Assembly (NCBI GenBank): GCA_902805635.1
Contig: CADCTC010000115.1
Coordinates: 15,372-55,324, forward strand
Length of the DNA: 39,953 nucleotides
Reading direction: 5' to 3'
DNA from: an uncultured Chloroflexota bacterium
GTDB taxonomy: Bacteria > Chloroflexota > UBA11872 > UBA12225
The notes under the pieces were generated by a model. The model was given only the letters and a program-made list of their open reading frames with translations. It ran no database searches and was not told the origin of the DNA. A program made the translations under genes and the position numbers. Positions 1-39,953 of the stretch are shown here, piece by piece. How positions within the stretch are numbered: position 1 is the first letter of the stretch; each line of letters begins with the position of its first letter.

Positions 1-2
1 CC

Positions 3-695
3 TCCCCGTGGCAGGACAACTACGACGCCGCGCGCCTTGCCCTTCCCTGGATCATAGAGCGTATCCCCGTCCGCGGCGATCCGGCCTCCCGCGTCGCCGC
101 CGCACCTAACCGCGACTGCCTGCTCGTCGCGGGCCTCGACGACCATGACGCGCTCCGTCGCCTCATCGCCCAAACCGAAGACGAAGCGCAATCCGAGCGC
201 GACGTCACCCGCCAGCTCCACCTGGTCCGCGACGGCCACGTCTCCCGTCTGCTTCCGTCCCTTCCGGAGGGCCACCCCCTCTATTCTTACGTCAAGCGCC
301 TCGACGCCGCCGAGCTCGTTCGCCAGTACGCCGAGTCGCACGACGCCGCCATCGAGGCGCTCGACGATGAGTCGGAAGACGTCTTCGTCGCTAGCGTGAC
401 CACCATGCAGGCGTCCGATGGCCGCCTCCACACCTACGCCGTCTGGTCCGCCGGCGTAGACACCCTCCTCCCGGAGACCGACCTCATTGCCCTCCTTGGC
501 TACGCCACTCCAGACGACCCCACCGGCCCCATCCTCGGCCTGTTCCCCTTCCACCACGTCCGCACCCTCGCCGGCCCCTTGTGGGACCCCGTTCCCGGCT
601 ACCCACCACGCTACCGCGCCCGCACCTTCCTTGATGCTTCTCAGCTCGCTCATCTTGGCCCGCCTGTTGTAAAGCCCACACCGGATGGCCGATAG
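3..695 (+). CDS. Unrecognised protein, 5'-truncated by window edge
   Basis: An open frame runs in from the left edge and stops with TAG at 693-695, giving about 230 visible residues with no start codon that must be the true start. The visible protein is acidic and soluble-looking, with no membrane segment or signal. Recognisable patches are a Trp-Gln-Asp-Asn start, a central charged stretch rich in Asp/Glu, and a C-terminal part with LIALLGYATPDD and FPFHHVRTL. I do not recognise a family. Codon use (strong C/G third positions) matches the neighbours, so it is probably a real gene. The frame stays open upstream of the internal ATG at 405, so that codon is unlikely to be the start. Confidence 0.6.
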   Translation, partial: SPWQDNYDAARLALPWIIERIPVRGDPASRVAAAPNRDCLLVAGLDDHDALRRLIAQTEDEAQSERDVTRQLHLVRDGHVSRLLPSLPEGHPLYSYVKRLDAAELVRQYAESHDAAIEALDDESEDVFVASVTTMQASDGRLHTYAVWSAGVDTLLPETDLIALLGYATPDDPTGPILGLFPFHHVRTLAGPLWDPVPGYPPRYRARTFLDASQLAHLGPPVVKPTPDGR

Positions 696-856
696 GCGCC
701 AGGCCTTCCGTTGTGCGCCCTGCACAACCCTAACCGCCACGGTTTTGGATAGCTTCCCCTAGCAGCGGCGCCGCCGCGCGCCGTACAGTACCCTGAGCGG
801 TGTAACGTGCGGTCGAGCAGGGACCGTTCGTCCTCGTCAGAGAGACGGCAGAGAGC

Positions 857-2389
857 ATGGACACCATGAGCGCAGCCGCAAGCACTCGCCCGCAGGCGCC
901 GCCCGCGGCGGACTGGGTGCGCGACTACGCGCTGGATGGCTGCTGCGACGAGATGTTCGAGGCTCCCGGCCGCGTCCGGCCGCACTACGCCTCCCTTGCT
1001 CGCCATCTCGCCACGCTCAGCGAAGCCGAGGTCGCCCGCCGCCAGCGCGCCGCCGAGTTCTCGTTCGAGTCGCGCGGCATCACGTTCGCCGTCAACCAGG
1101 GCTCGCAAGGCGTCGAGAAGATCATGCCCTTCGACCTCATCCCGCGCTTGGTCAGCGCCTCCGAGTGGGTCACCATCGAGCGCGGCCTGGAGCAGCGCGT
1201 GCGCGCCCTCAACCTGTTTCTGCACGACGTGTATCACGGCCAGCGCATCCTCGGCGCGGGAATCATCCCACCGGAGCTCATCCTCGGCTCGCGCGGCTAC
1301 CGGCGCGAGTTCCGCGGCGTGGACGTGCCGCTGGGCGTCTACACCCACATCACCGGCAGCGACCTGGTGCGCGACGCCTCCGGCGCGTTCCACGTCCTGG
1401 AAGACAACCTGCGCACCCCCTCCGGTGTCTCTTACCTGGTCGAGAACCGGCGCGTGCTCAAGCGAGTCTGGCCCCAGGTCTTCCGCGACCACGACGTGCG
1501 CGCGGTGGAAGGTTATCCCCAGGACTTGCTCGACGTGCTGCGGGCCGTCGCGCCGCCGACCGCCGAGGACCCGAACGTCGTGCTGCTGACGCCGGGCGTC
1601 TACAACTCGGCCTACTTCGAGCACACCTTCCTCGCCAAAGCCATGGGCGTCGAGCTGGTGGAAGGCTCCGATCTCTTCGTGGACGACGGCGCCGTCTTCA
1701 TGCGCACCACCCACGGTCCTCGCCGCGTGGACGTGATCTACCGCCGCGTGGACGACGACTTCCTCGACCCCCTCGCCTTCCGCGCCGACTCGAGGCTCGG
1801 CGTCGCCGGCCTGCTCGCGTGCTACCACCTGCGCCGCGTCAGCCTCGCCAACAGCATCGGCACCGGCATCGCCGACGACAAGGCCATCTACGCCTACGTC
1901 CCGCGCATCATCAAGTACTACCTCGGCGAGGATCCCATCCTGCCTAATGTCCCCACCTACCTTCCCACCGAGCCTGCCGACTTGAAATACGTGCTGGAGC
2001 ACATCGACGAGTTGGTCGTGAAGGCCGTCAACGAGAGCGGTGGCTATGGCATGCTCGTCGGCCCCCATGCGCCCCAGGCCGATCGCGAGGAGTACCGCGC
2101 ACGCGTCCGCGACAACCCCCGCGGCTATATCGCCCAGCCCACCCTGGCGCTCTCCCGTGCCCCGTGCTGGGTGGACGACCACTTCGAGGGCCGCCACGTG
2201 GACCTGCGCCCCTTCGTCCTCTTCGGTAAAGAAGTCCGCGTGACCCCTGGTGGTCTCACCCGCGTCGCCTTGCGCCGCGGCTCCCTGGTAGTCAACTCCT
2301 CCCAGGGCGGCGGCGGCAAGGACACTTGGGTCCTCGCCGGTCCGGATATTGGTGACGACGGCAGTGATGGACCGGAGCGAGAGGGATAA
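857..2389 (+). CDS. Circularly permuted type 2 ATP-grasp protein (DUF404/DUF407)
   Basis: The 510-residue product belongs to the circularly permuted ATP-grasp family (CP_ATPgrasp_2), thought to form amide or peptide bonds using ATP. Family landmarks are visible: GITFAVNQG near residue 75, a tract around 245-300 with LLTPGVYNSAYFEHTFLA and VDVIYRRVDDDFLDP, then NSIGTGIADDKAIYAYVP around 335, and a C-terminal KEVRVTPGGLTRVA segment. Length is close to the family norm. A second in-frame ATG lies 9 bases downstream. It is followed after only 3 bases by an alpha-E gene and then a transglutaminase, the standard conserved trio. The substrate of the trio is not established; peptide ligation or processing is inferred from the families. 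Confidence 0.93.
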   Translation: MDTMSAAASTRPQAPPAADWVRDYALDGCCDEMFEAPGRVRPHYASLARHLATLSEAEVARRQRAAEFSFESRGITFAVNQGSQGVEKIMPFDLIPRLVSASEWVTIERGLEQRVRALNLFLHDVYHGQRILGAGIIPPELILGSRGYRREFRGVDVPLGVYTHITGSDLVRDASGAFHVLEDNLRTPSGVSYLVENRRVLKRVWPQVFRDHDVRAVEGYPQDLLDVLRAVAPPTAEDPNVVLLTPGVYNSAYFEHTFLAKAMGVELVEGSDLFVDDGAVFMRTTHGPRRVDVIYRRVDDDFLDPLAFRADSRLGVAGLLACYHLRRVSLANSIGTGIADDKAIYAYVPRIIKYYLGEDPILPNVPTYLPTEPADLKYVLEHIDELVVKAVNESGGYGMLVGPHAPQADREEYRARVRDNPRGYIAQPTLALSRAPCWVDDHFEGRHVDLRPFVLFGKEVRVTPGGLTRVALRRGSLVVNSSQGGGGKDTWVLAGPDIGDDGSDGPEREG

Positions 2390-2392
2390 GTC

Positions 2393-3436
2393 ATGCTCGC
2401 CCGTGTCGCCCGCGATGTCTTCTGGATGAGCCGCTACGTCGAGCGTGGGCTTGCCGTCGCGCGCCTGATCGACGTCACGCTCAACCTTGAGCTGGACAAC
2501 GGCGACGCCACCGAGAACGCCGATCTCTGGGCGCCGCTGCTTGGCCCCGCCATCGCCGGCGGCTACCTCTCAGCCGGCTCAGCCATCGATCCCCTCATTC
2601 CTACCGCCCGCAGCGTGCGCGATCACCTCGCGTTCGATACCGACAACGCCGATTCACTCATCTCCTGCGTCCGCCGCGCCCGTACCGCCGCGCGCGGCAT
2701 TCGCGAGTGCCTCTCCAGCGAGATGTGGGAGCAGCTAAATACGCTGTTCCTCTCCCTGGTGGACCCGCAGCTCTACGCTCAGGCCGAGGAGGCGCCCCAC
2801 GCCTTTTTCCGCCGCGTACGTGACGAGGCGCTGTTCTTCTTCGGCATGGCCGAAGCGACCATGGCGCGCGATGAAACCTGGTTCTTCCTCAGCCTTGGCA
2901 AGTTCCTGGAGCGCGCCGACTCTGTCGCCCGCGTGATCTACCTCCAGAGCCACCTGCTCACCACCTCCGTCACGGGCAGCGACCCGACCGTGCGCTGGCT
3001 CGCCGTGCTGCGCTCGTGCGGCTGCGCCGAGGCCTACGCTCGCTTCTATTCCCTGCGCGTCGATCCCGCCCGCGTCGTCGAGTTCCTGCTGCTCAACCCG
3101 CTCTTTCCCCAGTCGGTCCGCTTCAGCACCGGCGGCGCGTGGGATGCGCTGAGCGTCATCGCCGCCGGCCGCTTTGACGGCGGCCGCCCCGGCGCAATCT
3201 CCCAGGGACCCGACCTGCGTGCCCTGGGCCAACTGCGCGCCCGCCTGGAGCACGCCGCCGTGGACGAAGTGCTGGAGGAGGGACTCGACGGCTTCCTCGC
3301 CGACGTCCACCGCCGCATCGCGCTCGTATCGGATCACGTCACCCGCATGTACCTCAGCGACGAGCCGGCGTCCTCCCAGCCCGTCGCCGTCGCCCGCGCC
3401 GCCAGTATCATGGCCGCCCAACAGCAACAGCAATAA
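2393..3436 (+). CDS. Alpha-E domain protein (DUF403)
   Basis: This 347-residue, mostly helical protein starts MLARVARDVFWMSRYVERGLAVAR, the typical opening of the alpha-E/DUF403 family. It continues with FLSLGKFLERADSVARV near residue 165 and NPLFPQSVRFS near 225, all family signatures. No catalytic motif is known. It almost always accompanies a circularly permuted ATP-grasp protein and a transglutaminase, as here, and is assumed to work with them. The ATG lies 3 bases after the upstream stop, preceded by GAGAGGG as a plausible ribosome site, so the two are probably co-translated. The C-terminus ends in a poly-Gln run (MAAQQQQQ). Confidence 0.92.
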   Translation: MLARVARDVFWMSRYVERGLAVARLIDVTLNLELDNGDATENADLWAPLLGPAIAGGYLSAGSAIDPLIPTARSVRDHLAFDTDNADSLISCVRRARTAARGIRECLSSEMWEQLNTLFLSLVDPQLYAQAEEAPHAFFRRVRDEALFFFGMAEATMARDETWFFLSLGKFLERADSVARVIYLQSHLLTTSVTGSDPTVRWLAVLRSCGCAEAYARFYSLRVDPARVVEFLLLNPLFPQSVRFSTGGAWDALSVIAAGRFDGGRPGAISQGPDLRALGQLRARLEHAAVDEVLEEGLDGFLADVHRRIALVSDHVTRMYLSDEPASSQPVAVARAASIMAAQQQQQ

Positions 3437-3447
3437 GGACGCTCTCC

Positions 3448-3525
3448 CCGTTCGCCCTGAGCTCTTCGGCTCCGCTCGGGACAGGCCTGTCGAAGGGCAT
3501 GGTTCGACAGGCTCACCACGTTCGG
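3448..3525. repeat. Palindromic intergenic repeat, family A copy 1
   Basis: The gap between the alpha-E and transglutaminase genes holds a palindromic element. Its core is CCTGTCGAA (3486-3494) facing TTCGACAGG (3503-3511), with outer arms starting CCGTTCGCCCTGAGC and ending CACCACGTTCGG. It matches the element at 6318-6371 in inverted orientation, with about 20 extra bases in the left arm. It is a REP/MITE-like element with no coding capacity. It sits inside the presumed operon, so the transcript would fold here. Confidence 0.8.
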
Positions 3526-3549
3526 TAGTTACGGAACTAACGGCAAGCA

Positions 3550-4437
3550 ATGAGGATCAATCTGCGGCACACCACCCGTCTGGAGTACGCCAGCGACGTC
3601 TTGGAAGGCGTCATGGACGTGCGCCTCGGGCCGCTCTCGGACAACCATCAGCGCTGGGAGCGCTACGACCTGCTCGTCGATCCCGCCGGCGCCGTGCGTC
3701 GCTATGCCGACGGCTTCGGTAACACTGCCCACCTCCTCACCGTCGTTCGCCCGCACAGCTACGTGCAGGTGGTCGCTGGTGGCGTCGTGGAGACGCTGCT
3801 CTCAGACCCCTTTGCGCAGCCCACCTCTCCGCCGCGCCCCCTTTCCGCGGCCGAGCGCTACGACTTTCTTTCTCCCTCTAAGCTGGTGGACGCCGTTCCC
3901 CAGTTCGCCGAGCTGGCCGAGCCCTTCCGGCCCTCCCGAGAGGATGACCTGCTGGCTGCCGTGCGCGATATGACCGAGTGGGTCAACCACGAATATTCGT
4001 ACGAGCGTGGCGTCACCAACGTTGGCACTACCGCTCAGGAGCTCATCGACTGCCGCACCGGTGTCTGCCAGGACTTCACCCATGTCCTGCTGGCCCTCTG
4101 CCGAGCCATTGACGTCCCCGCCCGCTATGTCAGCGGCTACATCGTCGTGACCGACGACGAAAGCACAGAAACCATCGACGACGTCGCCCCCGGCCGTACA
4201 GGGCGCCCCCGCACGATCTTGCGCGGCGCGGGCGAGTCGCACGCCTGGGTGGAGGCGTTCATCCCCACCCATGGCTGGCGCGGCTTCGATCCCACCAACA
4301 ACGTGCTGGCCAGCGAGCAGCACGTCAAGATGGCCTACGGCCGCGACTACGCCGATGTCCCCCCTACGCGCGGCACCTACCGCGGCCCCGCCGAAGAGCA
4401 CCTCTCCGTGACCGTAGAAACTCGTGTCGTCCTGTGA
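3550..4437 (+). CDS. Transglutaminase-like cysteine protein
   Basis: The 295-residue protein has the bacterial transglutaminase N-terminal beta region (residues 1-90, starting MRINLRHTTRLEYA) and a transglutaminase core. The catalytic triad is readable: Cys173 in GVCQDFTHVLLALCR, His231 in SHAWVEAF and Asp247 in GFDPTN. There is no signal peptide, so it is probably cytoplasmic. Members of this family act as proteases or transamidases. Together with the upstream ATP-grasp and alpha-E genes it completes a widely conserved trio presumed to make and process an amide-linked product. Its TGA overlaps the GTG start of the next gene (GTGA, 4434-4437), which suggests translational coupling to a glycosidase that is not a normal member of the trio. 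Confidence 0.92.
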   Translation: MRINLRHTTRLEYASDVLEGVMDVRLGPLSDNHQRWERYDLLVDPAGAVRRYADGFGNTAHLLTVVRPHSYVQVVAGGVVETLLSDPFAQPTSPPRPLSAAERYDFLSPSKLVDAVPQFAELAEPFRPSREDDLLAAVRDMTEWVNHEYSYERGVTNVGTTAQELIDCRTGVCQDFTHVLLALCRAIDVPARYVSGYIVVTDDESTETIDDVAPGRTGRPRTILRGAGESHAWVEAFIPTHGWRGFDPTNNVLASEQHVKMAYGRDYADVPPTRGTYRGPAEEHLSVTVETRVVL

Positions 4438-6275
4438 TCCCACGCCCCGAGTACCCGCGCCCGCAGTTCCGCCGCGCGGAGTGGCTGTGCCTCAACGGTA
4501 CATGGGACTTTGCCTTTGACGACCAGGACGTGGGCCTGGCTGAAGGCTGGGCGGAGCGTTTCCCGGCCGCGGTGCCCCCGGGACAGATCGTCGTCCCGTT
4601 TGCGTACCAGTCGCGCCTCTCCGGCATTGGCGACCGTTCGGTTCACCCGGTGGTCTGGTACCGCCGCGCCATTCAGGTCCCGGCTGCCTGGCACAGCCGC
4701 CGTCTCCTGCTGCACTTTGGCGCCGCGGACTTCCGCGCAGACGTGTGGCTCAACGGGCGCCACCTCGGCTCGCACGAAGGCGGCTACACGCCGTTCACCT
4801 TCGACGTCTCAGCTGCCGTGGGCACTGAAGAGAACGCCCTCGTCATCCGCTGCGAGGACCAGCCGACCGACGAGCAGCCGCGTGGCAAGCAAGACGGCGA
4901 GTCGCATCGGCCCTACCAGTTCACCGCCACCACCGGCATCTGGCAGACCGTTTGGCTCGAGCCGGTTGGCGCCGCCGGCGACCCTACCGGGTCCTACCTG
5001 GACAGCTGCCGCGTCGTGCCCGACCTCGCCGGGGGTGGCTTCCGGCTGACGCCGCAGGTGGACGGTTCCGCCACCGGTATGCGCCTCGAGGCCCGTGCCC
5101 GCTTCGATGGCCGCCCCGTGGGCAGCACCGAGCTGTCGTCGGATGACCTGGCCACGACCGATGGCGGCATACTGGTGCCGCTGGCGGAGCGCCACTTCTG
5201 GTCGCCCGATGATCCAAACCTGTATGACCTGGAGCTGACGCTGCGCGACGCCGGTGGCGGCGTGCTGGACAGCGTGACTGCTTACGCCGGCTTGCGTGAG
5301 GTCACTATTCGTGGCGCGGAGATCCTGCTCAACGGCGAGCCCATCTACCAGCGCCAGGTGCTCGACCAGGGTCACTGGCCCGACGGCATCTACACTGCGT
5401 CCTCCGACGACGCGTTGCGCGCCGACGTGGAGTGGACCAAACGTCTTGGGTTCAACGGCGCGCGCAAGCATCAGAAGGTGGAGGACCCACGCTGGCTCTA
5501 CTGGTGCGACCGCCTGGGGCTGCTGGTCTGGGTCGAGATGGCGTCTAATTACGAAGACGCGCCGCGCGCCCGCGAGTGGCTGCGCCGTGAATGGCGCGAC
5601 GTGGTCCGCCGTGACGCCAACCATCCCTGCGTCGTCGCCTGGGTGCCGTTCAACGAGACGTGGGGCGTGCGCCAGCTCCTCACTGACACCAGCCAGCAAG
5701 GCCACGTCGCCGCGGTGGTGGCCGACACCCGCGCCATCGACCCGATGCGCCCTGTGGTGGACAACTCTGGCTGGACGCATGTCGATACCGACATTGCAGA
5801 CAGCCACAACTACGAGCCCGCCGCCTCGCTCTTCCTGGAGGCGTGGCGACGCTTCCGCCACGGCGACGGCCCGGAGCGTGACCACATCCTGCGCTCCTGG
5901 GACGGCCATCACTTGGGGCGGAAGTGGTACGGCGCCGGCTACGGCCAGCCCCTCTTCGCCGAAGGCCGTGCCTACACCGGCCAGCCCATCATGATCACCG
6001 AATGGGGCGGATTCTTCCTGGCCGGATGGGGCGATGTCGCCCCCATCCTCCAAGAGCGCCGCGGCGTTGAGCCCGACGCAGCCGCCTTCCTCGCCCGCTA
6101 CCGCGAGATGGTTGAAGCCTTCGACTCAGTGCCCGAGCTGATGGGCGACTGCTGGACGCAGCTAACCGACATCGAAGACGAGCCCAACGGCCTGCTCACC
6201 GAAGACCGCCGCCCCAAGGTGGACCCGGAAGCCATCCGCGCCATCAACCTGGCGCGCTATGGACGCACCGGCTGA
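4434..6275 (+). CDS. Glycoside hydrolase family 2 beta-glycosidase
   Basis: This 613-residue GH2 enzyme would cleave beta-galactosides, beta-glucuronides or similar sugars. Domain order is a jelly-roll sugar-binding domain (about 15-175; LNGTWDF, GIWQTVWLEP), an immunoglobulin-like middle (about 185-290) and a TIM barrel (about 295-610). The acid/base is Glu408 in PFNETWG and the nucleophile Glu523 in ITEWGG, both in canonical context. There is no signal peptide, so it is likely intracellular. It starts at GTG 4434 inside the preceding stop codon (GTGA), a coupling arrangement. Length is typical for the short GH2 forms. The substrate cannot be told from sequence alone; KHQKVEDPRWLYWCDRLGLLVW is common to many GH2 subgroups. 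Confidence 0.93.
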   Translation: MIPRPEYPRPQFRRAEWLCLNGTWDFAFDDQDVGLAEGWAERFPAAVPPGQIVVPFAYQSRLSGIGDRSVHPVVWYRRAIQVPAAWHSRRLLLHFGAADFRADVWLNGRHLGSHEGGYTPFTFDVSAAVGTEENALVIRCEDQPTDEQPRGKQDGESHRPYQFTATTGIWQTVWLEPVGAAGDPTGSYLDSCRVVPDLAGGGFRLTPQVDGSATGMRLEARARFDGRPVGSTELSSDDLATTDGGILVPLAERHFWSPDDPNLYDLELTLRDAGGGVLDSVTAYAGLREVTIRGAEILLNGEPIYQRQVLDQGHWPDGIYTASSDDALRADVEWTKRLGFNGARKHQKVEDPRWLYWCDRLGLLVWVEMASNYEDAPRAREWLRREWRDVVRRDANHPCVVAWVPFNETWGVRQLLTDTSQQGHVAAVVADTRAIDPMRPVVDNSGWTHVDTDIADSHNYEPAASLFLEAWRRFRHGDGPERDHILRSWDGHHLGRKWYGAGYGQPLFAEGRAYTGQPIMITEWGGFFLAGWGDVAPILQERRGVEPDAAAFLARYREMVEAFDSVPELMGDCWTQLTDIEDEPNGLLTEDRRPKVDPEAIRAINLARYGRTG

Positions 6276-6317
6276 GGTGCTGTCCTTCGCGATTCGCAAA
6301 GAAACCGATTCGCCACG

Positions 6318-6371
6318 CCGTTCGTGGTGAGCCTGTCGAAGGGCGTGGTTCGACAGGCTCAGGGCGAACGG
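6318..6371. repeat. Palindromic intergenic repeat, family A copy 2
   Basis: A 54-base near-palindrome lies between convergent genes. Arms CCGTTCG (6318-6324) and CGAACGG (6365-6371) enclose TGAGCCTGTCGAA and its complement TTCGACAGGCTCA, with an 8-base centre. Compared with copy 1 the arms are swapped, so the elements are inverted relative to each other. In RNA it would form a long hairpin and may act as a bidirectional transcription stop for the GH2 and DUF4038-type genes that face each other here; that role is inferred. Confidence 0.85.
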
Positions 6372-6431
6372 AGGGTGGCGAAAGTACCGCTGAGAAAAGG
6401 TGGCTGCCAGGCCGTAGATGGGTAGACGGGA

Positions 6432-7949
6432 TCAGGTGCCGGTGGTCAACCGTACGACAAACGGTCCACCCCCGCGCCAGGGCGACTCCAGGCGGCTGCG
6501 CGGGCCGAGCTGCTGCGTCGTCTGCAGGCGCTCACCCGTCAGCGGCTGCAGCCAGTCGCACACTACCGCTTTGACGCTGCTCGCCGGCTCGGGCAGCGTT
6601 AGCGTCACGGTGCCTCCGCCTGGCGCGAAGACGACGTACTCGCGTCCGGGGTGTGCCAAGCAGCGGCCGCCGCGCGGGCTGCTCCCGGCGATGATCCCCT
6701 CATGGGGTTCCAGCTCCCACCACTCGGTCTGGCGCATGAACTCCACCAGCCGCTGGTGCATCGCGTACCCCGGCGGCTCGTCGTCGGGCCGGATCACGTC
6801 CCAGGCGGTGTAAGTGTAGTAGTAGCCGGGATACCCGCCGCCCAGCACCACCTCCCACGATCGCAGCGTGTGGTCCTCCGCCGTGTTGGAGCGGTTGTAG
6901 GTTTTGTCCTCCAGCCCCCCCGGCCCGCATTCATACGCGAACTCCTCGTTGACGATCGGGTAGGGGAAGCGCTGCCGCTGCGACACGATCTTCGCCGCTA
7001 GGTCGGTGTGGTTCTGGTCGGTCATGAAGTCCACGGCGCTGGCGTAGCGTGGGTCGTAGTAGAAGACGTCGTCGTCGTGCGTCGTCACGAGGCGGCGGTA
7101 GCCGTCGTGCGCCTTGACCAGGCTCAGGCGGTTCTCGGCGTACGCCTTGTCGGGCTCGTTCTTCGCCTCCTTGGAGAAGTCCCACACCACGTTGGAGAAG
7201 CCCTGGTAGCGCGCCACCACGTACTTGTAGAAGAGGTCATCCGCCAGCGACCGGTTGGCGGGCCAGTTGACCAGCTTGTTGTAGACGCGCAGGTAGAGGT
7301 GCGCTGTCAGCCCCTGGTTAAACAGTGCGTGCATCATGGCGTCGAACACCCGCCAGTAGGCGACGTTCATCCGTGTGTGGTCCGGCGCCTCGTTGGTCCC
7401 TTCCCAGGCGTACGCCGGCGGCGGGCCGTAGTCCTCTGGCTGCGACGTGCCCTCACGCCAGCGCGTGTCGTGCGCATAGCTGTTCACAATTACGTGGTTG
7501 AACCCGTACCGCGCGATTCGCTCGCACAGCCGGCGCATCTGCTGCTCGCCATCGGGCAAAAAGCCCAGCGCCCACAGCCAGTTGGCCTCGTACCCCAGCA
7601 CGAACGGCCGTGTCCCGTCTTCATAAAGGAAGTGCTGCGGGTGTGCCGGATCGACCAGCAGCGCGCCGTGCACCAGCGGGTTCTGGTTGGGCGTGCAGGC
7701 CAGCGTGCCGCTGTGTCCGTTCAGCTCCGGCTCGGCTGACTCGGTGGAGTACTGCCACTCACCTTCCGTGTCCAGGCAGACGCGCACCACCCACGTGCCG
7801 TCGCCGTCATAGAACCCCGGCACCGCCGTGCGGCGGCCATCGGGCCCCTCCAGCACCGCTCGCACGTCCACGAGGAACGGGTTGGGGCCGCGGGCCGCGG
7901 CCGCCGGGCTGCTAAAGCGCAGATCGTGGGGATGAAATTGCTGGACCAT
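6432..7949 (-). CDS. Apiosidase-like (DUF4038/DUF5060) glycosidase
   Basis: The 505-residue protein starts at ATG 7949-7947 (MVQQFHPHDLRFSS). The frame is open further upstream, but that part would be a 49-residue non-conserved tail overlapping the divergent gene. Domains are an N-terminal DUF5060 beta-sandwich (about 1-95, GFYDGDGTWVVRVCLDTEGEW), an apiosidase-like TIM barrel of the DUF4038 type (about 105-400; RYGFNHVIVNSYAHDTRW, NVVWDFSKEAKNE) and a C-terminal beta domain (about 410-505). Glu in FSKEAKNE and Glu in PIVNEEFAYE are the likely acid/base and nucleophile. No signal peptide is seen. Related enzymes act on plant-type side-chain sugars; the exact substrate is unknown. The gene is divergent from a sugar-binding lipoprotein 82 bases away. 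Confidence 0.85.
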   Translation of the reverse strand: MVQQFHPHDLRFSSPAAAARGPNPFLVDVRAVLEGPDGRRTAVPGFYDGDGTWVVRVCLDTEGEWQYSTESAEPELNGHSGTLACTPNQNPLVHGALLVDPAHPQHFLYEDGTRPFVLGYEANWLWALGFLPDGEQQMRRLCERIARYGFNHVIVNSYAHDTRWREGTSQPEDYGPPPAYAWEGTNEAPDHTRMNVAYWRVFDAMMHALFNQGLTAHLYLRVYNKLVNWPANRSLADDLFYKYVVARYQGFSNVVWDFSKEAKNEPDKAYAENRLSLVKAHDGYRRLVTTHDDDVFYYDPRYASAVDFMTDQNHTDLAAKIVSQRQRFPYPIVNEEFAYECGPGGLEDKTYNRSNTAEDHTLRSWEVVLGGGYPGYYYTYTAWDVIRPDDEPPGYAMHQRLVEFMRQTEWWELEPHEGIIAGSSPRGGRCLAHPGREYVVFAPGGGTVTLTLPEPASSVKAVVCDWLQPLTGERLQTTQQLGPRSRLESPWRGGGPFVVRLTTGT

Positions 7950-8031
7950 TGCGGGTGATTGTGGCGCATGGACGGCAACAACGGCAGTATCATGGCCAGG
8001 GGCAAGTGCTGAGCTCGGAGGAAGAATCAGA

Positions 8032-9411
8032 GTGTCAAATACATCGTCCACACCCATCGCTACACGACCATTTGCGCGGCGCACCATCCTGGGCACACTC
8101 GCATCAGTTGGCGCTATGGGCGTACTTGCCGCCTGCGGCGGGGGCGCGCCGGCCGCTCAGACCGGGTCTGGCGATGTCGCCAAGGCGGCGCCGGGCGGCC
8201 CGCAGAAGGTGGACGTCTGGTGGTCCATCGCGGACAACAACCCGTCGATCGCGCCGGCCTGGGAGGACTTCAAGAAGCGCCATGCCGGCTGGACGGGCGA
8301 GCTCACCATGGGCGTCACCTACGAGAAGTTCCAGGCGTCGATCGCAGGTGGCATCGCACCGGATGCCTACTTTGGCAGCTTCCAGGTGATCCAGGCGGCG
8401 GCCTTCAAGAAGATCTTCGCGCCGCTGGACCAGTACATCAACCGCGACAAGGTCAATATGGACCAGTATTACTTCGGGTCCAAGGCCGGCGCGGTCTTCA
8501 AGGGCAAGATCTACGGCGTGCCGCACCACTCCAACGTGCGTTCGCTCTACGTGAACCAGCAGGCGTACCGCGAAGTGGGTGTGGATCCCACCAAGGCGCC
8601 AGCCACGTGGGACGACCTGCGCTCCATCAACCAGCGCATGAAGGTGGAGAGCGCTCCCGGCGTATTGGAGCGTATTGGCTACAACCCTACCTGGCAGATC
8701 GGCGGCCCCACGCCTGTGATGTACTTCCAGGCCAACGACGTACCGCTGCTCAGCCAAGACGGCAACCAGCCTGGCTTTGGCACCCCCGCCGGGATCGAAG
8801 CGCTCAAGTGGATTGCCGATTCGGTGGCAGCGCTGGGCGGCCAGGGCGCGCTGAACGAGTACCAAAAGAAATTCAGCAAGGGCACAGGCGAGGCGCTGGG
8901 CCGCGGCGCGGCCGGCGCCGCCATGGCCGGCATCTGGGTCGTGCCGCGCGACGCCATGGCGGCCAACCCTGGCGCCACCATCCTCCAGTACCCCATCCCC
9001 GGCGGCCCGAGCGCCCGGGGCAAGACGTTCGGGTACGTTGCGGCCACGTCGGGCGTGGTGCCCACGTCGGCGGCGCGGCCGGATGCGGGTTGGGAGTGGA
9101 CGAAGTACCAGGCGTCGGTGGAAGGCCAGCGCTACATCCAGGACGCCGGCGGCTCGTGGGACCAGGCGTGCATCGCCAGCGTGGCCAATGACCCGAAGGT
9201 GCTGGAGGCGCAGCCCTGGCGCCGCCGCGCAAACGAGCTGCTTGGCCAGGCGCGCCATACCGCCTACTTCCCGCACCCCGGCGCTACCGATATCGAGATG
9301 GCCATGAACACCGCCATCAACGACCTGCTCGCCAACAAGGCCGGCCCGGACGCCATCATGCAGGAGATGAAGCTGCAGGTCCAGAACGCCATGGACCAGT
9401 ACCGGTCGTAG
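8032..9411 (+). CDS. ABC transporter substrate-binding lipoprotein (family 1 type)
   Basis: This 459-residue extracellular solute-binding protein captures a sugar or oligosaccharide for import. The N-terminus has Arg-Arg (RRTILGTLASVG), a hydrophobic stretch and a lipobox ending LAAC with Cys35 as the lipidated residue; the twin Arg suggests Tat export. The mature part follows the family 1 pattern (VDVWWSI, GKIYGVPHHSNVRSLYVNQQAY). It begins at GTG 8032 preceded by GGAGGA (8017-8022) at a good distance. No permease or ATPase gene accompanies it in the window. It is divergent from the apiosidase-like glycosidase, which suggests a shared sugar substrate. Confidence 0.92.
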   Translation: MSNTSSTPIATRPFARRTILGTLASVGAMGVLAACGGGAPAAQTGSGDVAKAAPGGPQKVDVWWSIADNNPSIAPAWEDFKKRHAGWTGELTMGVTYEKFQASIAGGIAPDAYFGSFQVIQAAAFKKIFAPLDQYINRDKVNMDQYYFGSKAGAVFKGKIYGVPHHSNVRSLYVNQQAYREVGVDPTKAPATWDDLRSINQRMKVESAPGVLERIGYNPTWQIGGPTPVMYFQANDVPLLSQDGNQPGFGTPAGIEALKWIADSVAALGGQGALNEYQKKFSKGTGEALGRGAAGAAMAGIWVVPRDAMAANPGATILQYPIPGGPSARGKTFGYVAATSGVVPTSAARPDAGWEWTKYQASVEGQRYIQDAGGSWDQACIASVANDPKVLEAQPWRRRANELLGQARHTAYFPHPGATDIEMAMNTAINDLLANKAGPDAIMQEMKLQVQNAMDQYRS

Positions 9412-9450
9412 GCGCTGGGGTCGTCTGGGAGTCACCTGCGCCTCGGCCTG

Positions 9451-10608
9451 CTACAGGATCAGGTGCAGGTCGCCGAACTCATGCCATAGGTAGCGGCCCA
9501 TTAGAGCCGCGTCGTAGGCACGGCGTAGGTGGTCCCGGCCGCCGATGGCTTCCAGCATTGCCAGGTGGCTCGCGCGTGGCTCGTGGAAGCCGGTCAGCAG
9601 CGCGTCGACGGCGCGCACCGGGCGCGCTGGAGTGATCACCAGGTCGGTCCAGCCTTGTGACGGGATGACCCTGCCCTCCGCGTCCAGGGAGCTCTCCAGG
9701 GCACGTACCACGGTCGTGCCCACGGCAATGACACGCCCGCGGCGGGCGCGCGTCGCGTTGATTGCGTCCGCGGCTGCTGCCACTACGCGGAAGGGCTCGG
9801 CGTAGGGCCGCTCGTGCGCCTCCAGACTGGCGACGCCGGTGTGCAACGTGATGCAAGTGAAGCCAATCCCCCTGCGTTGCAATGCTGCCAGCACGCGCTC
9901 CGAGAAGGCACGGCCGGCAGAAGGCATCTCCGCCGATCCGGGGTCACGCGCGTAGACTGTCTGATAGGCAGCCAGTGGCCAGCTGTCGCGCACGTAGGAG
10001 TAGGCAATCGGTCGCCCGTGCTCGTGGAGGTAGTCGATCGCATCCAGTGGCAGGTCGAGCGCTGCCAGCCAGAGGCGCTGCGACTCCTCCTGCAGCGCAA
10101 GCAGCGTTGCCGTAGCGCCGCCCGGCAGCGCCAGCACGTCGCCGCGCTGTAGAGGAGCGTGGCGCGGCTCGACGACCCATACTGCGCCGGAGAGACGGCC
10201 GGAGAGGTTCAGCGCGATGGTCTGGCCGTTCTCCAGGCGCGCGTCCAGCGCCGCGGGCAGCGTGGCCGAGTCGTTGGCCACGACGAGATCGCCCGGCGCC
10301 AGGAAGTCGGGCAAGTCTAGGAAGCGCGCGTGGGAGACCTGCTGGCCGCCATGCTCGGTGACCAGCAGACGGACCTCGTCGCGCGCCAGCCCGCGGGCCT
10401 CTGGCGGCTCGTGCGCTTCCAGTGCTGGAGGCAGCTCGAAGTCTAGCGCGTCGCCTGTCGTGAGTGTGTAGCTCGGCGCGACCGCCACCACGGCTGCCCC
10501 AGGGGGCAGAGTGGACTGTGCGGGTGAGGGAGCGGCCAGCGTCTTGTGCCCTGCCGGCGCTCGCGCTACATCGAAGGGCCTCGGAGCAAGAAGTGTCGGG
10601 GAGGTCAC
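9451..10608 (-). CDS. queA: QueA-type S-adenosylmethionine:tRNA ribosyltransferase-isomerase
   Basis: The 385-residue product resembles QueA, which transfers and isomerises the ribosyl group of S-adenosylmethionine to form epoxyqueuosine in tRNA. Signatures include DFELPPALEAHEPPEARG near residue 55, LPDFLAPGDLVVANDSATLPA near 100, and a C-terminal tail DALLTGFHEPRASHLAML ending EFGDLHLIL. The first 50 residues are an extension without homology to the classical enzyme, whose similarity starts at DFELP. This divergent subgroup, with Glu-Pro-Pro-Glu-Ala-Arg, is typical of Actinobacteria and relatives and may not all make queuosine. No tgt or queG gene is nearby. The start ATG overlaps the SDR stop (ATGA, 10605-10608). 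Confidence 0.85.
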   Translation of the reverse strand: MTSPTLLAPRPFDVARAPAGHKTLAAPSPAQSTLPPGAAVVAVAPSYTLTTGDALDFELPPALEAHEPPEARGLARDEVRLLVTEHGGQQVSHARFLDLPDFLAPGDLVVANDSATLPAALDARLENGQTIALNLSGRLSGAVWVVEPRHAPLQRGDVLALPGGATATLLALQEESQRLWLAALDLPLDAIDYLHEHGRPIAYSYVRDSWPLAAYQTVYARDPGSAEMPSAGRAFSERVLAALQRRGIGFTCITLHTGVASLEAHERPYAEPFRVVAAAADAINATRARRGRVIAVGTTVVRALESSLDAEGRVIPSQGWTDLVITPARPVRAVDALLTGFHEPRASHLAMLEAIGGRDHLRRAYDAALMGRYLWHEFGDLHLIL

Positions 10609-11396
10609 GACTCGCCTCCGTGCTCCCCGCTGGTGCTCGCCACCAGTGACTGCGCCAGCAGCGATTGCGCCTCGTAGCGTCCGAATGGCGCTATCTCTCG
10701 CTCCATCAAGTGGACCAGGGCCGGCGCCACTGCTTCGGGGCGCGGCAGGTGAGAGAGGTCAACACCCAGCTCGGCCTCGCGGTGCATCTGCGTGTCCATG
10801 TCACCGGGGTCGACCACGTACACCCGCACCCCACTGCCCTCCAGCTCCGCCGCTAGGGTGCGCGATAGGTGCTCCACCGCCGCCTTGCTCGCGCCGTAGC
10901 CGCCCCAGCTGGGGTAGGCGTTCACGCCCGCGTCCGAGCTCACGTTGAGGACCAGGCCGCCGCCGCGCTCGCGCATCTGCGGCACCACGAGCTGCGCCAG
11001 GTGCAGCGGCGCGCTGACGTTGACGCGAAACACCCGCTCCAGCGCCTCCAGCGGGTATGCCTCTAACGCCGGCATTGGCGAGGGGCCCACGGTAGAGGCG
11101 TTGTTCACGAGCACGTCGATGTGCCCGAACCGCTGCAGCCCTGCGCCGACCAGGTGTTCCACGTGGGCCAGGTCGGCCACATCGCCGGCCAGCGCCAGCA
11201 CGTCCGCTCGGCTGTTCAACTCGCGCGTGGCGGTATCAAGCGCCTTGGCCCCACGCGCAGTGAGGATTAGTGAGGCGCCGCGATCCGCTAGTAGCCGCGC
11301 CAGCGCAAGGCCCAACCCGCGTGAAGCGCCCGTGACAAGCGCCACTGTGCCGGGGCCGATGGAAGGTGTGTGGTTCGTGGTTCGTGTAGCCGACAT
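10605..11396 (-). CDS. SDR family oxidoreductase
   Basis: The 263-residue classical short-chain dehydrogenase has the NAD(P) motif VTGASRGLGLALA near residue 20, NNAS near 100, the catalytic Ser in NVSSDAG, and YxxxK in YGASKAAVEH around 165. The Arg after TGAS suggests NADPH preference. The substrate is unknown. It is upstream of queA with a 4-base stop/start overlap, so the two are probably translated together; a functional link to tRNA modification is not established. Start ATG at 11396 follows an AGGAGC-like site (GGAGCAATC on the minus strand). Confidence 0.9.
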   Translation of the reverse strand: MSATRTTNHTPSIGPGTVALVTGASRGLGLALARLLADRGASLILTARGAKALDTATRELNSRADVLALAGDVADLAHVEHLVGAGLQRFGHIDVLVNNASTVGPSPMPALEAYPLEALERVFRVNVSAPLHLAQLVVPQMRERGGGLVLNVSSDAGVNAYPSWGGYGASKAAVEHLSRTLAAELEGSGVRVYVVDPGDMDTQMHREAELGVDLSHLPRPEAVAPALVHLMEREIAPFGRYEAQSLLAQSLVASTSGEHGGES

Positions 11397-11534
11397 GATT
11401 GCTCCTCCTGTCCCGGCATCGGACCGGAGCGCGCGCTGCGTTGGCGCCGTCTGGCCGATGGATGAGTGCGCCGGGTCCTGGAGATAGCATCGCGCGGAAT
11501 GAGCGCTCGCGCTTCGTCCGCGGGGTCAGGTTTC

Positions 11535-11554
11535 CCCTGTCCGTTCGGACAGGG
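11535..11554 (-). terminator. Stem-loop after the response-regulator gene
   Basis: CCCTGTCCG (11535-11543) and CGGACAGGG (11546-11554) form a perfect 9-bp stem starting 5 bases beyond the stop of the response regulator. On the minus strand it is followed by GAAACC rather than a U-run. It is therefore a poor intrinsic terminator and may instead be a 3'-end-protecting hairpin. Confidence 0.4.
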
Positions 11555-11559
11555 ATGGC

Positions 11560-12228
11560 TCAGAGCAGCCCGCGACGGGTGGCCAACGCCGCTGCCTGGG
11601 CGCGCGTCTGCGCGCCCAGCTTGTGCGTCGCCGACGCCAGGTGGAACTTCACGGTGCGCTCGACGATCGAGAGCGCCTGCGCGATCTGCTTGGTCGCGCG
11701 TCCCTCGGCAACCAGGCGCAGTACCTGCCGCTCGCGCTCGGTCAGGACGCTGCCGGTGCGACGCGGCGCCCGCCAATCCGCCACTACGCGCGTGGCCACA
11801 CGCGGGTCCAGCGCCGTGCCGCCGTCATGCACGACGCGGATGGCCCGTGCGATCTCGGCTGCTGGCGTCCCCTTAAGCAGGTATCCCCTGGCGCCTGCTT
11901 GTAGCGCGCCAAAGACGCGCTCGTCCTCCGCATACGCCGTCAGCACCACTAAACCGGCGGAGGGGCAGACCTCTGCCAGCCGCGGGATGGCGGCTACGCC
12001 GTCCACTCCCGGCAGCTCCAAGTCCAGCACCACTACGTCTGGCCGCAGCCTTGGCGCCGCGCGCATCGCCTCCTCCGCCGAGCCCGCAGTGCCCACGATG
12101 GCGAAGTCCGCCTCGTCTTCGAGCACCGCCACCAACCCCTCGCGCACGATGGGGTGGTCATCCACGATCATGACGCGGATCGGCCGATCAGGAAGAGGCA
12201 TTGGGTCCGCAGAATCGCCGCCCATCAC
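11560..12228 (-). CDS. NarL/FixJ-type response regulator
   Basis: This 222-residue protein has a receiver domain (about 15-135) with acidic pocket VDDHP at 22-26, phosphoacceptor Asp69 in VVVLDLELPG and Lys in YLLKGTP. A LuxR-type helix-turn-helix (about 155-220) follows, with LTERERQVLRLVAEGRATK. It is the partner of the kinase encoded immediately upstream. Its ATG overlaps the kinase TGA (ATGA, 12225-12228), giving stoichiometric translation. It binds DNA when phosphorylated; the target genes are unknown. Confidence 0.93.
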   Translation of the reverse strand: MMGGDSADPMPLPDRPIRVMIVDDHPIVREGLVAVLEDEADFAIVGTAGSAEEAMRAAPRLRPDVVVLDLELPGVDGVAAIPRLAEVCPSAGLVVLTAYAEDERVFGALQAGARGYLLKGTPAAEIARAIRVVHDGGTALDPRVATRVVADWRAPRRTGSVLTERERQVLRLVAEGRATKQIAQALSIVERTVKFHLASATHKLGAQTRAQAAALATRRGLL

Positions 12229-13580
12229 GTCCCTGCCTCCTCCCCTGACGGCTGGCGCAGTGGCACCGTTGCCACCACCGTCGTGCCGCGGCCTGGACGG
12301 CCCGCGATGCGCAGGTTGCCGCCCAGCAGGCGGGCGCGCTCACGCATGCCGCGGATGCCATGTCCGTGTCCTGCGTCCTCTCCCAACAGCGCGGCGGCGC
12401 CTGCTACGCCGGGCGGCAGCCCGCGGCCGTCGTCGTGGACGGTCAGGCGAAGGGTGGTGGGCGTGTGGCGCAGCGTCACTTCCACTTCATGAGCGTGCGC
12501 GTGCTTGCCGGCGTTGGTCAGCGCCTCCTGCGCGATGCGGTACAGCTCCGCCTCTACACGCAGTGGCAGCCGCAGTGCCTCCCTGTCGTCGCCGTCGGCG
12601 CTTGCGTCACCTGCGCCACCTCCGACGTGCGGCGTGCGGCGCTTCCTGGTGGGAGAGCCAATCACCCGGACGTGTACTCGGACGCCGGTGTCCGAGGTGA
12701 ACGTGCGCGCCAGGGCGGCCAGCGCCTCGCCCAGCGGCCGTCCGCCGGGCGGCGCGGCGCGAAGGTCCTGCACCGAGCGGCGTGCGTCCTCCAAGCTGTC
12801 GCGTGCCGTCGCCAGCGCTCGCTCCAGACGCTCGCGGGCACGGCCGGTATCGTGGTCCAGCGCCCGCAGCGCCCCCTCTATGTGCAGGCCAATGGCGGTC
12901 AGCCCCTGCGCCAGCGTGTCGTGGATCTCCCGCGCCAGGCGGGCGCGCTCCTCCGCTCGCGCCAGTTGCGTGCTCTCCGCGGCCAGGCGCCCCCGCTCCA
13001 CGGCGATCCCCACCTGATACGCGATGGTCGAGAGCAGGCGCAGCTCGTCGGTGCTCAGCCGCCGCCAGGAGGGACCGGTGACGTTCATGATGCCTAGTGG
13101 GCGGTCCTGGAACGTCAGCGGGATGGTGGCGTGGTAGCGCAGCCCCTGCGTGAGCGCGTTCTCCCGGCGGCGCACCGCGGGCAGCAGGCGGCTGCACTCG
13201 ATCACGTCCACGTTGCGCGGCGTCAGGTCACCATCGCGGAATGCCTGGATGCACTCGCACCAGGAGCCCGCCATGCGCACCGGCTCCTGTAGGTAGGGCG
13301 GCAGGTTTTGCGCCGCCGCGCTGTAGAACTGGCTAGTCTCCGAGTCCAGCAGCCACACCCAGCCGGTGCGCAGCCCCAGCAGCCCCGCCACCAGCTCCAA
13401 CGTGCGTTCCAGCGCCTGGCGCACATCAGCCGCGCTGTTGAGCGCCTCCGCCACCGCATACAGGATGCCCAGCTCGTCGGCACGTTCGGCCGGTCGGGCA
13501 GCAGGCGTGTCATCTGACCTCGGAGCGTGCTCCGCCGGCTGCGCCTGCTCTATCTGCTCCGTCGTGCCGGTATCCGCCAT
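12225..13580 (-). CDS. GAF-domain sensor histidine kinase (HisKA_3 type)
   Basis: This is a 451-residue cytoplasmic sensor kinase. The start is ATG 13580-13578 (MADTGTTEQ), preceded on the minus strand by GGAG with 7 bases of spacing. The open frame extends about 160 codons further, but that part is non-conserved and runs into the divergent gene. Domains are a GAF sensor (about 35-195; Cys108 and Cys110 in SWCEC may bind a ligand), a HisKA_3 dimerisation/phosphoacceptor region with His220 in REIHDTLAQG, and an HATPase_c domain with N-box QEALTNAGKHA and G-box HGHGIRGMRERA. No transmembrane segment is present, so the signal is intracellular or diffusible. It is coupled to the response regulator downstream. 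Confidence 0.93.
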   Translation of the reverse strand: MADTGTTEQIEQAQPAEHAPRSDDTPAARPAERADELGILYAVAEALNSAADVRQALERTLELVAGLLGLRTGWVWLLDSETSQFYSAAAQNLPPYLQEPVRMAGSWCECIQAFRDGDLTPRNVDVIECSRLLPAVRRRENALTQGLRYHATIPLTFQDRPLGIMNVTGPSWRRLSTDELRLLSTIAYQVGIAVERGRLAAESTQLARAEERARLAREIHDTLAQGLTAIGLHIEGALRALDHDTGRARERLERALATARDSLEDARRSVQDLRAAPPGGRPLGEALAALARTFTSDTGVRVHVRVIGSPTRKRRTPHVGGGAGDASADGDDREALRLPLRVEAELYRIAQEALTNAGKHAHAHEVEVTLRHTPTTLRLTVHDDGRGLPPGVAGAAALLGEDAGHGHGIRGMRERARLLGGNLRIAGRPGRGTTVVATVPLRQPSGEEAGT

Positions 13581-13742
13581 CTCACCGCTCCAAGGGTAAA
13601 CGCCGGTGGGCTGGGCTGGTCCAGAACGATCCCCGCGGCGTAGCATTGCCACGCCTGAGCGGTCGTTCGCTCCACTAGGGCCACTGAGGCTCGCAGGCAC
13701 AGCAGGCGCAGCAGCCCCAACGGGCACAGAAGGAGATCGCAC

Positions 13743-15056
13743 ATGGGTACGGGACCGACCGGCGGCGTTTTGGGAGAGCTGACGCGGGCGCGCGACGCGC
13801 GCTCGGCGCGCACCTCCAGCTGGAACCACGAGGGACGCAACCAGGACGCCTGGGTCATTCCGGCGGGCGAGACGGCGGTGCTGGCGGATATAGAGGGGCC
13901 GGGCTGCATCACCCACCTCTGGTTCACCCAGTCGTGCCAGCGGCTCATCGCCGACCGGCTGGTGTCGGACCCGGACTACTACCGCAAGGTGCTGCTGCGA
14001 ATCACCTGGGACGACCAGCAGCATCCCAGCGTGCTGGCGCCGCTGGGCGACTTCTTCTGCCTTGGCCACTCCATCGGCAACAGCTTCGCCTCGCTGCCCT
14101 TCACCGCGTCGGCCAAGCCGGAGCAGACCTACCGATTTGGCGGCAACGCTGCACTCAACTGCTACCTACAGATGCCGTTTCGCAAGCGCGCGCTGATCGA
14201 GATCGTCAACCAGAACGACGTCCCATACCGGCAGTACTTCTACGTCGACTACGAGCTCTACCGGTACGATCTACCCGAGGACACCGTCTATTTCCACGCC
14301 CAGTGGCGCCGCGAGAACCCCACCGCCGGCTGGGACTCGCGCGTCATCGTCAACTCGCCCGAATCGAACGTGGTCAATCTCCAGACGGAGAGCCGCAACA
14401 ACTTCGTCATCCTGGAAGCTGAGGGTCGGGGACACTACATTGGCTGCAACCTCTCGGTGACCAACTTCCAGGGCACGTGGTGGGGCGAGGGCGACGACAT
14501 GATCTTCGTGGACGGCGAGGAGTGGCCGCCGTCGCTGCACGGCACCGGCTCGGAGGACTACTTCAACCAGGCGTGGGGCATGCAGGAGAACGCCTTTCCC
14601 ATGAATGGCTCCTCCATCTATGAGGGTCGCATGCCCGGCTACCAGACCAGCTACCGCTTCCACCTGGTGGACCCGGTGCGCTTCAGCACCAGCATCCGCG
14701 TCACCATGGAGCACGGTCACGGCAACCACTCCGCTAATGAGTGGGCCTCCACCGCCTACTGGTATCAGACGCTTCCCAGCAAGCCATTCGACATCCTCCC
14801 GGTGGAGCAGCGCCTCCCCATCCGCCTGGGCGATCTGGGTCGGGTGCCCATGCTGGCCTCCACACAGGTCCCTCCCTTCCCCGGCGGCGCCAACGACGAG
14901 ATGCGCCGCATGGCCGAGCAGCATCGTCAGAAGATCGAGCGCCAACAGGCCGACCTGAACGCCTCCGCCGCTGAGCGCTGGGCCGCCTCTCAAGCCGACA
15001 GCCGGCGCAACACCGAGTATGCGCGCGAACTGCGCAGCCGCTGGCGCGCCGAGTAG
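13743..15056 (+). CDS. DUF2961 / glycoside hydrolase family 172 protein
   Basis: The 437-residue protein is a DUF2961 member, the fold now assigned to GH172 (difructose-anhydride and arabinan-type fructo- and arabinofuranosidases). Family features visible are SSWNHEGRNQDAW near residue 25, GPGCITHLWFT near 50, and GTGSEDYFNQAWG near 265, whose Glu is a likely catalytic acid. A second Glu about 23 residues later (SSIYEGR) is the best candidate for the other catalytic residue; this assignment is inference. No signal peptide is present. Start ATG 13743 follows AGAAGGAG with 7 bases of spacing. The C-terminal 50 residues are a charged helix (QHRQKIERQQADLNASAAER). It is divergent from the two-component operon across a 162-base spacer. 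Confidence 0.88.
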   Translation: MGTGPTGGVLGELTRARDARSARTSSWNHEGRNQDAWVIPAGETAVLADIEGPGCITHLWFTQSCQRLIADRLVSDPDYYRKVLLRITWDDQQHPSVLAPLGDFFCLGHSIGNSFASLPFTASAKPEQTYRFGGNAALNCYLQMPFRKRALIEIVNQNDVPYRQYFYVDYELYRYDLPEDTVYFHAQWRRENPTAGWDSRVIVNSPESNVVNLQTESRNNFVILEAEGRGHYIGCNLSVTNFQGTWWGEGDDMIFVDGEEWPPSLHGTGSEDYFNQAWGMQENAFPMNGSSIYEGRMPGYQTSYRFHLVDPVRFSTSIRVTMEHGHGNHSANEWASTAYWYQTLPSKPFDILPVEQRLPIRLGDLGRVPMLASTQVPPFPGGANDEMRRMAEQHRQKIERQQADLNASAAERWAASQADSRRNTEYARELRSRWRAE

Positions 15057-15095
15057 CTGCGTCACCTCACACGTAGTCGATTGCCGGTGATGAAT

Positions 15096-15138
15096 CCCTC
15101 TCCTGCGGGAGAGGGACGGGCCGAAGGCCAGGGTGAGG
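15096..15138. repeat. Hairpin repeat, family B copy 1
   Basis: CCCTCTCC (15096-15103) pairs with GGAGAGGG (15108-15115) over a 4-base loop, followed by GCCGAAGGCCAGGGTGAGG. The same layout recurs in degenerate form at 25273-25312. I know this kind of element as a common dispersed intergenic repeat in diverse bacteria. No coding capacity. Confidence 0.7.
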
Positions 15139-15196
15139 TCCCATCCGTCCGGCCTGCCTGCCTCCATGGAGCTCTGCCCGTTCCACTGGCCGGAAG

Positions 15197-16051
15197 ATGA
15201 CGATGGGGTCAGAACAGGCGGGTACAGCGGCGAAGCAGACCGCTACCTACACGTACGGCCACACTCCGGCCGTGGTGGCAGTTCACGCCGCGCGCAGCGC
15301 CACACGTGAAGCCGCGTTCTTCTTGCCGCACCTCCAGCCGGGCATGCGCCTGCTGGACGTTGGCTGTGGTCCCGGCACCATTACCGTTGGCCTGGCCGCG
15401 GCTGTCGCGCCAGCGGAAGTGGTGGGGGTGGACGTGGCGGAGAGCGTGCTGGAGCAGGGCCGGTCTCTGGCGCGCGAGGAGCACGTGCCGAACGTGCGCT
15501 TCCAACAGGGCAGCGCGCTCACTCTGCCGTTCGAGGCGGACAGCTTCGACGCCGTCTTCTCCCACACGCTGTTGGAGCACGTTGCCGACCCGGCCGCCGT
15601 ATTGCGCGAGGCGCGCCGGGTGCTGCGTCCCGGTGGCGTGATCGGCGTGCGTGACTGCGACTGGGAGAGCGGTATCTTCTGGCCTGCCGATCCCGACCTG
15701 GACCTGGCGGCGCAGCTCTACGCGCGCGTCTGGGCGCACAACGGCGGCCATCCGACGTGTGGCCGCCGTCTGCGCGCCTTGCTGCAAGAGTCCGGCTTCC
15801 GCCGTGTCGCTACGTCGGCATCGTTCCGCTGGGACGGGTCGCAAGACGGCTCGGCCAGCGGCAGTCGCGCATTCGGCGAGCTGCTGGCGCACCGTCTCTT
15901 GCTCCCGAACCTGGCTGGCCCCATCGTCGAATCTGGATGGGCGGATGACGCCACCCTGCGCCGGGTGAGTGGGTCGTGCGCGCGCTGGAGTCAGCACCCG
16001 GACGCGCTGTGCGCCATGACCATGGTCGAAGCGGTGGGCTGGAGCGACTGA
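15197..16051 (+). CDS. Class I SAM-dependent methyltransferase
   Basis: This 284-residue protein has a Methyltransf_11/25-type fold. Motif I is LLDVGCGPGTITVGLA (about 53-68), motif II VVGVDVAESVLEQG (about 76-89) with the acidic Asp for ribose binding, and a post-motif FDAVFSHTLLEHVADP (about 118). The C-terminal half resembles ubiquinone/menaquinone-type and small-molecule methyltransferases. The acceptor is unknown. Two in-frame ATGs lie 6 bases apart at the 5' end, and either could be used. It is followed 43 bases later by the broken metallophosphoesterase. Confidence 0.9.
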   Translation: MTMGSEQAGTAAKQTATYTYGHTPAVVAVHAARSATREAAFFLPHLQPGMRLLDVGCGPGTITVGLAAAVAPAEVVGVDVAESVLEQGRSLAREEHVPNVRFQQGSALTLPFEADSFDAVFSHTLLEHVADPAAVLREARRVLRPGGVIGVRDCDWESGIFWPADPDLDLAAQLYARVWAHNGGHPTCGRRLRALLQESGFRRVATSASFRWDGSQDGSASGSRAFGELLAHRLLLPNLAGPIVESGWADDATLRRVSGSCARWSQHPDALCAMTMVEAVGWSD

Positions 16052-16094
16052 GCCGCGCCGCCGCCGGGCCGGGACACAGGCCGTTAGACGCGGC

Positions 16095-17002
16095 GTGGCT
16101 CTCCTGAGAGAACAGCTGCGGCCGGCGGAGGTGCCGGCGGACCGCCTCGTCGCCTGCCTCGGTCTGATCTCGGACACTCACTTCCCGGAGCGTCTCGCCG
16201 CGCTCCCGGCGGCGGTCTTCGACGTCTTCCGTGGCGTCGACCTGGTCCTGCACGCCAGCGACATTGGCACACTCGACGTGCTGGACCGGCTCAGCGCCGC
16301 CGCGCCGGTGGTGGCGGTGCACGGCAACGACGAGCGCTACCCGGAGGCGCAGCGCGAGCTGCCGTACCAGCAGGTGCTCATGCTTGGCGGGCACCGCATC
16401 GTGCAAGCCACGCGCACTATCCCGACCACGCCCAGGAGATGGAGTCTCGCAAGAGCGACGAGTGGGCACCTAAGCTCGCCCGCCGCGCCGCCTTTGGCCA
16501 CCGCGCCGGCGCGCGCATCGTCGTCTACGGCCACACCCACATCCCCACCGACGTGCAGCACGACGGCGTGTGGTTGATCAATCCCGGCGCGCTCGCGTCC
16601 GGCAACCACGCCACCCGACAGCTGCTCAAGACCGTGGCCCTGCTCTACCTGCGCGACGATGGCGTGCCCTTCACCGTGCACGTGGACCTGGCACAGCCCG
16701 ACCGCCGCTACGCGTTTGAGATAGATTGGACCGCCGGCTTCCGCGCCGCGTTCGAAGACCGCACCCAGCGCTCCATCCTGGCGCCCGACGTGCGCGACGC
16801 CTACGCGCGCCAGCTCTCGGTGATCCGCGCCGCCGACCCCACCTCATTCGACGCCTTGCGCGACGCCTTCCTGGCGGTAGCCCACCGCTGCTGGGCGGAC
16901 GAGCAGGACGTCCTCACCCGTGAGGACGTCCTGTCGGTAATTGATGCCGCTACCGGAGTCGCGCCGGAGGTGCGTAGACAATTGCTTGAGGCGCTCGGGT
17001 AG
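16095..17002 (+). pseudogene. Metallophosphoesterase (YfcE/MJ0936 type), frameshifted
   Basis: Two overlapping frames together make one calcineurin-like phosphoesterase. Frame 1 (16095 to about 16405) carries GLISDTHFPERL, HASDIGTLDVLD and VHGNDERY. Frame 2 (about 16412-17002) carries HYPDHAQEMESRK, VYGHTHIPTDV and LINPGALA. The metal-binding set (DxH, GNDE, GHTH) is thus complete but split by a shift between about 16405 and 16420. Re-reading by one base restores a continuous His-Tyr-Pro-Asp-His segment, so one base is missing. The C-terminal 95 residues after the enzyme core are an acidic helical extension of unknown role. The cause may be a real mutation or a sequencing error; the intact codon pattern on both sides favours a recent event or an error. 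Confidence 0.85.
16904..16933. repeat. 14-bp perfect inverted repeat inside coding sequence
   Basis: CAGGACGTCCTCAC (16904-16917) and GTGAGGACGTCCTG (16920-16933) are perfect complements separated by two bases. They encode the duplicated-looking peptide DVLTREDVL in the C-terminal extension of the phosphoesterase. Each arm also contains the palindrome GACGTC. Confidence 0.9.
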
Positions 17003-17022
17003 CGCCCATCGGGGCGAACGGA

Positions 17023-17637
17023 TCAGGCCACAAGTAGTGACTTGAACAGGTCGTTGACCGTCAGCTTGAAGCCAGGCAGGACGCTGCTCAACTCGATCTC
17101 GTCTGCGCCCGATAGTGCCGTTGGCGCCGCATCCGGCGCAAAGACGATCACCGAGCGGTCGTCAGGATCGATGAGTAGCGCGATCCTGACGCCGAGTGCA
17201 ACGTACCGCACACAGCGGCGCACCAGTGCGTTGACCCGCTGCTCCAGAGAGACGAGCTCGACCGCGATGTCCGGTGGCATCAGGAGGTCATCCGCCAGCC
17301 CACCTTCGGGAGTCCGAGGGATGTGCTCCCAGGTCAGCACAGACACATCCGGTACGAACGACCGGCCACCATACCCGAAGCGGAGCTCTGGAAATGCACG
17401 CGCGATCTTCCGCCGCCGGTTCCGGCGGTTCACCATCTCCACGAAATCACCCTGGAGCGCGCTGTGCCTGGCCCTCGGCGACACCTTCTGAGTGACCTCC
17501 CCGTCGTCGTACTCCAGCGCCGGCTTTTCCTCCGGCAACGTCAGGAACTCCTCCAGCGTCAGCCTCCGTCGCTCCCACACCGGACGGTGGTCGCGTCCGT
17601 TACGTGCCGTCCTCGCCGTGCGTACCGCCGTAACCAC
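17023..17637 (-). CDS. Uma2 family endonuclease-fold protein (DUF820)
   Basis: The 204-residue protein has the PD-(D/E)XK fold of Uma2. Signatures are LTLEEFLTLPEEKPALEYDDGEV near residue 26, SFVPDVSVL near 110 with the conserved Asp, PPDIAVELVS near 142 with the conserved Glu, and YVALGVRIALLIDPDDRSVIVF. The Lys often seen two helices later is replaced by Arg (VRRCVRYV), as in many members of this branch. Activity and substrate are unproven; the family is abundant and often mobile in Cyanobacteria and Chloroflexota. It stands alone, convergent with the phosphoesterase. Confidence 0.9.
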   Translation of the reverse strand: MVTAVRTARTARNGRDHRPVWERRRLTLEEFLTLPEEKPALEYDDGEVTQKVSPRARHSALQGDFVEMVNRRNRRRKIARAFPELRFGYGGRSFVPDVSVLTWEHIPRTPEGGLADDLLMPPDIAVELVSLEQRVNALVRRCVRYVALGVRIALLIDPDDRSVIVFAPDAAPTALSGADEIELSSVLPGFKLTVNDLFKSLLVA

Positions 17638-17724
17638 TCTCGCTCTCCGGTTGCCAGCATAGCACGGTACATGACCGCAACGCCGCCGCGCCGTTTCGCT
17701 CAGATCGACCGGTTGACGGCGGCC

Positions 17725-18810
17725 CTACGCCGGCAGTGCCAGGAAGGCGATGGCCTGCTCGGGCATCTGCGGCGTGAGGCCGTGTACCGCGCCGGGCACA
17801 ACCGTGAGCCGTGCCGGCACTCCCAACTGTTGCAGCGCCGTGGTGTAGGTGCGCGCCCGGTCCAGCCGTGACTTGCCCAGGTAGAGGTCCCACTGGCGCG
17901 GCACCTCGCCCTCACGCGTGTCTCCGGATGCCACCCCCACAAGGACGCGTACCTGGCGCAGCGCCTCCATGTTTACGCCTGTGCCGCGGCGTGCTTCCAA
18001 GTCCGCCACGCCGTAGGGCAGCGCCGCGCGCACTGTGGTGCCGGTGACGGTGCGTACCTGGCTTTGGGGCAGGGTGTATGTGCCGGCTGAGAATGCCGCC
18101 ACCGCCTCCACTCGCTCCGGGTGGAAGGTTGCTAACCGCAGCGCCGCCTGCGACCCGCGCGAGAAGCCGAATACGAGGGCCTTGCCTTCGGTCAGCACGC
18201 CCGTCTCGCCCGCCACCGCATCTAGCAGCGCCACGAGCTGCGGCGCCAGTATCAGCTCCTCTTGCGTCAGCTGCAGCGGCTCCTTCCACTCGCCGTAGCG
18301 GATGGTTGGCGCCACCACCACCCAGTTCTGTGCCTGCGCCCGGTCGAGTAGTGTCGAGGCGAGGCTTGGGCCGGTGTCGTCCATGCCGTGCAGCGCCAGC
18401 AGCACCCGCCGCGGCACATCTGGCCCGGCCGGCGCGTACACCCGGTACGCCGGGTGCGCTGCTGTCGCCGGCACGTCTATCGACCGTGCCGCCAGGTACG
18501 CAATCTCCGGCGCTGCGGGTACCGGCGCTTCTGGCTCCGCCGGTACGTCCGCAGCTGCGTCTAGCTGGCCGCCGGTCTCTGCCTCACCTGCAGCGACTAC
18601 ATCGGCCGCGCTCACCCTGGAGACGACCCCTATCAACGAGGACAGCGTGCCACCCACCGTGAGCAGCCGGTGTGGCTCCGTGAGCAGCCGGGGCGTGAGC
18701 AGCCGGGGCTCCCACGCCGTCGCGAACGCCCCTACGGTCAGCGTCAGTACCAGTGCCGCCTTGATTCCGCGCGTGGCCCGTGCCGTGGCGCGTGCGGCGG
18801 TTGCTCTCAT
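17725..18810 (-). CDS. Alpha/beta hydrolase with N-terminal membrane or signal segment
   Basis: The 361-residue protein begins with an Arg-rich stretch and a hydrophobic helix (about 17-33, IKAALVLTLTVGAFATA). This is either an uncleaved anchor or a signal peptide, placing the enzyme outside the membrane. An Ala/Pro/Glu-rich linker (about 65-105) leads to the hydrolase domain with oxyanion segment LLALHGMDDTG (about 138-148), nucleophile Ser in GFSRGSQAAL and His in GAVHGLTPQ. It resembles dienelactone-hydrolase or esterase-type enzymes; the substrate is unknown. The linker region includes a small repeat, described separately. Start ATG 18810. Confidence 0.82.
   Translation of the reverse strand: MRATAARATARATRGIKAALVLTLTVGAFATAWEPRLLTPRLLTEPHRLLTVGGTLSSLIGVVSRVSAADVVAAGEAETGGQLDAAADVPAEPEAPVPAAPEIAYLAARSIDVPATAAHPAYRVYAPAGPDVPRRVLLALHGMDDTGPSLASTLLDRAQAQNWVVVAPTIRYGEWKEPLQLTQEELILAPQLVALLDAVAGETGVLTEGKALVFGFSRGSQAALRLATFHPERVEAVAAFSAGTYTLPQSQVRTVTGTTVRAALPYGVADLEARRGTGVNMEALRQVRVLVGVASGDTREGEVPRQWDLYLGKSRLDRARTYTTALQQLGVPARLTVVPGAVHGLTPQMPEQAIAFLALPA
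18659..18706. repeat. Three copies of a 12-bp unit in the hydrolase 5' region
   Basis: GTGAGCAGCCGG occurs at 18659-18670, 18680-18691 and 18695-18706, spaced 21 and 15 bases, all in frame. On the coding strand it gives the recurring peptide RLLT within residues about 35-52 of the alpha/beta hydrolase. The region between the hydrophobic helix and the linker is probably tolerant of such slippage. Confidence 0.85.
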
Positions 18811-18923
18811 TGTCGCTTCTTAGAGAGTACGGGCATCCGTCCTCTACGGTCGAGCAGCTGGCACAGACGGCATGGTACGACGGGCCTGCTATTCCCCGTT
18901 GCCATCAGGCACACTGAGCGACC

Positions 18924-20411
18924 ATGACAACACAGCGCGCTGGCGACACAGCACACGCGGGGCAGTCGAACATCCTCGTCATCATGAGCGACGAGCATGG
19001 CCCCATGTTCTCCTCTACCTACGGCCACCCAATCGTGCGCTCCCCGCACATGGACGCGCTGGCGGCGGCGGGCGTGCTCTTCGAGAACGCCTACTGCAAC
19101 TCGCCGCTGTGCGTCCCCTCGCGCGCCAGTTTCGCCTCGGGCAAGCACGTCCACCGTGTGGGCGCCTACGACAACGGCGCCCCCTTCCCTTCGGAGACGG
19201 TGACCTTCGCCCATCTCCTGCGCGCCGCCGGGTACGAGGTGGTGCTGGATGGCAAGATGCACCTCGTCGGACCGGACTCGCTGCACGGCTTCAACGCCCA
19301 GCTCACCCGCGACGCGCACGGAGGAGGGCGTGTCTCCGGCAAGGAGTGGTCAGATCCCCATCCGCGCGGCGCCGATTCGGTGCGCCGCCGTATCGAGGAA
19401 GCTGGCCCTGGTCGCGCCAGTCACCTGGACTTCGACGACGAGGTGGAGGCGGCTGCGCTGGACTGGCTGCACCGCCCTGAGCGCAAGGGCGGGCCCTGGT
19501 GCCTGGTGGCGGGCTTCCTTGCCCCCCACTTCCCGCTCATCGTGCCCGAGCCGTACTTCTCTATGTACTACCCGGACAACCTGGACATGCCCGCCTATGC
19601 GCCGGAGCACGTCCAGCGCCAGCACCCCGCCCACCACCGCGTGCGCGACACCTTCCGCCTGGAAGACATCTCGGAGGAGCGCGTGCGCGCCTGTCGCGCC
19701 GCCTACTACGGCCTAGTCACGTACATGGACGACAAGATCGGCCGCCTGGTGGCCGCGCTGCGGGAGACAGGCCAGCTGGAGAACACGGTCGTCATCTACA
19801 CGGCCGACCACGGCGAGTTCGCCGGCGACCACGGCCTGTGGTGGAAGAACAGCTTCTACGAGCAGGCGTCTCGCGTCCCTCTGATCATCTCCTATCCCGC
19901 CCGTTTCGCCACCGGCCAGCGCGTGGCCGGCGCCGCCTCCTTGCTGGACCTGGCCCCCACACTGATTGACCTGGCCGGCGCCGAGAACCCCGGCGACCTG
20001 GACGGCGACACCCTCCTGCCCGTCCTTGACGCCGTCGGCACGCCCGCAGCCGCGGATGCGGAGGCGCGCTGGAAGGACGAAGCCATTGTCGAGTACTACG
20101 GCCACGCCACCGACCGGCCGCAGCGCATGATCCGCTCCGGCCGCTGGAAGTACAGCTACTACTATCAGGAGCCCGCCGAGCTCTACGACCTGGCCACCGA
20201 TCCGCAGGAGTTCCACAACCTGGCCGGCACGCCCGAGGTGGCCGCCGTCCAGTCTTCCCTCCACCGGCGAATCCTTGCCGGCTGGGACCCCGACGAGATT
20301 AACCGCCAGGTCCGCACCAGCCAGCGCGCCCGCGCCCGCATCGGCCGCGCGACTGGCGCCGTCCTCGCCCACCTCCGCGAGCCCGAGCCCCAAGGCATGC
20401 CCGCGCACTGA
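18924..20411 (+). CDS. Sulfatase (choline-sulfatase-like, Cys-type)
   Basis: This 495-residue alkaline-phosphatase-superfamily sulfatase hydrolyses a sulfate ester. The metal-binding N-terminus is NILVIMSDEHG. The modification motif is Cys63-Val-Pro-Ser-Arg67, where Cys becomes formylglycine, and YTADHGEFAGDHGLWWKNSFYE near residue 290 carries further metal ligands. DLATDPQEFHNLAG near 415 is the usual C-terminal sulfatase signature. No signal peptide is present, so it is predicted to be cytoplasmic. Start ATG 18924; SD sequence weak. The C-terminal 50 residues are an Arg-rich tail. The substrate is undetermined. It lies 113 bases upstream of the sigma-factor fusion gene. Confidence 0.92.
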   Translation: MTTQRAGDTAHAGQSNILVIMSDEHGPMFSSTYGHPIVRSPHMDALAAAGVLFENAYCNSPLCVPSRASFASGKHVHRVGAYDNGAPFPSETVTFAHLLRAAGYEVVLDGKMHLVGPDSLHGFNAQLTRDAHGGGRVSGKEWSDPHPRGADSVRRRIEEAGPGRASHLDFDDEVEAAALDWLHRPERKGGPWCLVAGFLAPHFPLIVPEPYFSMYYPDNLDMPAYAPEHVQRQHPAHHRVRDTFRLEDISEERVRACRAAYYGLVTYMDDKIGRLVAALRETGQLENTVVIYTADHGEFAGDHGLWWKNSFYEQASRVPLIISYPARFATGQRVAGAASLLDLAPTLIDLAGAENPGDLDGDTLLPVLDAVGTPAAADAEARWKDEAIVEYYGHATDRPQRMIRSGRWKYSYYYQEPAELYDLATDPQEFHNLAGTPEVAAVQSSLHRRILAGWDPDEINRQVRTSQRARARIGRATGAVLAHLREPEPQGMPAH

Positions 20412-20524
20412 GGAGCCAGAACCCGATCCTCTGCCTCCGAAGGAGCACACGGACACAAAGGATTGGCGGCCTGATTGGCTCTATTACTGTGAGGGTTGGT
20501 GAACACCCTCGTAGTGAAGGAGCC

Positions 20525-22387
20525 ATGAGACAGGCGCGACAGCAGGCAGACGAGCCGGCGGCTGGGAGCGCAGTGGTGCGTTCGCTGGTAGTCCGGGCGC
20601 AGGCGGGAGACCTGGCGGCGTACGAGTCGCTGGTGGTCCGGTTCCAGGACGCGGCGGCGGCCTACGCCTACGCCCGCCTGGGCGACTTCCACCTGGCCGA
20701 AGACGCGGCCCAGGAGGCATTCGTGCAGGCGTTCCGTGACCTGCCGGCACTGCGCGAGCCGGACGCGTTCGCCGCCTGGCTCAGGCAGATCGTCTTTAGT
20801 CGCTGCGCGCGGATCACGCGCAAGAAACGCCTGCACCTGGTGCCGCTGGAACAGGCGGCGTCACTCCCGGCGTTGTCGGACCCGGCTGAGCTCGCGGACT
20901 CAGCCGAGTCTGTCACGTCGGCGCTGCGCCGGCTGCCGGCAGCGGAACGCGCGCCCACCGCGCTTTTCTACGTGGGCGGCTATTCGCATGCGGAGATCGC
21001 GGCCTTTCTCGGGCTCCCTGTAAGCACGGTGAACAACCGTTTGCACGCCGCGCGGACGCGGCTGAAGAGGAGTATGGACTCGATGATCGGAAACCATCTG
21101 CGGGGCGTCCAGCCGTCGAAGGACGGACGGTTCGTCGGACAAGTCCTGCATCTACTGGCGCCCACCACGCAGGAGCACGGTACGAAGATCTATGATGCAC
21201 TGGAGGCGAAGACCGCGGGGTGGGCCGGTACCCAGTGGCGCGAGGGGCGGCTGGCGCACAGCCATTTCGACTGGGAGGCGTCTCGGGTCGGGATGGTGGG
21301 AGACCGCCTGGCGAGCGTCTTTGGGGTGTACGACGTGACCATGCGGATCGGCGCCGCCAGGGTCCGAGTCGCCGGAATAAACCTGGAGTTCTTCGACCGT
21401 GAGCGTGCCGGTGAACCCGCCGGAGAGGACGCGTTCGCACAGACCGCGGCAGCGTCAATCGACGCGTTTGGCAGACACGGGTACGACCTCTCGATCGCAT
21501 TTGGGAACGAGGCGCTGTTCCACCAACTGGGCTACGCGTTCGGCTGGCGGGAGTTGCTCTGGTTCGTGCGCGCTCGGGACCTGCCGGCTGAGGGACCACA
21601 GGCGGCACTGCACGAGTTTGAGCCGGTGCACCGCGACGATTTGGCTGCCCTCTATAACCGTGAGCACGAGACGCTCACGGGGACTGCGGTGCGTCCCACC
21701 TACCTACGCAACAAGGAACCGGGCGGCTTCCGCGGGTACCTCTGGTCTGACGGTGCGCGGACGCCGGCGGGATACGTCAGCGTGGGACCGGATGTCGTGC
21801 GGGGCTGGCGGAACGCGGCGCTGGTTGGGCGCAATCACAAGGGCTACGAGACATTGCTTTGGCACGACGAGTCGGCTGGTGACCCGGCAGAGCGGCTGCG
21901 AGTGCTCGGGATGCTGGCACGGCAGACGGGGGCGGCGGAAGTAGTGTTCAGCCGTCTCCATCACTGGAGTCCGTTGGGCAAGCACCTCCGGACGATGCCT
22001 TGCCGCATCGAGGAGGGCTACCGAACGTACGTGGTGAAGATCGTCGACCTCACGCGGTTATTCAGCAACCTGGCGCCTGAGCTTGAGCGGCGGTTGGAGC
22101 CATCACACCTTGCGCACTGGACCGGGGACCTGCTGGTGGCCAGCAGACAGCAGGCGGTGCTGCTGTCCATCGAGCACGGCCAGGTGCGCGTGAATCCGGC
22201 AACTCGCGATGCACAGGCAGAGCACGCCATCCTGGGCGGACCAGAGCTCGCTCAACTGATCGTAGGGACCGAGTCGGCGCGTGAGGTAATCGAAGCGGCA
22301 GGTATCACGCTGCGCGGCGATGCCGCCATGCTGGCCGATGTCCTCTTTCCGGCGCAGCGCCCGCAGATGGAGAACCAGGCGCTCTAG
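20525..22387 (+). CDS. ECF sigma factor fused to Eis-like GNAT and SCP2-like domains
   Basis: This 620-residue multidomain protein has sigma region 2 at about 18-100 (AYESLVVRFQDAAAAYAYA, AEDAAQEAFVQAFRDLP) and sigma region 4 at about 130-185 (AERAPTALFYVGGYSHAEIAAFLG, then VSTVNNRLHAARTRLKRSM). A GNAT/Eis-like domain lies at about 235-350 (HGYDLSIAFGNEALFHQLGYAFGW), a second acetyltransferase-like half at about 360-480, and an Eis-type SCP2-like domain at about 510-610. The acetyl-CoA loop that should read Q/RxxGxG/A is degenerate (DRERAGEPAGED). The domain may therefore bind a ligand rather than acetylate; this is inference. Start ATG 20525 follows AAGGAG; a GTG 36 bases upstream is possible. 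No anti-sigma gene is adjacent. Confidence 0.85.
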   Translation: MRQARQQADEPAAGSAVVRSLVVRAQAGDLAAYESLVVRFQDAAAAYAYARLGDFHLAEDAAQEAFVQAFRDLPALREPDAFAAWLRQIVFSRCARITRKKRLHLVPLEQAASLPALSDPAELADSAESVTSALRRLPAAERAPTALFYVGGYSHAEIAAFLGLPVSTVNNRLHAARTRLKRSMDSMIGNHLRGVQPSKDGRFVGQVLHLLAPTTQEHGTKIYDALEAKTAGWAGTQWREGRLAHSHFDWEASRVGMVGDRLASVFGVYDVTMRIGAARVRVAGINLEFFDRERAGEPAGEDAFAQTAAASIDAFGRHGYDLSIAFGNEALFHQLGYAFGWRELLWFVRARDLPAEGPQAALHEFEPVHRDDLAALYNREHETLTGTAVRPTYLRNKEPGGFRGYLWSDGARTPAGYVSVGPDVVRGWRNAALVGRNHKGYETLLWHDESAGDPAERLRVLGMLARQTGAAEVVFSRLHHWSPLGKHLRTMPCRIEEGYRTYVVKIVDLTRLFSNLAPELERRLEPSHLAHWTGDLLVASRQQAVLLSIEHGQVRVNPATRDAQAEHAILGGPELAQLIVGTESAREVIEAAGITLRGDAAMLADVLFPAQRPQMENQAL

Positions 22388-22487
22388 GAGCCCGCGTTCC
22401 GCACAAACCCTACTCTGCTCCGTTAGTACAGCGTAGATCATCTCTCTGTCCGGCCACCACCTGCCCCCGACCCGCGACGATCCGCGA

Positions 22488-22518
22488 TCACACAGAGTCA
22501 CACCCGCTCACGATCACA
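22488..22518 (+). promoter_or_regulatory. TCAC direct repeats on a 10-bp period upstream of a sulfatase
   Basis: TCACA at 22488 and 22498 and TCACG at 22508 lie exactly 10 bases apart, followed by an off-phase TCACA at 22514. They sit in the 295-base non-coding gap between the sigma-fusion gene and the second sulfatase, about 170 bases before its start. The same TCACA word on the same period recurs at 31968-31993, also reading toward the downstream gene. Nothing else is recognised in the gap 22388-22682 apart from the ribosome site at 22673-22677. Confidence 0.45.
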
Positions 22519-22682
22519 CACCCTCTTCTCTAGCGCCCTGTGACTCCGGTGACCTTTCGGCCGTATCTCCGGCCTCCGCCCGCCATTAGCCGTCTCCATC
22601 GGCCATCGACTGGCAGTGCATGGGCAGCAGGGGTAAGGTTCTCCCTCCCCAACCTGCTACAACCCGCGCCACGGAGGGATAC

Positions 22683-24380
22683 GTGCCAGCGCTACCGGAC
22701 CGACCGCTCAACATCCTCGTCCTGATGGGCGACCAGCACCGCTGGGACGCGCTCGGCTGCGCCGCAGATGGCCTAGAGCCCTGGCAGCGCACCTGGCTCA
22801 TGGACGGCCCTGGTGGACGCCCGCTGGTGCGCACGCCCCACCTGGACCACCTCGCCGCCACCGGCGTCCGCTTCACCCAAGCCGTGGCCAACCTGCCGGT
22901 GTGCGTCCCCTGTCGCCACTCCTTCATCACCGGCATGTACCCCCACCAGGTGGGCATCCTCACCAACGCCCACTACTGGCCCGACCAGCCCCCCGTCCCC
23001 ACCCTCGGTCACCGCCTCAAGGAGGCCGGCTACGCCACCGCCGCCGTCGGCAAGATGCACTGGAAGAACCGCAACGCTCCCGACGAGCACGTGCCCGACA
23101 AGCGCGGCTTCGACTTCCGCGCCGGCCGCGGCGGCAACACCGACGGCCCGGTGGACGTGGCGCTCTCCGGCCAGGTGCAGACGCTGGCGCAGCGTGCCCA
23201 GTCCGACACCGTCTCGCGCTTTGGCGTTGGCGGCGAGAGCCGCGAGGGCTACGTAGGCGACGTCGCGCCCCAACCCGCATCTGAGCTCCCCGAGACCTGG
23301 CTCGTCAACCAGGCTGTCGACTACCTCCGCCGCCATGACCAGCACCAGTACGCGCAGCAGCAGGCGCAGCAGGCGCCGGACGCCTCACGCGGCGCACATG
23401 GCTCACGCACTGGGGAGCAGCCGTTCTGCCTGCTGGTCAGCCTGGACCGTCCCCATCCACCGAATGTCATCCCCTCAGACTACGAGGGCATGTACCGTCC
23501 GGAGGACGTGCCGCTGCCTCCTGCGGTGCCGGATGGCTTCCGCGAAGACGATCCCCACGTCCGCCGCTCCATCGAGCAGCGCGGCTGGGGCCAGATGGAC
23601 GAGCGCGAGCTGCGCCTCTCGATCTCGCGCTATCTCACCAACGTCACTTACGTCGACGACTGCTTGGGCAAGGTGCTCATCACCCTGGACGAGCTCGGTT
23701 ACGCGGACAATACCCTCGTCGTCCTGCTCTCCGATCATGGCGAGCTGCTCGGCGAGCGCCGCGTCGCCGGCCACGGTGGCGGCCACACCAAGTACAGCCT
23801 CTACGACAGCGCGGTACGCGTTCCCTTCCTGGTGCGCTGGCCGGGCGTCTCACGCCCTGGCCTCGTCTCTCACGCCGCCGTCGAGCTGATCGACCTGATG
23901 CCCACCTGGCTCGACGCCGCCGGCCTGGAAGCGCCGCCCATCCTGCCGGGCCGCAGCCTGCGCCCGCTGCTGGAAGGCACCTCCCCGGAGCGGGCCATCT
24001 GGCGCACCGCTACGCTCTCCGAGCAGTACACTGGCGCCGTGGAGCATCCTGGCGCCGCGGACGGTGTGGCCGTGCCCCGCCGTGCTGCGGCGCGTGGCCA
24101 GTGGACGCTGCGTGAGTCACGCTACAAGCTGATCCACCGCGCCGGCGCCCGCTCGGCGCTCTACGACCTCCAGCACGACCCGAACGAGCTGAACAATCTC
24201 ATCGACGACCCTGACTACGTCGAGGTCCGCGCCCGCCTTTACGCCCTCTTCGCCCAGGGCGTGATCGAGCGCGCCGAGCAGTTCCCCGCCCACTGGGAGC
24301 CTGTCGTCGCCATCGCCCGCCCCACCAACACTCCGCCCACCGGCCCGCTCGGGGCCACCCCCACCACGGCTGCCCAATAA
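22683..24380 (+). CDS. Sulfatase with CVPCR modification motif
   Basis: This 565-residue sulfatase starts at GTG 22683, which has GGAGG at 22673-22677 with 5 bases of spacing; an ATG 63 bases upstream lacks a ribosome site. LNILVLMGDQHRWDALG forms the metal-binding N-terminus. The modified Cys is Cys74 in Cys-Val-Pro-Cys-Arg, a permitted variant of CxPxR with Cys instead of Ser at position 4. VVLLSDHGELLGE near residue 345 and LYDLQHDPNELNNLIDD near 495 complete the fold. Residues about 218-243 are a low-complexity insert rich in Gln and Ala (QYAQQQAQQAPDASRG). There is no signal peptide, so it is probably cytoplasmic. The amidohydrolase gene follows after 5 bases, so the two are likely co-transcribed. 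Confidence 0.92.
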   Translation: MPALPDRPLNILVLMGDQHRWDALGCAADGLEPWQRTWLMDGPGGRPLVRTPHLDHLAATGVRFTQAVANLPVCVPCRHSFITGMYPHQVGILTNAHYWPDQPPVPTLGHRLKEAGYATAAVGKMHWKNRNAPDEHVPDKRGFDFRAGRGGNTDGPVDVALSGQVQTLAQRAQSDTVSRFGVGGESREGYVGDVAPQPASELPETWLVNQAVDYLRRHDQHQYAQQQAQQAPDASRGAHGSRTGEQPFCLLVSLDRPHPPNVIPSDYEGMYRPEDVPLPPAVPDGFREDDPHVRRSIEQRGWGQMDERELRLSISRYLTNVTYVDDCLGKVLITLDELGYADNTLVVLLSDHGELLGERRVAGHGGGHTKYSLYDSAVRVPFLVRWPGVSRPGLVSHAAVELIDLMPTWLDAAGLEAPPILPGRSLRPLLEGTSPERAIWRTATLSEQYTGAVEHPGAADGVAVPRRAAARGQWTLRESRYKLIHRAGARSALYDLQHDPNELNNLIDDPDYVEVRARLYALFAQGVIERAEQFPAHWEPVVAIARPTNTPPTGPLGATPTTAAQ

Positions 24381-24385
24381 ACATC

Positions 24386-25240
24386 ATGAACGATCCATTC
24401 ATCTTCGACTCCCACGTTCACATCTGGTCCACCGACCGGCAGCGCTACCCGATGGTTGCCGGCCGCGAGCGTCCTGTGGAGCACGACGGCAGCGCCGAGG
24501 CGCTGCTGCGCGAGATGGACGCCGCCGGCGTCGGCACCGCTCTGCTCGTCCAGACCCCCTGGCTCGGCGAGGACAACCGCTACTTCGTGGACGCTATGCG
24601 ACAGTACCCTGGCCGGTTCGTCTCGCTCGGCTGGCTGGAGGACCCGGTTGCACCCGACGCCCGTGAGCGCGCCCAGCGCCAGTACGACGAGGATGGCTTC
24701 CGCGGCGTGCGCCTGCACCTGACCGATGCGCGCGTGGACGAAGGCGTGCGTGCCGGCGCCGCCCACCCGCTGTTCCGGTGGGCGCAGGACCTCGGCGTCC
24801 CGGTGCAGTTCCTCAATCGCGTCCCAACCCACCCGACTATCCTGGGCGTGGCGCAGCGCTTCCCGGACCTCACGATCATCGTGGACCATCTGGGCCACCC
24901 GATGATCGAAGAGGCGCCTGCGTTCGCCTCATCCGAGCCGTTCTTCGAGCTGGCGCAGTACCCCCACGTCTACGTCAAGGTGTCCAACCACGTCATCTCG
25001 TCCAAGCAGCCGTATCCCTGGGCCGACCTGCACGCGTACCAGCAGCGCATGTTCGACGCCTTCGGACCCCGCCGCTTGATGTGGGGGTCCAACTGGCCGA
25101 TGCAGGTGCCTGAGGTGTCCTACCAGAGTCGCCTGGACGCGGTGCGCCGCGACCTTCCCGCCATTGGGGCATTGAGCAAGGATGACCAGGCCTGGGTGCT
25201 CGGTGGCACCGCGCGCTCGCTGTGGCCCGCGGAGGGGTGA
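24386..25240 (+). CDS. Amidohydrolase family 2 (lactonase-like) TIM-barrel enzyme
   Basis: The 284-residue protein is of the amidohydrolase-2/COG3618 type, whose members include sugar lactonases and 2-pyrone-4,6-dicarboxylate hydrolase. The metal-site pair is His10 and His12 (FDSHVHIW). Later landmarks are RLHLTDARVDEG, TIIVDHLGHPMIE near 170 and MWGSNWPMQ near 230, where the usual catalytic Asp of GSDWP is Asn. That Asn variant occurs in part of the family but raises a question about the mechanism. It lies 5 bases behind the sulfatase and 107 before the Thr-type sulfatase-fold gene, which suggests a role in opening a lactone made during sugar oxidation. No signal peptide. Confidence 0.9.
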   Translation: MNDPFIFDSHVHIWSTDRQRYPMVAGRERPVEHDGSAEALLREMDAAGVGTALLVQTPWLGEDNRYFVDAMRQYPGRFVSLGWLEDPVAPDARERAQRQYDEDGFRGVRLHLTDARVDEGVRAGAAHPLFRWAQDLGVPVQFLNRVPTHPTILGVAQRFPDLTIIVDHLGHPMIEEAPAFASSEPFFELAQYPHVYVKVSNHVISSKQPYPWADLHAYQQRMFDAFGPRRLMWGSNWPMQVPEVSYQSRLDAVRRDLPAIGALSKDDQAWVLGGTARSLWPAEG

Positions 25241-25272
25241 CGTGACGCGTTTCCCTCGCCGATAGTCCCAGG

Positions 25273-25312
25273 CCCTTCTCTGATGGGAGCGGGCGCCGAA
25301 GGCCGGGTGAGG
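25273..25312. repeat. Hairpin repeat, family B copy 2 (degenerate)
   Basis: CCCTTCTC, TGAT and GGGAGCGGG followed by CGCCGAAGGCCGGGTGAGG match the layout at 15096-15138, with several substitutions in the stem. It occupies the gap between the amidohydrolase and the next enzyme gene. Confidence 0.6.
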
Positions 25313-25347
25313 CTTGCGCACAGATGGGGATGGGGTATCGTGGGGCC

Positions 25348-26787
25348 ATGCAAGTCATCCTCGTTTCAAGCGACACCCTGCGGGCGGACCATCTAGGCTG
25401 CCACGGCTACTTCCGGCCCACCAGCCCGCGCATCGACCGCTTCGCCGCGGAGGGCGTGGACTTTGTGGACCACGTCAGCCAGGCGCCGTACACGCTGCCC
25501 TCTTTCACCAACCTGATCACGGGCCAGTTCGGCACCACCCACAAGGTGCTCGCCAACCCCTCTGGGCAGAACCAGAACTTCCCCGTGGGTGTAGATGACT
25601 ACACGCCCATGCTGGCCGACCTCTTCCGCGCCTCCGGCCCGACCATCGAGATGGCGCACGGCCGGTACGTCTCGGGCGGCACGCTGACCGCCTCCTTCGA
25701 CAACCTGGTCAACTTCCCCAACCATCCCCGCTGGTTCGTGCGCGGGTACGAGTTCCACGTCAACGTCACGCCCGGCAACCAGCGCATGGTCGGCGCCGAA
25801 GTGCTGCACCGACGCCTCTTCCCGTGGCTGGAGCAGCATGCCCGCGAGGACTTCTTCCTCTTTATCCATTACTGGGACGTACACGGCCCCTACCTCGCGC
25901 CGGCGCCCCACGGCGAGCAGTACCCCCACCAGAAGGTAGGCGACAGCATTCCTGTCTATAGCGCTCCCGGCGGGCAGGACTACATCCGCGGTTGGGGACC
26001 GGTGAGCGAGGTCACCCCCGAGGCACGCGCCAAGATCGACGCCTACGACGGCGGCATCAATTACTTTGATCACGTCTTCGGCCAGCTGCTCGACCACCTG
26101 GACGCGCTGGGGATTGGGAAGCAGGCGGTGGTTGCCCTCACGGCGGATCACGGCGAGAGCATGGCGGAGCACCGCGTGCCGTTCGCCCACGACGAGCTCT
26201 ACCAGGCCACCATCAACACGCCGCTGATCATCCGCGCCCCAGCCGGCTCCGGCCCCGGCGGTGGGCTGCCCGCAGGCCGCACCGTCACCGCACTTTCCCA
26301 GGCGGTCGATATCGCGCCGACCATGCTCGATCTGGCTGGCCTTACCGAAGCCGCCGCCAGCCCGCACTTCCAGGGGAAGAGCCTGGTGTCGCTGGCGCGG
26401 GGGGAGGTGGAACAGCTGCACGAGCGCAGCTATTCAGAGTGGACGCGCTACCTCGCCTCGCGCTGCATTCGCACGCCACGCCACAAGCTGATCTACAAAT
26501 TCACGGGCGGCTTAGCGCTGGCCCGCCGCACGCCGCGGCGCGTGGCCTGGCACGAGCTCTACGACCTCCAGGCGGATCCCGACGAGACGCGCGACCTGGC
26601 GGCCGAGCAGCCCAACCTGGTGCGCCAGCTGGACGCCGAGCTCCAGGAGTGGGTGCGCTCCCAGCTGCAGCCGGGCGAGGAAGACCCCCTGCTGCGCCCG
26701 GAGATGGCCTGCTGGGAGCCTGGGCCACGTGCCGGCACCGGCGGCGCGCTCGCCCTCCTGCCGCCCGAGCGCAACCCCTGGATCTGA
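25348..26787 (+). CDS. Sulfatase-fold hydrolase with Thr in place of the catalytic Cys
   Basis: This 479-residue member of the alkaline phosphatase superfamily starts at ATG 25348 (MQVILVSSDTLRADHLG); in-frame ATGs 18 and 24 bases upstream add only a short tail. The fold is clear: Asp9 in SSDTLRADH, LTADHGESMAEHRVPF near 265, and LYDLQADPDETRDLA near 415. At the nucleophile site the CxPSR motif is replaced by Thr49-Leu-Pro-Ser-Phe53, so formylglycine cannot form. Thr nucleophiles occur in nucleotide pyrophosphatase/phosphodiesterases and lipoteichoic-acid-type phosphotransferases, so a phosphate ester or phosphodiester is a likelier substrate than sulfate. That is inference. No signal peptide. 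It converges with the following lipoprotein gene (3 bases between stops). Confidence 0.9.
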   Translation: MQVILVSSDTLRADHLGCHGYFRPTSPRIDRFAAEGVDFVDHVSQAPYTLPSFTNLITGQFGTTHKVLANPSGQNQNFPVGVDDYTPMLADLFRASGPTIEMAHGRYVSGGTLTASFDNLVNFPNHPRWFVRGYEFHVNVTPGNQRMVGAEVLHRRLFPWLEQHAREDFFLFIHYWDVHGPYLAPAPHGEQYPHQKVGDSIPVYSAPGGQDYIRGWGPVSEVTPEARAKIDAYDGGINYFDHVFGQLLDHLDALGIGKQAVVALTADHGESMAEHRVPFAHDELYQATINTPLIIRAPAGSGPGGGLPAGRTVTALSQAVDIAPTMLDLAGLTEAAASPHFQGKSLVSLARGEVEQLHERSYSEWTRYLASRCIRTPRHKLIYKFTGGLALARRTPRRVAWHELYDLQADPDETRDLAAEQPNLVRQLDAELQEWVRSQLQPGEEDPLLRPEMACWEPGPRAGTGGALALLPPERNPWI

Positions 26788-26790
26788 CGC

Positions 26791-28224
26791 CTACTTCTTG
26801 ATCGCCTGCTGGTGCTCGGCCAGGATTGGGTCGGTGGCCTGCCGTATCCGCGTCGCCACCTCCTTGCCGCGCCGCTCGCCCTTCCAGAGTGCCTCCACCT
26901 CGCGCGTGATGGCGGTGTTGAACTGCGCCCAATTGGTCAGCTTGGGGAACGGCAGCAGGCGCTTCAGACCGTCCACAAGCGGCTTCTTGTTCCTGGGCGG
27001 CTGGTCCGAGCGCAGCCAGGCCGGCGAGTTCAGCACGGAATAGCGGATCGGCGCGAAGCCACCCTCGGCGAACCTGCGCCCTACCTCCGGCGACTCCAGG
27101 TGCTTGAGCAGCTCCCAGGTCGCGTCCACGTTCTTCGACTGCGCCGCGATCCACCAGGCGCTCCCGCCACCCCAGATCCACTTGTCGCTCTTGAGCAGCG
27201 GTCCCTTGGCGGTAGGGGCGGCGTCCCACTGCAAGTCTTTCTGCGGCACTAGCTGGGTCGTGCCGTTGGCGGTGGAGGAGACCCATACCGCCGCCTTGCC
27301 CTGAATGAAGGCGTTGGCCGGTGAGAGATCCTTGTGCGTCAGCGGGTTCTGCGCCACCTTGTGACCGTGCAGCAGGTCATAGAGCCACTCCCAGGTGTCC
27401 ACCGCCTCGGGCGCGTCGTAGAGCGTGCGCGTCTCGTCGTCGTTGGTGATGCGCCCACCGTTGGTCACCATGATGCGGTGGAAGTCGTCCAGCCCGGTGA
27501 AGCCGTAGCGCTCCGGCTCGCCCGATGCGCCCCGCTTGGTCACCCGCTTCTGCGCCTCGATGAACTGGTCCCACGTCCACGGCTTGGCCCAGTCGTCGCT
27601 AGGATCGGCGATGCCGGCTTCCTTGAATAGTGCCGTGTTGTAGTAGTAGAGGCTGTAGCCGACATTCGAGCCCAGCCCGATGTGCTTGCCCTTCCAGAAG
27701 TACTGCTGCACCGCCGCCTCGATCAGGTCTGAGAGGTCGAACTTGTCGCGCTTGATGCGCGAGCCGATGTCCGCCATGGCTCCCTGGTTGGCGTACTGCG
27801 CCCACGCAGTGCCCCCCGTGCGGAACATCTCCGGCGGCGTGCCGGCGGCGAGCATGGCCGTCAGTTTCTCGTCGTAGCCCGACGTCAGGTTGGTTACCTC
27901 CACCTTGGCGCCGGGGAACTTCTGCTCGAATGCCATCATCTGCGGCGTCACGGTCTGCGCCTCGGCCGCGTTGTGGTTGCCCAGGTACGCCACTGTGGTC
28001 CCTGGGCCCGGCTTTGCCGCAGCCGGCGCCGCAGCGCCGGACTGCTCGCCGGCTCCTGGCGCGCCGCACGCTGCCAGTCCACCAAGCGCCGCCGCTGCAA
28101 CCCCGGCACCCAGGCCCGCGCTCCGCCCCATCACGCGCCGCCTGGACAGTGCGCCATTCCATCCGTTCGTCCGCGCACCCAGTGCGCCCGGTGCGCGCAC
28201 TGCTTCGAAACCCACCTGGTCCAT
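26791..28224 (-). CDS. ABC transporter substrate-binding lipoprotein (family 1 type)
   Basis: The 477-residue solute-binding protein has a long leader. The first 25 residues are polar, then Arg-Arg-Arg-Val-Met-Gly, a hydrophobic stretch and lipobox LAAC with Cys53. The triple Arg suggests Tat export. The mature domain is a family 1 sugar-binding type (TVAYLGNHN, GKHIGLGSNVGYSLYYYNTALF, WGGGSAWWIAAQSKN). Start ATG 28224 follows GGAGG with 8 bases of spacing on the minus strand. It has no permease partners here. Its own promoter lies about 150 bases upstream, and the leader holds direct repeats and a terminator-like hairpin, so expression may be conditional. Confidence 0.93.
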   Translation of the reverse strand: MDQVGFEAVRAPGALGARTNGWNGALSRRRVMGRSAGLGAGVAAAALGGLAACGAPGAGEQSGAAAPAAAKPGPGTTVAYLGNHNAAEAQTVTPQMMAFEQKFPGAKVEVTNLTSGYDEKLTAMLAAGTPPEMFRTGGTAWAQYANQGAMADIGSRIKRDKFDLSDLIEAAVQQYFWKGKHIGLGSNVGYSLYYYNTALFKEAGIADPSDDWAKPWTWDQFIEAQKRVTKRGASGEPERYGFTGLDDFHRIMVTNGGRITNDDETRTLYDAPEAVDTWEWLYDLLHGHKVAQNPLTHKDLSPANAFIQGKAAVWVSSTANGTTQLVPQKDLQWDAAPTAKGPLLKSDKWIWGGGSAWWIAAQSKNVDATWELLKHLESPEVGRRFAEGGFAPIRYSVLNSPAWLRSDQPPRNKKPLVDGLKRLLPFPKLTNWAQFNTAITREVEALWKGERRGKEVATRIRQATDPILAEHQQAIKK

Positions 28225-28286
28225 TCGTTGACCCTCCGCCTGCCACGATACCCGCAGAGGTGGTTCCGGTCAACTCGAATGCAAAC

Positions 28287-28326
28287 AAAAACCCCTCGAA
28301 CAAACCTTGCGGCCCGTCCGAGGGGT
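28287..28326 (-). terminator. Intrinsic terminator or attenuator in the lipoprotein leader
   Basis: On the minus strand ACCCCTCG (28326-28319) and CGAGGGGT (28298-28291) form an 8-bp stem over a 20-base loop, directly followed by a T-run (28291-28287). This is a textbook intrinsic terminator. It lies downstream of a strong promoter at 28377-28406 and upstream of the gene at 28224. It either ends transcripts of the membrane-protein gene or acts as an attenuator of the lipoprotein gene. Confidence 0.7.
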
Positions 28327-28342
28327 ATTCGTGTCGGTCAAC

Positions 28343-28359
28343 CATGCACTTTCATGCAC
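28343..28359 (-). promoter_or_regulatory. Direct repeat CATGCAC in the lipoprotein leader
   Basis: CATGCAC occurs at 28343-28349 and 28353-28359, a 10-base period (GTGCATG on the transcribed strand). It sits just downstream of the predicted start of transcription, where a repressor or RNA-binding factor could act. It is flanked by GTGTCG (28331-28336) and its complement CGACAC (28367-28372). Confidence 0.5.
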
Positions 28360-28376
28360 AAACGAACGACACATAA

Positions 28377-28406
28377 ATAATAGCACGGCCTACACCGGCT
28401 TGTCAA
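28377..28406 (-). promoter_or_regulatory. Sigma-70-type promoter for the lipoprotein gene
   Basis: On the minus strand TTGACA (28406-28401) and TATTAT (28382-28377) are separated by 18 bases, close to the housekeeping consensus. The -35 box overlaps the stop codon of the upstream membrane-protein gene. Transcription would begin near 28370, leaving a leader of about 145 bases. Confidence 0.75.
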
Positions 28407-29104
28407 GCGGCAATCGGGGCGCCGCCGCGCAGTCGTGCCACGGCGCTGGCCTCGTCCGCCCGCATCGCGTCGTCTGCGTCGTCGATCTCGGGGGCGTGCT
28501 CCACCCGCCGCGGTCGCAGCCGGGTGGGCGCGGTGTCGAGCCGCTCTTCCCAGATTGCACGCTCGCTCTCCTCCTGTTGCTGCAGCCAGCGCAGGAATGC
28601 CGGGCTCACGACGTTCTTCTGTCCTGATTCACGTCCCATGGCCCAGCCGGCGATTGCGCCGTACAGCACGTGGCCCAGCAGCATGCCGGGGATCGTCAGC
28701 GGCCCGTAGGAGAACGACCCCGGCTCCTGCAGCCCTGCCTGCCGCGGCCGGGGATGGAGCGACGGCAACGCCGCCAGCACACCCAGCGCTGCGCCCGCGT
28801 GCGCCAGCCCCAGCAGCGCTCCGCCCTGCGCCCCTGGCCACATCCCCAGTTTTCGGAAGAGCAGCTGGTACCCCAGCGCGAAGAGAGTCCCGTTGGCCGC
28901 GTGCAGCCCCCACCCCACGGCCCGGGTGCGGCCGCTGTCCGGCGCCAGCAGCGTCCCCAGCAGCCGGCCAAAGTCCAGCCGGAACAGTCCCAGCGTTTTT
29001 GAGACGAGCGTTAGACCCGTCATGGTTCCGGTTGCCACCACACCACCAGTCAGCACGCGCACCAGCTCCGCACCGCGTCTCGTCATGGCCGCACTATCCT
29101 CCAT
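28403..29104 (-). CDS. Small integral membrane protein of unknown function
   Basis: The 233-residue protein has several hydrophobic segments: about 17-37 (VLTGGVVATGTMTGLTLVS), about 62-82 (VGWGLHAANGTLFALGYQLLF), about 92-112 (GALLGLAHAGAALGVLAALP) and about 135-152 (IPGMLLGHVLYGAIAGWAMG). A charged cytoplasmic tail follows (about 155-233, rich in Glu, Arg and Asp). His residues in membrane segments 2-4 recur at similar spots (GLHAANG, LAHAGA, LGHVLYG), as in several uncharacterised bacterial membrane families. I do not recognise a named family. GGAGG lies just inside the frame, so initiation at the second ATG (29086) is as likely as at 29104. The gene is divergent from the VOC gene. Confidence 0.7.
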   Translation of the reverse strand: MEDSAAMTRRGAELVRVLTGGVVATGTMTGLTLVSKTLGLFRLDFGRLLGTLLAPDSGRTRAVGWGLHAANGTLFALGYQLLFRKLGMWPGAQGGALLGLAHAGAALGVLAALPSLHPRPRQAGLQEPGSFSYGPLTIPGMLLGHVLYGAIAGWAMGRESGQKNVVSPAFLRWLQQQEESERAIWEERLDTAPTRLRPRRVEHAPEIDDADDAMRADEASAVARLRGGAPIAA

Positions 29105-29175
29105 TGTCTGCCCCGTACGTTAAAGCAGACCGCATGCCACCCTGAGTCGATTCATCTCCAGGAGACAACAGAACC

Positions 29176-29604
29176 ATGGAACCTCGCATCAGTTTCGTCA
29201 CGCTCGGCGTGCGGGACTTCGAGCGCGCCCGCCGCTTCTACCGTGATGGCCTAGGCTGGCCGCTCTCCAGCGGCAGCAACGACGAAGTAGCCTTCTTCCG
29301 CACCGGTGGCGCCATCCTCGCCCTCTGGTCGCGTGAGCTGCTGGCTGCGGACGCCAACGTCTCGTCGGAGGGATCAGGCTTTCCTGGGTTTGCCCTGGCG
29401 CACAACGTCCCCAATAAAGAGGACGTCGACGCGGTGCTCGCCCGGGCGGCCGCGGCCGGCGCCACCATCCTCAAGCCTGGTAGTGATGCCGTTTGGGGCG
29501 GCTATACTGGCTACTTCGCCGATCCAGACGGATTCCCGTGGGAGGTGGCGTGGAACCCTCACTTCCCCCTCGGTCCAGACGGTGCCGTCCAGCTGCCTGG
29601 ATAG
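29176..29604 (+). CDS. VOC-superfamily (glyoxalase-like) protein
   Basis: This 142-residue vicinal-oxygen-chelate fold protein comprises two beta-alpha-beta-beta-beta modules. Signatures are FVTLGVRDFERARRFYRDGLGWP at the N-terminus and GYTGYFADPDGFPWEVAWNP near 110, where the second-module Glu is a usual metal ligand. The expected N-terminal His ligand is replaced (SFVTLGV), so metal binding may be altered. Such proteins serve as glyoxalases, dioxygenases or drug-binding proteins; the function is not predictable here. AGGAG precedes the ATG by about 12 bases. Confidence 0.88.
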   Translation: MEPRISFVTLGVRDFERARRFYRDGLGWPLSSGSNDEVAFFRTGGAILALWSRELLAADANVSSEGSGFPGFALAHNVPNKEDVDAVLARAAAAGATILKPGSDAVWGGYTGYFADPDGFPWEVAWNPHFPLGPDGAVQLPG

Positions 29605-29662
29605 CCTGCCGGGTCGAGGCGCTGGAAGGCCGCTGGCACGTTGCTTGCCGGTCCTGCGGCCG

Positions 29663-31015
29663 ATGGACGGTTCTGGAAGTGCCCCGCCGCGGCGGCCGGC
29701 GCTCTTCCCGAGCTTCTTCATGGGCGGGTTCGAGTGCTCCACCCACATTGACCGCTCACGGCGTCGCCAGGACTTCGTGCACCTTACCCAGCACGACCGC
29801 TTCTTTCGCGAGGACTACGAGCGCGCGCGCTCGGTTGGACTGCGTGTGGTGCGTGAGGGGCTGCGCTGGCACCTCATCGAGCGAGGCGGTCTTCCCGGCG
29901 CCCACGGCCCGTACGGCAGCAACGGCGCCGGGCGGCGCTACGACTTCAGCTCGATTGCCCCCATGGTGGACGCCGCCGAGGAGCTGGGCATCACGGTCAT
30001 CAACTGCCTGCACCACTACGGCCTGCCTGACGGCGCCGATCCGCTGCACCCCGACTTTCCGAAGCAGTTCGCCGACTACGCCGCGGCGTTCGCCGGCTGG
30101 CGCATACAGCGCGTCTCTCGCGACCGCTGGTACGGCGCCGTCAACGAGACTTCGCTGTTCGCCTTCGCGGCGGGCGAGGCAGCCTGGTTCTATCCCTTCT
30201 ACAGTGGCTCTGGCCAGGAAGTGAAGGTGGCCATGGTCAAGGCCGCCCTGGCCGCGACCGATGCCATCCGCACCACCGACCCGCAGGCGCGTTTCGTGAC
30301 CATCGATCCCATAATCCACCTGGTGGCGCCTCGCGGCTGCCCCCACTTGGCGGAGCGGGCAGAGCGGGAGAACCGCTCGCAGTGGGACGCCTGGGACATG
30401 TCTATGGGCACCCAGCTGCCCGAGCTCGGCGGCGGGCCGCGGTACGTGGACGTGATCGGCATCAACTGCTACCCGGACGGCCAGAAGGAACAGGACACCA
30501 ACAACGTGCTCTCTCTCGACGACCCGCGCCGGCGCCCGTTCCGCGACGTCCTTCGGGAGTGCTACGACCGCTACCGGCGCCCAATCATCATCGCCGAGAG
30601 CTCAGCGCGCGGAGACGACCGGCCGCAGTGGCTGCGGTACGTGGTGGACGAGTGCCTGGCGGCGCTGGCGCAGGGGGTGGACCTGCAGGGCATCTGCCTA
30701 TTCCCTTTGGTGGACATGCGTGAGTGGCAGCGCGGCCAGAACGGTCCCTGGGGTCACCTGGGGCTGTGGGACGTGAAGGAGGATGCGATTGCCCTCCATC
30801 GCATGCCCAATGAGCCGTACCTCCGCGCGCTTGCCGAGGTCCAGCAGCGCGCCGCCGCGTCGGGCCTGCTGCCAGTGCTGCCCTCGGGCGAACCGGCGAT
30901 CACGGTAAGAGAAGCAGATGCTGAAGTGCCGGATGCCCTTGCGGCAAGCCCAGCGGCTGAGGCAACCGACGGCGCAGCACGCCGAGGCGCGGGCAGCACC
31001 CTTGCGGGCCGCTAG
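29663..31015 (+). CDS. GH1-like clan-A glycosidase
   Basis: This 450-residue TIM-barrel protein is distantly related to family 1 beta-glucosidases. FMGGFECSTHIDRSRRR opens the barrel, INCLHHYGLPDG follows near residue 115, AVNETSLFAFAAGE near 160 carries the acid/base Glu, and PIIIAESSARGDDRPQW near 310 carries the nucleophile Glu. I chose ATG 29663; the frame is open upstream but overlaps the VOC gene with non-conserved sequence. An ATG at 29720 (MGGFECS) is an alternative. The last 60 residues are a low-complexity Ala-rich tail. No signal peptide. It overlaps the convergent SDR gene by 4 bases (CTAG shared by both stops). Confidence 0.82.
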   Translation: MDGSGSAPPRRPALFPSFFMGGFECSTHIDRSRRRQDFVHLTQHDRFFREDYERARSVGLRVVREGLRWHLIERGGLPGAHGPYGSNGAGRRYDFSSIAPMVDAAEELGITVINCLHHYGLPDGADPLHPDFPKQFADYAAAFAGWRIQRVSRDRWYGAVNETSLFAFAAGEAAWFYPFYSGSGQEVKVAMVKAALAATDAIRTTDPQARFVTIDPIIHLVAPRGCPHLAERAERENRSQWDAWDMSMGTQLPELGGGPRYVDVIGINCYPDGQKEQDTNNVLSLDDPRRRPFRDVLRECYDRYRRPIIIAESSARGDDRPQWLRYVVDECLAALAQGVDLQGICLFPLVDMREWQRGQNGPWGHLGLWDVKEDAIALHRMPNEPYLRALAEVQQRAAASGLLPVLPSGEPAITVREADAEVPDALAASPAAEATDGAARRGAGSTLAGR

Positions 31016-31893
31016 CCCATGAACATGCCGCCGGTGACGCCGAACACCTCACCAGTGATGTAACTGCCCTCCTGCGAGGCGAGCAGCACGTACACCGGGG
31101 CTAACTCCGCCGGCTGTGCGCAGCGCCCCATGGGGGTGGTATCGCCGAAGGTTTTCACGTCCTCCTGCGGCATGGACATGGGAATCAGCGGCGTCCACAC
31201 CGGCCCCGGCGCCACCGCGTTCACCCGCACGCCCTGCTTGAGCGCCCACTTGGAGAGCGACTTAGTGAAGGTCACGATGGCGCCCTTGGTGGTGGCGTAG
31301 GGCAGCAGGATCGGCAGTGGCTGGTACGTCTCCACCGAGGAGGTGTTGATGATCGACCCACCGGGCTTGATCACCCGCAGCGCCGCCTTGCACAGGAAGA
31401 ACATGGCGTAGACGTTGGTCCTGAACGCCCGGTCGAACTCCTCTTCGGTGATCTCCTCGATGCTGTTGTAGTGCATCTGGTACGCGGCATTGTTGACCAG
31501 GATGTCCAGGTGGCCGAACGCCTCCATGGCGCGCGCCACCAAGTGCTCGCAGTGCGCCGCGCTGCGGATGTCTCCCGGCACCGCCACGCACCGTCGTCCC
31601 TCCCGCTCCACGGTCCGCACCGTCTCCTGGGCGTCCACGTCCTCATTAAAATAGGAAATCAGGACGTCCGCCCCCTCCCGCGCGAACGCCAGCGCCACCG
31701 CCCGCCCGATCCCGCTATCGCCGCCCGTGATCAGCGCCGCCTTGCCGGTGAGCCGGCCATTGCCCCGGTAGGTCTGCTCCCCATAGTCCGGGCGGGGCTC
31801 CATCGCCGCCTCGATGCCCGGGAACTCCTGGTACTGCTGCGGGAACGGCGGCTTTGGCGCCGACTCGCGGGGATCTTGTTGTAGCTCTGCCAT
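31012..31893 (-). CDS. SDR family oxidoreductase (YghA / stress-protein-39 type)
   Basis: The 293-residue protein starts at ATG 31893 (MAELQQDPRES). It has the N-terminal tail typical of this subgroup (PPFPQQYQEFPGIEAAMEP) before the Rossmann domain. Motifs are LITGGDSGIGRAVALAFARE (about 55-74), NNAAYQ near 135, catalytic Ser in NTSSVETYQ and YxxxK as YATTKGA near 205, and the C-terminal GEVFGVTGG. Members reduce aldehydes and ketones and are often stress-induced. The frame is open for 64 codons upstream but is non-conserved there. Upstream lies the repeat-bearing region 31968-32222, which probably regulates it. Convergent with the GH1-like gene. Confidence 0.9.
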   Translation of the reverse strand: MAELQQDPRESAPKPPFPQQYQEFPGIEAAMEPRPDYGEQTYRGNGRLTGKAALITGGDSGIGRAVALAFAREGADVLISYFNEDVDAQETVRTVEREGRRCVAVPGDIRSAAHCEHLVARAMEAFGHLDILVNNAAYQMHYNSIEEITEEEFDRAFRTNVYAMFFLCKAALRVIKPGGSIINTSSVETYQPLPILLPYATTKGAIVTFTKSLSKWALKQGVRVNAVAPGPVWTPLIPMSMPQEDVKTFGDTTPMGRCAQPAELAPVYVLLASQEGSYITGEVFGVTGGMFMG

Positions 31894-31967
31894 GCGCGCC
31901 CGCCGGCAAGACTCGTTCCAGCGGCTCCAGGGCTGTGGCTGGTAGTGAGCCAACGGAGGGCCGATTC

Positions 31968-31993
31968 TTGTGACTATTTGTGACCCTTTGTGA
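31968..31993 (-). repeat. Phased direct repeat cluster 1 (TTGTGA x3)
   Basis: TTGTGA occurs at 31968, 31978 and 31988, exactly one helical turn apart. On the minus strand this reads TCACAA three times toward the SDR gene, whose start is 75 bases away. Confidence 0.85.
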
Positions 31994-32033
31994 TCTTGTC
32001 CACACGTTAGAAGGTCAAGACCGTCGAAGCCCG

Positions 32034-32069
32034 CGTGTAGTTCTGTGTCGATTTGTGTCCTGATGTGCC
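32034..32069 (-). repeat. Phased direct repeat cluster 2 (TGTG x3-4)
   Basis: TGTGTC at 32044 and 32054, TGTGCC at 32064, and a weaker CGTGTA at 32034 follow the same exact 10-base period. The minus-strand reading is GACACA repeated. Confidence 0.75.
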
Positions 32070-32195
32070 CGCTAGCACCCCGCACTGCGGCAGCTCACCG
32101 GCAGAAGGGCTATTGGGTTGTGAAGGTACACGTGCACCACCTAGGGCGGATTGTGGCGCTGCGGCGGGGGTATCGCAGGGCCGCGAGCAGCAATT

Positions 32196-32222
32196 TTTGT
32201 AGCTATTTGTAGTCTTTTGTAG
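32196..32222 (-). repeat. Phased direct repeat cluster 3 (TTTGTAG x3)
   Basis: TTTGTAG occurs at 32196, 32206 and 32216 with an exact 10-base period. The last copy runs into the inverted repeat TGTAGT-CCCT-ACTACA. T-tracts on each turn would favour intrinsic DNA curvature. Confidence 0.85.
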
Positions 32223-32377
32223 TCCCTACTACACGGCTACGTGAGAAATCAGGGAGTGGTTGCCTTGCCGGTTGGACGACCGCGTAGCTGTGAGCGGCGG
32301 CCAGGACGTGTGCGGTGCTATCCCCCTATCTATATAGACGGATTGGGAGACAGATTCCGGCATGTGGGCCGATCACA

Positions 32378-32496
32378 CGTATCCAAGTTGGGAGTGCGTA
32401 CTTGCCGGTCTCCTAGGATGCCCAGCGTGTCGTAGCGCTGCTCGTCGGTAGTGATGAAGAGACGTTCGGTCGTCGGGTTGTCGCTGTCGTCGTCAT
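32378..32496 (-). pseudogene. Decayed 5' end of a sulfatase gene
   Basis: On the minus strand an ATG at 32496-32494 overlaps the LacI stop as ATGA. It encodes MTTTATTRRPNV, after which a one-base deletion near 32463 shifts the frame. Read in the shifted frame, the protein continues LFITTDEQRYDTLGILG and then VRTPNLDT, an unmistakable sulfatase N-terminus. It has Asp-Glu-Gln-Arg-Tyr-Asp where active sulfatases have Asp-Gln-Gln-Arg-Tyr-Asp. Similarity ends at 32378, before the CxPSR motif, and no further sulfatase sequence is seen downstream. This is a remnant of a fourth gene in the sulfatase-M14-LacI operon. Confidence 0.8.
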
Positions 32497-33671
32497 GGGG
32501 TGATAAGAACCTCGGTGGTCTTGCGTCCTTGGTGTCGTCGGTTGTCTGCGCGGGCGCCGGCGGAGGGAGGCGCCGCCGAGTCTCGCACCACGAGCTCGGT
32601 GGCCGCGTACTCTACCCGCTCCGCGGCCGTGCCGGGCGCCGGCTCGCTCTTGCAGCTGGCGGCGCGTCCACTCCTGAGCGCCATCTGCTCCAGCAGCAGG
32701 TGCATCGCCCGTGCCCCCATCTCGCGCATCGGGACGCGTACCGTTGTCAGCGCGGGCGCAGCCAGCGCCGCCACCGCGAAGTCGTCGAACCCCACGATTG
32801 AGAGCTCGCCCGGCACCGCGAGGCCGCGCGTCCGCGCCGCTTGGAGCGCGCCTAGCGCCATATGGTCGTTCGCCAGCGCTAGCGCCGTTGGCCTCTCTGT
32901 CCGGTCCAGCAGCCGCGTGGCCGCTGCGTAGCCGCCCTCGATACTGAAGTCGGCGTCCGTGACTAGCTCTGGATCGAGCGAGATCCCGGCATCCGCCAGC
33001 GCCTGTCGGTATCCCGCCACGCGCTCCGTCGCGTTCTCGCGCGCCCCCGGCCCGTTGACGTACCCGATGCGCCGGTGCCCCAGCGAGAGCAGATAGCCGA
33101 TCTCCTCGCGCACCGCCTTCCGGTAGTCCAGCAGCAGCGCTGGCCAGGCGGCTCCCTGCCTCCCGGGCGGTTCGCGGCGGATCACGAAGACACACGGCTG
33201 CGCTGGTTGGACGGGAGTATCCGTCGCGGGTGCTTCGGACTGATCTGCCGGTGCTGCCGGCGCCTCGAGCGGCGCGCCTGCGAGGATCAACCCACCTACG
33301 CGGTGCGCCCCGAGGGTGCGTAGATAGCGTTGCTCCTTCTCGAGGCTCCGGTCGGTATTGCACAGCACCACCAGCTGGCCGTTGGCGCTGGCCACGTCCT
33401 CCACCCCGCGGGCCAGCTCGTGAAAGAACGGCGCTGCCACGTCCGGCACCACCAGCCCCACGAGCGCCGTGGTGCGCGTGATCATGCCGCGCGCTAGCGG
33501 GTCCGGCCGGTAGCGCAGCCGCGCTGCCGTCTCGATCACGCGCGCGCGCGTTGCCGCTCCTACCTCAGCGTGTCCGTTGAGCGCGCGCGACACCGTGCCG
33601 GTGGAAACGCCCGATTCGCGCGCCACGTCATAGATCGTCGCCGTCGCGTTTGAGGGTGCGGGTTCGTCCAC
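32493..33671 (-). CDS. LacI family transcriptional repressor
   Basis: The 392-residue regulator has an N-terminal LacI helix-turn-helix (about 13-32, IYDVARESGVSTGTVS), the hinge helix with PDPLARGM near 57, and a periplasmic-binding-protein-like sensor domain (about 70-350; LVGLVVPDVAAPFFHELARG, ISLDPELVTDADFSIEGGY, SIVGFDDFAVAALAAPALTT). Residues about 155-180 are a Pro/Ala/Glu-rich insert and the last 40 residues an unrelated tail, so it is longer than the usual 330-350. It probably senses a sugar-like inducer and binds the operator at 36516-36531. It is the third gene of the sulfatase operon, 10 bases behind the M14 gene, which gives it autoregulation. Confidence 0.93.
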   Translation of the reverse strand: MDEPAPSNATATIYDVARESGVSTGTVSRALNGHAEVGAATRARVIETAARLRYRPDPLARGMITRTTALVGLVVPDVAAPFFHELARGVEDVASANGQLVVLCNTDRSLEKEQRYLRTLGAHRVGGLILAGAPLEAPAAPADQSEAPATDTPVQPAQPCVFVIRREPPGRQGAAWPALLLDYRKAVREEIGYLLSLGHRRIGYVNGPGARENATERVAGYRQALADAGISLDPELVTDADFSIEGGYAAATRLLDRTERPTALALANDHMALGALQAARTRGLAVPGELSIVGFDDFAVAALAAPALTTVRVPMREMGARAMHLLLEQMALRSGRAASCKSEPAPGTAAERVEYAATELVVRDSAAPPSAGARADNRRHQGRKTTEVLITP

Positions 33672-33681
33672 CGGAAGGGGC

Positions 33682-34944
33682 CTACTCCCCCAGTCCTAGC
33701 GCCAGCGCCTCCGCCAATCCCGCCCCCAGCTGCCGCTGGTCCGCTAGCGTCCCATACGCGCCGCCGCGCGTGGGCAGCGGCCCTGTACGCATCTCCAGCA
33801 GCGCGCTTGGGAACTGGAACGGCTTGCGCGAGCGCATCAACGGCGTCAGCGCGTCCTCCCGCTCGGGCGCGCCGGGCACGCCGGGCGCGCCCGTGCGCTC
33901 CTCCCATGGCGATGGGCGTGTTGTCCCGCTGAAGTGGCTGCGCTGCGCCAGGAGCGCAGCCAGGCGCGCGATCAGCGCCTCGTATCGGGCTCCCACTGCC
34001 TGTGCTGCTTCCCGCGACTTGCCAAAGGAGAGGTTGGTCGCCTGGAGGTAGTCGACCGTCTGCTGGTTGTTGTTGTGCACGTCCAGGAAGAAGAGTGGTT
34101 GTCCGCCTTCCCCGGCACGGATCGCCTCGCGGATGCACGCGACCTCGGGCGTGGGCTTTACCAGACACCACTCCCGGTTTGGATCCTTGCCCCGTGTGTT
34201 GTGGCGCGTGTGGCCGTGGAAACAGCCATCAACGTTCACCATCGGCACGAGCTGCCAGGTGTACTCTGCTCGCAACGCTTCGTCCGCCAGCAGCCGCTCG
34301 ACGAACCCTTCCGCGGCGTACGAGGAGTACGTCTCCCACGGGTGCTGCCGGAACACCACCCACGCCGACCCGTGCGACTGCTCCCCTCGTACCGTCAGCA
34401 GGTCGATCTCCCGCCCTTCGGGAGAGTGTCCGAGCACGCGGTGACTCAGGATGCCACTGGGCGCATTCTGCCGCTGTGTCACCCGCTGCACAAACCGCCG
34501 ATGGTCGGCGTAGGTATATGGCTCGATGTACGCCAGCGTCGCCGTATTCCGCTCGCCCTCTGGCACCATGAACCGCGTGCGCAGCAACGAGCGCTGGGTA
34601 CGGTCATCCGATGCCGGCGTCCACTCGATCTCGTCCCGCCTCAGCCGCAGCCACGCCCGCCCTTCCGGCGCGAGGCTGCCCGGTCCCGGCGCCAGCACCG
34701 GCAGCGTATCCGGTCCCCAGGCATTAGCGGGGCGCAGGTTGTACTCCGCCTCGAGCGCCACAAAGTCCAGCGTTACCTGCCGCCCGCCCATCCCGTCCAG
34801 CTGGCACGCAAACCAGATGGCCGAGCGGTTCCGGCCCGCCTCGTCGCCGTCGCCGGAGATGGCAAGCTCCCAGTGGTCCGGTGCCACCTCCCGCGCGCCG
34901 TCGAGCTTTCCTCCTTCAAAGTCCCAGCTGATGTTTCCGGTCAT
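33682..34944 (-). CDS. M14 zinc carboxypeptidase, cytosolic (CCP-like) subfamily
   Basis: This 420-residue peptidase has the beta-sandwich N-terminal domain of cytosolic carboxypeptidases (about 1-145) followed by an M14 catalytic domain. Zinc ligands are His201 and Glu204 (RQHPWETYSS) and His290 (FFLDVHNNN). Substrate-carboxylate residues Asn256-Arg257 lie in GKDPNREW, and the catalytic base is Glu384 in ALLEMRTG. VNVDGCFHGHTR matches the CCP motif NPDGV.NGH. No signal peptide. The start overlaps the sulfatase stop (34941-34944), so it is coupled to it. CCP-type enzymes trim C-terminal residues or deacylate amides; inside a sulfatase/LacI operon it may remove an amide or amino-acyl group from the carbohydrate substrate, which is inference. 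Confidence 0.9.
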   Translation of the reverse strand: MTGNISWDFEGGKLDGAREVAPDHWELAISGDGDEAGRNRSAIWFACQLDGMGGRQVTLDFVALEAEYNLRPANAWGPDTLPVLAPGPGSLAPEGRAWLRLRRDEIEWTPASDDRTQRSLLRTRFMVPEGERNTATLAYIEPYTYADHRRFVQRVTQRQNAPSGILSHRVLGHSPEGREIDLLTVRGEQSHGSAWVVFRQHPWETYSSYAAEGFVERLLADEALRAEYTWQLVPMVNVDGCFHGHTRHNTRGKDPNREWCLVKPTPEVACIREAIRAGEGGQPLFFLDVHNNNQQTVDYLQATNLSFGKSREAAQAVGARYEALIARLAALLAQRSHFSGTTRPSPWEERTGAPGVPGAPEREDALTPLMRSRKPFQFPSALLEMRTGPLPTRGGAYGTLADQRQLGAGLAEALALGLGE

Positions 34945-36470
34945 CTGGCCGCCGCACTCGCCGCACTCGCTGCACCCACCGTATCCGCTGCGGCCGGCGC
35001 CGGGCGCAGGCCCCGATACTCGCCGCGCGGCAGGTAGGGCTGCGACTGCGTGTTCTCGTTGATGCGCGCCAGCAGCTTCTGGAGCATCCGCAGCAGCACG
35101 TCGCGGTGGGTGGGGTCATCGGCCAGGTTGCGCGTCTCGTGCGGGTCGGCTTGCAGGTCGAACAGCGCGGGCGGACTGGCTGGGATGTTCACCGGCCGGT
35201 CCAGGTAGGCGTTCCCCAGCTTGCGCTTGTCGAAGCTCGGCTCGCCCCACGCCAGCTTGTAGCGCCCGTCGCGCAGCATCTTGTCGCAGCCGAGCTCGGC
35301 GTAGACGGTCTCGCGGTGGGTCTGCGTGTCGCCGTGCAGCAGCGGCGCCAGGCTCTTGCCCTGATCCAGCGCGTCTGGCGCCACGCCCGCCAGGTCGCAC
35401 AGCGTCTTGCCCAGGTCCAGCGTCTCCGCCAGCGCATCGCTGTGCTGTCCGGCGCGTACGCCCGGGCCAGCGAAGACCATCGGCACCCGCACGCTCGCCT
35501 CGTAGAACTTCACCTTGCTGAACGCTGACTGGTCCCCCGCCATCTCGCCGTGGTCCGCGCTGAACGCGATGACCGTGTTCTCGCCTACCCCGTCCCCCAG
35601 CTCGGCCAGCTGCTGCCGGATGCGCCCCACGTATTCGTCGACGTGGGTGATCATGGCGCGGTAGCCCCGGCGCGCCTCGGGCAGCCACTCCGGCGGCTGC
35701 GTGTTGTTCCAGGGCGGCGTCTCCTCCTGGTCGCGGTAGAGGTCCATCAGGCGCGGCAGCGGCGCCGTGGGCGAGTGCGGCGCCACGAAGCCGACGTGCA
35801 GCAAGAACGGCGTCCCAGTGCCTCGTTGGGGGGAGTCCTGCCGGCGGCGCAGCCACTCCAGCGTCGTATCGCTCACGAACGAGGTCAGCGCGTACCGCTC
35901 CGGCAGCGGCCACTCGTGGCACTTGAAGTTGGGATCGCCCTTGCGGCCGCCGGGTCCGTAGGCCCAGCGCTCCTCGAACCGCAGGAAGTCGTCCAGCACC
36001 CCCTCGCGGCGCAGGAACGCGGCGTAGTTGCAATGGACTCCTTGCGCCACCATGTCGTCCGCCTCGATGCACTCGCTCCAGCCCAGCGAGTCCATGTAGC
36101 GCAAGTGCTCGGGGGACGTGAACTCCGCGTCGTAGGCGTGGATATCCATGTGCGTCTTCCCGATGGCGCACGTGTCATAGCCCGCCTCCCGGAACTGCTG
36201 CACGAACGACGGTGTGCCCGGCGGCAGCCGGTGCAAGTTGGTGAAGCACCCGCTGTTCATGCCGTAGCGACCGGAGGCGATCGCCGCGCGCGACGGGCAG
36301 CACACCGGCGCCGTGCAGTGCGCCCCGCCGATCGCCGTCCCACTGGCCGCCAGCGCGTCCAGGTGGGGCGTGTGCGTTACGCCGTTGGCATAGCCGGCGT
36401 CTTGGGCATAGCCCATGAAGTCCCAGCGGTGCTGGTCGGTCAGGATCAGCACCACGTTTGGCCGGCTCAT
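34941..36470 (-). CDS. Sulfatase (Cys-type), first gene of the LacI-linked operon
   Basis: This 509-residue sulfatase has metal-binding PNVVLILTDQHRWDFMG and modification motif Cys57-Cys-Pro-Ser-Arg61, where Cys57 becomes formylglycine. AFSADHGEMAGDQSAFSK near 300 and LFDLQADPHETRNLADD near 460 complete the family pattern. No signal peptide. The start ATG 36470 is preceded by AGGAG at 36484-36480 with 9 bases of spacing and by a perfect TATAAT at 36496-36491. The predicted transcript starts almost at the ribosome site, giving a very short leader. The C-terminus ends in an Ala-rich low-complexity tail. It heads the operon with the M14 peptidase and the LacI repressor. Confidence 0.93.
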   Translation of the reverse strand: MSRPNVVLILTDQHRWDFMGYAQDAGYANGVTHTPHLDALAASGTAIGGAHCTAPVCCPSRAAIASGRYGMNSGCFTNLHRLPPGTPSFVQQFREAGYDTCAIGKTHMDIHAYDAEFTSPEHLRYMDSLGWSECIEADDMVAQGVHCNYAAFLRREGVLDDFLRFEERWAYGPGGRKGDPNFKCHEWPLPERYALTSFVSDTTLEWLRRRQDSPQRGTGTPFLLHVGFVAPHSPTAPLPRLMDLYRDQEETPPWNNTQPPEWLPEARRGYRAMITHVDEYVGRIRQQLAELGDGVGENTVIAFSADHGEMAGDQSAFSKVKFYEASVRVPMVFAGPGVRAGQHSDALAETLDLGKTLCDLAGVAPDALDQGKSLAPLLHGDTQTHRETVYAELGCDKMLRDGRYKLAWGEPSFDKRKLGNAYLDRPVNIPASPPALFDLQADPHETRNLADDPTHRDVLLRMLQKLLARINENTQSQPYLPRGEYRGLRPAPAAADTVGAASAASAAAR

Positions 36471-36490
36471 TCGCGTACGCTCCTGCCGGC

Positions 36491-36531
36491 ATTATAGTCT
36501 CGCTACAATGGCATTCCGTAAGCGTTTACGG
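36491..36531. promoter_or_regulatory. Back-to-back promoters with LacI-type operator
   Basis: The 83-base gap between divergent genes holds TATAAT on the minus strand (36496-36491), TACAAT on the plus strand (36504-36509) and the 16-base palindrome CCGTAAGC-GTTTACGG (36516-36531, one mismatched pair). The palindrome has the central CG and the GTAA/TTAC arms typical of LacI-family operators. It covers the predicted start of the plus transcript and the -35 region of the minus promoter, so one repressor could silence both operons. Neither promoter has a good -35 box, as expected for a regulated site. Confidence 0.75.
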
Positions 36532-36553
36532 ACGTGGTAGGAGGAACACACTC

Positions 36554-37957
36554 ATGGAGCGAGCAGAGGTTGTTTTGGACGGACTTCAGCACAGGACCAC
36601 ACTAGACGAAGGTGTGGCAGCAGTGAAACGCCAGACGCGCCGCAGCCAGCTTTCGCTGCTGGCGGGGTCTGCTGCCCTGGCCGGTGCGTTCTCCGCTGCC
36701 TGCGCTGTGGGCGGCGGCTCCGGCAGCGTCCCCGCCGGCAGCGCTGGCAGCAAGGCTAAGGCGCCCATGACGCTGCGCGTCCAGACCCGCACCGGCGTTG
36801 ACCTGGACAAGTACTGGCTCCAGCGCAAAACGGACTTCGAGGCCACCCTCCCCCACGTGACGCTGGAGGTGGAAGCGATCGCCGGCGGCCCGCTGGAGTA
36901 CGTCACGAAGCTGCTCGTCTTGCAGTCTGGCGGTGGCATTGGCGACGCCGCCTGGGGCACCACGCGTGCCGGCTACATCAAGTTCCTCGCCTCCAAGGGT
37001 GTCTTCCGGCCCGTCGAGCCGCTGGCCAAGACCGACAAGCTCAACCTGGCCGAGTACTACCCCCGCGCCCTGGAAGACATCACCCACCAGGGCAAGCTGA
37101 TGGCGCTGCCGCACATCACCGAGCCTGGCCGGGCCGGCCTGATCTGGAACAAGAGCCTGCTGGGCGGCACGTCTGTGAAGGAGCCCGACCTCACCTGGAC
37201 CTACGAGACGCTGCGCGACGCGGCGGTTGCGATCAGCAAGGGTCCCAACGACGCGCGCGAGGTCTACGGCCTCAACGGCTCGTACGGCTACCTGGAGTTC
37301 TTCCCCTTGCTGCGCGCCTTCGGCGGCGAGCTGCTCACGCCGGACGGCACGCGCTGCGTGCTGGACTCGCCGCAGGGCCTGGCTGCGGTGCAGTGGCAGC
37401 ACGACATGATCCGCCGCCACGGCGCCGTCCCGGCGCCCGGCGCTCCTGCCAACTTCAACATGGGCCAGGTCGCCTTCCAGCCCGCGAACCCCATGACGGC
37501 GCAGACCACCGCGGTCACGCTCAAGGGCGCCTTCCAGCTTGGCACGTCGCTGCTGCCCAAGGGCCCCACCGGCAAGCGCGGCACCATCCTGGTCAGCCAC
37601 ACGATGGGCGTCACGACCGACACCAAGAACGTGGACGAAGCCTGGGCGTGGACCAAGTGGTCGTGCAGCAAGGACTTCGCGGTGCACCGCCTACTCTCCG
37701 GCAACGGCGGCCCAGGTGGACGCCCGGACATCTGGAAGAACGAGCAGGTCATCAAGGAGATCCCCGGCTGGCAGAACTGGATCACCCTGATGGACGACGT
37801 GCAGCCCCACTACGTCCCCGTCAACCTGCGTGGCCAGGACGTGGAAGACGCGCTCAACAAGCAGCTCAACGCGATCTGGAAGGGCGACGTCGCCCCGGCG
37901 GATGGCATCAAGCTGGCGGTCGCTGGCGTCAACGAAGTGCTGCGCCAGCCCGCGTAA
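36554..37957 (+). CDS. ABC transporter substrate-binding lipoprotein (family 1 type)
   Basis: This 467-residue solute-binding protein starts at ATG 36554, preceded by AGGAGG with 9 bases of spacing; the frame is open 32 codons further upstream through the operator, which is therefore not coding. The signal has Arg-Arg (RQTRRSQLSLLAGSA), a hydrophobic stretch and lipobox-like FSAAC with Cys50. The mature part is family 1 type (MTLRVQTRTGVDLDKYWLQR, GKLMALPHITEPGRAGLIWN, NVDEAWAWTKWSCS). It is probably the importer component for the substrate sensed by the LacI repressor; no permease follows. A hairpin separates it from the oxidoreductase gene. Confidence 0.93.
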   Translation: MERAEVVLDGLQHRTTLDEGVAAVKRQTRRSQLSLLAGSAALAGAFSAACAVGGGSGSVPAGSAGSKAKAPMTLRVQTRTGVDLDKYWLQRKTDFEATLPHVTLEVEAIAGGPLEYVTKLLVLQSGGGIGDAAWGTTRAGYIKFLASKGVFRPVEPLAKTDKLNLAEYYPRALEDITHQGKLMALPHITEPGRAGLIWNKSLLGGTSVKEPDLTWTYETLRDAAVAISKGPNDAREVYGLNGSYGYLEFFPLLRAFGGELLTPDGTRCVLDSPQGLAAVQWQHDMIRRHGAVPAPGAPANFNMGQVAFQPANPMTAQTTAVTLKGAFQLGTSLLPKGPTGKRGTILVSHTMGVTTDTKNVDEAWAWTKWSCSKDFAVHRLLSGNGGPGGRPDIWKNEQVIKEIPGWQNWITLMDDVQPHYVPVNLRGQDVEDALNKQLNAIWKGDVAPADGIKLAVAGVNEVLRQPA

Positions 37958-37968
37958 GCCTGGGTAGA

Positions 37969-37995
37969 CTCCTCACCGCGACATACGGTGAGGAG
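37969..37995 (+). promoter_or_regulatory. Hairpin masking the ribosome site of the oxidoreductase gene
   Basis: CTCCTCACCG (37969-37978) and CGGTGAGGAG (37986-37995) form a perfect 10-bp stem over a 7-base loop. The 3' arm contains GAGGAG, the Shine-Dalgarno sequence of the gene starting at 38005. It could repress translation of the second gene or stabilise the 3' end of the lipoprotein message; there is no U-run, so it is not an intrinsic terminator. Confidence 0.75.
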
Positions 37996-38004
37996 AGACA
38001 CCCC

Positions 38005-39132
38005 ATGAGGCGGATCGGTATTGGCGTCGTCGGCTGCGGCGGCATCGCGCGCTCCCACGCCGCTGCGCTCAAGCGGCTGGAGCAGGAAGGCGAATGTACT
38101 GTCGTCGGTTGCGCCGACCTGGCCCCAGACAAGGCAAAGGGTCTTGCCGAACAGTTCGAGATCCCCAACTGGTACGCCGACGCCCGGCAGCTCGTCGAGC
38201 ACCCAGAGGTGGAGGCGATCACCGTCTGCACTAACCCGCCCTTCCACGTCCCCGCCACCATGATGGCGACGGCGCTCGGCAAGCACACCATCGTCGAGAA
38301 GCCCATGACGATGGACCTGGCAGAAGCCGACCGCGCCATCGAGGCCACCCGCAAGGCCAACGTGCGCTTTGGCGTCATCTTCATGCGCCGCTTCTGGCCC
38401 GGCGCTCAGCGCGCCCACCGCGCCATCCAGGAAGGCAAGCTCGGCTCCCGCCTGATCCTCGGCGATTGCATCCTCAAGTGGTCGCGCCAACCGGCTTACT
38501 ACAAGGACCCCTGGCGCGGCATGTGGGAAGGTGAGTACGGCGCCGCACTGGTCAACCAGGCCGTGCACGCGCTGGACATGTTCCTGTGGCTCATGGCCCC
38601 CGCCGGCCAGCTGGAGACCGTCTACGGCAAGTGGGCCAACCTCACCCATCCATATATAGAGGCCGAGGACAATGCCGTCGCCGCCTTGCGCTGGTCCAAC
38701 GGCGCGCTCGGCGTCCTCTCGATGTCCATCTCCACGCACCCCCAGCTCGGCGCGCGCATCACCGCTACCGGGGACAACGGCGCCACCGTCTCGGTCACCG
38801 AGCACCCGGAGGGGCGCTTCGGCCTCAACGATATCTGGACCGTCCCCGGCGAGGAAGAAGCCATGCGCCAGCTGTACGAGCAGGAGCAGGCCGAGGCGCA
38901 GGACCACTTCAAGCCGTTCCCCATCGCGCATTACTGGCAGCTGCAGGACTTTGTGCGCGCCGTCCGCGAGGGGCGTGACCCCCTGGTCACCGGCGAAGAG
39001 GGCCGCCGCTCCATCGAGCTGATCGAAGCGATCCGCCTCTCCACCGACACCGGCGCCGAGGTCAAGCTTCCCCTGCGCACGTCCGCGTGGACGCCGCCCC
39101 CGTGGCGGGATGGCGGGCGCCCCAAGAAGTAG
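38005..39132 (+). CDS. Gfo/Idh/MocA family oxidoreductase
   Basis: This is a 375-residue NAD(P)-dependent sugar or inositol dehydrogenase-type protein. The Rossmann motif GVVGCGGIARSHAAAL opens the N-terminus, and Glu98-Lys99-Pro100 in HTIVEKPMTMDL holds the catalytic Lys. The C-terminal alpha/beta domain has NQAVHALDMFLWLMAP near residue 190, with the conserved His and Asp. ATG 38005 was chosen over the longer open frame because AGGAG lies upstream and homology starts here. It would oxidise or epimerise the imported sugar. It is the second gene of the LacI-controlled plus operon, 47 bases behind the lipoprotein gene. Confidence 0.93.
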   Translation: MRRIGIGVVGCGGIARSHAAALKRLEQEGECTVVGCADLAPDKAKGLAEQFEIPNWYADARQLVEHPEVEAITVCTNPPFHVPATMMATALGKHTIVEKPMTMDLAEADRAIEATRKANVRFGVIFMRRFWPGAQRAHRAIQEGKLGSRLILGDCILKWSRQPAYYKDPWRGMWEGEYGAALVNQAVHALDMFLWLMAPAGQLETVYGKWANLTHPYIEAEDNAVAALRWSNGALGVLSMSISTHPQLGARITATGDNGATVSVTEHPEGRFGLNDIWTVPGEEEAMRQLYEQEQAEAQDHFKPFPIAHYWQLQDFVRAVREGRDPLVTGEEGRRSIELIEAIRLSTDTGAEVKLPLRTSAWTPPPWRDGGRPKK

Positions 39133-39154
39133 ACAGCGCCCTGTGCGGTTCGTT

Positions 39155-39310
39155 CCCATTGGCGACGTAGTTCGAGTCACCACACTGGCGGCACACGTCC
39201 GCGGGCACGTCCTCCATCGCCACGTACACGCCGCCCTCGGCGTAGAGGTCGGAAATGGTGCTCGGCTCAGTGGCGCCCCCGCAGCAGTAGCAGCGGATCG
39301 TTACTGTCGC
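39155..39310 (-). pseudogene. YgiT-type zinc-finger remnant
   Basis: On the minus strand a frame reads TVTIRCYCCGGATEPSTISD, continues YVAMEDVPADVCRQCGDSNY, then loses similarity and runs into the oxidoreductase gene. Four Cys in CxxC pairs and the DVPADVC core match YgiT-type (MqsA-like) antitoxin zinc fingers. The normal C-terminal helix is missing, and no DUF4258-type toxin partner is seen upstream, so this looks like a decayed fragment. In-frame ATG codons upstream give only non-conserved sequence. The surrounding stretch 39133-39558 holds no other recognisable gene; a TATACT box at 39447-39452 is the only promoter-like motif seen. Confidence 0.65.
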
Positions 39311-39558
39311 GGCGCCATGCGTTGGCGGAAGTCGTCGGTTCACTCGGGTGGGTTCGGTCCGTGCTGGGCGACTACGCGCTCGTGTTTCCATTTGATCCCC
39401 GCACCCGAATCGTGATCACTGTCTCGCGGTCACACGGAAGCGGTGTTATACTGGTCAGGAATTGTTCAATTAGCACCACACTCTCTAGTCCGCTGCTGCA
39501 AGGATTTGCCGTGCGAATAGCGGACCTCACCGGTGAGCGCTAGCAGATTCGCGGATGC

Positions 39559-39754
39559 TTGCAGCTCATGTCGCGCGAAAGTTTGGATGAGACTATGTTT
39601 GCAGAGGCAGCCGGTACAGGCGCTGTTCGACTACTTAGAAGGCGGCGATAGTCTTGACGACTTCCTCGACGATTTCCCCACCGTCAGTCGATCCCGGGCA
39701 GTTCGGGTGCTAGAGATGGCGGGCGAGACACTGCTCCAGGAAGTTCCTGGATAG
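39559..39754 (+). pseudogene. DUF433 antitoxin-like gene, N-terminal half decayed
   Basis: The frame ending at 39754 gives PVQALFDYLEGG, DSLDDFLDDFPTVSRSRAV and VLEMAGETLL, the C-terminal half of a DUF433 protein. The upstream half should encode the glycine-rich loop before PVQ. It is recognisable only in another frame (LQLMSRES, then VFA-like codons) and carries insertions and deletions. An intact family member would be about 75-80 residues. It precedes the DUF5615 gene, the usual toxin-like partner, with a duplicated spacer between them. Confidence 0.65.
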
Positions 39755-39766
39755 CCGCTGATCTCT

Positions 39767-39798
39767 CAGCAGGCTGGACAGCCAGCAGGCTGGACAGC
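39767..39798. repeat. Perfect 16-bp tandem duplication
   Basis: CAGCAGGCTGGACAGC is present twice without a gap (39767-39782, 39783-39798) in the 53-base spacer between the DUF433 and DUF5615 genes. It is likely a replication-slippage product that lengthens the spacer. Confidence 0.95.
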
Positions 39799-39807
39799 CG
39801 TTCGACG

Positions 39808-39953
39808 ATGCGTGTGCTCCTGGACGAATGCCTGCCGCGTAAGCTGAAGCTGGCATTGCATGGGCACGAGACGTGGACAGTCCCGGAGGTTGGCTGGGCC
39901 GGCACCAAGAATGGCGCACTACTGAGGTTGGCTGCAACGCAGTTCGACGTGTT
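39808..39953 (+). CDS. DUF5615 PIN-like protein, 3'-truncated by window edge
   Basis: The frame starts MRVLLDECLPRKLK, continues GHETWTVPEVGWAG and KNGALLRLAATQFDV, and runs off the window after 48 codons. This is the N-terminal half of a DUF5615 PIN-like nuclease; Asp6-Glu7 is the first acidic metal-binding pair. Family members are about 110-120 residues. They are usually paired with DUF433 as presumed toxin and antitoxin, and here the preceding DUF433 gene looks broken. Start ATG 39808; no strong ribosome site because of the adjacent duplication. Confidence 0.88.
   Translation, partial: MRVLLDECLPRKLKLALHGHETWTVPEVGWAGTKNGALLRLAATQFDV

Follow-up and report, generated by a model that had tools for sequence, protein, structure and literature searches.

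We propose that the protein of 620 residues encoded at 20525-22387 (+) of the window, i.e., of the whole analysed stretch of 39,953 nucleotides from an uncultured Chloroflexota bacterium, is a one-component sigma factor, in which a fused Eis-type acetyltransferase/SCP2 module would have lost both CoA binding and catalysis and would act in cis, via a hinge, as the regulator of the sigma part. To this reading we assign a probability of roughly 0.58. Going beyond the sequence-only reading of the same DNA, it is also found that the sigma part and the hinge belong to a lineage with many unrelated tails.

The gene and its sigma part

The frame starts with ATG and is read through 620 codons to the stop with no internal stop, confirming the single unbroken sigma-to-tail frame described in the sequence-only reading. 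A GTG at 20489, upstream of the ATG at 20525, would lengthen the protein by 12 residues; since homologues begin near residue 15, the start candidates are the ATG at 20525 or the GTG at 20573/20576. The source assembly is a draft: it consists of 327 contigs and is about 89% complete.

The N-terminal part is of the ECF type, with sigma2 and sigma4 and no sigma3 domain between them. Sigma-70 region 2 (residues 36-102; 20630-20830, +; PF04542, E 3e-9), with the canonical DFHLAEDAAQEAF core-binding helix, and region 4 (residues 129-180; 20909-21064, +; PF08281, E 2e-12) were both named in the earlier reading, and both profiles, Sigma70_r2 and Sigma70_r4_2, exceed the Pfam cut-off. The general sigma70 profile TIGR02937 matches with 58.4 bits against a cut-off of 42.9, while among the best 25 of 78 NCBIfam matches no named ECF subgroup (SigM, SigE, SigW and others) reaches its curated cut-off, the top subgroup scores being 87 bits versus 190 for NF007225 and 78 versus 142 for TIGR02983. 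The sigma part is followed by the hinge (residues 191-210; 21095-21154, +), which reads QPSKDGRF in the window protein and which most of the sigma lineage, with differing tails, has in the form xxPSRDxxF.

The fold of the tail

Behind the hinge, the tail is composed of an N-terminal GNAT domain (residues 238-349; 21236-21571, +), a central, second GNAT-like domain (residues 356-510; 21590-22054, +) and an SCP2-like domain (residues 511-620; 22055-22384, +). In the Pfam search with the window protein alone, no GNAT domain is matched, and SCP2_2 (PF13530) is matched at residues 543-615 below threshold (18.2 versus 23.2 bits, E 0.004). Acetyltransf_9 appears in the relatives, with seven of the nine aligned family members matching it (best E 1.8e-5) and the diverged paralogue L143 exceeding the Pfam cut-off (27.5 versus 25). 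A profile built from nine full-length relatives reaches structures of the Eis type (4my0, E 0.008; Eis 3sxn, E 0.03). The AlphaFold2 (AF2) model calculated from nine sequences is of moderate quality, with a mean pLDDT of 73 and a pTM of 0.58, informing on the domain folds and not on the sigma-tail arrangement, with pLDDT of about 90-95 across most of the SCP2 part. Foldseek aligns this model with complete tandem-GNAT/SCP2 structures over about 430 columns in each match, with E 1.4e-16 for 2ozg and ~4e-14 for Mtb Eis, followed by 4my3, 3n7z and 2i00, and with probability 1.00 for 2ozg, 4my3 and Eis, i.e., the tail has the three-domain fold of the type V (Eis-like) GNATs. Because the family profiles, AF2 and Foldseek agree, the description of the tail as a complete Eis-like GNAT plus SCP2 module is correct, the GNAT/SCP2 fold being present after residue 200. 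No SnoaL domain of the ECF41 kind is matched in the window protein by Pfam, the tail folding as Eis.

The complete three-domain fold is thus held in common with the Eis/type V tandem-GNAT proteins (Mtb Eis, Eis2, 2ozg, 4my0, 3n7z, 2i00 and 2hv2). By contrast with these, the window tail has lost the catalytic features and sits behind a sigma factor, with 12-19% identity to the solved structures.

Loss of the catalytic features

In GNAT proteins the CoA pyrophosphate is bound by motif A, R/QxxGxG/A. In the window protein the former motif A (residues 284-312; 21374-21460, +) reads GIN...DRERAGEPAGED, with R/QxxGxG/A lost and a short insertion. The degenerate acetyl-CoA loop remarked on from the window sequence turns out to be general to the whole fused family: the pyrophosphate loop is missing in all ten fused proteins, where the loop region is slightly longer and the Gly of the preceding strand is replaced by Asn (AGIN). 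Moreover, of all segments motif A is conserved best in four stand-alone groups (0.56-0.84) and least in the fused clade (0.40), where the remaining module is well kept. This pattern is as expected for a pseudo-enzyme, short of proof.

Eis uses Tyr126 as its general acid, and water is activated by the C-terminal carboxylate, that of Phe402 (PMC8556138). By alignment, the Tyr126 position is Phe332 (21518-21520, +) in the window protein and is F, W, T or P, never Y, in the nine aligned fused proteins, while it is Y in 27 of the 28 stand-alone relatives with a residue there. The C-terminus of the window protein (22343-22384, +) has the conserved form LFPxQxPQMxNQAL, the fused proteins ending in NQAL or a close variant, in place of the LFP...DxF end (DxF/DxY) of many stand-alone relatives. 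The stand-alone relatives in Chloroflexota have RGKGYA-like loops, FYHRFGY and often a DHF, DWF or DRY end. L143 is less degraded, since its EYARYGY may retain the Tyr, and ends in NQDL. Judged from these motifs, it is very improbable that the tail is an acetyltransferase; even with the motifs lost, CoA or another acyl donor might still bind in an altered manner.

Distribution, selection and ancestry of the fusion

A full-length copy with 67% identity is present in a second genome of the same taxonomic family, and further full-length members with 39-48% identity are found in MAGs labelled Gemmatimonadota, Latescibacterota, Nitrospinota, Pseudomonadota and unassigned bacterium; one member genome holds the second, diverged full-length copy, L143. 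The architecture survey suggested together with the earlier reading therefore recovers the same fusion in assemblies of several phyla, with at least 10 full-length fused proteins (nine aligned, the window protein included, plus L143), a lower bound because about 85,000 genomes were scanned by short peptide patterns. Bin names such as RHO and IRC presumably indicate sponge metagenomes for some members. Within 400 Chloroflexota genomes the fusion occurs in two, both previously found in this analysis, and the module profile is met in 27 others, in Eis-like proteins that are unfused or in an unrelated context. An origin from phage or plasmid was considered and rejected: one scan of IMG/VR with two short patterns gives no relative of the module, and the plasmid matches are partial, covering about the sigma part.

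Purifying selection acts on every tail domain, as it does on the sigma part. For the window protein versus L013, dN/dS is 0.19 in the sigma part, 0.17 in the N-terminal GNAT domain, 0.10 in the central domain, the lowest value of the gene in this pair, and 0.28 in the SCP2 part; for L015 versus L073 it is 0.19, 0.18, 0.14 and 0.34, respectively. These values come from two moderately diverged pairs and are approximate, most of the comparisons having a synonymous divergence close to 1 or higher; the hinge, with its 20 codons, is too short for such an estimate.

The tail tree separates the fused modules, as a single clade, from 29 stand-alone modules (SH-aLRT 100). The sigma tree draws the GNAT-tailed members as two groups, with a single clade not rejected (AU p 0.34). 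The GNAT-tailed genes of L017 and L018, 97% identical and with partly shared, rearranged neighbours, are in MAGs labelled Gemmatimonadetes and Latescibacterota, and their hosts are probably related organisms with inconsistent labels. In L073, another sigma factor (4413-5822, +), with a tail of ~270 residues without Pfam match, lies directly upstream of the GNAT-tailed one.

A sigma lineage with many different tails

Many loci match only residues ~18-210 of the window protein, mostly with 40-54% identity, and do so in long proteins. The tails of 55 such relatives comprise ankyrin repeats (30), the PheS core, tRNA-synt_2d (3), Polbeta nucleotidyltransferase (3), glyoxalase (2) and, once each, RCC1, HEAT, Rho_RNA_bind, DUF1835 and bifunctional nuclease. 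About ten kinds of tail, the Eis type among them, have been acquired by one sigma lineage. A supported group of 62 rows (97/90) in the sigma tree unites GNAT, ankyrin, Polbeta, PheS, RCC1, one VOC and HEAT tails. On this tree, with many weak inner branches, the tail labels require 23 changes in total where 11 would be the minimum; this points to repeated gain or exchange of tails. The hinge in its simple pattern xxPSRDxxF is present in 24 of the 30 ankyrin rows, eight of the nine GNAT rows and some Polbeta, VOC and unassigned rows, as compared with one of ten tail-less sigmas; the PheS rows have a weaker variant.

By lineage score, two sigmas of the window genome lie far above the others (273 and 261 bits, against 111 for the third), namely the window protein and a Polbeta-tailed one on contig C222. 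The latter (L002/L165, G000 contig C222:4870-5505) has a Polbeta-type nucleotidyltransferase tail with an apparently intact GSx..SDID motif, and two more Polbeta-tailed copies are present in Chloroflexota (L046, L049). The PheS core is fused to the sigma part in L020, L024 and L081, from Armatimonadota and a Planctomycetota MAG, where it is a possible amino-acid or tRNA sensor. The Chloroflexota locus L148 (499-2088, -) joins a lineage sigma to an ATP-synthase alpha/beta-like domain, with a V/A-type C-terminal domain and the Walker A motif GPAGAGKL.

From these data we consider it an even bet that the lineage is a phylum-crossing "plug-in" system, in which a constant sigma2-sigma4 pair and PSRDxxF hinge have time and again received unrelated domains, including several repurposed enzymes (Eis-type pseudo-acetyltransferase, PheS core, ATP-synthase-like, Polbeta nucleotidyltransferase, glyoxalase), giving one-component sigmas that would sense intracellular ligands directly.

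Some other loci are noted here. The lineage members L029 (654-2357) and L040 (5992-7680) have related tails with CPESxxFPSCLxxCLxxx, that of L029 without Pfam match, which by eye only resemble a C39-like or BtrH-like domain. In L003/L167 (G000 contig C48) the sigma carries a tail of ~157 residues without Pfam match that contains HESAH (HExxH-like). At L006/L168 (G000 contig C225:18527-19927) two sigma genes lie in divergent orientation, and the tail of one of them, L006, is a bifunctional nuclease (BFN) domain; L006 is left out of the lineage because it lies outside the 62-row group and has no hinge. The open frame L156 (3-1502, -) runs from a sigma into a part that by eye is like SAICAR synthetase; since the relative L155 is without that part, L156 is probably two genes read as one.

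Proposed model of a sigma factor with a built-in regulator

In the model, the N-terminal ~190 residues, an ordinary sigma2/sigma4 pair of the ECF type, would bring RNA polymerase to the promoters of this sigma factor, and the C-terminal 410 residues, the Eis-type tandem GNAT plus SCP2 module without CoA binding and catalysis, would act as the cis regulator. The state of the tail would be set by ligand binding, in the former substrate cavity or the central domain, and/or by oligomerisation as in Eis hexamers, and would be relayed through the conserved hinge to sigma2/sigma4, deciding whether RNA polymerase or promoter DNA is engaged. By analogy with the SnoaL-type tail of ECF41, the tail may thus take the place of an anti-sigma factor. 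The earlier suggestion of a built-in ligand sensor stands insofar as a regulatory domain is the better of the two functions then offered, its ligand sensing and control being the conjectural part.

The precedent invoked for such a sigma factor, the SnoaL-type extension of ECF41, is supported by the literature (PMC3426412, PMC8999054). ECF sigmas with N- or C-terminal extensions make up at least 26 groups (PMC8999054), and in ECF41 the fused tail serves as a regulatory domain (PMC3426412; PMC8999054): its partial removal raises the activity 20- to 120-fold, and its whole removal abolishes it (PMC3426412). As in the window protein, a sigma2-sigma4 core with an enzyme-like C-terminal domain and no anti-sigma gene is seen in ECF41 (SigJ, Ecf41Bli) and in the SnoaL-tailed ECF56, ECF205, ECF294 and ECF295. 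However, while in ECF41 the control by the tail is experimentally shown (PMC3426412, PMC8999054), for the window protein we infer it, together with small-molecule sensing and the direction of the switch. The window tail differs from these groups also in being an Eis-type tandem GNAT plus SCP2 module of ~410 residues instead of a SnoaL domain of 120-150 residues, and its family has the conserved hinge PSRDxxF and not the conserved carboxymuconolactone decarboxylase/oxidoreductase neighbour. ECF42 (TPR tail) and ECF57 (WD40-like tail) likewise have a large C-terminal extension proposed to replace the anti-sigma factor (PMC8999054); with their repeat-domain tails they are resembled more by the ankyrin-tailed members of the lineage than by the GNAT-tailed one.

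The strongest alternative to our model, itself rather unlikely, is that the module is a scaffold for protein-protein contacts or oligomerisation, where Eis-like hexamers or a partner protein sequester or cluster the sigma parts with no small ligand. Eis, a characterised relative of the tail, is indeed a hexamer (PMC8556138), and the same sigma lineage is dominated by tails that typically bind proteins (ankyrin, RCC1 and HEAT); the many invariant polar residues inside the module (W238, R239, D249, R254, R281, N286, D321, R342, K397, D448, E449, D453 and R477) are, by contrast, more suggestive of a binding pocket.

That the module is an active acyltransferase with a remodelled site, modifying RNA polymerase, the sigma itself or a metabolite near the promoter, is improbable. 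It would agree with the complete fold and the strong purifying selection, with the HPxx context that can still be discerned around motif A in several members, and with the Tyr that L143 may keep, but the R/QxxGxG/A loop is lost in ten of ten, the Tyr in nine, the catalytic-type aromatic C-terminus is gone and motif A is the least conserved segment. With these losses spread across the fused clade, the earlier suggestion that the module acetylates the transcription machinery is disfavoured. A shade less probable again is a tail that acts as the effector, with the sigma part a mere autoregulatory element setting its expression. In favour of this, ECF sigma factors commonly autoregulate (PMC3426412) and other tails of the lineage look enzyme-like (PheS core, Polbeta with intact GSx..DID motif); against it, the GNAT tail looks catalytically dead and plain autoregulation would make the fusion needless. 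Finally, a chance or decaying fusion, or an assembly error joining two genes in a draft genome, is hardly credible, the accident being refuted in essence by the independent copies: in all, ten are present in several phyla, with the same junction, a conserved C-terminus and purifying selection throughout.

Returning to the one-component sigma factor, the searched open-access literature gives no described Eis/SCP2-sigma fusion, no ankyrin-sigma lineage and no single sigma lineage with so many unrelated tails; the priority of the Eis/SCP2 tail and of the multi-tail lineage is unproven. Sigmas with built-in regulators are already known. If one lineage does keep its core and hinge while exchanging the regulatory domain, domain swapping would be a bacterial route to new transcription switches, and the lineage would offer engineers of sigma switches a natural chassis. 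The range of tails suggests a simple plug-in design that combines signal sensing and gene switching without a separate inhibitor protein. In the Eis-type member we see a clear candidate for an acetyltransferase that became a regulator, with a testable prediction of ligand sensing.

Genomic context

As in the sequence-only reading, no anti-sigma factor gene is adjacent, and none is present among the window genes tested. By BLAST among the loci, neighbours are conserved only between the near-identical L017 and L018, and those that were tested by Pfam in four other loci are unrelated; there is therefore no obvious dedicated anti-sigma factor or substrate enzyme. Scans for promoters, terminators and RNA families give nothing above chance.

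Both flanking genes (18924-20411 and 22620-24380) are sulfatases by Pfam, as had been stated, with an amidohydrolase and a third sulfatase downstream and an esterase-like gene upstream; this context is not conserved in other members. A role in a sulfatase operon was rejected, because sulfatases flank the gene in the window only and no neighbour is conserved by BLAST or Pfam.

Elsewhere in the window, at 28435-31012, 36605-37687 and 37813-39183, there are frames of 236, 569, 361 and 457 residues without Pfam match at E 1e-5, some of which may not be genes. Finally, we note that four sulfatases and an amidohydrolase, with a solute-binding protein and a LacI regulator nearby, lie at 18924-26787 and 34944-36470, and GH2 and apiosidase-like genes lie farther from the sulfatases, so that the region as a whole looks like one for the use of sulfated glycans.
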